A DNA stretch of 36,401 nt, taken from assembly GCA_022701825.1 (NCBI GenBank), contig JAKONR010000161.1, positions 1 through 36,401 on the forward strand, written 5' to 3'. Of the stretch, positions 1 to 36,401 are shown one piece after another. Origin of the DNA: Hymenobacteraceae bacterium (GTDB taxonomy: Bacteria; Bacteroidota; Bacteroidia; Cytophagales; Hymenobacteraceae). The translations under genes were made by a program, and so were the position numbers. The notes under the pieces are model-generated. The model worked only from the letters and a program-made list of their open reading frames with translations. It was not told where the DNA came from and ran no database searches. Numbering within the stretch: position 1 is the first letter of the stretch; every line of letters starts with the position of its first letter.

Positions 1-9
1 CCGGAACTA

Positions 10-829
10 AGAGCGTGTTTGGGAATTGGGTAGCGAAAAAGAAAACGAGCCAGTAAGTAGTAAGCGGAGTTCCTAGGCTCTGCTTACCTTATGGTTGACG
101 CACATCAACCCCTTACTGACTCACAGTACTGACTCACAGTGGCAAGTTATGGAAGCGCTGCTGCCTACTCGCCTAACCTGCCTACCTGTTTTCCACCCTG
201 GCCCGCGGTCTACTATTATTTCGCCCAGTGGCGGGCGGATGGTACGTTTGAGCGCCTGAATCAGGCTAGTAACCGCGCCGACCAGCTGGCGCAGGGGCGT
301 TTGCCCAAGCCTTCGCTGGCGTTAGTCGATGCGCAAAGCGTCAAACTAGCTCCGCGCCTGGGCCAGCAACGGGGCTTCGATGCCCACAAGCGCGTCAACG
401 GCCGCAAGCGGCAGTTGCTTTGCGACAAAGGCAGGCGTATTTGGCGCGTGGTCGTGCACGCGGCCAACGGCCACGACAGTCGCGGAGCGCAAGCGCTATT
501 GCCGACGCGCCGCCAGCTTCGTCCGGCGTGGGCCAGTCGTTTGCGGAGCGTACTGACGGACAGGGCATATCAGGGTCATTTCGCGCAACAGGTGCAGGCG
601 CTGGACTGGCAGCATCAGCTGGCCAGTCGTCCCCCAACCGATACCCGCGGCTTCGTGCCGGTGGCCCAGCGCTGGGTCGTGGAACGCATCTTTGCCTGGC
701 TCAACTGCTTCCGCCGCGTGGTTATGGACTTCGAACGCCAGCCGGCTAGCCATGCAACTTGGCTATTAATCGCTAACCTGACCATGTCCCTGCGACGAGC
801 TTCTACCTCCTAATTCCCAAACACGTTCT
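10..829 (+). mobile_element. IS5-family insertion sequence, internally deleted
   Basis: The ends carry an 18-bp inverted repeat matching at 17 of 18 positions (10-27 against 812-829, core cgtgtttgggaatt). The right copy overlaps the transposase stop codon, as is common for compact insertion sequences. At about 820 bp the element is somewhat short, and its transposase lacks an internal N-terminal piece, so it is probably inactive by itself. No convincing target duplication was seen in the immediate flanks. Its right end lies about 30 bp beyond the 3' end of the xylose isomerase fragment. Confidence 0.8.
139..813 (+). pseudogene. IS5-family DDE transposase, deleted and frameshifted at the N-terminus
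   Basis: DDE transposase that would cut and rejoin IS5-type ends. Counting from the GTG at 139, the catalytic triad is visible as D64 in ALVDAQSVKL, D141 in VLTDRAYQG and E182 in VVERIFAWLNCFRR. The usual N-terminal start of this group (TDSQWQVMEALLPTR) is readable from 128 in a different frame (+2), including an ATG at 149. It then breaks off near 170, while the in-frame part resumes at PTCFPPWPAVYYYFAQW. About 30 residues that normally lie between these blocks are missing. The sequence shows the frame change and the motifs; the size of the deletion is inferred from the family. The GTG start is therefore artificial. The catalytic core is intact, so it might still act as a fragment, but this is unlikely. 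Confidence 0.8.
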
Positions 830-862
830 GAGCCGGTGCTTCCCCTGGGTTAAGTGCAAAGG

Positions 863-1381
863 CTAGATATAGCGGTTGAGCACATTTTCCAGGTACTCCT
901 GGCGGCCGCTGGTAGTAGCCGGCTCGCCGTGTGCGGCGGCGTAGTCGCGCAGCTGCTCCAGCGTGAGCTGGCCCTGCTCGACAGCCTGGCCAGCGCCGGC
1001 ATCGAAGGAAGCGTAGTGCTGCTGGCGAATCTGATTGTAGTTAGACTTTTGTAATACCTTATCGGCCATGATGAGGGCGCGGGCGAAGAGGTCCATATCC
1101 CCGATGTGAGCGTGAAACAAATCCTGTGCATCGGTCGAGTTGCGGCGGATTTTGGCGTCGAAATTGATACCCCCGCCTTGCAGGCCGCCAGCTTCGAGAA
1201 TAACCAGCATGGCTTCGGTTAGCTCGTAGATGTCGTTCGGGAACTGGTCGGTATCCCAGCCCTTCTGGTAGTCGCCGCAGTTGGCATCGATGCTGCCCAG
1301 CAGGCCCGCGTCGGCGGCCACTTGCAGCTCGTGCTGAAAGGTGTGGCCAGCCAGCGTGGCGTGGTTTACTTCCAGATCCAG
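863..1381 (-). pseudogene. xylA: Xylose isomerase, C-terminal fragment only
   Basis: Xylose isomerase converts D-xylose to D-xylulose in the cytoplasm and is normally about 440 residues. Only about 172 native residues remain, beginning at LDLEVNHATLAGH. The visible metal and active-site motifs are the His of NHATLAGH, the Asp of GSIDAN, DTDQFP and INFDAKIRR, followed by the normal C-terminus ENVLNRYI. The N-terminal TIM-barrel half, with the proton-shuttling His, is absent. An open frame extends upstream to 1444, but that part is encoded by the inverted repeat starting at 1381, not by xylA. The motif usually reading DANRGDYQNGW is DANCGDYQKGW here, a further sign of decay. The 5' half was not found at the other repeat copy near 6820. 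Identification is secure; loss of function is inferred from the truncation. Confidence 0.9.
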
Positions 1382-1423
1382 GGGTCGCATTAAAGTAGGA
1401 ACAGAAAACCCCGCTAAGGAATT
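1381..1423 (-). repeat. 43-bp inverted repeat, left copy
   Basis: Read on the minus strand, this stretch runs from aattccttagcgggg to tgcgacccc and matches 6777-6819 on the plus strand at 41 of 43 positions. The outward-facing end is GGGGTCGCA in both copies, the arrangement expected of transposon terminal inverted repeats. The xylose isomerase homology ends exactly here. Weaker similarity continues inward for about 20 bp. The parent element was not recognised. Confidence 0.75.
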
Positions 1424-1518
1424 TGGGCTAGGAGCCCTTGCCAATTAGTGAGACTTCCACAAAATTGCCTGACAAGCACTCAACGTAATTCTTTAATTCG
1501 ATTACCAGCGTAACCCAT

Positions 1519-1938
1519 TTAGCTGGTTCTGCAAATGAGCTGAACTAATTCTTCGAGTTCGCCCAAGCCGATTAGTTCGGCTAGCGTGGCTTCGGCAAGC
1601 TCGTAGCTCAGATGGTAGTTATAGGGCTGCCGAGGGTCAACCCAATACAAGCCGTCAAGGTCTTGGTAAATATAGCCAAAAGCAAGTAGCCACGCCGTAT
1701 GCAGCAAGTGACAGAATAAGAGTCCCTCGTAGCCAATATCCTGCGCCAAGAGCCCCAATTGGCGAAAATGCTGGTAGCAATACGCCTTGGTAGGCAAGCT
1801 TATCTGAGTTAAGTCGAAAAGGACTAGCGGGGGCCAGCGGGGCGGCACACCCGCAGGGGTTAGGCCGGCGTCAAGTAGAACCCGACCTACTTCGGTGGCG
1901 TGGCGGGTCAGTTCATCAGGCTCTACAGGTGGATACAT
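1519..1938 (-). CDS. Hypothetical protein, 139 residues
   Basis: No family was recognised. The product starts MYPPVEPDELTRHATEVG and is predicted soluble: no signal peptide or membrane segment is evident. It is rich in Leu, Tyr and aromatic residues, with an acidic, Leu-rich C-terminal helix (around ELAEATLAELIGLGELEELV). Base composition at codon third positions is less GC-biased than in the PUL genes further right, which fits acquired DNA. It lies alone between the truncated xylose isomerase and a remnant efflux gene, inside the 5.4-kb interval bounded by the inverted repeat. It is kept as a real gene because the frame is open, begins with ATG, and has a plausible amino-acid composition. 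Confidence 0.5.
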   Translation of the reverse strand: MYPPVEPDELTRHATEVGRVLLDAGLTPAGVPPRWPPLVLFDLTQISLPTKAYCYQHFRQLGLLAQDIGYEGLLFCHLLHTAWLLAFGYIYQDLDGLYWVDPRQPYNYHLSYELAEATLAELIGLGELEELVQLICRTS

Positions 1939-1989
1939 AGGAGCTTTGTTAGATTCTTTGGGTAGGAGTTGATTCGTCCAGGTGGTAGT

Positions 1990-2136
1990 CTAGCGCGGCT
2001 CGCCGATGGCTTGCAGCAGGGCGGCCTCCGCGATGCAGTACTCCGCTTTGGCGTCAACTGATTCGGCTACCGTACGCTGGCTAAGCGTTTGGGCCTCGCG
2101 TAACTCGACGAGCGAGAGCGGCCTGGCGCGGAAGCG
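1990..2136 (-). pseudogene. Remnant of an outer-membrane efflux protein (TolC/OEP-like C-terminus)
   Basis: About 48 codons read on the minus strand give RPLSLVELREAQTLSQRTVA followed by an Ala-rich helix and AALLQAIGEPR before the stop. This resembles the closing helix of RND-associated outer-membrane factors, where a SxxELxEAQ segment is followed by YxIAxAALLxAxG. An in-frame TAA immediately precedes it at 2137-2139, so nothing upstream is preserved. It is too short to form a channel. The family call rests on this one pattern and is moderate. It may mark where a larger operon was deleted. Confidence 0.4.
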
Positions 2137-2228
2137 TTATGGTGGAGGCGCTGAGTTTTCAGCGGCCGAATTTCTGCTCCTAAATCAAGGGTAAGTTGAA
2201 GCTCAGTAAACAGCAGAGCCGTTACTGA

Positions 2229-3125
2229 CTATATAGGCTGGAATGTAGCCGCAAATTCCTGCGCAAAGTCTTCCAGCTTCACTTCGCCGAGCGCCGGATG
2301 CTGGCGCTGGTATTCCTCGCCCAATCTGCCAGTGCCGAGGGCGCGGTAAAGGTTTACCACGTCGTCCGCCATGGTGCCCGGCAGACCGCTTTGCAGGAGA
2401 CGTTGCCGCATCTGCTCGTCCGAAAAGATTACCCAGCGCAGGTCGGGCCGGCCAAGGGCGGCGCCTACTACGCGCACCACTTCGTCGAACGAGCGCTCAT
2501 CGCTGGCGACGTAGCGCACGGTGCGGCCACACTTGTCGGCGGCAGTCAGTTCCTGCGCAGCGGCGGCCGCAATATCGCGGGGATGGACGAAGGGGACCCG
2601 GCGGCTCCCCGAGCAGTTGGTCCCGAGGAAGCCGGCTTCGCGTATCATGCCGCTGAACCAGTAGTAATTGGTAAAGAAAAAGGTGGGACGCAGGTGCGTC
2701 AACGCCAGACCGGGCAGTTCGGCCAGCAGTTCCTCTACCGCGTGCGTGTCCGAAAAATTGCTGGGCAGGTTGCTGGCCTGCAGGGCGAGGGAGGCCCCCC
2801 AATTACTGAGGTGGACGACGCGGCGCACCCCGTGCTGAATGGCGCGGGCATAGTTGCGGCCCACCCGCCTGTAGTAGGCCGGCTGGTCCGCCGCCCGCCC
2901 ATTCGGTGGCACCATCGCGTAGACAGCATCGGCCTCGGCAAAGGCACCCGCCAAAAATTCCGGGTCATCCACCGACCCAATGGCAGCCGCGGCCCCCACA
3001 AGCTCGATTGCGGTTTGTCTCCCGGGGTCACTGCTAATAACGGTGACCGCGTGCCCCTTTTCAAGCAGCCTGATAGCCAAGGGCTCACTAATGTTTCCGA
3101 GAGAACCCGTCACGACTATTTTCAT
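2229..3125 (-). CDS. NmrA-like NAD(P)-binding protein (atypical SDR)
   Basis: Soluble 298-residue protein of the NmrA/HSCARG type, which binds NAD(P) and acts as a reductase of quinone-like or related substrates or as a redox sensor. The Rossmann fingerprint is at the N-terminus (MKIVVTGSLGNISEPLA, residues 1-17), followed by the second strand VTVISSDP. The middle contains AVYAMVPPN and RVVHLSNWGA, and the C-terminal half carries the substrate domain with YVASDERSFDEVVRVVGAAL. The classical YxxxK catalytic pair of short-chain dehydrogenases is not apparent, as is usual for NmrA-like proteins. It is divergently oriented to the AraC regulator at 3581, with about 455 bp between them, so it may be a target of that regulator. 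Length is normal for the family. The substrate is unknown. Confidence 0.85.
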   Translation of the reverse strand: MKIVVTGSLGNISEPLAIRLLEKGHAVTVISSDPGRQTAIELVGAAAAIGSVDDPEFLAGAFAEADAVYAMVPPNGRAADQPAYYRRVGRNYARAIQHGVRRVVHLSNWGASLALQASNLPSNFSDTHAVEELLAELPGLALTHLRPTFFFTNYYWFSGMIREAGFLGTNCSGSRRVPFVHPRDIAAAAAQELTAADKCGRTVRYVASDERSFDEVVRVVGAALGRPDLRWVIFSDEQMRQRLLQSGLPGTMADDVVNLYRALGTGRLGEEYQRQHPALGEVKLEDFAQEFAATFQPI

Positions 3126-3580
3126 GCTGCAAAGCTCCTCTGGTGCGCAACGCTACGCAACGGACAAACCCCGTAAAAAGGAGGACTAATCGTGGTAGCG
3201 GGGTGCTGGTCGGCCCCGCGTGCTAGCGGCCGGCAGGAATACCTGTAGTATAACACAGCCGCTGGTGGAGGGATAGCGGCGTTTTTCGCTTTGTCCTACT
3301 AGAAACCTTATTTCTTACGGTAACCCTAGCCAGCAGGAATTGCAACGCTCCGCCTTCCCCCGCTTCGTTTACCGATGGCGGGCGTTTATTACCGGAGCTG
3401 ACCCAGGCAGGGCGGGCTTCGGCACGGCGGAGCCGCGGCTTAACGCATTTTCCGCGAATTGTCCACTAAAAGACGTGATTAGGTGGAGCAGGGGCCGATG
3501 GGAGGCAGGTACTTTTGCCTCGTGGTTACACCCTGCTTCGGACCGCTAGTATCTGTATTCTGTTACCTGCCCTAGGCACC
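3126..3580. other. Divergent intergenic region between NmrA-like gene and AraC regulator
   Basis: A 455-bp spacer containing the 5' regions of both genes. A short open frame (3340-3549) has no recognisable features and is not called. No clear Bacteroidota promoter (TTG with TAnnTTTG) or long palindrome was found by eye. Any operator for the AraC protein would be expected here. Confidence 0.4.
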
Positions 3581-4459
3581 ATGTTCGACCAATCTATCCC
3601 GCTCCAGTCGCTGGCCACTGACCCGGTCGGACTGGCCGTATTCCCGCTGGGGGACCCCAGCCCGGAGGCGGCAGCCCGGTGGGAGGAGATGGTGCCGCAC
3701 CGCCACGACTATTACAGCTGCTTCTTGGCCGAAAAGGGCGCCGTGGAGATGCGCCTGGACTTCCAGCCGCTGCGCCTAACGGCCTCTTCGCTGCTGGTGA
3801 CCTACCCCGGCCAAGTGCACCAGGTCGAGCAGCCCCAGCATTTCCGGGGCTGGATGCTGCTGGCCGATGCCAAGCTGCTGAGCCCGCCAACCCGCAGCGG
3901 CCTGGAGCAGGCCGTGGCCAGCCCGGCTTTGCTACCACTCGCTCCGGCTGCCCTGACGTGGTTCCAACACCTGTTTCAGGCCCTGCAAGCGGCGGTAATG
4001 CCCCCCGCGCCACTGTTCCACGCTGCCGCCAGCTATGCCCTGCTTAACGCGTGCCTCGCCCAAGCCGGGCACCTGCTTGAAGCCCACCAGCACCAGCAGC
4101 ATCAAGCGTACTCCCGCCGCAGCCTGGCACTGACTCGGCAGTTTCGCCACGTGCTGGCCCAAGACTTTCTCAGCTGTAAAAAGCCTGCCGACTACGCCGA
4201 ACGGCTGCACGTGACGGTTAGCCACCTCAACGACACGGTCAAAGCCGTCACTGGTTTCTCCGTCAGCTACTTCATTCAGCAAGAGGTGCTGGCCGAGGCC
4301 CAGCGGCTGCTCATCTACACGGACCTGTCTATCCAGGAAGTCGCTGGCCGCCTGGGCTACGAGGACCAGAAGTACTTCAGCCGCCTCTTTGGCAAGGGCA
4401 TCGGGGTGCCGCCAAGCCGCTTCCGCCAGCAGGGGTTGCCCCCGCTGAACGCCTGGTAA
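3581..4459 (+). CDS. AraC-family transcriptional regulator
   Basis: Likely DNA-binding regulator of 292 residues. The N-terminal part has a cupin-like ligand or sensing region (MVPHRHDYYSCFLAEKG, then LLVTYPGQVHQVEQP), matching the AraC_binding fold. The C-terminal ~100 residues are the double helix-turn-helix, with DYAERLHVTVSHLNDTVKAV as the first motif and LSIQEVAGRLGYEDQKYFSR followed by FGKGIGVPPSRFR as the second, conserved one. The ATG at 3581 is chosen over a possible GTG-type start 66 bp upstream because the protein then begins directly before the sensor domain. It is divergent from the NmrA-like gene and co-directional with the FAD monooxygenase and VOC genes, so it probably controls this small redox cluster. 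The inducer is unknown. Confidence 0.9.
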   Translation: MFDQSIPLQSLATDPVGLAVFPLGDPSPEAAARWEEMVPHRHDYYSCFLAEKGAVEMRLDFQPLRLTASSLLVTYPGQVHQVEQPQHFRGWMLLADAKLLSPPTRSGLEQAVASPALLPLAPAALTWFQHLFQALQAAVMPPAPLFHAAASYALLNACLAQAGHLLEAHQHQQHQAYSRRSLALTRQFRHVLAQDFLSCKKPADYAERLHVTVSHLNDTVKAVTGFSVSYFIQQEVLAEAQRLLIYTDLSIQEVAGRLGYEDQKYFSRLFGKGIGVPPSRFRQQGLPPLNAW

Positions 4460-4467
4460 ATGGGGCC

Positions 4468-4677
4468 GTGGTAGAGGTATTCCAAACGACGGTCACTATG
4501 CCGGCCTAGGCCGGCCAACTCCTTGTCCAATTGCAGCGCTTGTTTCCTACGAGCCACATCACCTTCGACCTTGACGATTGCGACCGCGTGCTGCGCATTG
4601 CTGGTGAGGCGGTCTGCCCCCAGCAAGTGGTCGCGTGCCTGGCCGTGGCTGGGTTCGGCTGCGCAATGCTCGACTAA
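4468..4677 (+). pseudogene. Small ~70-residue protein gene with an in-frame amber codon
   Basis: One continuous frame from a GTG at 4468 to a TAA at 4675 encodes VVEVFQTTVTMPA, a TAG at 4507-4509, then AGQLLVQLQRLFPTSHITF and DLDDCDRVLRIAGEAV to a C-terminal AMLD. The layout (beta strand, helix, FDLDDCDRVLRI strand, helix, strand) resembles the short ferredoxin-like or heavy-metal-associated-like proteins common in Bacteroidota, though no CxxC is present. Only the single stop breaks it, so it is either a recent pseudogene or translation restarts downstream. It lies in the 250-bp gap between the AraC gene and the monooxygenase, on the same strand. The function of this family is not known to me. 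Confidence 0.5.
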
Positions 4678-4713
4678 CCTAGTATTTTTCAATTCTTTCC
4701 TTTTTTCTACTTG

Positions 4714-5904
4714 ATGAAGAACATCTTGATTACCGGCGCCAGTGTGGCTGGTCCGGCCCTGGCCTGGTGGCTGCACCACTACGGCTTCGCGGTGACGGTG
4801 GTAGAGCGGGCCCCGACCTTTCGCGACGGGGGGCAAAACATTGACGTGCGCGGGGCCGGACGTACGGTGCTCGAGCGCATGGGCCTGTTCGAAGCTGTGA
4901 AGGCCCACGGTACGGGGGAGCAGGGCTTTGCCTTCGTGGACGAAAACGACGCCGTCGTGGCCGAGTTCGACGAAGCGGATTTGGGCAGTAATAGCTTCAC
5001 GGCCGAGCTGGAAATCCTGCGCGGCGACCTGGCCCGGTTGCTCTACGAGCACAGCCGCGCGCACGTCACCTACCGCTTCGACGACGCCATCACGACCGTG
5101 GCCGAAAGCGAAACAGGCGTGCGCGTCACCTTTAAACACGGAGAGCCTGAGCAGTTTGATTTGGTGGTCGTAGCAGAAGGAGCTAATTCCTCGACGCGTC
5201 AACTGCTGTTCGGCGACGAAGTCACGCGCAAGCCCTACGACCTATACGTGGCTTATTTCACCATCCCCCGGGCGGTGGGCGACGACAAAACTGCCCGCTG
5301 GTACAACGCGCCCGGCGGCCGCAGCCTCTGCCTGCGCCCCGACAATACCGGCACGACCCGCGCCCTGCTTGGCTTGCAACAGGAATCGGCTGGCTACGAA
5401 GACCTACCGCTGGAAGCGCAGAAAAAGCTGTTGCACGACCTGTTTGCCGACGCGGGCTGGGAAGCGCCCCGCATAGTCGCCGGGCTGGACGCAGCCGATG
5501 ACTTTTACTTCGAACTGGTGAGCCAAGTCAAGCTCGCCACCTGGACCAAAGGGCGCGTGGTGCTCACCGGCGATGCGGCCTGGTGCGCCGGCCCCTTTGG
5601 CGTGGGCACCACCGAGGCCCTGGTGGGCGGCTACGTGCTGGCGGGCGAGCTTCACCGGCACGGCGACGAGTACGCGGCGGCGTTTGCGGCCTACGAACAC
5701 CTGCTGCGCCCCTACGTGGAAGAAGGCCAGGACGTGCCGAAGCTGGCCACGCGGGTCACGACGCCGCACTCGCGCCTGGGCATCTCCTTGCTAAACGCGG
5801 CGCTACGCGTGGCCGCGGCCCCCGGTATCCGCCAGGTAGTGGCCAAACTGACCGCTCCGCCCACGGACGAAATCGAGTTGCCCGAGTATGAGCCGGCGGA
5901 CTAG
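4714..5904 (+). CDS. FAD-dependent monooxygenase (PHBH/TetX-like)
   Basis: Flavoprotein monooxygenase of 396 residues, predicted to hydroxylate an aromatic or polyketide-like compound using NAD(P)H, FAD and O2 in the cytoplasm. The FAD Rossmann motif GASVAGPALAWWL is at residues 8-20, with the ribose-binding acidic residue E31 in VVERAP. ILRGDLARLL (101-110) is the usual conserved arginine segment. DLVVVAEGANSSTR (149-162) is the DG-like motif with Ala-Glu in place of Asp-Gly, and VVLTGDAAW with PFGVGTTEAL is the FAD pyrophosphate GD motif (from 282). The ATG at 4714 is preferred over the TTG directly before it. It is followed after 106 bp by a VOC-fold gene and preceded by an AraC regulator. 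The Tet(X)-like layout means antibiotic or xenobiotic inactivation is possible, but the substrate cannot be deduced. Confidence 0.9.
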   Translation: MKNILITGASVAGPALAWWLHHYGFAVTVVERAPTFRDGGQNIDVRGAGRTVLERMGLFEAVKAHGTGEQGFAFVDENDAVVAEFDEADLGSNSFTAELEILRGDLARLLYEHSRAHVTYRFDDAITTVAESETGVRVTFKHGEPEQFDLVVVAEGANSSTRQLLFGDEVTRKPYDLYVAYFTIPRAVGDDKTARWYNAPGGRSLCLRPDNTGTTRALLGLQQESAGYEDLPLEAQKKLLHDLFADAGWEAPRIVAGLDAADDFYFELVSQVKLATWTKGRVVLTGDAAWCAGPFGVGTTEALVGGYVLAGELHRHGDEYAAAFAAYEHLLRPYVEEGQDVPKLATRVTTPHSRLGISLLNAALRVAAAPGIRQVVAKLTAPPTDEIELPEYEPAD

Positions 5905-6010
5905 GTTTAACTAAATTCTAACTAACCAGCCAGGTAACAGGCTGTGCTCTCGCTGGGGCTACCCCCTTTTTTTCTTACCTGTCGCATCCAACCAGCGACC
6001 TTTTTATTCC

Positions 6011-6484
6011 ATGACCAGTAACGACCACCCCACTGCCCCAGACCACCTGGCCCCGGCCGCCCCTAAACTTAATCACCTGAATCTGTGCACGAGCGATGTG
6101 CCATCGCTGAGCAAGCTTTTCACCCAGCATTTCGCCTTCACCACCCTGCAAGCGGCCGACACGTCGGCCATGCTACAGGGCAGCGACGGCTTCTCGCTGG
6201 TGCTCACGCAAATTGACCCGCACGCGCCGCCGACCTATCCCCACAGCGTGTTGTTCACCCGGCACATCAGTTTCCACGTCGGGTTTATGCTAGCCGCCCC
6301 CGCCCATGTGCACGCCAAGCACCAGGAGTTACAGGCAGCCGGCTGGCAGCCGAAGCCCATTCAGACCTTCAAGGCCCTAGGTGCCGCCTGGACTGCCTTT
6401 TACTGCCCAGCGGGTGATGGCATTGAAGTAGAGGTGAATGCGCACATCTCCCTGCCGGCTGGCCCGCCAGTGGGGGCATCTTAA
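6011..6484 (+). CDS. VOC/glyoxalase-fold protein
   Basis: 157-residue protein of the vicinal oxygen chelate superfamily (glyoxalase I, bleomycin-resistance proteins, extradiol dioxygenases). The first beta-alpha-beta-beta-beta module starts at PKLNHLNLCTSDVPSLSKLF, whose His is the usual first metal ligand. The second module contains RHISFHVGF and ends with AFYCPAGDGIEVEVNAHI, where a Glu is the expected last ligand. One domain pair per chain is normal for this family. There is no signal peptide. It lies 106 bp downstream of the FAD monooxygenase on the same strand and may act in the same pathway or detoxify its product. Enzymatic versus binding role is undecided. Confidence 0.85.
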   Translation: MTSNDHPTAPDHLAPAAPKLNHLNLCTSDVPSLSKLFTQHFAFTTLQAADTSAMLQGSDGFSLVLTQIDPHAPPTYPHSVLFTRHISFHVGFMLAAPAHVHAKHQELQAAGWQPKPIQTFKALGAAWTAFYCPAGDGIEVEVNAHISLPAGPPVGAS

Positions 6485-6714
6485 CTGCCCGCTCACTAGG
6501 GGGCACCCAAAGGGCAGTAGTCTACCAGACGGGTACTGCGACCATTGCTAGTTGGGTGGCCAAGAGACGAGGTAAAAGCGCTTACCTTTTGCGAACAGTA
6601 GGAAGGCTGCACTGATTTTGACGCAGCTTGCTTCCCGTTAGCTACCAAGAAGTAAAACTAGCAGCGTGGCCTTGGCAACAAATTAGCTACTTGCGCTCAG
6701 CGTGCTATAGTAGA

Positions 6715-6749
6715 CCATGTAACAGTTGCACCGAACTTGTGACCAAGGC
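6715..6749 (+). repeat. 35-bp direct repeat, copy 1
   Basis: Starts ccatgtaacagttgcaccg and ends gaccaaggc. It matches 8922-8956 at 30 of 35 positions without gaps and in the same orientation. The TGTAAC start suggests an insertion-sequence end, but the element is not identified. The two copies enclose the GNAT gene and the IS481 element. Confidence 0.6.
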
Positions 6750-6776
6750 TTGGTGGCTAAGCGCCTAATAGAACCG

Positions 6777-6819
6777 AATTCCTTAGCGGGGTTTTCTGTT
6801 CCTACTCTAGTGCGACCCC
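6777..6819 (+). repeat. 43-bp inverted repeat, right copy
   Basis: 41 of 43 bases match the minus strand of 1381-1423; the differences are in the ctactYtaRtgcg segment. The outer end tgcgacccc faces right, opposite to the left copy, so the two are placed like transposon ends around a 5.4-kb interval. That interval contains no transposase gene. Sequence right of this copy does not continue the xylose isomerase gene. Confidence 0.75.
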
Positions 6820-6881
6820 CTACCTTGTCAGTGAGTGAGGCGTTGAATTGCTGCGAAAGTTGTCTCTGTAGTTGCGTGGGT

Positions 6882-7418
6882 CTAGTTTGTTGCCCCGAAG
6901 GCTTCCTGATAATGGACGGTGCCGCTTGGCAATTGTGGACCGAACGCCAGGGCTTGAAAATAGGCCGGTGGTACGCCGGGCAACACTAATATCGGTTCTG
7001 CTTTGAAACCAAAACGGCCGTAATAGTCAGGCTCACCTAATACTACGCACCCTTGCGCAGCTTGCGCTGCCAAGGTAGTCAGAGTCGCCTGCATCAAGCG
7101 CGAGCCTATGCCCTGACGCTGGTGGGTGGGAGCTACCGAGATGGGACCCAACCCGTACCAACCCGTCGCGCCGGATGAAATGGTGACAGGAGAAACCGCT
7201 ACGTGGCCTACCAGTTGGTCTGCATCGAGTGCGACCAGTGAGACCGTAAGCTGGTTGGCTCGACGTAGCGCTTTAATGATGAATTGCTCCGTATGGGTAG
7301 AATATGACTCGTTGGCGAAGGCGGCTTCTGTGAGCTGCGTAATTGCGGACTCATCAACTGATTGCTCTGGGCGAATCGTGAGGTGCGACCAGAGGGGCGT
7401 TTGAGCATGGGTATTCAT
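6882..7418 (-). CDS. GNAT-family N-acetyltransferase
   Basis: Complete 178-residue cytoplasmic acetyl-CoA-dependent acyltransferase of the GCN5-related (GNAT) family. The strand-4 and pyrophosphate-binding loop segment LGPISVAPTHQRQGIGSRLM (residues 90-109) contains the canonical Q/RxxGxG/A as QRQGIG. CVVLGEPDYYGRFGFK is the typical motif B region seen in YhbS-like members (LGdpaYYxRFGF). The acceptor could be a small amine or a protein N-terminus and cannot be read from the sequence. The gene faces left and its 3' end lies about 60 bp from the 43-bp repeat. Its third-position composition is less GC-rich than that of the PUL genes, consistent with an acquired accessory gene. The start ATG at 7418 fits the family length. 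Confidence 0.9.
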   Translation of the reverse strand: MNTHAQTPLWSHLTIRPEQSVDESAITQLTEAAFANESYSTHTEQFIIKALRRANQLTVSLVALDADQLVGHVAVSPVTISSGATGWYGLGPISVAPTHQRQGIGSRLMQATLTTLAAQAAQGCVVLGEPDYYGRFGFKAEPILVLPGVPPAYFQALAFGPQLPSGTVHYQEAFGATN

Positions 7419-7569
7419 GAAGGGGTGTTTTGCAATTGCAGCGAGATTTAAACGCAGGTTTTCTGCTTCGGGGGCATTTCAGAAGAAATAACGGTAAGTT
7501 AGCAGGTGACTCTGAACTCAGGCTGCTACCGTCATCTATTTTCGGGCTAATGCATTGAGTTCTGTTAGC

Positions 7570-8572
7570 TGTATAGTCCCAAGGCGTGATGGTGTATTTT
7601 CCGGGCTGGAATTTCGCACAGACTTATGGGACAAGTACTCCACGGCAGCGCCCCGCACAACGGCGGCAGTACGGCGCGCTATCCAACACAACCAGGAAAG
7701 CCTACAAAGCTTAGCGGCGCGGTACAGCATCAATCCGAAAACGGTGGCCAAATGGCGCAAGCGCCCCACCGTACAAGACGCTCGGATGGGCCCGGAGCCG
7801 GCTTCGACGGTGCTCACGGCCGAGCAGGAAGCCATCGCCGTGGCTTTTCGTCGTCATACCCTGCTGGCGCTAGACGATTGCCTATACGCCCTGCAAGCCA
7901 CTATTCCGCACCTCTCCCGCTCGGCGCTGCACCGTTGTTTCCAGCGCCACGGCATAAGCCGTCTGCCGTTGAGTGAGGACGGGCAAAGCCCGCTAAAAAA
8001 GAAATTCAAAGATTATCCCATTGGCTATTTGCACGTTGATTTTGCCGAGGTGCAGACCGCAGAAGGCCGCCAGTACCTCTTCGTGGCCATTGACCGCACC
8101 AGTAAAGTAGCTTTTGCTGAGTTACATCCCCGCGCCAAACGGGTCGTGGCCGCCGAATTCCTGCGGCGCGTGCTGGACAAGCTGCCGTATAAAGTGCATA
8201 CTGTGCTGACCGATAACGGCGTGCAGTTCACGCCCCAACCGCACCAATTCCTGCCGGGTGGGCATAGTTTTGACCGCATTTGCCGCGAATATGGCGTGGA
8301 ACATCGCTTGACCAAACCAGCCCACCCGTGGACTAACGGCCAGGTTGAGCGCATGAATCGCACCATCAAAGAAGCCACCGTCCAGCGCTTCCACTACCAG
8401 ACTACCGACGAGCTCAACAAGCACCTGCAAGCCTTTTTGCTAGCCTAAAACCATGCCAAGCGCTTGAAGACCCTGCGCGGGCTGACCCCACACGAATTTG
8501 TCTGCGCTCAGTGGCAAAAGAACCCCGCTATCTTTGCCCGAGACCCGACCCACATCACACTGGGACTATACA
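7570..8572 (+). mobile_element. IS481-family insertion sequence, inactivated
   Basis: The boundaries come from a perfect 12-bp terminal inverted repeat, tgtatagtccca at 7570-7581 and its complement at 8561-8572, giving a 1,003-bp element, the normal IS481 size. Immediately outside, reading the minus strand, are gctacct on one side and gctaaca on the other. These may be a decayed target duplication, but this is uncertain. The single transposase gene carries a frameshift and a nonsense codon. The insertion interrupts a leftward gene whose signal-peptide start survives at 8573-8715. Confidence 0.85.
7626..8572 (+). pseudogene. IS481-family transposase, frameshifted and with premature stop
   Basis: DDE integrase-type transposase. 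The start ATG at 7626 gives MGQVLHGSA, the usual beginning of this subgroup. The frame then shifts at the C-run 7651-7654: removing one C restores TTAAVRRAIQHNQ in register. The HTH region (LAARYSINPKTVAKWRKR) and the rve core follow: HVDFAEV (first Asp), VLTDNGVQF (second Asp) and NGQVERMNRTIKE (Glu). At 8446-8448 a TAA stands where the family has a Tyr or similar codon (FLLA, stop, NHAKRLKTLRGLTPHEF). The homologous C-terminus continues in the same frame to DPTHITLGL at the right inverted repeat. Two independent lesions make this copy non-functional; it could move only with a transposase supplied from elsewhere. Confidence 0.88.
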
Positions 8573-8715
8573 AGGTAGCAGTCCCAGAGTGTCAGCACGG
8601 CTTGTCGGTCCGGGGTAGTGGCCTGCACCCCGGCATTGAGCCGAAACTGCTGGTACGATTGGCCGACTCCCACCTGTGCCACGAGCAGTAAGGGAAACAA
8701 GAAGCAGATACGCAT
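8573..8715 (-). pseudogene. 5' stump of a small exported protein cut by IS481
   Basis: Minus-strand ATG at 8715 followed by a clear signal peptide, MRICFLFPLLLVAQVGVGQ, then SYQQFRLNAGVQATTPDRQ and AVLTLWDCYL, where the IS481 end begins. Host-like coding on the far side of the element (7569 down to the stop at 7536) reads LTELNALARK, which could be the original C-terminus. That would make the intact gene very short or imply loss of its middle. No family was recognised. Secretion is inferred from the signal peptide; everything else is open. Confidence 0.45.
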
Positions 8716-9175
8716 GGAAAAGAAAGGCCTGGGGAAAGGCCGAAAAGACGGGTGAGACTCGGTCGGCGTTGCCGCACAGGAAACCCGGGGCAGCGTATGG
8801 AATAAGTAGCCGGCACGAAACACCCGTTACTGGCTGGGAAGCGGCTTCTGCGAGGAGGCCCTCACCGATGCGTGGCAATTCGACTTAAGCACCTTGCTGA
8901 CTACGGAATGGGAGAACCCGGCCATGTAACATTTGGACCAAACTTTTAACCAAGGCCAATGCTGGAGAAGAATATCTTTTCGCGAGTGAGCACGCTCATG
9001 GGCAGGGAGGAAATGAAGTGAGAAATGAGTGGGTATAAAGCCTTTTTGGTATTAGCCAGCCAGCAGTGCCTCAGTTGACTGCGGCTCGGCGGCCGCAGCC
9101 AGCTTGCGGAGCACCGGTTGTTGCCATCGCCTATAACGAGCGCGTCGATGCGAAAAGCAGGCTATTCGTCTGCGC
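8716..9175. other. 460-bp region without a supported gene
   Basis: Contains the second copy of the 35-bp direct repeat (8922-8956). A short plus-strand open tail reads YWLGSGFCEEALTDAWQFDL and ends in a TAA inside that repeat; it has an upstream stop and no recognised homology, so it may be a gene scrap. The rest, next to the 3' end of the GH43 gene, shows no convincing terminator or gene. Confidence 0.4.
8922..8956 (+). repeat. 35-bp direct repeat, copy 2
   Basis: Starts ccatgtaacatttggacca and ends aaccaaggc, matching 6715-6749 at 30 of 35 positions in the same orientation. The parent element is not identified. Confidence 0.6.
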
Positions 9176-10858
9176 TTAGTCGATATGAAACCAGTCCACA
9201 TCGGCGTTGCCCGCGTCGTTGAACTTGGCCGTGCGCGAGCAGAACAAGCCCACCTTGGCCCCGATCCACTTGCCTTCGCGCGCCTGAAATTCCGCGCCTA
9301 GGGGCTGAAAATGCTGCCCATCAAGGCTGTAGCTAAACTGGCACTTGGCCCCCGCCCGCACCGCCACACGCAGGTAGAGCGGCTGCCGGGCCTGGGCGGC
9401 GGGTACTTCTACCGGGGCCGAGGTGGTCTCGGGCGTCAGCTTGTCGGCGTTTTGGCACACGCTCTGGCTGAGGTACAGCTTGCCGCCTTGGCTGCTGAGC
9501 GCGAGGTAGGCATAGTCGAGGCCCATCATCATTAAGCCGACTTTCTCGCCCTCCGTGCGGGGGCTGAAGGTGAGCTTGGTGGTGGCCGCAAATGTTTCGG
9601 CGGGTAGCTTTTGCAGCAGCAGGTTGGGCACCTGCCAGTAGTTTTTGAAGCCCTCGGGCAACTGCACCGAGTAGAGGCGCAGGTAGCCCTGCGGCCCGTT
9701 CAGGTAGGCCCAGTAGTCCTGCGGGTTGGCGTGCCACTGCCACTGGCGGCCCAGCTGGCTGGTCGTAAACTCGTCGGAGGTGGGCGGGGTGGCCAGAGGC
9801 TGCGCCAGCCCCTTGATGCGGGGCTTGCGGTAGGTGAGCACCGGCTGGCCCTTGCCGTCACCATCGGAATCTTCGCCTATGACGGGCCAGTCGTTTTTCC
9901 ACGCCATCGGCTGCAAGTGCACCACCCGGCCATACGGTCCCTGGTCCTGGAAGTGCAGAAACCAGTCCTCACCCGCGTCGGTGTCTACCCACGCGCCCTG
10001 GTGCGGGCCGTTGACGGGGGTTTTGCCCTGGTCCATCACAATGCGCTCCTCGTAAGGCCCGTACACATTTTTCGAGCGCAGCACCAGCTGCCAGCCCGTG
10101 GGTACGCCGCCGGCCGGCGCGAAGATGTAGTAGTAGCCGTTGCGCTTGTAAAGCTTGGGGCCTTCGAGCGTGGGGTGCGCGGCGTGGCCGTCGAATACCA
10201 GCGCGTCGGGGCCAGTGAGGCGCTGCCCGTCGGCACTCAGCGGGCTCACGGCCAGGATGGTTTTGATGCCCGCCCGCGAGCCCGCGAAGCCGTGCACCAG
10301 GTAGGCCCGGCCGTCGGTGTCCCAGAGGGGGCAGGGGTCAATCCAGCCCACGGCCTGCTTCACGCACACGGGCGCCGACCACGGCCCGGCCGGGTTTTTG
10401 GCCTTCGTGACGAAGATACCCAGGTCGGGGTCGGGGTAGTAGATGTAGAACTCTTTGTTGTGGTAGCGAATGGCCGGCGCCCACACCCCGTTGCCGTGCT
10501 GCGGTAGGGCGTAGCGCGCCAGCGGCGGCTGCGCCTGAAACACGGCCCCGATTATCGTCCAGTTTACCAGGTCTTTGGAATGCAGGATTTGCAGGCCTGG
10601 CGCGGCGTTGAAGCTGGAAGATGTCAGGTAGAAGTCGCTGCCCACGCGCACCACATCGGGGTCGGAGTAGTCGGCGTAGAGCACCGGGTTTTTGTAGCGG
10701 CCGTTGCCCAGGTCGGGCACCCACACCTTGGATAGGGCCGCCGACCCGGCCGCTACCTGGGCCGTTGCCCAGCCGGGCAGCAACAGGCACATCGCCCATA
10801 AGGGCAGGACAGCCAGCCGTGGACATAACTGGCCAATAAACCGAAATACCATTCCCAT
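9176..10858 (-). CDS. GH43 family arabinosidase/xylosidase, exported
   Basis: 560-residue secreted or periplasmic glycoside hydrolase, likely removing alpha-L-arabinofuranose or beta-xylose from pectin or hemicellulose side chains. A signal peptide ending near ATAQ (residue 34) precedes the five-bladed propeller. The three GH43 acids are visible: base D66 in YADYSDPDVV, pKa-modulating D174 in GWIDPCPLWDTDG, and acid E232 in HPTLEGPKLYKRNGYYY. From about residue 360 a beta-sandwich C-terminal domain of the Beta_xyl_C2/GH43_C2 type follows (DEFTTSQLGRQWQWHANP onward, ending DVDWFHI). This two-domain layout with the PGLQILHSKDLVNW segment suggests subfamily 12, which is frequent in pectin loci. 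It is divergent from SusC1, sharing about 610 bp of upstream DNA with a palindrome, so the two are probably co-regulated. Exact linkage specificity is not determinable. Confidence 0.92.
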   Translation of the reverse strand: MGMVFRFIGQLCPRLAVLPLWAMCLLLPGWATAQVAAGSAALSKVWVPDLGNGRYKNPVLYADYSDPDVVRVGSDFYLTSSSFNAAPGLQILHSKDLVNWTIIGAVFQAQPPLARYALPQHGNGVWAPAIRYHNKEFYIYYPDPDLGIFVTKAKNPAGPWSAPVCVKQAVGWIDPCPLWDTDGRAYLVHGFAGSRAGIKTILAVSPLSADGQRLTGPDALVFDGHAAHPTLEGPKLYKRNGYYYIFAPAGGVPTGWQLVLRSKNVYGPYEERIVMDQGKTPVNGPHQGAWVDTDAGEDWFLHFQDQGPYGRVVHLQPMAWKNDWPVIGEDSDGDGKGQPVLTYRKPRIKGLAQPLATPPTSDEFTTSQLGRQWQWHANPQDYWAYLNGPQGYLRLYSVQLPEGFKNYWQVPNLLLQKLPAETFAATTKLTFSPRTEGEKVGLMMMGLDYAYLALSSQGGKLYLSQSVCQNADKLTPETTSAPVEVPAAQARQPLYLRVAVRAGAKCQFSYSLDGQHFQPLGAEFQAREGKWIGAKVGLFCSRTAKFNDAGNADVDWFHID

Positions 10859-11472
10859 AAGAAGCGAAACCGGCTGCTGGTAGCAAGCTCAGGCCGGCAA
10901 AGCTAGTGGAATAATTCTATTCGGAAACCTTCCCGCAATAAAAGGAACAGCGTCCAGTTGGCAAGTGCTGTCTGTGGTCATGAGCAAGCTGATTAAAAAG
11001 TCATAAAATAAGGTTATTTGGTGTGTGCAAAAGAAGCAACAGCAAGCAGTAGCTACGCAAAGCGGCTGCATGCACTTGATTTATATAAGTTTGAAAGGCA
11101 AATAGTAATAAAGAAGTGCAGCTTGTATTTAGGAGAGTACGTGGACCCCAAATGCTTATGTTAATATCACATACTTTTCAAATTGCTTTGCCAGTAGTGA
11201 ATAGGCTGTTTTTGCACTGGCAACGTTATCGGTAACGTTTGCATAAATAATAATTGGCTTTTTATTAAGAGTCAATAAATCCTAATTCATCTTTAGGCCA
11301 CAATCAAGGCTACCGTTTGCCGGGTAGCAGTTACCGCCGGGTATAGCAATAGTAATTATTTCAGGTGTACCAAAGTCTGGGTCAGCTGAACAGCTACTAT
11401 GCCGCCGCTACTAGTCGCCGCCTTTCCAAGGTTCCGTTGCTTTTCTCTTTTCCCACCCTTTGCTGCAATGCA
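10859..11472. promoter_or_regulatory. Divergent AT-rich control region of the pectin PUL
   Basis: 614 bp between the GH43 gene (leftward) and SusC1 (rightward), distinctly more AT-rich than the flanking genes, as expected for the main promoter region of the locus. It contains an 18-bp palindrome at 11222-11239 and, further up, a taagtttg at 11086-11093 resembling the Bacteroidota -7 element but without a well-spaced TTG. No gene is supported in it. Confidence 0.55.
11222..11239. promoter_or_regulatory. 18-bp palindrome, candidate operator
   Basis: Perfect 7-bp inverted repeat aacgtta-tcgg-taacgtt, extended outwards by imperfect gc...gc symmetry. It sits about 235 bp upstream of the SusC1 ATG and about 365 bp upstream of the GH43 start. 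The form (A/T-flanked CGTTA arms around a central CG) is the kind bound by LacI/GntR-type dimers. No such regulator gene is in this window, so the binding protein is unknown. Confidence 0.5.
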
Positions 11473-14400
11473 ATGAAAAAACTTGTATGCCTGTTTTTAC
11501 TCCTCACCGGGTTGTCGCTACTTGCGGCGGCCCAAAGCCCCGGCCGGCGCACCCTTACTGGCGTCGTTAAGACAGAAAAAGGGGAGGGGCTACCCGGAGC
11601 CAGTATTGTAGTGCAGGGCACTACCAACGGGGTGTCGTCTAACGCCGACGGGAGCTTTTCGCTCGTTATCCCAACTACGGGCACCCCGACGCTACTGGTC
11701 AGCTCCATTGGCTTCGTAAGCCAGACCATTGCCGTGGGCGACCGCACTAATTTGGTGGTGACGCTGCTGGATGACAGCAAGGCGCTCGACGATGTAGTGG
11801 TAGTCGCCATTGGCTACGGGGAGGCGGCCCGCCGCGACGTAACCGGGGCCGTGTCGTCGGTGAGCGCCAAGCAGATAAAGGACATTCCTATCAACTCGGC
11901 GGCCGACGCGCTAACCGGCCGGCTGGCTGGGGTGCAGGTAACTTCTTCTGAAGGGGCACCCGGCTCGGACGTTCGCATTCGGGTGCGTGGCGGCGGCTCC
12001 ATTACTCAAGATAATTCGCCCTTGTATGTGGTAGACGGCATTCAGCTGGAAAACGCGCTGGCAGTGCTTTCGCCGCAGGATATCCAGTCGGTAGACGTGC
12101 TGAAGGATGCCGCTGCCACGGCCATCTACGGGGCACGCGGGGCCAATGGGGTGGTGATTATCACGACCAAAAAAGGCTTTGAGGGCCGCACTAAGGTGGC
12201 ATATACGGGCTTTGCGGGCGTGCGGCGCATCGTGCGGACGCTCGACGTGCTCAAGCCGGGCGAGTACCTAGACTACCAGTACGACCGGGCAGCCCGCCAA
12301 ACTGGCGACCTGGCCACGTTTCGGAGCGCCTACGGCTCGCGCAACTTCACGGGCGATACGCTGGCCCGGGCTCGGCAGTCGCCCTTCACCGACTGGCAGA
12401 ACGAGGTATTTGGCCGCGATGCTTTTCAGCAAACCCACAACGTGTCGCTGACGGGTGGTGGCAAGGGCACCACGTTTTCGCTTAGTCTGACCAGCAACCA
12501 GGAGCAAGGCATTCAGCTGGAGTCGAACTACAACCGGATGCTGCTCAATTTCCGCTTCGACCACAAAGCCTCTGACAGACTGCGCTTCGGCTTCAACGTG
12601 CGCGCCAACAACCAGGTAACCGACGGCGCGGGCACGGCCAGCGGCGGCTTGGCCAGCAGTTCGCGCCTGCGCAATACGGTGCAGTACCGGCCCTTCACCA
12701 ACAACCTAGGCAGCGGCGTATCCATCGACCCCACCGAGGTGGACGAGAACTACTACCTGCTGAGCGGTGGGAGCAGCGGGCTTATCAACCCCATCGTGAT
12801 TGCCCAGGCTGAGTATCGCAGCAACAAGCAGCGGCTGGCCAACGGCAGCGCGTTCGTCAGCTACAACTTTACGAAGAACCTGGTTTTCCGCTCTACCCTG
12901 GGCGTAGATTACCTAAACACGCGGGCCGAGGCATTTAACTCTAAAATCACCGGCGTGGCCCGCACCTTCGGCGGCTTCCCGACGGCCACGCTCAACACGG
13001 CTGCCCAGCTGACGCTCAACAATTCGAACGTGCTGACCTATCAGCTGCGGAAAAACAAGCACTCGTTTGATGCCCTGCTGGGCCACGAGGTGTACCAGAC
13101 CCAGAACACCTCGCTGAACGCCTCGGTCAACTACCTACCACTGGATATTTCGGCCGAAAGCGTGTTTGCCAACCTCAACCAGGCCCAGGCCCCAGCCGGC
13201 TACATTCAGCCCTCACCCACGACCAGCGACGAGCCTAACCGTATTCTCTCCGGCTTTACCCGCCTCAACTACGCTTTCGACGACAAGTATATCGTGACGC
13301 TGACCACGCGGGTAGACGGGTCCAGCAAGTTTGGCCCCGGCAACAAGGCCGGGTTCTTCCCCGCCGCTTCGGTGGCCTGGCGCTTGTCGAGCGAAAATTT
13401 TATGAAGCCGCTCACGGCCGTATCGGACCTCAAGCTGCGCGTGAGCTACGGGCTGGCCGGCAACAACCGCATTCCCGGCAACCTTTACCAGCGCAGCTTT
13501 ACCACCAGCGGCGTGGAGTACTCCATCGACGGGGGGCGCACGCCGGGCTTGGCCGCTACCTCGCTGGCTTACCAAAATTTGCGCTGGGAAAGCACCCTCT
13601 CGCGCAACGTAGGAGTAGACCTGTCCTTGTTCAACAACCGGGTCCAGTTCACGGCCGATGCCTACGTCAACCACACCTACGACTTGCTGGTGGCTCAGCC
13701 TCTGACCCCCAGCACGGGCTACACCACGCAGCTGCGTAACATTGGCAAAACCTCCAATCGGGGCATCGAGCTGCAACTAAGCGGGGCGATTATTCAGGGC
13801 AAGGATTTTAGCTGGACGGCCAACGGCAACATTGCGTTCAACCGTAACCGGGTGGAAGACCTGGGCGGGCAGCCCTACCTGCCGGGCATCAACTCGGGCT
13901 GGACCAGCGACACCGGCCAGGACTACTGGGTGACGCCCGGCCAGCCGGTGGGCATGATGTACGGCTACGTCACTGACTTCGACAATGGCCGCAAGGGCTT
14001 CTACACCGTCGATGATTTTAAAGCCACGCAAGCCGCCAACGGTACCTGGAGCTACGTGCTGAAGGACGGCATCGCGAGCAACAACGGCGTGGTAGCCGAC
14101 AACATTGGCACGTCGGTGGGCGGCATCATCCAGCCCACGCCGGGCGCGGTGAAGTTCAAAGACCTGAACGGCGATGGCATCGTTAATACCCAGGACCGCA
14201 CTATTATCGGCAACGCCAACCCCAGCTTTACGGGTGGCCTCAATCAACAGTTTACATACAAAGGCTTCGATGCCAGCATCTTCGTAAACTTTGTGTACGG
14301 CAACGACATCTATAACGCCAACAAGATTGACTTCACCAGCGCCTACCTGGCCAACCAAAACGCGCTAGGCCTGATGCGCGACCGCTGGCGCACCATCGAC

Positions 14401-14760
14401 GCGCAAGGCACTCTGGTGACCGACCCCACGGGCCTGGCGGAGCTGAACAAAGACGCCCAAATCTGGCGGCCCACCCGCGGGCGCTACCTGCTGCACTCCT
14501 GGGCTATTGAGGACGGTTCCTTTCTGCGCATCAACAACGTGACGCTGGGCTACTCGCTGCCCAAGGCGCTGTTGCAGCGCGTGAAAGTAGACCAGCTGCG
14601 CTTCTACGTGACAATGAACAACCTGGCCGTATTCACCAATTACTCCGGGTTCGACCCCGAGGTGAATACCCGCCGCAGCTCGCCGCTCACGCCCGGCGTC
14701 GATTACGCGGCGTATCCCCGCAGCCGCCTCTTCCTGTTCGGCCTCAACCTGTCTCTCTAA
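11473..14760 (+). CDS. SusC-like TonB-dependent transporter 1
   Basis: 1,095-residue outer-membrane beta-barrel that imports oligosaccharides using TonB energy together with its SusD partner. The start ATG at 11473 gives a clean signal peptide, MKKLVCLFLLLTGLSLLAAA. Then come a carboxypeptidase-regulatory-like domain (GVVKTEKGEGLPGASIVVQG, about 25-110) and the plug domain with SADALTGRLAGVQV, PLYVVDGIQ and the SusC signature SVDVLKDAAATAIYGARGAN (about 110-235). The 22-strand barrel ends RLFLFGLNLSL. A GTG start 108 bp upstream is rejected because it would bury the signal peptide. SusD1 follows after 24 bp, a typical tight pair. Location in a pectin-type locus suggests pectic oligosaccharide import; specificity is inferred only. 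Confidence 0.95.
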   Translation: MKKLVCLFLLLTGLSLLAAAQSPGRRTLTGVVKTEKGEGLPGASIVVQGTTNGVSSNADGSFSLVIPTTGTPTLLVSSIGFVSQTIAVGDRTNLVVTLLDDSKALDDVVVVAIGYGEAARRDVTGAVSSVSAKQIKDIPINSAADALTGRLAGVQVTSSEGAPGSDVRIRVRGGGSITQDNSPLYVVDGIQLENALAVLSPQDIQSVDVLKDAAATAIYGARGANGVVIITTKKGFEGRTKVAYTGFAGVRRIVRTLDVLKPGEYLDYQYDRAARQTGDLATFRSAYGSRNFTGDTLARARQSPFTDWQNEVFGRDAFQQTHNVSLTGGGKGTTFSLSLTSNQEQGIQLESNYNRMLLNFRFDHKASDRLRFGFNVRANNQVTDGAGTASGGLASSSRLRNTVQYRPFTNNLGSGVSIDPTEVDENYYLLSGGSSGLINPIVIAQAEYRSNKQRLANGSAFVSYNFTKNLVFRSTLGVDYLNTRAEAFNSKITGVARTFGGFPTATLNTAAQLTLNNSNVLTYQLRKNKHSFDALLGHEVYQTQNTSLNASVNYLPLDISAESVFANLNQAQAPAGYIQPSPTTSDEPNRILSGFTRLNYAFDDKYIVTLTTRVDGSSKFGPGNKAGFFPAASVAWRLSSENFMKPLTAVSDLKLRVSYGLAGNNRIPGNLYQRSFTTSGVEYSIDGGRTPGLAATSLAYQNLRWESTLSRNVGVDLSLFNNRVQFTADAYVNHTYDLLVAQPLTPSTGYTTQLRNIGKTSNRGIELQLSGAIIQGKDFSWTANGNIAFNRNRVEDLGGQPYLPGINSGWTSDTGQDYWVTPGQPVGMMYGYVTDFDNGRKGFYTVDDFKATQAANGTWSYVLKDGIASNNGVVADNIGTSVGGIIQPTPGAVKFKDLNGDGIVNTQDRTIIGNANPSFTGGLNQQFTYKGFDASIFVNFVYGNDIYNANKIDFTSAYLANQNALGLMRDRWRTIDAQGTLVTDPTGLAELNKDAQIWRPTRGRYLLHSWAIEDGSFLRINNVTLGYSLPKALLQRVKVDQLRFYVTMNNLAVFTNYSGFDPEVNTRRSSPLTPGVDYAAYPRSRLFLFGLNLSL

Positions 14761-14784
14761 AAAAAAAATCCCACCCACTGGTTT

Positions 14785-16608
14785 ATGAAACGTTCTTTCC
14801 TGCGCCCCGTGCTGGCCGCGGGGCTGCTGAGCGCCCTAGCGCTGGCTTCCTGCAAAGACTATCTCGAAGCCCTCTCGCCCTCGGTTTACACCAATGCCGT
14901 AGCTTTCAGCAACGTCTCGAACGCTGGCAGCGCGGTCATTGGGGTTTACGACCCTTTGTCGGGGGACAATGGCTATGGCCTACGCCTGCCCCTGGCTTTC
15001 GGCTACGATACCGACGAGGGCCAAAACCGCCCTGGTGCCCCCGATGGCGGAGGGCGCGACGTGAACCGCTACCGCATGACGGCCGGCACCACGGAGCTGC
15101 CGGGGCCGTTTGCCACGCTCTACCAAGGCATCGAGCGGGCCAACATCTGCATCGAGCAGATTCCGCTCATGTCCTTGTACACAAACGGTACGCCCGCAGA
15201 AAAGCAGCAGCTGCGCCGGCTCTACGCCGAATGCCTGGCCCTACGCGCCGTTTACTACCTGGAGCTGGTGCGCAATTGGGGCGATGTGCCCGCCCCCTTC
15301 GTGCCCTCCAACGACACCAACCTGACTCCGGCCAAAACCGATAGCAACGTTATCTACGACCAGCTGCTCAGCGACCTGGCAATAGCGGCGCGCTACCTAC
15401 CGTGGCGCAACCAGGCCGACTACAACCCCTACGAGCGATTTACCAAGGGAGCCGCCAAGGCGTTGCGGGCCCGCATTGCCCTCTACCGGGGGGGCTACCA
15501 GCCCAAAGGTGCCCAAATGGTGCGCACGCCGGATTACCTGGATGCCTACCGGCTGGCACGGGCCGAGTGCGATACCCTGCTGCGCAACCGCAACCAGCAC
15601 ACGCTCAATCCTAGCTTCGAGCGGGTTTGGCGCAATATTTCGGGCCTCTCGTTCGACACGCAGTACGGCGAGATTATGTTTGAGGCGGCTATGGGCTCGG
15701 GCTCGGCCGCCTCGGACAGCAAGCTGGGCGCTACCAATGGGCCGCGCCTGTCGCAGTATTCGCGCTGGGGCCAGGCGGGCGGGGCCATCGTGATGCTGCC
15801 GACCTACTTCTACGCCTTCGACTCGACCGACACGCGCCGCGACGTCACCATCACCCTGTATCGCAACGTAGACGCCACGCCCACGGTAATCAACAGCGTG
15901 GCTGCTAATGCCATGACAGACGGTAAGTTTCGCCGCGACTGGCGCCTGCCGCTGCTGACCGGCACCACCCAGAACCTGGGCATGAACTGGCCCATCGTGC
16001 GCTTCGCCGATGTGCTGCTGATGTTTGCCGAAGCCCAGAACGAACTGGCCGGCCCCACGGCCGCCTACAACGGCACCACGCCGGTGCAGGCGCTGGAGGA
16101 AGTGCGGCAGCGGGCCTTCCCGGCCGCTTCGTACCGGGCTCTGCCTGCCACCCAGACCAGCACCGCCACCGCCTTCTTCACGACACTGGTAAATGAGCGG
16201 TGGCTGGAGTTCGGCGGCGAGAGCATCCGTAAGTACGACCTGATTCGGTGGAACCTGCTAGGCACCAAAATTGCCGAAACCAAAGCCAACCTCAATGCCT
16301 TTGTGGCCGGCACCGGGGCCTACGCCAACGTGCCACAGTACGTCTACGAGTACAACATCAGCCCCGAGCAGTTGCGCTACGCCCGCTCGCTGTACCGGCC
16401 CGCGCCCAGCACAGCCGCTACCTTCACCGTAACTACCGGCGGCGTAACCTACGCGGCCAAGCGCGTGAGCTGGCGGGCGGGCATTACGGCCGGCTACATC
16501 ACCGACGTGGCCTCGAACTACGTGCCGAATACGGGCGACGAGCTAATGGCCTTTCCGCAGTCGGTGCTCGATACCAATCCCAATCTGAAGCAGAACTACG
16601 GCTACTAA
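14785..16608 (+). CDS. SusD-like surface glycan-binding lipoprotein 1
   Basis: 607-residue RagB/SusD family lipoprotein that caps the SusC1 barrel and captures oligosaccharides at the cell surface. The lipobox LALASC places the acylated Cys at residue 23, followed by KDYLEALSPSVYTNAVAF. TPR-type helices with LYQGIERANICIEQIP and LRAVYYLELVRNWGDVP are the family's conserved segments. The C-terminal RagB domain carries WPIVRFADVLLMFAEAQNEL and NERWLEFGGESIRKYDLIRW, ending with the usual FPQSVLDTNPNLKQNYGY. Translated directly after SusC1 and followed by a strong hairpin terminator, it forms a two-gene unit with it. Confidence 0.95.
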   Translation: MKRSFLRPVLAAGLLSALALASCKDYLEALSPSVYTNAVAFSNVSNAGSAVIGVYDPLSGDNGYGLRLPLAFGYDTDEGQNRPGAPDGGGRDVNRYRMTAGTTELPGPFATLYQGIERANICIEQIPLMSLYTNGTPAEKQQLRRLYAECLALRAVYYLELVRNWGDVPAPFVPSNDTNLTPAKTDSNVIYDQLLSDLAIAARYLPWRNQADYNPYERFTKGAAKALRARIALYRGGYQPKGAQMVRTPDYLDAYRLARAECDTLLRNRNQHTLNPSFERVWRNISGLSFDTQYGEIMFEAAMGSGSAASDSKLGATNGPRLSQYSRWGQAGGAIVMLPTYFYAFDSTDTRRDVTITLYRNVDATPTVINSVAANAMTDGKFRRDWRLPLLTGTTQNLGMNWPIVRFADVLLMFAEAQNELAGPTAAYNGTTPVQALEEVRQRAFPAASYRALPATQTSTATAFFTTLVNERWLEFGGESIRKYDLIRWNLLGTKIAETKANLNAFVAGTGAYANVPQYVYEYNISPEQLRYARSLYRPAPSTAATFTVTTGGVTYAAKRVSWRAGITAGYITDVASNYVPNTGDELMAFPQSVLDTNPNLKQNYGY

Positions 16609-16657
16609 GCCGAGTTGGGGCAGCTGCTGCTGGATGGGACCTCCGGCGGTTGCCTTT

Positions 16658-16711
16658 GGCCACCCTGCCCGCTGCCGCAGCAGGTAGCGGGCAGGGTGGC
16701 CCTGTTTTTTT
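16658..16711 (+). terminator. Strong intrinsic terminator after SusC1-SusD1
   Basis: A perfect 16-bp stem (ggccaccctgcccgct at 16658-16673 with its complement at 16686-16701) closes a 12-nt loop and is followed by ctgttttttt. It lies 50 bp after the SusD1 stop, so it should end or attenuate the SusC1-SusD1 transcript before the GH95 gene. Confidence 0.88.
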
Positions 16712-16780
16712 ATGGGTTGGAGGCAGGATTTTTCTGCCCTATTCCCAACCTTCCTTATTGCTTTGCCTGCTTACTACTGC

Positions 16781-19264
16781 ATGATAATCAGTTCTTTTTA
16801 TACCTGGCTAGCCACTGGCTTGCTCGCTACTGCCGCCGCTGCCGCCGCCCCACCCGACACGCCCCTCAAGCTCTGGTACGACCACCCGGCCGCCAACTGG
16901 AACGAAGCCCTGCCCATCGGCAACGGCCGCCTGGGGGCGATGGTGTTTGGCACGCCCGAGCGCGAGCGCCTGCAACTCAACGAAGCGACCATCTGGGCCG
17001 GGGGGCCCAACAACAACGTGAACCCCGACGCGCTGCCGGTCATTCGGCAATTGCGCGAGCAGCTCCGGGCGGGCCAGCAGGTAGAGGCCCAGGCGCTGGC
17101 CCAGGAAAAGATGCGGCCCTACGGCAACAGCGGCATGCCCTACCAGATGGCCGCCAACCTCTACCTCACCTTTCCCGGTCACGAAAAAGCCACTAACTAC
17201 TACCGCGACCTCGACATTAGCCGGGCGGTGGCCTCGGTGCGCTACCAGCTCGGCGGGGTGACGTACAAGCGCGAAACCTTCAGCTCCTTGCCCGACCAGG
17301 TGCTGGTGGTGCGCCTCACGGCCAGCAAGCCGGGCAAAATCGACTGCCAGCTCAGCGAGGAAACGCTGGTGAAGTACACCCTGCGCACCGAAAACGACCA
17401 GCTCATTCTCGACGGCAACGGCAACGAGCACGAGGGCCAGGTGGGCAAAATCAAGTTTCAGACCCGCGTGAAAGTCCTTACCGAAGGCGGCCGCGTGGTA
17501 GCGGAAGAAAAAGGCCTGCGCATCGAGCACGCCACCAGTGCCACGCTCTACATCTCCATCGGCACCAATTTCAACAACTACCACGACCTGGGCGGCGACG
17601 CCGCCCAGCGGGCCAGCGCCTACCTGGCTAAGGCCGAAGGCAAGAAATACGACCAGGCCCTGCGCGACCAGGTGGCCGCCTACCAGCGCTACTTCAACCG
17701 CGTGAGTTTGAACCTGGGCGTGACGGCCGCCGCCCAAAAGCCCACCGACGTGCGCCTGGCCAACTTCGCCAACGGCCAGGACCCCGCCCTGGCGGCCCTG
17801 TATTTTCAGTACGGGCGCTATTTGCTCATCTGCTCGTCGCAGCCCGGTGGGCAGCCCGCCAACCTGCAAGGCATCTGGAACGACAAGCTCAAAGGCCCCT
17901 GGGACAGCAAGTACACGGTGAACATCAACACCGAAATGAACTACTGGCCCGCCGAGGCTACCAACCTCACGGAGATGCACCAGCCGCTGTTTGCCATGCT
18001 CAAAGACCTGAGCGTGACCGGCCAGCAGAGTGCCCGCACCATGTACGGGGCGCGGGGCTGGGTGCTGCACCACAACACCGACCTCTGGCGCATCACGGGT
18101 CAGGTCGACGCGCCCAACTTTGGCCTCTGGCCCATGGGCGGGGCCTGGCTGAGCCAGCACCTCTGGGACCACTACCAGTTCACGGGCGACCAGCAGTTTT
18201 TGCGCGAGTACTACCCCGTGCTCAAGGGCGCGGCCACATACTACGTCGATGCCTTGCAGGAGGAGCCTACCCATAAGTGGCTGGTGGTGAGCCCATCGAT
18301 GTCGCCCGAAAACTCCTACCAGCTCGACGGGCAGAAAATCGCCATCGTGGCCGGCACCACCATGGACAACCAGCTCGTGACGGACCTGTTTTCCAAGACC
18401 ATCCGGGCGGCCGAGCTGCTGGGGGCCGATAAAGCTTTTGCCGACACCCTGCGCACGCTGCGCGGGCGGCTGGCCCCCATGCAGATTGGGCAGTACGGGC
18501 AGGTGCAGGAGTGGCTGCAAGACCACGACAACCCCAAGGGCACGCACCGCCACATCTCGCACCTCTACGGGCTGTTTCCGAGCGGGCAGATTTCGCCCTA
18601 CCGCACGCCCGAGCTGTTTGAGGCGGCCCGCACCACCCTCACCCAGCGCGGCGACATCTCCACGGGCTGGTCGATGGGCTGGAAGGTGAATTTCTGGGCG
18701 CGCATGCTCGATGGCAACCACGCCTACCAGCTGCTAACCAACCAGCTGCGCCTGCTGCCCGGCACCGTGGAGAAGGTAAACGAGGCCACCGGCGGCGGCA
18801 CCTACCCCAACCTGCTCGACGCCCACCCGCCGTTTCAGATTGACGGCAACTTCGGCTGCACCTCGGGCCTGGCCGAGCTGTTTGTGCAAAGCTACGACGG
18901 GGCCATCGACATCCTGCCCGCCCTGCCCGATGCCTGGCCCAGCGGCGAGGTCACGGGCCTGGTGGCCCGCGGCGGCTACGTGGTAGACTTGGCCTGGAGC
19001 CAGGGCCGCGTGACGCACCTGCGCATTACCTCGCGCCTGGGCGGCACCTGCCGCCTGCGCCTGCACTCGCCTCTGAAAGCTGCTGGCAAAACCAAGCTGG
19101 TAGCAGCACAGGGCGAAAACCCCAACCCCTTCTACCAGGCGCTGCCCGTCAAAGCCCCCCTGGTTTCGGACAAGGCCACCGCCAAAAAGCCCAGCCTGCC
19201 GGCCTCCACGCTCTACGATATGCCCACCCAGGCCGGGCAGGCTTACGAGCTGACCAGCAAGTAA
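16781..19264 (+). CDS. GH95 alpha-L-fucosidase / alpha-L-galactosidase
   Basis: 827-residue inverting glycoside hydrolase. A hydrophobic leader (MIISSFYTWLATGLLATAA) precedes the mature start at LKLWYDHPAANWNEALPIGN, the conserved GH95 N-terminal motif. The (alpha/alpha)6 barrel carries NINTEMNYW (N381, N383, equivalent to Asn421/Asn423 of Bifidobacterium AfcA), SPSMSPENSY with acid E510, and HPPFQIDGNFG with D688. The residue two before N381 is Thr379, where fucosidases usually have His; from recall of the family, Thr here marks alpha-L-galactosidases. L-galactose occurs in rhamnogalacturonan II chain A, which would fit a pectin locus. The ATG at 16712 is rejected because it lies at the end of the terminator T-run. 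The gene sits between two SusC/D pairs, 107 bp before SusC2. Confidence 0.93.
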   Translation: MIISSFYTWLATGLLATAAAAAAPPDTPLKLWYDHPAANWNEALPIGNGRLGAMVFGTPERERLQLNEATIWAGGPNNNVNPDALPVIRQLREQLRAGQQVEAQALAQEKMRPYGNSGMPYQMAANLYLTFPGHEKATNYYRDLDISRAVASVRYQLGGVTYKRETFSSLPDQVLVVRLTASKPGKIDCQLSEETLVKYTLRTENDQLILDGNGNEHEGQVGKIKFQTRVKVLTEGGRVVAEEKGLRIEHATSATLYISIGTNFNNYHDLGGDAAQRASAYLAKAEGKKYDQALRDQVAAYQRYFNRVSLNLGVTAAAQKPTDVRLANFANGQDPALAALYFQYGRYLLICSSQPGGQPANLQGIWNDKLKGPWDSKYTVNINTEMNYWPAEATNLTEMHQPLFAMLKDLSVTGQQSARTMYGARGWVLHHNTDLWRITGQVDAPNFGLWPMGGAWLSQHLWDHYQFTGDQQFLREYYPVLKGAATYYVDALQEEPTHKWLVVSPSMSPENSYQLDGQKIAIVAGTTMDNQLVTDLFSKTIRAAELLGADKAFADTLRTLRGRLAPMQIGQYGQVQEWLQDHDNPKGTHRHISHLYGLFPSGQISPYRTPELFEAARTTLTQRGDISTGWSMGWKVNFWARMLDGNHAYQLLTNQLRLLPGTVEKVNEATGGGTYPNLLDAHPPFQIDGNFGCTSGLAELFVQSYDGAIDILPALPDAWPSGEVTGLVARGGYVVDLAWSQGRVTHLRITSRLGGTCRLRLHSPLKAAGKTKLVAAQGENPNPFYQALPVKAPLVSDKATAKKPSLPASTLYDMPTQAGQAYELTSK

Positions 19265-19371
19265 TTAAATTCACTCTGCATACTACTACCATTTGGCCTA
19301 TGCTATAACCTGCGTTGCCCCGCCTCCGACAATTTCACTCCCTTGCCCCACCCGCTAGAATTCCCACCAGT

Positions 19372-22300
19372 ATGAGAAGAAACGTACCACTACCAAAGGG
19401 ACTTATGCTCCTTTGCCCCCCTACTACTTGGCGAGGCCTGGCCTATACCTCGCTTTTCCCGCTATTACTGGCGGCCACCTTTCCCACAGCTTCGCTGGCG
19501 CACGATGGCCACGCCGCGGCCAGCCGAACAGTTGAAGGAACTGACCACCCCCTGGCCGACCGAGTGGTAACGGGCTTCGTGACCGACGAGAAAAACGAGC
19601 CCCTGCCCGGCGTTACCGTCGTGGTAAAAGGCACCCCGCAGGGCGCGACTACGGATGTAGCTGGCAAGTTTCAGGTGACGGTGCCCGAAACCGGGGAGGT
19701 TGTGCTCTCCTTTTCCTTTATCGGCTACAAAAGCCAGGAGGTAGTGGTTGGGAACCGGAAAACGATAACGCTGGCAATGGCTCTCACGACCAATGCCGTT
19801 GATGAGGTCGTGGTAATTGGCTACGGGGCTGTGCGCAAAAAAGACCTGACGGGCGCCGTAACCCAGCTGAAAGGGGAGGAGCTAAAGGAAATTCCGGCCG
19901 CTAACGTGCTGGAAGCCGCCCAGGGCAAAATCGCGGGTGCCGACATCACGCGGAGCAGCGGCCAGGCCGGGGCGGCCGTCAACATCACCATCCGCGGCAA
20001 CCGCTCCATCGGGGGCAACAACTCCCCGCTGATTATTGTCGATGGCATTCAGTACAACAGCTTGCAGGACATCAACGCCAACGACATCGAAACGATGGAC
20101 GTGCTGAAAGATGCTTCCTCGACCGCTATTTACGGCTCGCGCGGCTCCAATGGCGTTATCCTGATTACCACTAAAAAAGGCAAATCGGGCAAGCCGGAAA
20201 TCTCCTTCAATACCTACGCGGGCATTTCGAAGGTCACGATGTATCCCAAGGCCATGGATATTTACGGCTACCGCGACCTGAAACGGGAGGCCTGGCGGGC
20301 GGCCGGCGTGTGGAAAAGCCCCGCCGACGACCCAGCCATTTTTACCAACCTGGCCGAATACCAGGCCTTGCAGAACGGCGAATGGACGGATTTTCAGGAG
20401 GCGCTCATTCACAATGGCTTGCAGCAGGACTACCAGGTGGGCGTGCGGGCCGGCACCGACCGGCTGAAGGCCTACATCTCGGCCGATTACTTCAATGAGA
20501 AGGGCATCCTGAAAATGGACGAGCTGAAGCGCTACACTGGCCGCCTCAACGTCGATTTCATCATCACCGACTGGTTGAAAGTGGGGATGCAAAACCAGCT
20601 CACGTACTACAACCAGAGTGTGCGGCGCGACCCCCTAAACCAGGCCAACAAAATCAGCCCGCTGGGCTCGCTCTACGATGCCAACGGCAATTTCAACTAC
20701 ATTATGCTGGACGGCCAAACGGCCAACCCACTCTCGGACGAGCAGCCCAATGTGTTTGATGGCCAGGTGCTAACCACCCGGACGCTGACTACCGGCTACC
20801 TGGAGTTGACGCCAATCAAGGGCTTGGTTGTGCGGAGCACGCTGGGCGTCAGTTTGTCGTCGCTCCGCGACGGGGCTTACATGTCGCCGAGGTCGCTCGA
20901 CCGGTCGCTCTCGGGCAAGTCGCTGGCCACGTACAATACCAGCAATAGCCGAGGCATCAACTGGGAAAACGTGGCCACCTACCAGCACAGTTTTGGCCAG
21001 CACGCCCTCACCGTGACGGGCATCGCCAGCTACCTGGGCAACACGGCGGACAATGCGGCCGCTTCGGGCGTTAATCAGCTCTTGCCTAGCCAATTGTTTT
21101 ATTCGCTGGGCAGCGCCACCGAGGAAATCAAGATTAACTCGGCTTATTCGCAAAACAACCTGGTGTCGTTTGCGGCCCGCGTCAACTACGCCTTCCGCGA
21201 CCGGTACCTACTGACGCTTACCGCCCGCGAAGACGGCTCGTCGAAGCTGGCCGTGGGTAACAAGTGGACCTTCTTCCCGTCGGCAGCCGTGGCCTGGCGC
21301 ATTGTGGATGAGCCCTTTATGAAAAATATCAGCGGCCTGACCGATTTGAAGCTGCGCACCAGCTACGGCGTGGCCGGCAACGACCCCTCGGGGCCGTATG
21401 CCACCCAAACGACCCTCACGCGCATCGCCTTCGGCTACGATGAGGTGCCATATCCGGCTTACACGTTTTCGCGCAACGTGGGCAACGCGGCCCTGGGCTG
21501 GGAGCTGTCCTACACCAAAAACATAGGCTTGGATGTGGCTGTGTTTGGGGGCCGCCTGAGTGGGTCGATTGACTACTACGACACCCGCACCCGCGACCTG
21601 CTGCTGGACCGGGGCCTGCCCCCCACCTCGGGCGTAACCACGGTGAAGCAGAATATTGGCCGCACGCGCAACCGCGGCGTCGAAGTGTCGCTAACCAGCA
21701 CCAATATTCAGAGCAAGAGCCTGACCTGGACCAGCACCCTCACTTACACCCGCAACAAAGAGGAAATTACGGACCTCGTAACCGATGGCAACGATGTAGG
21801 CAATGGCTGGTTTATCGGGCAGCCCATCCAGGTGTATTACGACTACGAGAAGCTCGGCATCTGGCAAACCAGCGAAGCCGACCAGGCCGCGAAACTATCG
21901 CCGACCCAGCTGCCGGGCGAAATCAAGGTGAAAGACCAGAATGGCGACGGCAAAATCGACGCCATCAACGACCGGGTTATCCTGGGCAACCCGCGCCCCA
22001 AGTGGAGCGGCGGCCTCGACAACACGGTGCGCTACAAGGGGTTTGACCTGAACGTCTTCGTTTATGCCCGCATCGGCCAGATGATTAGCTCCGACCGCTC
22101 GGCTCGTTTCGACTACCAGGGCATCGGCAACAGCACGGCCGGCCTCGACTACTGGACGCCCGAAAACCCTACCAACGATTACCCCCGCCCCAATAAGAAC
22201 GGGGGCGGCAAATACCTCTCCACGCTAGCCTACCAAAGCGGCTCGTTTGCCCGCATTCGCAATATCACGCTGGGCTACAATATGCCTACTGCCTTGCTAC

Positions 22301-22446
22301 CCAAGGCACTGCGCGGGGTGCGGGTGTACGTGACGGGTAAAAACCTGTTCACCTTCACCAAGCTGAACTACGACCCGGAGCGCGGCGGCAGCGAGAATTT
22401 TCCCCTGACCAAGCTATACGTATTTGGCTTGAACGCCACCTTTTAA
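19372..22446 (+). CDS. SusC-like TonB-dependent transporter 2
   Basis: 1,024-residue outer-membrane importer. From the ATG at 19372 the N-terminus is a long, positively charged leader (MRRNVPLPKGLMLLCPP, then SLFPLLLAATFPTASLA). This is followed by the regulatory-like domain (VTGFVTDEKNEPLPGVTVVV), the plug (NVLEAAQGKIAGADITRSSG, SPLIIVDGIQ, DVLKDASSTAIYGSRGSNGV) and the barrel closing at KLYVFGLNATF. An in-frame start 57 bp upstream is possible but would lengthen an already long leader. It is only moderately similar to SusC1 by eye, so it probably takes a different oligosaccharide from the same polymer. SusD2 follows after 23 bp. It sits between the GH95 gene and the esterase/polygalacturonase group. 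Confidence 0.95.
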   Translation: MRRNVPLPKGLMLLCPPTTWRGLAYTSLFPLLLAATFPTASLAHDGHAAASRTVEGTDHPLADRVVTGFVTDEKNEPLPGVTVVVKGTPQGATTDVAGKFQVTVPETGEVVLSFSFIGYKSQEVVVGNRKTITLAMALTTNAVDEVVVIGYGAVRKKDLTGAVTQLKGEELKEIPAANVLEAAQGKIAGADITRSSGQAGAAVNITIRGNRSIGGNNSPLIIVDGIQYNSLQDINANDIETMDVLKDASSTAIYGSRGSNGVILITTKKGKSGKPEISFNTYAGISKVTMYPKAMDIYGYRDLKREAWRAAGVWKSPADDPAIFTNLAEYQALQNGEWTDFQEALIHNGLQQDYQVGVRAGTDRLKAYISADYFNEKGILKMDELKRYTGRLNVDFIITDWLKVGMQNQLTYYNQSVRRDPLNQANKISPLGSLYDANGNFNYIMLDGQTANPLSDEQPNVFDGQVLTTRTLTTGYLELTPIKGLVVRSTLGVSLSSLRDGAYMSPRSLDRSLSGKSLATYNTSNSRGINWENVATYQHSFGQHALTVTGIASYLGNTADNAAASGVNQLLPSQLFYSLGSATEEIKINSAYSQNNLVSFAARVNYAFRDRYLLTLTAREDGSSKLAVGNKWTFFPSAAVAWRIVDEPFMKNISGLTDLKLRTSYGVAGNDPSGPYATQTTLTRIAFGYDEVPYPAYTFSRNVGNAALGWELSYTKNIGLDVAVFGGRLSGSIDYYDTRTRDLLLDRGLPPTSGVTTVKQNIGRTRNRGVEVSLTSTNIQSKSLTWTSTLTYTRNKEEITDLVTDGNDVGNGWFIGQPIQVYYDYEKLGIWQTSEADQAAKLSPTQLPGEIKVKDQNGDGKIDAINDRVILGNPRPKWSGGLDNTVRYKGFDLNVFVYARIGQMISSDRSARFDYQGIGNSTAGLDYWTPENPTNDYPRPNKNGGGKYLSTLAYQSGSFARIRNITLGYNMPTALLPKALRGVRVYVTGKNLFTFTKLNYDPERGGSENFPLTKLYVFGLNATF

Positions 22447-22469
22447 TCGACTGAATACCAGTTATTTCT

Positions 22470-24113
22470 ATGAAAGCTTTTTTCACCAAGAAGGGGATAG
22501 CATTGCTCGCGCTGCTTGGGCTGTTTTCGTGCACCGACACCTTGCAGGAGTACAACCCCAGCGGCCTGACGGCCGACACGGTGTACTCGACGCCGGAGGG
22601 CTTCGAAACCCTGGTCAACGCGGCTTACTCGTACCAGCGCTGGTGGTACGGCAAAGAGGAGGCCCACAACATGACCGAGCTGGGCACCGACATCTGGACC
22701 AGCGGCTCAGGCGACACCGACCGGGGCCTGAGCCAGTACCTTAACCTGCAAGGTACCAACACGTACTTGGCCACCGAATGGCGCGAGCTGTACGCGGCCG
22801 TGAACCTGTGCAACGGCGGCCTGGCCCGCATCGACAAGGCGGGGCTTTCGGCCACGCTACGCCCCATCCGGGAGGGCGAGCTGCGTTTTTTGCGCGCCTT
22901 CTACTACTGGCACATTGTAGAAACCTGGGGAGGCGTGCACTTCACCACCGACGAAACCACGGGGGTAGTTTCAACCGCCAACCGCACGCCCGTAGCCGCT
23001 TTCTATGACCTGATTCTCTCAGACTTGCGCACGGCTGTGGACAAGCTGCCCACCACCCAGCCGCAGTATGGCAAGGTGACCAAGGGCGCGGCGCAGGCCT
23101 TTCTGGCGCGCATGTGCCTGGCGCGGGGTCTCAACCAGGAGGCGCTGACCTTGGCACAGGCTGTCATGGCCAACACGGCCTACCGGCTAGAGCCCAACTA
23201 CGCCGACCTCTGGAAGATGAGCAACCTGAAAACCCGGGAAGCCATTTACGTAGTCGATTACTCGGTTAATCTGGCAATCAATGACCTGGTTAATGCGACA
23301 TTCAACCCCTACGGCCACGGCCGGGGCAGCAACAATGCCCACCTGCTGTACTTGATGAAGTACGACGACCGGCCCGGCATGGTGCGCGATATCGCCAATG
23401 GGCGGCCCTTTAACCGCTACATGCCCACGCGCTTTCTGCTCGACCTCTACAGCACCAACGACGCCCGCTACGAAGGCTCGTTCAACGAGGTGTGGTATGC
23501 CAACTCGACCTCTCGCCCGGCCGGCATGGCCCTCGGCGACACGGCCGTGTACTGCACGCGCCGCGAAATTCCGCTCGCGTTTCAGGCCACTCGCAAGTAC
23601 CAAACTATAGACCGGGTCAAGATTTACAACGCCAACGGCACGGTAAAAGACAACCTGCGTTATCCCAGCTTGTCGAAATTCATGGACCCGACCCGACCCA
23701 GCCTCAACGAGGCGCAGAGCGCCCGCGACGTGTTCGTTATCCGCCTGGCCGAAGTGTATCTGATTGCCGCCGAGGCCCAAATGAAGCTCAACAACCTGCA
23801 AGCCGCCGCCGACTACGTGAATGTGCTGCGCACCCGCGCGGCCAAGCCCGGCCGCGCGGCCGCCATGCAGGTGACGGCCGCGCAAATGACGCTGGACTTT
23901 ATGTTGGACGAGCGCGCCCGCGAGCTGGCTGGCGAGCAGCTGCGTTGGTTTGACCTGGTGCGTACCGGCAAGCTGCTGGACCGCGTGCGGCTGTATGCGC
24001 CCGATAATGCCGTTAACATTCAGCCATTTCACGTGCTGCGGCCCATTCCGCAAACGCAGCTGGATGCCGTCACCAACAAAAGCGACTTCACGCAAAACCC
24101 TGGCTATCAATAG
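22470..24113 (+). CDS. SusD-like surface glycan-binding lipoprotein 2
   Basis: 547-residue RagB/SusD lipoprotein, partner of SusC2. The lipobox LGLFSC gives acylated Cys21, then TDTLQEYNPSGLTADTVYST. Conserved helices include WRELYAAVNLCNGGLARID and LRFLRAFYYWHIVETWGGVH. The C-terminal half has VFVIRLAEVYLIAAEAQMKL and LDERARELAGEQLRWFDLVR, ending LRPIPQTQLDAV and FTQNPGYQ, all family hallmarks. It would bind pectic oligosaccharides at the surface and seal the SusC2 pore. A hairpin lies directly after the stop codon, separating it from the enzyme genes. Confidence 0.95.
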   Translation: MKAFFTKKGIALLALLGLFSCTDTLQEYNPSGLTADTVYSTPEGFETLVNAAYSYQRWWYGKEEAHNMTELGTDIWTSGSGDTDRGLSQYLNLQGTNTYLATEWRELYAAVNLCNGGLARIDKAGLSATLRPIREGELRFLRAFYYWHIVETWGGVHFTTDETTGVVSTANRTPVAAFYDLILSDLRTAVDKLPTTQPQYGKVTKGAAQAFLARMCLARGLNQEALTLAQAVMANTAYRLEPNYADLWKMSNLKTREAIYVVDYSVNLAINDLVNATFNPYGHGRGSNNAHLLYLMKYDDRPGMVRDIANGRPFNRYMPTRFLLDLYSTNDARYEGSFNEVWYANSTSRPAGMALGDTAVYCTRREIPLAFQATRKYQTIDRVKIYNANGTVKDNLRYPSLSKFMDPTRPSLNEAQSARDVFVIRLAEVYLIAAEAQMKLNNLQAAADYVNVLRTRAAKPGRAAAMQVTAAQMTLDFMLDERARELAGEQLRWFDLVRTGKLLDRVRLYAPDNAVNIQPFHVLRPIPQTQLDAVTNKSDFTQNPGYQ

Positions 24114-24121
24114 CCGGCCTG

Positions 24122-24138
24122 GCCGTCGTGGGGCCACC
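24122..24138 (+). terminator. Hairpin terminator after SusD2 (left arm and start; extends to 24158)
   Basis: GC-rich inverted repeat just after the SusD2 stop: gccgtcgtggggc pairs with gccccgcgacggc with one G-T wobble, closing a short ccaccagt-type loop, and is followed by cttttgg. The whole structure runs from 24122 to about 24158. The T-run is short, so it may be a partial terminator or a transcript-stabilising hairpin rather than a full stop. Confidence 0.6.
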
Positions 24139-24213
24139 AGTGCCCCGCGACGGCTTTTGGGGTGGCGCACTGCCACGCCAAACTATCGCTAGCCCCGGCT
24201 GCTTCCTGCTGTT

Positions 24214-25140
24214 ATGCTGTTACTTATCCGCCCCGTTGTTTTCTGCTTGCTGTACCTGAGTTTTTTGCAAGCTCAGGCACAAGAGTTTATACCGCTTTGG
24301 CCAAAGAAAAAGCTGCCCAACTCCAAGGGGTTAAAGCTGGCGGATAAAATAGAGAACGAGCGAATTTTACAGGTGGGCACGCCGGGTATGTATGCTTTTT
24401 TTACCTCGAAAGAAGAAAACAAAGGCTGCGCCGTGCTCATCTGCCCTGGCGGTGGCTACGAGCGCCTGACCTACCTGCTGGGCGGCACGCAGCTGGCCAA
24501 GTGGTTTAATACGATGGGCGTCACGGCCTTTGTGCTGAACTACCGCCTGCCGACCTCACCCGACCTCCAGGACCGCACCATTGGCCCCGAGCAAGACGCC
24601 CAGCGCGCCATGCGCCTGATTCGGGCCAGCGCCGCCCGCTGGAAGCTCGACCCGGCGCGCATCGGCATTATGGGGGGCTCGGCGGGCGGGCACCTGGCTT
24701 CTACGCTGGGCACGCACCCCGAGGACGTAGCGGCCATCGGCGACTCGCTCGACCGCGTGCCCTTTGCCCCCAGTTTTATGGTGCTGGTGTCGCCCGTTAT
24801 CAGCATGGGCCAGTACGCCCACGCCGGCAGCCGCAAAAACCTGCTCGGCGAAAATCCCTCGGCGACGCTGGTGGCCAAGTTCTCCAACGAGCTGCATGTC
24901 ACGGCTGCCACCCCACCCACCTTTTTGGCCCACGCCTACAACGACAAGTCAGTGAATCAGCGCAATAGCCTGCTCTTTTATCAGGCCTTGGTTGAGCACG
25001 ATGTGCCGGGCAGCCTGCACATTTTCCCGCAGGGCGGCCACGCCATTGCCCTGCGCAATACCCCCGGCTCGGCTAGCCAGTGGACGACCCTTTGCGAGGC
25101 GTGGCTGCTGGAGATGGGGTTTCTCGCGGGCCGCGAGTAG
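24214..25140 (+). CDS. Alpha/beta-hydrolase carbohydrate esterase 1, exported
   Basis: 308-residue serine esterase of the BD-FAE/acetylxylan-esterase-like group, predicted to remove acetyl or similar esters from plant polysaccharide. The signal peptide ends near QAQAQ (residues 19-23). The oxyanion-hole motif PGGGY is at 78-82, the nucleophile Ser156 lies in GIMGGSAGGH, the likely acid is D244 in HAYNDKSV, and the catalytic His276 is in FPQGGHAIAL. Length is normal for a single-domain member. It heads the enzyme block, 46 bp before the CE12 gene, after the SusD2 hairpin. Given CE12 and CE8 neighbours, acetylated galacturonan is the likely substrate, but xylan acetyl groups cannot be excluded. 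Confidence 0.88.
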   Translation: MLLLIRPVVFCLLYLSFLQAQAQEFIPLWPKKKLPNSKGLKLADKIENERILQVGTPGMYAFFTSKEENKGCAVLICPGGGYERLTYLLGGTQLAKWFNTMGVTAFVLNYRLPTSPDLQDRTIGPEQDAQRAMRLIRASAARWKLDPARIGIMGGSAGGHLASTLGTHPEDVAAIGDSLDRVPFAPSFMVLVSPVISMGQYAHAGSRKNLLGENPSATLVAKFSNELHVTAATPPTFLAHAYNDKSVNQRNSLLFYQALVEHDVPGSLHIFPQGGHAIALRNTPGSASQWTTLCEAWLLEMGFLAGRE

Positions 25141-25186
25141 GGCAGTTGTACCTGCTGTTCAAGTAGTTTATTCACTAGCTCATTTT

Positions 25187-26017
25187 ATGCGTCGTTTTCT
25201 ACTTCCGCCCATCGCCGGCCTTGGCTTGTTGCTGCTGACGGCCTTTGCGGCCCCCGGCCCGTCTAGGAAAACCAAGCTATTCATGATTGGCGATTCGACG
25301 ATGGCCAACAAGCCCCAGCATGTATTCCCCGAAACCGGCTGGGGGATGCCGCTGGCCACCTTCTTCGACACGGCGGCGGTGGTGATTGACAACCGCGCCC
25401 AGAACGGGCGCAGCACGCGCACCTTTCTGGCCGAAAACCGCTGGCAGCCCATCGTGGCCGCGCTGCAACCGGGGGACTACGTGTTCATTCAGTTTGGGCA
25501 CAACGACGAGGCCGAAAACTACCCCGACCGCTACACCCCCCCGGAGGACTACCGCCAGAACCTGTTGAAATTTGTGCGCGAAACGCGGGCCAAAAAGGCC
25601 TACCCGGTGCTGCTGACGCCCATCACACGCCGCCGCTTCGACAAGGAAGGCCGCGTGCAGGAAACCCACGTGGCCTACTCCAAAGTGACGGCCGAGGTGG
25701 CCGCCCAACAGCGCGTGCCGCTCATCGACCTCGACCGCATGAGCCGCGAGCTGGTGCAACAGTACGGGGTCGAAAAATCGTTGCTGCTGTACCTGGAGCT
25801 GGCCCCCGGCGACCATCCCAACTACCCCTACGGCCACCACGACAACACCCATTTCACGGAGCTGGGCGCTCGCAAGATGGCACAACTGGCCGTGGGCCAA
25901 ATCGTGGCCCAGCAGCTGCCCACGCTCTCGGAGCACCTGGCCAAGCCCACGGCCAAAAACGCCGTGCCGCCCGCCCCTAACCCCAATGGCAAGGATGCCC
26001 AGCCTACTACCCCGTAG
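25187..26017 (+). CDS. CE12 rhamnogalacturonan acetylesterase
   Basis: 276-residue SGNH/GDSL-fold esterase of family CE12 that removes O-acetyl groups from rhamnogalacturonan or pectin. The start ATG at 25187 gives MRRFLLPPIAGLGLLLLTAF as signal peptide. Block I is LFMIGDSTMA with nucleophile S37, block II includes the Gly of NRAQNGRSTRTF, block III is QFGHNDEAE with oxyanion Asn106, and block V is HHDNTHF with D219 and H222. These are the four SGNH signatures in order. The C-terminal tail (KNAVPPAPNPNGKDAQ) is low in complexity and probably disordered. An open frame extends upstream to 24992 inside the previous gene but without a leader, so it is rejected. Confidence 0.93.
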   Translation: MRRFLLPPIAGLGLLLLTAFAAPGPSRKTKLFMIGDSTMANKPQHVFPETGWGMPLATFFDTAAVVIDNRAQNGRSTRTFLAENRWQPIVAALQPGDYVFIQFGHNDEAENYPDRYTPPEDYRQNLLKFVRETRAKKAYPVLLTPITRRRFDKEGRVQETHVAYSKVTAEVAAQQRVPLIDLDRMSRELVQQYGVEKSLLLYLELAPGDHPNYPYGHHDNTHFTELGARKMAQLAVGQIVAQQLPTLSEHLAKPTAKNAVPPAPNPNGKDAQPTTP

Positions 26018-26062
26018 CGCGGACCTGCAGTCCGCGAATAGCAAACATATTAGCTCGCGGAC
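26018..26062. repeat. REP-like hairpin with a third arm
   Basis: Immediately after the CE12 stop codon, cgcggac-ctgca-gtccgcg (26018-26036) forms a perfect 7-bp stem. A second cgcggac at 26056-26062 could pair with the same central arm instead, so two mutually exclusive hairpins are possible. There is no T-run, so it is not a classical terminator. It may be a short interspersed palindromic element or an mRNA-stability hairpin between CE12 and CE8. Confidence 0.5.
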
Positions 26063-26126
26063 TAAAAGCCCACACTACTTTCCTGGCTGTACCCTGACTC
26101 TGAAACCGCTTTAGCCCGCATCGCGC

Positions 26127-27125
26127 ATGCTTTTCCGCTCCCTATTACTAGCCAGCAGCCTGTTGCTACCCACCGCCCTCCACGCCCAATTAGCCCCCAC
26201 CAAGCCCGCCGCCAAGGTCGAAACCTTCCTGGTGCCTATTCGCCTGACGGTGGCCCAGGATGGCTCGGGCGAGTACCGCACCATTCAGGAGGCCGTGATG
26301 GCCGTGCGCGACTTTATGCAGGTGCCGGCCACCATTTTCATTAAGAATGGTATTTATAAAGAGAAGCTGCTGATTCCGTCGCAGAAAACCAACATCATGC
26401 TGCTGGGCGAGAGCAAAGAGGGCGTCGTCATCACCTTTGGCGACTACTCGGGCGATGCCGACAAGCACAGTACCTACACCTCGGCCACGGTGCGCGTGCA
26501 GGGCAATGATTTCGCGGCCGAAAACATCACGTTCGAAAACTCGGCCGGGCGCGTGGGCCAGGCTGTGGCGCTGCATGTGGAAGGCGACCGCGCCACCTTC
26601 CGCCACTGCCGCCTGCTGGGCAATCAGGACACGCTGTTTCTGGCCCTCGAAAACAGCCGGCAGTACTACCAGGACTGCTACATCGAGGGCACCACGGATT
26701 TTATTTTCGGCTCCAGCACGGCGGTGTTCGAGCGCTGCACCATTTTCAGCAAAACCAACTCCTACATCACGGCGGCTTCTACCTGGCCCCGGCAATCGTT
26801 CGGGCTGGTGTTCCTGAATTGTAAGCTCACGGCCGCGGCCGAGGCCACCAAGGTGTACCTCGGCCGGCCCTGGCGGCCCCATGCCCGCACCGTTTTTCTC
26901 AACACTGAAATGGGGGCGCAAATCGCCCCCGCCGGCTGGGAAAACTGGGGCAAGGCCAGCAACGAAGCTACCGCCTACTACGCCGAGTATGCCAGTACCG
27001 GCCCCGGCGCCAACCCCGCCGGCCGCGTGAAATGGGCACACCAGCTCACGGTCAAGGAAGCCCGGCAGTACACGCTCAAAACCGTCTTCGGCGGGCCGGT
27101 AGGGTGGGAGCCAGTGCGCAAGTAG
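26127..27125 (+). CDS. CE8 pectin methylesterase 1
   Basis: 332-residue pectin methylesterase with right-handed beta-helix fold; it releases methanol from methyl-esterified homogalacturonan, making it accessible to polygalacturonase. The signal peptide ends near ALHAQ (residue 21). All family signatures are present: GIYKEK (75-80), Q145 in VGQAVAL, Q167-D168 in GNQDTL (general acid), D191 in GTTDFIFG (nucleophile) and R247 in YLGRPWRP. Length is typical of bacterial single-domain enzymes. It is followed by GH28 after 51 bp. A 68-bp stretch near its 3' end (26943-27010) is 64/68 identical to the second CE8 gene, indicating tandem paralogy or conversion. Confidence 0.95.
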   Translation: MLFRSLLLASSLLLPTALHAQLAPTKPAAKVETFLVPIRLTVAQDGSGEYRTIQEAVMAVRDFMQVPATIFIKNGIYKEKLLIPSQKTNIMLLGESKEGVVITFGDYSGDADKHSTYTSATVRVQGNDFAAENITFENSAGRVGQAVALHVEGDRATFRHCRLLGNQDTLFLALENSRQYYQDCYIEGTTDFIFGSSTAVFERCTIFSKTNSYITAASTWPRQSFGLVFLNCKLTAAAEATKVYLGRPWRPHARTVFLNTEMGAQIAPAGWENWGKASNEATAYYAEYASTGPGANPAGRVKWAHQLTVKEARQYTLKTVFGGPVGWEPVRK

Positions 27126-27176
27126 CCGGGTGCCTACTTAGTAATCCACTTCCTTTTATTATCGCGCTTTCTGACT

Positions 27177-28856
27177 ATGAGACAATTGCTTGCTCTGCGC
27201 ATGGCCTTGACTGGCGCGGCCCTGGCGCTGCTGCCGGTGCCCGGTGCCGCCCAAGCGCCGGCCGCTTACTCGTGGGCCAGCCTGCCCCCGGTGCGGCAGC
27301 CCGGCTTTCGGGCCGACACCTTCAACATCAGCACGTTTGGGGCGCGGCCCGATGGGCGCACCCTGAACACGGCCAGCATCAACCAGGCCATTGCCGCGTG
27401 CAGCAGCCAGGGTGGGGGCGTGGTGCTGGTGCCCGGCGGGCTGTGGCTCACGGGGCCTATCGAGCTGAAAAGCAACGTTAACCTGCACCTGGCGCGGGCG
27501 GCGGTGCTCGAGTTTACGGCCGATTTCGACCAGTACCCGCTGGTGCTTGGCAGCTACGAGGGCCTGCCCGCCTACCGCAACCAGTCGCCCCTGTCGGGCA
27601 CCAACCTGGAAAACGTGGCCATTACCGGCCGGGGCATCGTGGACGGCAACGGCGACGCCTGGCGCATGGTGGGCCGCGACCGCCTCACCGAAAATGAGTG
27701 GAAGAAAAAGGTGGCCGCGGGCGGGCTGGTGAGCGACGACGGCCGCATGTGGTACCCTTCCGAAAAAACCAGGCTAGGCTCCAAGACCCCCAACGCCGGC
27801 AACCTGGCCCCCGGCAAGACGGCCTCAGACTACGCCGCCATCAAGGACTACCTGCGGCCCAACCTACTGGTATTCAATAACTGCCGCAAGGTGCTGCTCG
27901 AAGGCGTTACGTTTCAAAACTCGCCGGCCTGGTGCCTGCACCCGCTGCTGTGCCAGGACCTGACGGTGCGCAACGTGCTGGTGCGCAACCCCGACTACGC
28001 CCAGAACGGCGATGGCATCGACGTGGAATCGTGCCGCAACGTGCTGATAGAAGGCTCCACCTTCGACGTGGGCGATGACGGCATCTGTATCAAGTCGGGC
28101 AAGGACGCGGAAGGCCGCAAGCGCGGCGTGCCCACCGAGAACGTCATCGTGCGGCGCAACGTGGTGTACCACGCGCACGGCGGCTTCGTCATCGGCTCCG
28201 AGATGTCGGGCGGGGCGCGCAACATCTTCGTGGAAGACTGCTCCTTCATGGGCAGCGACAACGGCCTGCGCTTCAAAACCGCTAGGGGCCGGGGTGGCAT
28301 CGTGGAAAACATTTTCGTGCGCAACATTGCCATGAAAGACATTGTGCACGATGCCATTCTCTTTGACATGTACTACTTTACCAAGCCGCCGGCCAAGCTG
28401 GCCGATGGCCAGCCCGCCGCGCCCGACCCCCTCCCCGCCGTGACGGAGGCGACGCCGCAGTTTCGAAATTTCACCATTAGCCACATCACGTGCGATGGGG
28501 CCGAGCGCGGCGTATTTATGCGCGGCTTGCCCGAGATGAACGTGCGCCAAATCAAGCTCGACGATTTGGTGCTGCGCACGACAAAAGGAGTGGAGCTAGT
28601 GGAGGCGCAGGACATTCAGCTTACCAACTTGCAACTCCAGACCCTGGGCACCGCGCCCGTCGTGGCGGTCGAGAACAGCCACGGCCTGCGCTTTGAGGGC
28701 CTCACCGCGGTGGCCCCGGCTGGCCAGCCGCTCTTCAGCGTGAGCGGGCCGCGAGCCGCCGACATTCGCGTGGGCCGGGCCGAGGCCGGCGCGGGCCGTC
28801 CCCAGGCCGAATTTAAGGCCGGCGCTAGTCCTAAGTCGCTCAAATATACCAACTAA
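27177..28856 (+). CDS. GH28 polygalacturonase
   Basis: 559-residue exported beta-helix hydrolase cutting galacturonic acid linkages in the pectin backbone. After a signal peptide (to about PGAAQ, residue 26) comes the N-terminal GH28 motif FNISTFGARPDGRTLNTASI (48-67). Active-site motifs: NGDGIDVES (N277, D279, D282), VGDDGICIKSG (D300, D301), HGGFVIGSEMSGG (H334, G335) and RFKTARG (R366, K368). It is somewhat longer than simple endo-enzymes because of an insertion around 160-225 (EWKKKVAAGGLV to YAAIKDYLRPN), which is typical of Bacteroidota exo- or rhamnogalacturonan-type GH28 enzymes. Endo- or exo-action is therefore undecided. It lies between two CE8 genes, 6 bp before an esterase gene, so translation is probably coupled. 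Confidence 0.95.
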   Translation: MRQLLALRMALTGAALALLPVPGAAQAPAAYSWASLPPVRQPGFRADTFNISTFGARPDGRTLNTASINQAIAACSSQGGGVVLVPGGLWLTGPIELKSNVNLHLARAAVLEFTADFDQYPLVLGSYEGLPAYRNQSPLSGTNLENVAITGRGIVDGNGDAWRMVGRDRLTENEWKKKVAAGGLVSDDGRMWYPSEKTRLGSKTPNAGNLAPGKTASDYAAIKDYLRPNLLVFNNCRKVLLEGVTFQNSPAWCLHPLLCQDLTVRNVLVRNPDYAQNGDGIDVESCRNVLIEGSTFDVGDDGICIKSGKDAEGRKRGVPTENVIVRRNVVYHAHGGFVIGSEMSGGARNIFVEDCSFMGSDNGLRFKTARGRGGIVENIFVRNIAMKDIVHDAILFDMYYFTKPPAKLADGQPAAPDPLPAVTEATPQFRNFTISHITCDGAERGVFMRGLPEMNVRQIKLDDLVLRTTKGVELVEAQDIQLTNLQLQTLGTAPVVAVENSHGLRFEGLTAVAPAGQPLFSVSGPRAADIRVGRAEAGAGRPQAEFKAGASPKSLKYTN

Positions 28857-28862
28857 GCAGCT

Positions 28863-29861
28863 ATGTCTTTCGCAACGCCGGTTTTCTGGTTGAGCTGGCT
28901 GGCGGCCGGCGGCGCGGCGCTGCTGGCGCAGCCGGCGCGGGCGCAGCAGTTTCCGGCCCCGCGCGACACCTCGTTCACGGTGCGTAGCGCCTACTTGAAG
29001 GAAAAGAAGTACCGGCCCACCATCAGCATTGCCCGGCCCACGCTGCCGGCCACCGTGCGGGCAGCCTATAACCTGACGTACTGCACCCTGGGCGAGCGCC
29101 GCTTGCAACTCGACGTTTTTTACCCCAAGGCCAAGCGCCGCGGGGGCTACCCGGCGGTGGTGTTCATCCACGGCGGGGGCTGGCGCTCGGGCGACCGCTC
29201 GCAGCACGTGCCAATGGCCCAGCAACTGGCCGCTCGCGGCTACGTGACCGCAACCGTCGAGTACCGCCTCTCGACCGAAGCGCACTACCCCGCCGCCGTG
29301 CACGACCTGAAGGCGGCCATTCGCTGGCTGCGGGCCAGCGCCCGGCAGTACCGGATTGATACCACGAAGGTGGCGGTGTGGGGCTTTTCGGCGGGCGGGC
29401 AGCTGGCGGCGCTGGTGGGCACCACAGGCGGCTACGCGCCGCTCGAAGGCCCGGCCGGCGCGCCGGGCTACTCCAGCAGCGTGCAAGCCATTGTGGACGT
29501 GGATGGTACGCTGTCGTTTCTGCACCCCGAGTCGAGCGAGAGCGCCCACAACAACCCCTCGGCGGCCTCCTACTGGCTGGGTGGCCTGAAAACGGAGCGG
29601 CCTGAGCTGTGGCAGCAGGCCGGCGGCCTAAGCCACGTATCGCCCCAAACGCCACCCATCGCCTTCATCAACAGCTCGATAGACCGAATGCACGCCGGCC
29701 GCGAAGACATGCTAAAGCAGCTGGATGCCTACCACATCTACCACGAGACCCACACCTTCCCCGACTCGCCCCACCCGTTTCCATTGTTCAACCCCTGGTT
29801 TGAGCCCACGCTGAATTACACGGCCGACTTCCTGCGGGTGGTTTTTGCCCCCACGCGCTGA
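28863..29861 (+). CDS. Alpha/beta-hydrolase carbohydrate esterase 2, exported
   Basis: 332-residue serine esterase related to BD-FAE feruloyl/acetyl esterases. A signal peptide ends near PARAQQ (25-30). The oxyanion motif FIHGGGWRSGD is at 101-111, nucleophile Ser176 in VWGFSAGGQ, the likely acid D274 in NSSIDRMHAGR and His304 in SPHPF. It begins 6 bp after the GH28 stop, so it is co-transcribed with it. Presence beside CE8 and GH28 suggests removal of acetyl or feruloyl groups from pectin. It differs clearly from the first esterase (24214), for instance in having HGGG rather than PGGG, so the two probably act on different esters. Confidence 0.9.
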   Translation: MSFATPVFWLSWLAAGGAALLAQPARAQQFPAPRDTSFTVRSAYLKEKKYRPTISIARPTLPATVRAAYNLTYCTLGERRLQLDVFYPKAKRRGGYPAVVFIHGGGWRSGDRSQHVPMAQQLAARGYVTATVEYRLSTEAHYPAAVHDLKAAIRWLRASARQYRIDTTKVAVWGFSAGGQLAALVGTTGGYAPLEGPAGAPGYSSSVQAIVDVDGTLSFLHPESSESAHNNPSAASYWLGGLKTERPELWQQAGGLSHVSPQTPPIAFINSSIDRMHAGREDMLKQLDAYHIYHETHTFPDSPHPFPLFNPWFEPTLNYTADFLRVVFAPTR

Positions 29862-29936
29862 GTGGGCGGTTTGGGAAGCTCAGTAGGCTGAGCGATAATG
29901 AAGTAAAATACTGACTAGCAATGTAAAGCGATAACA

Positions 29937-30911
29937 ATGAATGCATTTTTTTCGACACGCCGACTTTTCAGCCTGGGCAGCGCCGTGGCGCTGGGGCTGA
30001 TGCTGTGGGCAGCGCCGGCCCAGGGGCAGCCGCGCCGCCTGGTGGTGGCCCAGGATGGCAGCGGCGACTACCGCACCGTGCAGCAGGCCCTCGATGCCGT
30101 GCCGACGGGCCAAACCCAAATCACGACCATCTTCATCAAAAAAGGCATTTACAAAGAGAAGATGACTCTGGCCGCCGGCAAAAACTTCGTGCGCCTGCTG
30201 GGCGAAGACGCGGCTACCACCATCCTCACCTACGACGACTACGCCCAGAAGCAAAACGCCCAGGGCCAGAATATTGGCACTTCCGGCTCGGCCAGCTTCT
30301 TTGTGCGGGCTACCGATTTTGCGGCCGAAAACCTGACGTTTGCTAATTCGGCCGGCCCGGTGGGCCAGGCGCTGGCCATCTGGGTGGGCGGCGACCGGGT
30401 GAAATTCAGAAACTGCCGCTTTCTGGGCAACCAGGACACGATTTATACCGGCGGGCGGCGGCAGTACTACCAAAACTGCTACATCGAGGGCACCACCGAT
30501 TTCATCTTCGGCGGCTCCACGGCCTGGTTTGACCGCTGCGAGCTGTTTTGCAAAAAAGGCGGCAGCTACGTCACGGCCGCCTCCACGCCCGACACCGTGC
30601 GCTACGGCTACGTGTTCAGCCGGTGTCGCCTCACGGGCGACGCGCCCGCCGCCAGCTACTACCTGGGCCGGCCCTGGCGGCCCTACGCCAAAGTGGTGTT
30701 CCTAGAGTGCCAGCTGGGCGCGCACCTGCGGCCTGAGGGCTGGCACAACTGGGGCAAGGCCAGCAACGAAGCCACCGCCTACTACGCCGAATACGCCAGC
30801 ACCGGCCCCGGCGCGGCCCCGGCCCAGCGCGTAGCCTGGTCGCACCAGCTCACCAAGGCCGAGGCTAGCGCCTATACGATTGGCGAGGTGCTGGGCCACT
30901 GGCAGCCTTAG
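29937..30911 (+). CDS. CE8 pectin methylesterase 2
   Basis: 324-residue exported pectin methylesterase, a second paralogue in the locus. The signal peptide ends near APAQGQ (26-31). Signatures: GIYKEK (70-75), Q144 in VGQALAI, Q166-D167 in GNQDTIY, nucleophile D188 in GTTDFIFG and R245 in YLGRPWRP. Compared with CE8-1 it lacks the linker between leader and domain and has different loops near 105-120 (KQNAQGQNIG), which could alter pattern or pH preference. The start ATG at 29937 is used. It ends the rightward enzyme block; its stop overlaps the degenerate end of a leftward GH43 remnant, so the operon may originally have been longer. Confidence 0.95.
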   Translation: MNAFFSTRRLFSLGSAVALGLMLWAAPAQGQPRRLVVAQDGSGDYRTVQQALDAVPTGQTQITTIFIKKGIYKEKMTLAAGKNFVRLLGEDAATTILTYDDYAQKQNAQGQNIGTSGSASFFVRATDFAAENLTFANSAGPVGQALAIWVGGDRVKFRNCRFLGNQDTIYTGGRRQYYQNCYIEGTTDFIFGGSTAWFDRCELFCKKGGSYVTAASTPDTVRYGYVFSRCRLTGDAPAASYYLGRPWRPYAKVVFLECQLGAHLRPEGWHNWGKASNEATAYYAEYASTGPGAAPAQRVAWSHQLTKAEASAYTIGEVLGHWQP

Positions 30912-30959
30912 GGGGACGGGGACGGGCCCGCTGCGCCAGAGCCCGAGCCATCGGCCGCT

Positions 30960-31246
30960 ACAGCTAGGGCGATGCCCTCGTCCTGCCAGTTGTATAGGTC
31001 CTTGGACGAATAGCAATGCACGCCTACCTGCGCCATATTACCCAAGGAACCAGCAATTTTATGCTCGCCAAATAGATAATAGCGGCCCTTATCGTAGAGC
31101 ACGCCCGCGCCGTGGGCATTGAGGTGCGAGCCCTTGTTGTCGGGCCACACTTTGCCAGGTTCGAAGGCTGTGCGCTGCTGCCCCTGGGCATACGCTGCCA
31201 AGCTAGCCAGCGCCAGCAGCACACCAAACAAAATAGCTTTTTTATA
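30960..31246 (-). pseudogene. N-terminal stump of a GH43-type galactan/arabinan hydrolase
   Basis: Minus-strand frame reading KKAILFGVLLALASLAAYAQ as a signal peptide, then HLNAHGAGVLYDKGRYYLFG, a Glu-His-Lys, and VGVHCYSSKDLYNWQDEGIA before homology ends near 30960. This is the first blade of GH43 enzymes of the 24/34 type (NAHGGGxLxxxxxYYxxGEHK), where the usual base Asp position is His-Gly. The expected ATG before KKAILF is TAT (31244-31246) and a stop lies just upstream; a TTG at 31231 is the only alternative start. All catalytic acids further on are missing. It continues in poor sequence (Gly-Ser-Pro rich) to a stop at 30908, overlapping the CE8 stop. It probably was the first enzyme gene after SusC3-SusD3. 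Confidence 0.75.
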
Positions 31247-31476
31247 CTATATATCCGTAAGTAACTTTCTTTGATTTTTTAATTTAAAATACGGACAATC
31301 AATGATTTTTGTATAGCTTACACCACGCATTCTGCTCAACTAAGGCCTGTTCAAGCACACCTAGGCGCAAGGCTGGTAACAGGGCAGCAGGCAGATACTC
31401 CGCTGGCCTAGCGCGCGTGGCGTGGGCACAACTGATAAGCCTATACCGGCCGAGAGAAGCACGACATGCCTCCCAC
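31247..31476. other. AT-rich spacer between SusD3 and the GH43 stump
   Basis: 230 bp, AT-rich near 31240-31310, with an inverted tccgta...tacgga pair about 40 bp apart. It may hold the former promoter of the GH43 stump. No gene or clear terminator is seen; the plus-strand open frame crossing it overlaps SusD3 antisense and is not supported. Confidence 0.35.
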
Positions 31477-33216
31477 CTACCAGCCGGGATTTTGGCGAAA
31501 CAGCGGCACACGGCGGATTTCGATGTCGGGAATGGGCATCAGGTACATTTCGGGGCGAAAAACGTGCTGCCGCAACGAATTGGTGATGTTGTAGGTGTAA
31601 GGGCCGGGGGCAGCCGCAGTGCCCCGGTTGATAACCTGCATGCGCCGGTTGAAACCATTATTGACGGTCACCGCAATTTTCCAGCGTCGGATATCATTCC
31701 AGCGGTGGTCTTCCAGAGCCAGCTCGATGCGGCGTTCGTTCTGGATAATATCGCGCAACTGGCTGGTCGAAACCCCCACCGGAATGCCGAAGCGCCCATC
31801 CGTGCCCGCATCTACGCCCGCCCGGCCACGCAGTAGCTTGAGCGTGTTAACCGCCGTTTCGGGCTGCCCCAGTTCGTTGATGGCCTCGGCGTAGTTGAGC
31901 AGAATTTCGGCGTAGCGAATGAGCGGCCAGCCGCGCGGCGTGTTGGTGGCGCTGTTGGCCGCGATGGTGGGGTCGAGCATCTTGCGGAAGTAGTAGCCCG
32001 TCGACGAGGTCAGCGCCTGGTAGCCATCGCTAGCGGCCCCATCATAGGTGTACACCGGGCGCTGGGCGCTGGCTGACACTAAGAAGAAGTTGGCCCCGTT
32101 GTAAATGATGCTGTTGTAGAAGCGCGGCTCGCGGTTGAGGTAAGGATTCAGGGGGTCGTAGCCCGAGTTGGCGTCGGTGATGCGCTTGCCGTTTTTCATC
32201 AGGTACGCATCTACCAGGTTTTGGCTGGGCAGGGTGCCACCGCTTCCGCCGCGGGTAGTGGGCAAAAACGCGCCTTCAAAGTCCTTATTAGGCGGGCGGT
32301 TCACGAAGTAGATATACTCAGGGTTGACGCGCTGCTGAAACACCGACACAAAGCCGTAGCCAGGAGCGGTGGTGTTGTCGACTACCAACGAGTAAAGGTT
32401 GGTATTCATTACGGCCAGGGCCGCATTGGCCGCGTCTTGCCAGCGGCTGGCGCTGTAGGTGGGGTAGCTCACCAGCGCGGCCAGGCTGGGGTCGGTGGTA
32501 GTAGCGCCGCCATTGAAGAGCGGGCTGGCCGCATAAAGCAGCAAGCGGCTTTTCAAGGCCAGGCACACGCCCGGCGTGATGCGGCCGTAATCCACGGTCG
32601 AGGGTGCACTAGCCGACTGCGTGGGCACTACCTGGGCCACGGCATCCAGTTCCTGCGAGATGTAGGTGACGCAGTCGGCAAACGAGCTACGGGGTAGATT
32701 AATGTCATCGTTGAGGTCAAACACCTTATCTCCGATGAGGGGCATGCCCCCAAAGTGCTCTAGCAGCAGAAAGTAATACCAGGCCCGCAGAAAGCGCGCC
32801 TGGGCTACCATCTGGGTTTGCGTGTCCTTGGAGAGCGGCGTGTCAGGTAGCTTGCTTAGCAGCAGGTTTACGCGACGGATGTTGTCCCAAGGGGTCTGCC
32901 AGAAGTCGGTACTGGGCAGTTGCAGCGGGGTGTAGGTGCCGCTGTATAATTGCACCGAGGGATTGCCCGAACCCGTGAACGTATATTCTGCATCGTCGGT
33001 AGCTTGCTCGATGTTGCCGCCGTTGGCCCAGCGCGACTTGTTAAAGCTGTAGCCGATGTCGCCGTAGATGCGGGTGAGGAAGGCCACCGTGCGCACACTG
33101 TCACTGAAGACAATGTCTTCGGTTAGCGTGCTAGTACGCGGCTCCAGGAAGCTATCTTGCTTTTTGCAGGCTGCCAGAGCCACAGCTAGCCCCAAGCCCA
33201 GGAATAATTTTTTCAT
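31477..33216 (-). CDS. SusD-like surface glycan-binding lipoprotein 3
   Basis: 579-residue RagB/SusD lipoprotein, partner of SusC3. The lipobox AVALAAC gives acylated Cys17, followed by KKQDSFLEPRTSTLTEDIVF. Helical segments FWQTPWDNIRRVNLLLSKLP and ARFLRAWYYFLLLEHFGGMP are the usual SusD core. The C-terminus shows RGWPLIRYAEILLNYAEAIN, NERRIELALEDHRWNDIRRW and the closing YLMPIPDIEIRRVPLFRQNP, all typical. It is more similar in style to SusD proteins of the IxxNERRIEL group than to SusD1 or SusD2, suggesting another ligand. It is read after SusC3 with a 21-bp gap. The pair faces left, opposite to the pectin block. Confidence 0.95.
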   Translation of the reverse strand: MKKLFLGLGLAVALAACKKQDSFLEPRTSTLTEDIVFSDSVRTVAFLTRIYGDIGYSFNKSRWANGGNIEQATDDAEYTFTGSGNPSVQLYSGTYTPLQLPSTDFWQTPWDNIRRVNLLLSKLPDTPLSKDTQTQMVAQARFLRAWYYFLLLEHFGGMPLIGDKVFDLNDDINLPRSSFADCVTYISQELDAVAQVVPTQSASAPSTVDYGRITPGVCLALKSRLLLYAASPLFNGGATTTDPSLAALVSYPTYSASRWQDAANAALAVMNTNLYSLVVDNTTAPGYGFVSVFQQRVNPEYIYFVNRPPNKDFEGAFLPTTRGGSGGTLPSQNLVDAYLMKNGKRITDANSGYDPLNPYLNREPRFYNSIIYNGANFFLVSASAQRPVYTYDGAASDGYQALTSSTGYYFRKMLDPTIAANSATNTPRGWPLIRYAEILLNYAEAINELGQPETAVNTLKLLRGRAGVDAGTDGRFGIPVGVSTSQLRDIIQNERRIELALEDHRWNDIRRWKIAVTVNNGFNRRMQVINRGTAAAPGPYTYNITNSLRQHVFRPEMYLMPIPDIEIRRVPLFRQNPGW

Positions 33217-33237
33217 CAGTATTGGGTGGGATGCAGG

Positions 33238-36200
33238 TTAAAAGGTCACGCTCAGGCCCAGGTTAAGAAGGCGCTGGGGCGGGTAGATGCTGCGGTCGGT
33301 ACCAAGCGTAATCTCAGGGTCAAATTCGTAGAGGGCGTCCAGCTTGGTCCAGGTCAGCAGGTTGGTGCCGGTGGCGTAAACGCGGGCGGCCGGAATGCCT
33401 AACCGGCGTGTGAAGGTGCTAGGCAGGTCGTAGTTGAGCTGCACGTTTTTGAGGCGCACGAAGTCGCCCGAGCGCTGCCAGAACGTGGAGGGGTTGGCGG
33501 CCGGCTGGCTGATGCTGTTGTTGAGCAGCGTCAGGCGCGGGTACTGGGCATTGTCGCCCAGCTCGGGCGTCCAGGCCTGCCGGTGCACGGCCGTCAGGTT
33601 AGAAGAGAAGGCCTGAATGGCTTCCGAAAGGGCCGACACATTAAAATTGCTGGCACCCTGAAACAGTATGCTGATGCTCAATCCTTTGTAGCGGGCACCC
33701 ACATTTAGGCTGTAGGTGGTATTGGGCAGGTTGGGGTAGCCGGTCACGGTGCGGTCGTACACGTCAATGACGCCGTCGCCGTTCAGGTCCTTGTATTTCA
33801 GGTCGCCGGGCTGCGCTCCGTTGGTGGGCTTAGCTATATCGCTATTAGTGAGGTCGGCTTGCGAGTAGAAGCCGTCGAACACATAGACACGCTGCGAGCC
33901 AATGCTATTGCCCGTAAAGTTCTGGTAGCTATACTTATTAGGGGCCTCGTCGATGTTGAGAATCTTGTTCTTAGCCACAGAGTACTGCGCCCGGATATTC
34001 CAGGAAAAGTCGCGGGAAATGGGGCTTTGGTAGCCTAAGTCTATTTCGAAGCCTCGGTTTAGCACCCGGCCCCGGTTCACGGGCGGCAGGCCGATACCAA
34101 TAATGCTCGACGTACTGCCCGGCGATACCAGGATGTCGTAGCGGTTGTTGTTGAAATACTCTATCGAGCCGGTGATGGTGTTCTTGAACATGCCAATATC
34201 CACGCCCAGGTTGAGCTTGCGCTCTTTTTCCCAGGTCACGTCATTGTTGCCCAGCGTGCCCTCCACTACCCCGGAGTAGGCCGTGCTGTTCACGCCGAAG
34301 TTGGGCTGCGCGGCCCCGTTGCCGTTGCTGTACGTCTGCTGGTAGTAGTATTGGAAGCCACCGATGGCATCGTTGCCCACCACGCCCAGCGAGCCGCGCA
34401 GCTTCAGCAGGTTTACGGCTGGTACCGTATTCTTGAAGAAGCTTTCTTCGGCCACGTTCCAGCCAGCGGCCACTGCCGGGAAAAAGCCATAGCGATTTTC
34501 GGCCGTGAAGCGGCTCGACCCATTGAGGCCAGCATTAAACTCAAGCAGGTAACGCCGCTCAAAATCGTAGCCCACGCGCATGGAGTAGCCTACGAAGTTG
34601 TTGGGAATGAAATTATAAATGGCATTATTTACGTTGGCCAGCACCGAGTTACTATTATAGAGCGCCAAGCCCGAGAGGTGGTGGTGGCCAAAGGTGCGGT
34701 CGTAGTTGATGATGCCCTGCAAGTTGGTTGTGCGCGAGGTACTACGCGGGTCGTAGCCGATGAAGTAACGGCGCGTTCGAAACACGTTAGGGTCGCGGGG
34801 GGTGTAGGCGGTGGGGTCGTCGGCTGGCTTCGAGGGGTCGTAGATAAATGAGGCAAACGTGTCGCGCGTGATATTGCGCGCGTAGCTATAGTTGCTGGTA
34901 TAAGCCACCCGGCCCGTGATGGCGAAGCCCTTAAAGAAATTGCCAAATACCCCTAAATCTTGCCGCGCCGAAAACACGCCGTTGACGTTGTTTTCGAAGC
35001 TGCGGGTGTAGCCGTAGTTGCGCAAGCGGCCAATCACATTGTTGACGTTGTAATTGCCGCCCTGGTCGAGCTGCCACTGGCTGTAGCCCAGCGAGCCGTC
35101 GGGATTGTAGATGGGGTAGGCAAACGGCGCCAGCGTGCGAAAGCTGCTATAGTCGTAAAAAAGATTATTATAGCCGAAAGGACTACCCACGTTGGGGGCG
35201 TTTACCTCGGCAAAGTTGCCGTAAAGGTCTACCCGCGCCGTTAGCCCCTTAGTGATATTCATATCCAAGTTCGAGCGATAGTTGTAGCGGCGCTGGTAGT
35301 AATTATTATCCACGCCCGTGCCAGAGCTAAAGTCCTTGAGCATCCCATTCTGAAACAGGTAGCCGCCCGACACGAAGTAGCGCACGCGGTCGGTGCCACC
35401 CGATAGGTCGATGTTGCCCTGGTACTGCTGGCTGAATTTCTTAAACAGTACCTCGCGCCAGTTCACGTCGGGGTGGCCGTAGGGGTCCGAACCATCCTTA
35501 AACTTTTGCAAGTCAGTGTCGGAGAATCGGGGCACAAAATTGGCCGGGTTGCCACCGCCGGCCACAAAGTCATTGCGCAGCGCCTGATTGTAGAGTGTAG
35601 CCGTTTCAAACGAGCCTAGGTAGTTGGGCAGCTTGGTGGGCTGGCTGAACGCACTTTGCACGCGGGTCGAAATCTGGGGCGGGCCTACCTTGCCGCGCCG
35701 GGTCGTCACCACCACCACGCCGTTGGCCCCGCGCACGCCGTAGATGGCGGTTGTTGCGGCATCTTTCAGAATGGAAACGCTCTCAATCTCGTTGGGGTCG
35801 AGGCGCTGAAACTGGTCGTAGCTGAACTGAATGTCATCCACAATAATGAGGGGCTGCGTGTTGCCGTTGGGGCTGCTGATGCCGCGCAAGTAAAACGCTG
35901 CCCCGTCGGCCCCCGGGCGGCCCGAGGGCTGCTGCGAGAAAAAGCCGGGCAGGCGGCCCACCAGCGAGTTTTGCAGGCTGGCCGACGGGTTTTCGCGGAT
36001 AGCCACGCCGCTTACTTGGCTCACAGCCCCGACGAGGGTAATTTTCTTCTGCTCCCCAAAGCCAATAACCGAAACTTCGTTTAGGTTTTGTTCTGTCGAT
36101 TCTAGCCGTACATCTACCGTGGTACGGTTGCCGACCTGCACCTCGGTCAGCTTATAGCTGACCGAGCGAAATACCAGCACCCCGCCGGCCTTCAAGGTAA

Positions 36201-36384
36201 GGGTGTAGCTACCGTTTGCGTCGGTGCTGGTGCCATTTGAGGTCATATCGCGCTCGTACACAGACACGCCGGGCACTACGCCCTGCGCGTCGCGCACCAC
36301 GCCCCGCACCGTGCGGCTCTGCGCCCAGGCCGGCCGGCCCACGGCCCCTAGCAGGAGCGCGAAGAGGAGTAGTAAGTTTCTCAT
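33238..36384 (-). CDS. SusC-like TonB-dependent transporter 3
   Basis: 1,048-residue outer-membrane importer. The signal peptide MRNLLLLFALLLGAVGRPAWA is followed by the regulatory-like domain (VRGVVRDAQGVVPGVSVYER), the plug with LQNSLVGRLPGFFSQQPSGR, PLIIVDDIQF and SVSILKDAATTAIYGVRGAN, and the barrel ending RLLNLGLSVTF. In the plug the usual VDGI is VDDI, a minor variation. Only 17 bp of upstream sequence remain in the window, so its promoter and any regulator are not visible. Together with SusD3 and the GH43 stump it represents a separate PUL meeting the pectin locus tail to tail. Confidence 0.95.
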   Translation of the reverse strand: MRNLLLLFALLLGAVGRPAWAQSRTVRGVVRDAQGVVPGVSVYERDMTSNGTSTDANGSYTLTLKAGGVLVFRSVSYKLTEVQVGNRTTVDVRLESTEQNLNEVSVIGFGEQKKITLVGAVSQVSGVAIRENPSASLQNSLVGRLPGFFSQQPSGRPGADGAAFYLRGISSPNGNTQPLIIVDDIQFSYDQFQRLDPNEIESVSILKDAATTAIYGVRGANGVVVVTTRRGKVGPPQISTRVQSAFSQPTKLPNYLGSFETATLYNQALRNDFVAGGGNPANFVPRFSDTDLQKFKDGSDPYGHPDVNWREVLFKKFSQQYQGNIDLSGGTDRVRYFVSGGYLFQNGMLKDFSSGTGVDNNYYQRRYNYRSNLDMNITKGLTARVDLYGNFAEVNAPNVGSPFGYNNLFYDYSSFRTLAPFAYPIYNPDGSLGYSQWQLDQGGNYNVNNVIGRLRNYGYTRSFENNVNGVFSARQDLGVFGNFFKGFAITGRVAYTSNYSYARNITRDTFASFIYDPSKPADDPTAYTPRDPNVFRTRRYFIGYDPRSTSRTTNLQGIINYDRTFGHHHLSGLALYNSNSVLANVNNAIYNFIPNNFVGYSMRVGYDFERRYLLEFNAGLNGSSRFTAENRYGFFPAVAAGWNVAEESFFKNTVPAVNLLKLRGSLGVVGNDAIGGFQYYYQQTYSNGNGAAQPNFGVNSTAYSGVVEGTLGNNDVTWEKERKLNLGVDIGMFKNTITGSIEYFNNNRYDILVSPGSTSSIIGIGLPPVNRGRVLNRGFEIDLGYQSPISRDFSWNIRAQYSVAKNKILNIDEAPNKYSYQNFTGNSIGSQRVYVFDGFYSQADLTNSDIAKPTNGAQPGDLKYKDLNGDGVIDVYDRTVTGYPNLPNTTYSLNVGARYKGLSISILFQGASNFNVSALSEAIQAFSSNLTAVHRQAWTPELGDNAQYPRLTLLNNSISQPAANPSTFWQRSGDFVRLKNVQLNYDLPSTFTRRLGIPAARVYATGTNLLTWTKLDALYEFDPEITLGTDRSIYPPQRLLNLGLSVTF

Positions 36385-36401
36385 AAAATCGGGTGGGAAA
36401 A

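Follow-up and report, generated by a model that had tools for sequence, protein, structure and literature searches.

The window analyzed here is a 36,401-nucleotide stretch of DNA from a Hymenobacteraceae bacterium (GCA_022701825.1, contig JAKONR010000161.1), and its features are listed in Table 1. Profile scans covered 25 of its 58 listed open reading frames (ORFs), many of the 58 overlapping. With SusC/SusD genes, GH28, and CE8 together, the surroundings of the GH95 gene constitute a homogalacturonan (HG)-type pectin PUL. The same gene order is repeated in a locus of H. norwichensis (L007), where the GH43, SusC, and SusD proteins match at 974, 1587, and 782 bits, respectively. Elsewhere in the source genome, a draft that is 83% complete, PF02952 (L-fucose isomerase) matched weakly on contig C332 (28.7-31.5 bits, the lower figure below cut-off), and four GH29 fucosidase matches were seen, some of them partial. 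Among other genomes, Mangrovibacterium and B. xylanisolvens gave full-strength PF02952 matches, H. norwichensis a weak one, and H. coccineus none. Neither the isomerase nor the GH29 matches distinguish use of L-Gal from use of L-Fuc.

Table 1. Features of the window, with positions counted from its first nucleotide.
Feature	Position	Strand	Basis
GH43 carrying a GH43_C2 domain, in divergent orientation to the PUL	9176..10858	-	Pfam
SusC/SusD pair, immediately upstream of GH95	11365..16608	+	Pfam
827-aa glycoside hydrolase of family GH95, with beta-sandwich at the N-terminus, (alpha/alpha)6 catalytic domain, and a further domain at the C-terminus	16781..19264	+	Pfam, alignment, model, structure search
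Probable signal peptide of the Sec type, spanning roughly residues 1-23 and lacking a lipobox Cys	16781..16849	+	sequence judged by eye
T379 (codon 17915-17917), His/Thr position; N381 (17921-17923) and N383 (17927-17929), Asn pair proposed as base	17915..17929	+	alignments
Loop D443-A-P-N-F447-G448; F447 aligned with FucOB W453	18107..18124	+	alignment
E510, counterpart of the general acid E501 in BACOVA_03438	18308..18310	+	alignment; PMC4491172
D688, aligned with BACOVA_03438 D670 and XacAfc95 Asp at chain position 686	18842..18844	+	alignment
Second SusC/SusD pair, between GH95 and esterases	19315..24113	+	Pfam
Two esterases: BD-FAE-type alpha/beta hydrolase (PaeX pectin acetylesterase match below cut-off) and GDSL esterase (PaeY match below cut-off)	24214..26017	+	profile searches
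CE8 pectin methylesterase	26127..27125	+	profile search
GH28, galacturonidase-like (below NCBIfam cut-offs)	27177..28856	+	profile searches
Another BD-FAE-type esterase (28863-29861), followed by another CE8 (29937-30911)	28863..30911	+	profile search
Third SusD/SusC pair, ending at most 2 bases from contig end	31477..36399	-	ORF list, profile search

The GH95 frame contains no internal stop, and an alternative in-frame ATG at 16712 would give an 850-aa version. In this longer form, PF22124 (604.4 bits), PF14498 (243.5), and PF21307 (81.4) all scored above cut-off, while no NCBIfam model matched at E<=0.001. The predicted structure reached a pTM of 0.90, and a structure search with it returned GH95 enzymes at ranks 1-10 (4UFC at Z 47.4, the others at 36.5-43.5) before a drop to 25.8. 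The protein is an ordinary GH95 member, its family having been named correctly in the initial annotation. Because pLDDT fell below 50 at residues 375-377 and 437-441, the predicted structure is of no use for the active site. Since its probable signal peptide has no lipobox Cys, the enzyme is probably periplasmic, a location described for BACOVA_03438 in PMC4491172.

The active site was read from alignments of the motif KY-T379-V-N381-I-N383-TEMNYW and its surroundings. T379, N381, N383, and E510 fall on T370, N372, N374, and E501 of BACOVA_03438 (numbers as given in PMC4491172), with D688 on D670, so that the acid Glu, the Asn pair, and the supporting Asp of the family are all present. Position 686 of the XacAfc95 chain corresponds to D690 in the numbering of PMC8245568, an offset of 4 that also applies to Thr395; that paper names D690 as the general acid, and PMC4491172 names the Glu. 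T379 also aligns with the FucOB His, and the spacing from W374 (+5 to T379, +2 to N381, +2 to N383) equals that of W414, H419, N421, and N423 in AfcA, taken from the numbers published in PMC10063614 and PMC4491172. T379 was therefore correctly assigned to the His419 place, where no other residue falls, and N381/N383 are the catalytic Asn pair as originally proposed.

What this Thr was taken to mean is another matter. The initial annotation treated it as a marker of L-galactose activity, an idea first put forward in PMC4491172, which judged the evidence inconclusive. There, the T370H change in BACOVA_03438 abolished activity on corn xylan and did not raise fucosidase activity. According to PMC8245568, fucose-specific XacAfc95 carries Thr395, its T395H mutant kept the same preference, and the fucosidase Blon_2335 also has Thr; PMC10063614 agrees on Thr in fucosidases. 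A scan of 296 Bacteroidota genomes with Y-x-x-N-I-N-x-[EQ]-M-N-Y-W, a pattern that misses FucOB-like proteins, gave Thr in 66 of 78 matches (T and H counted by eye). Thr likewise occupied the position in 118 of 127 aligned GH95 rows, spread over xylan, pectin, and RG-II loci, i.e., every locus type; these rows come partly from the best 80 of at least 584 relatives, and the rest from genomes chosen by hand, including 20 loci picked by a pattern requiring Thr. Thr at the His419 place is accordingly the majority residue in sampled GH95s and not unusual. Because it occurs in proven fucosidases and in most relatives examined, it is not diagnostic of L-galactosidases, and we rejected the Thr/His rule as evidence for the sugar. 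Applied literally, this tempting one-residue rule would label 85% (pattern scan) to 93% (aligned rows) of sampled GH95s as L-galactosidases, a label that proven fucosidases already contradict.

The same annotation had linked the enzyme to RG-II. The backbone of RG-II is homogalacturonan. Its side chain A ends in L-Gal according to PMC12168206, which bears out that part of the proposal, and RG-II could be imported through the window's pectin locus, with Thr379 selecting L-Gal on chain A. The nearest solved structure is indeed an L-galactosidase with the same Thr, and a Mangrovibacterium member of the wider window clade (L095) sits in an RG-II locus. Against this stand the Thr-bearing fucosidases described above and the lack of any RG-II marker (GH140, BT_1020-like) among the 25 window ORFs scanned. 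Whole-genome searches of the 83% complete draft found GH140 and a BT_1020-like gene only on C332, together with a separate GH95; by gene content, C332 reads as an RG-II-type locus whose own GH95 would be better placed for RG-II. The neighbors of the Bacteroides RG-II representative L091 (GH88/105, GH140, GH78, BT_1020-like) differ from those in the window, and an approximately unbiased (AU) test, performed once the tree was known, rejected a placement of the window GH95 among the Bacteroides RG-II GH95s (p 0.00201). At position 447, where the window enzyme has Phe, RG-II-locus GH95s from three separate branches have Ser or His. We consider the RG-II reading quite improbable. As donor, a side group borne on HG/RG-I is more probable than RG-II, for which the source genome holds a better placed GH95. 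Of the initial interpretation, the family, the Asn pair, and the Thr placement thus stand, but neither Thr as a marker nor the RG-II link does.

Phylogenetic analysis placed the window GH95 in an uncharacterized 36-row clade of the 127-row tree, with 18 HG-type, 3 xylan, and 1 RG-II loci among 22 callable rows and 14 not callable (rows partly from the best 80 of at least 584). HG-type was called from any one of GH28, CE8, PL10, or DUF4957 within about 10 kb; neighbor labels beyond the Pfam-scanned proteins came from BLAST or cluster membership and are rough, and L003 (the C332 GH95) and L112 (an RG-II-type locus of H. norwichensis) were assigned to RG-II by hand. H. norwichensis thereby has three loci with a GH95 each: L007 of pectin type, L112, and the xylan locus L094. 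Because relatives were found with two short patterns (NINTEMN, GWKVNFW) and only the best 80 loci were taken, the sample is biased toward close kin and gives no family-wide frequencies. Duplicates and GH95 ORFs below 600 aa or 400 bits were left out, the size and score rule removing, among others, two L096 pieces, L117, three L033 ORFs, and an L116 piece; L137, with its GH95 in two pieces, has no row. A single locus type could be given to 40 of the 127 rows (1 was mixed, 86 had none), and across these 40 the locus type tracks the tree, requiring 8 changes where 200 shuffles required 10-16.

The closest sequences among the matches listed (77-79%) include L094 (79.3%) and L006 (77.5%), both from Hymenobacter xylan loci holding GH67, GH43, and GH10 or GH97, so the window GH95 may serve a xylan-type side chain. 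It would then be an alpha-L-galactosidase like BACOVA_03438, taking L-Gal off side chains of glucuronoarabinoxylan that enter along with pectin. Both sequences share with the window a DxPx[FY]G loop and a longer acid loop, a pair missing from L007, the window's counterpart locus, and a GH43 and BD-FAE-type esterases lie nearby in the window. However, no GH10, GH67, or GH115 was found among the 25 ORFs scanned, and membership of the BACOVA_03438 clade was rejected, the two forming separate clades (AU p 0.00379, again tested after the tree had been seen). The window sequence branches before the xylan-locus copies, with L007 outside both, which makes a pectin-locus origin and a later move simpler; gene replacement in the window's locus may be an alternative. 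We regard the xylan reading as unlikely.

Position 447 bears on a further reading, in which the enzyme is an alpha-L-fucosidase for fragments of fucosylated pectin or xyloglucan. PMC10063614 reports FucOB W453 to be important at the +1 subsite, and the aligned F447 is aromatic like the Trp of XacAfc95 and FucOB, whereas BACOVA_03438 has Ala and the Bacteroides RG-II clade Ser. Fucosidase activity is also listed for 13 of the 15 characterized GH95s tabled in PMC10154630, Thr-bearing enzymes among them, with L-Gal release for 2. Among sampled rows (partly the best 80 of at least 584), HG-locus GH95s mostly carry Tyr at 447, but xylan-locus rows are mixed (W 5, A 4, Y 2, F 1). The correspondence is an alignment read through loops, and PMC10063614 counts F435 of BACOVA_03438 as the structural equivalent of W453, although F435 aligns here with window position 444; this equivalence and the mixed xylan-locus rows weaken the reading of position 447. 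The 25 scanned ORFs included no xyloglucan-type genes (GH31, GH35, GH74, GH5), and the nearest characterized enzyme by sequence, BACOVA_03438, yields L-Gal as the sole product from corn xylan and has a trace of fucosidase activity (PMC4491172). A fucosidase, which overlaps our preferred explanation, is a possible but lesser candidate. We suggest, with more doubt, that the enzyme belongs to a distinct and widespread GH95 clade of HG-type loci for which the literature searched gave no defined substrate, and that in GH95s loop 443-448, not Thr/His, may set the choice of sugar and acceptor. The loop is in any case a testable candidate determinant of GH95 specificity.

Taken together, the window's pectin genes, the HG-type loci of its clade, the L007 synteny, and the Segatella copri locus described below suggest that this GH95 is probably a periplasmic, inverting, exo-acting hydrolase that clips terminal alpha-L-Gal or alpha-L-Fuc and belongs to an HG-type pectin locus of a Hymenobacter-like bacterium. 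L-Gal is the plausible first choice of sugar, L-Fuc is less likely, and both or another sugar less likely still. We infer that SusC/SusD would bring in partly depolymerized pectin, that CE8 and the esterases would strip its methyl and acyl groups, and that GH28 would trim the backbone, with GH95 removing an alpha-L-galactosyl or alpha-L-fucosyl end group that would otherwise stand in the way of further breakdown. By analogy with published GH95 work, E510 would act as the acid and N381/N383 would activate water; Thr379 could make the same contact to the L-Gal O6 as Thr370 of BACOVA_03438, without forbidding L-Fuc. Flax acidic rhamnogalacturonan carries both L-Gal and L-Fuc (PMC9368198), and open-license PMC literature established no such group on plain HG. 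The same literature yielded no report of a Hymenobacter GH95 and no defined substrate for an HG-locus GH95; our sampled rows highlight a group recurrent in Bacteroidota pectin loci without one.

Comparison with known systems places the enzyme nearest to BACOVA_03438, the Bacteroides ovatus alpha-L-galactosidase (4UFC), with which it shares fold, catalytic residues, and Thr at 53% identity and which is its best structural match. BACOVA_03438 differs in its shorter acid loop, in having DFAAAG where the window has DAPNFG, and in its separate 23-row clade (SH-aLRT 100), where 7 rows could be called, 6 of them as xylan loci (rows partly from the best 80 of at least 584). XacAfc95, the Xanthomonas citri alpha-1,2-L-fucosidase (7KMQ, Z 43.5), comes from a xyloglucan locus (PMC8245568) and shares the Thr395 position, NINTEMNYW, and the catalytic residues, but is 48.3% identical over 712 positions and falls outside the 101-row group containing the window GH95. 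The Bacteroides RG-II clade (L091, L131, and L090) shares Thr and a pectin-type substrate but forms a separate clade with a DKAPSG loop, L091 being 54.6% identical; we take its members to be BT1010 orthologues, L091 being equated with BT1010 from its locus and PMC4769552. AfcA of Bifidobacterium bifidum (Z 36.5-36.8, 32% structural identity, catalytic residues by published numbers) and FucOB of Akkermansia (Z 36.6, 36%, catalytic residues aligned) share the fold, with His replacing Thr. By gene content, a further likeness is predicted PUL6 of Segatella copri DSM18205, where a GH95 sits beside CE8 and SusC/SusD, near GH28 and GH43. PMC11784079 describes that GH95 as only a predicted L-galactosidase and reports that homogalacturonan and RG-I strongly induce the transport genes, GH28, and GH43_10 of the S. 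copri pectin locus.

The protein encoded at 16781-19264 belongs to a pectin locus and is an exo-hydrolase of family GH95. Pfam recognizes its GH95 N-terminal (243.5 bits), catalytic (604.4 bits), and C-terminal (81.4 bits) domains, and a longer start is possible at 16712. The motif, KYTVNINTEMNYW, contains T379, N381, and N383, which with E510 align onto T370, N372, N374, and E501 of BACOVA_03438, the Bacteroides ovatus alpha-L-galactosidase (PDB 4UFC; numbering of PMC4491172). Counted from the Trp, the successive intervals to the Thr and the two Asn (+5, +2, +2) are the same as for W414, H419, N421, and N423 in the fucosidase AfcA, by published numbers, so the initial annotation had placed the three residues correctly. 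A structure model built from 28 sequences (mean pLDDT 86.1, pTM 0.90; below 50 in active-site loops 375-377 and 437-441) matched 4UFC best (Z 47.4, 777 aligned), followed by the fucosidase XacAfc95 (43.5), 8ZBV and 2RDY (42.4), and the fucosidases FucOB (36.6) and AfcA (36.5-36.8), with the first non-GH95 family dropping to Z 25.8. The frame antisense to the gene is probably explained by high G+C content.

Features with coordinates in the window and in related loci
Sequence	Position	Strand	Feature
window	139-813		transposase ORF
window	7555-8448		transposase ORF
window	16781-19264	+	GH95 gene, stop-free, 827 residues
window	16808-18721	-	open frame, 637 aa
window	19315-24113		second SusC/SusD pair, between GH95 and esterases
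L146 (contig C332)	1-1123	-	split BT_1020-like gene
L146 (contig C332)	5403-7082		weakly L-fucose-isomerase-like protein, below Pfam cut-off
L147 (contig C332)	2512-4044	-	split BT_1020-like gene
L009 (Rufibacter hautae)	5352-9844		GH95 adjoining genes that resemble, by eye, a uronate catabolism operon

T379 had also been read as a mark of L-galactose activity, an idea proposed by Rogowski et al., who graded it inconclusive; their T370H mutation abolished BACOVA_03438 activity on corn xylan and did not raise fucosidase activity (PMC4491172). Vieira et al. report that XacAfc95 carries Thr395 yet is highly L-fucose-specific, that its T395H variant keeps the same preference, and that Blon_2335 is a further Thr-bearing fucosidase (PMC8245568); PMC10063614 reaches the same conclusion on Thr. 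A motif pattern with the His/Thr position left free gave 78 matches in 51 of 296 Bacteroidota genomes (Thr 66, His 12, other residues 0; T and H counted by eye). At the T379 column of our 127-row alignment, 118 rows carry Thr and 9 His, with Thr in 24/24 homogalacturonan-type, 12/12 xylan, 4/4 RG-II, 1/1 mixed, and 77/86 uncalled rows. It was likewise present in the GH95s of 80/80 loci, the best 80 of at least 584 relatives and thus biased to close kin. Because Thr is common to every locus type it cannot discriminate among them, and the published fucosidases contradict its use as a marker of L-galactose activity.

The source genome, probably metagenome-assembled, is in draft form (573 contigs, 83% completeness), and Hymenobacter provides the top named relatives among the matches listed. 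In a quick 127-row tree with SH-aLRT support, the enzyme falls in a 36-row clade (support 99) that includes none of the solved GH95 enzymes, and BACOVA_03438 belongs to another clade of 23 rows (support 100), as does L135, a sequence from a Bacteroides genome that is 100% identical to it. The two clades stayed apart in a careful 44-row tree (14 window-side rows, support 97/97). By locus, the window clade holds 18 homogalacturonan-type, 3 xylan, 1 RG-II, and 14 uncallable rows, and the BACOVA_03438 clade 6 xylan, 1 homogalacturonan-type, and 16 uncalled rows. Locus type required 8 changes on the tree; shuffling the 40 labels 200 times gave 10-16 (mean 14.2), though kinship inflates a test of this sort. 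Two placements of four Hymenobacter-type sequences (the window enzyme, L094, L006, and L007) were rejected by AU tests, in groups defined after tree inspection: one with BACOVA_03438 and its clade (p 0.00379), the other with the RG-II clade of Bacteroides (p 0.00201). The enzyme is roughly equidistant in identity from 4UFC (53.2%), L091 of the RG-II clade (54.6%), and XacAfc95 (48.3%). L091 is labelled RG-II because of its GH88/105, GH140, GH78, GH28, and BT_1020-like neighbours and a report of a GH95 in the Bacteroides xylanisolvens homologue of a B. thetaiotaomicron RG-II locus (PMC4769552); on the same grounds it is a putative BT1010 orthologue.

The window genes run GH43 (-), SusC/D, GH95, SusC/D, alpha/beta esterase, GDSL esterase, CE8, GH28, second esterase, second CE8, and a third SusC/D pair (-), and below the NCBIfam cut-offs there were matches to a galacturonidase and to PaeX and PaeY, both pectin acetylesterases. 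The transposase ORFs upstream of the locus are of DDE_Tnp_1 and rve types. No GH140, GH78, or BT_1020-like protein occurs among the 25 window ORFs scanned. Both GH140 and BT_1020-like matches of this genome lie on contig C332 alongside another GH95, L003 (46.9% identical to the window enzyme), and that enzyme is therefore the better-placed candidate for removing L-Gal from RG-II. Together with the AU result, these observations leave the RG-II target first proposed for the window enzyme without support. The C332 locus also carries GH28 and a GH2 + Malectin domain protein. H. norwichensis has a matching RG-II-type locus (L149/L150; contig C7, GH95 L112), and neither GH140 nor BT_1020-like markers were found when the H. 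coccineus genome was searched. The BT_1020-like protein is a single 1281-aa chain in L116; in the RG-II loci of Hymenobacter and Mangrovibacterium, including L120 and L149/L150, its propeller and its glycosidase are encoded by separate genes.

H. norwichensis locus L007 repeats the window's order of GH43 (-), SusC, SusD, GH95, esterase, two GDSL, and CE8 frames (GH43 974, SusC 1587, SusD 782, and esterase 507 bits); this otherwise similar locus lacks the second SusC/SusD pair. Its GH95 is 71.6% identical to the window enzyme, and the nearest GH95s among the matches listed are L094 (79.3%, from the same genome as L007), L005 (79.1%, context uncalled), and L006 (77.5%, H. coccineus). The GH95s of L094/L123 and L006 sit in Hymenobacter xylan loci that also contain GH67 and several GH43 genes, which suggests gene movement between pectin and xylan loci. 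The simplest account is that the gene of a pectin-locus enzyme was copied into a xylan locus in Hymenobacter, with the window branch lying just before the transfer; replacement of the GH95 gene in the window's own locus is a possible alternative.

Loop 443-448 may offer a lead on specificity, though not a result, from few independent cases. FucOB W453 (chain residue 429 + 24, by counting) aligns with window F447, a column with W 52, Y 43, A 11, S 8, C 5, F 4, H 3, and one gap in 127 rows. Homogalacturonan-type rows have Y 18, C 3, W 2, and F 1 (the window), and RG-II rows, from three separate branches (L091; the Mangrovibacterium row L095; L003 + L112), have S 2 and H 2. Counting against this reading are the mixed xylan rows (W 5, A 4, Y 2, F 1) and BACOVA_03438, which has Ala here and F435 three positions earlier, counted as the equivalent aromatic in PMC10063614.

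L-galactosidase activity is nevertheless plausible for the window enzyme, since both characterised GH95s with reported L-Gal release (PMC10154630) target plant wall polymers and one is its nearest solved relative. L-Gal and L-Fuc are both reported in flax acidic rhamnogalacturonan (PMC9368198), and pectic sources of L-Gal therefore include more than RG-II. The Rufibacter hautae GH95 neighbourhood hints at a pectin role. The nearest published parallel is Segatella copri, in which CE8 and GH95 genes share one locus whose transport genes, with neighbouring GH28 and GH43_10, were strongly upregulated on homogalacturonan and RG-I, and whose GH95 is an L-galactosidase by prediction only (PMC11784079).
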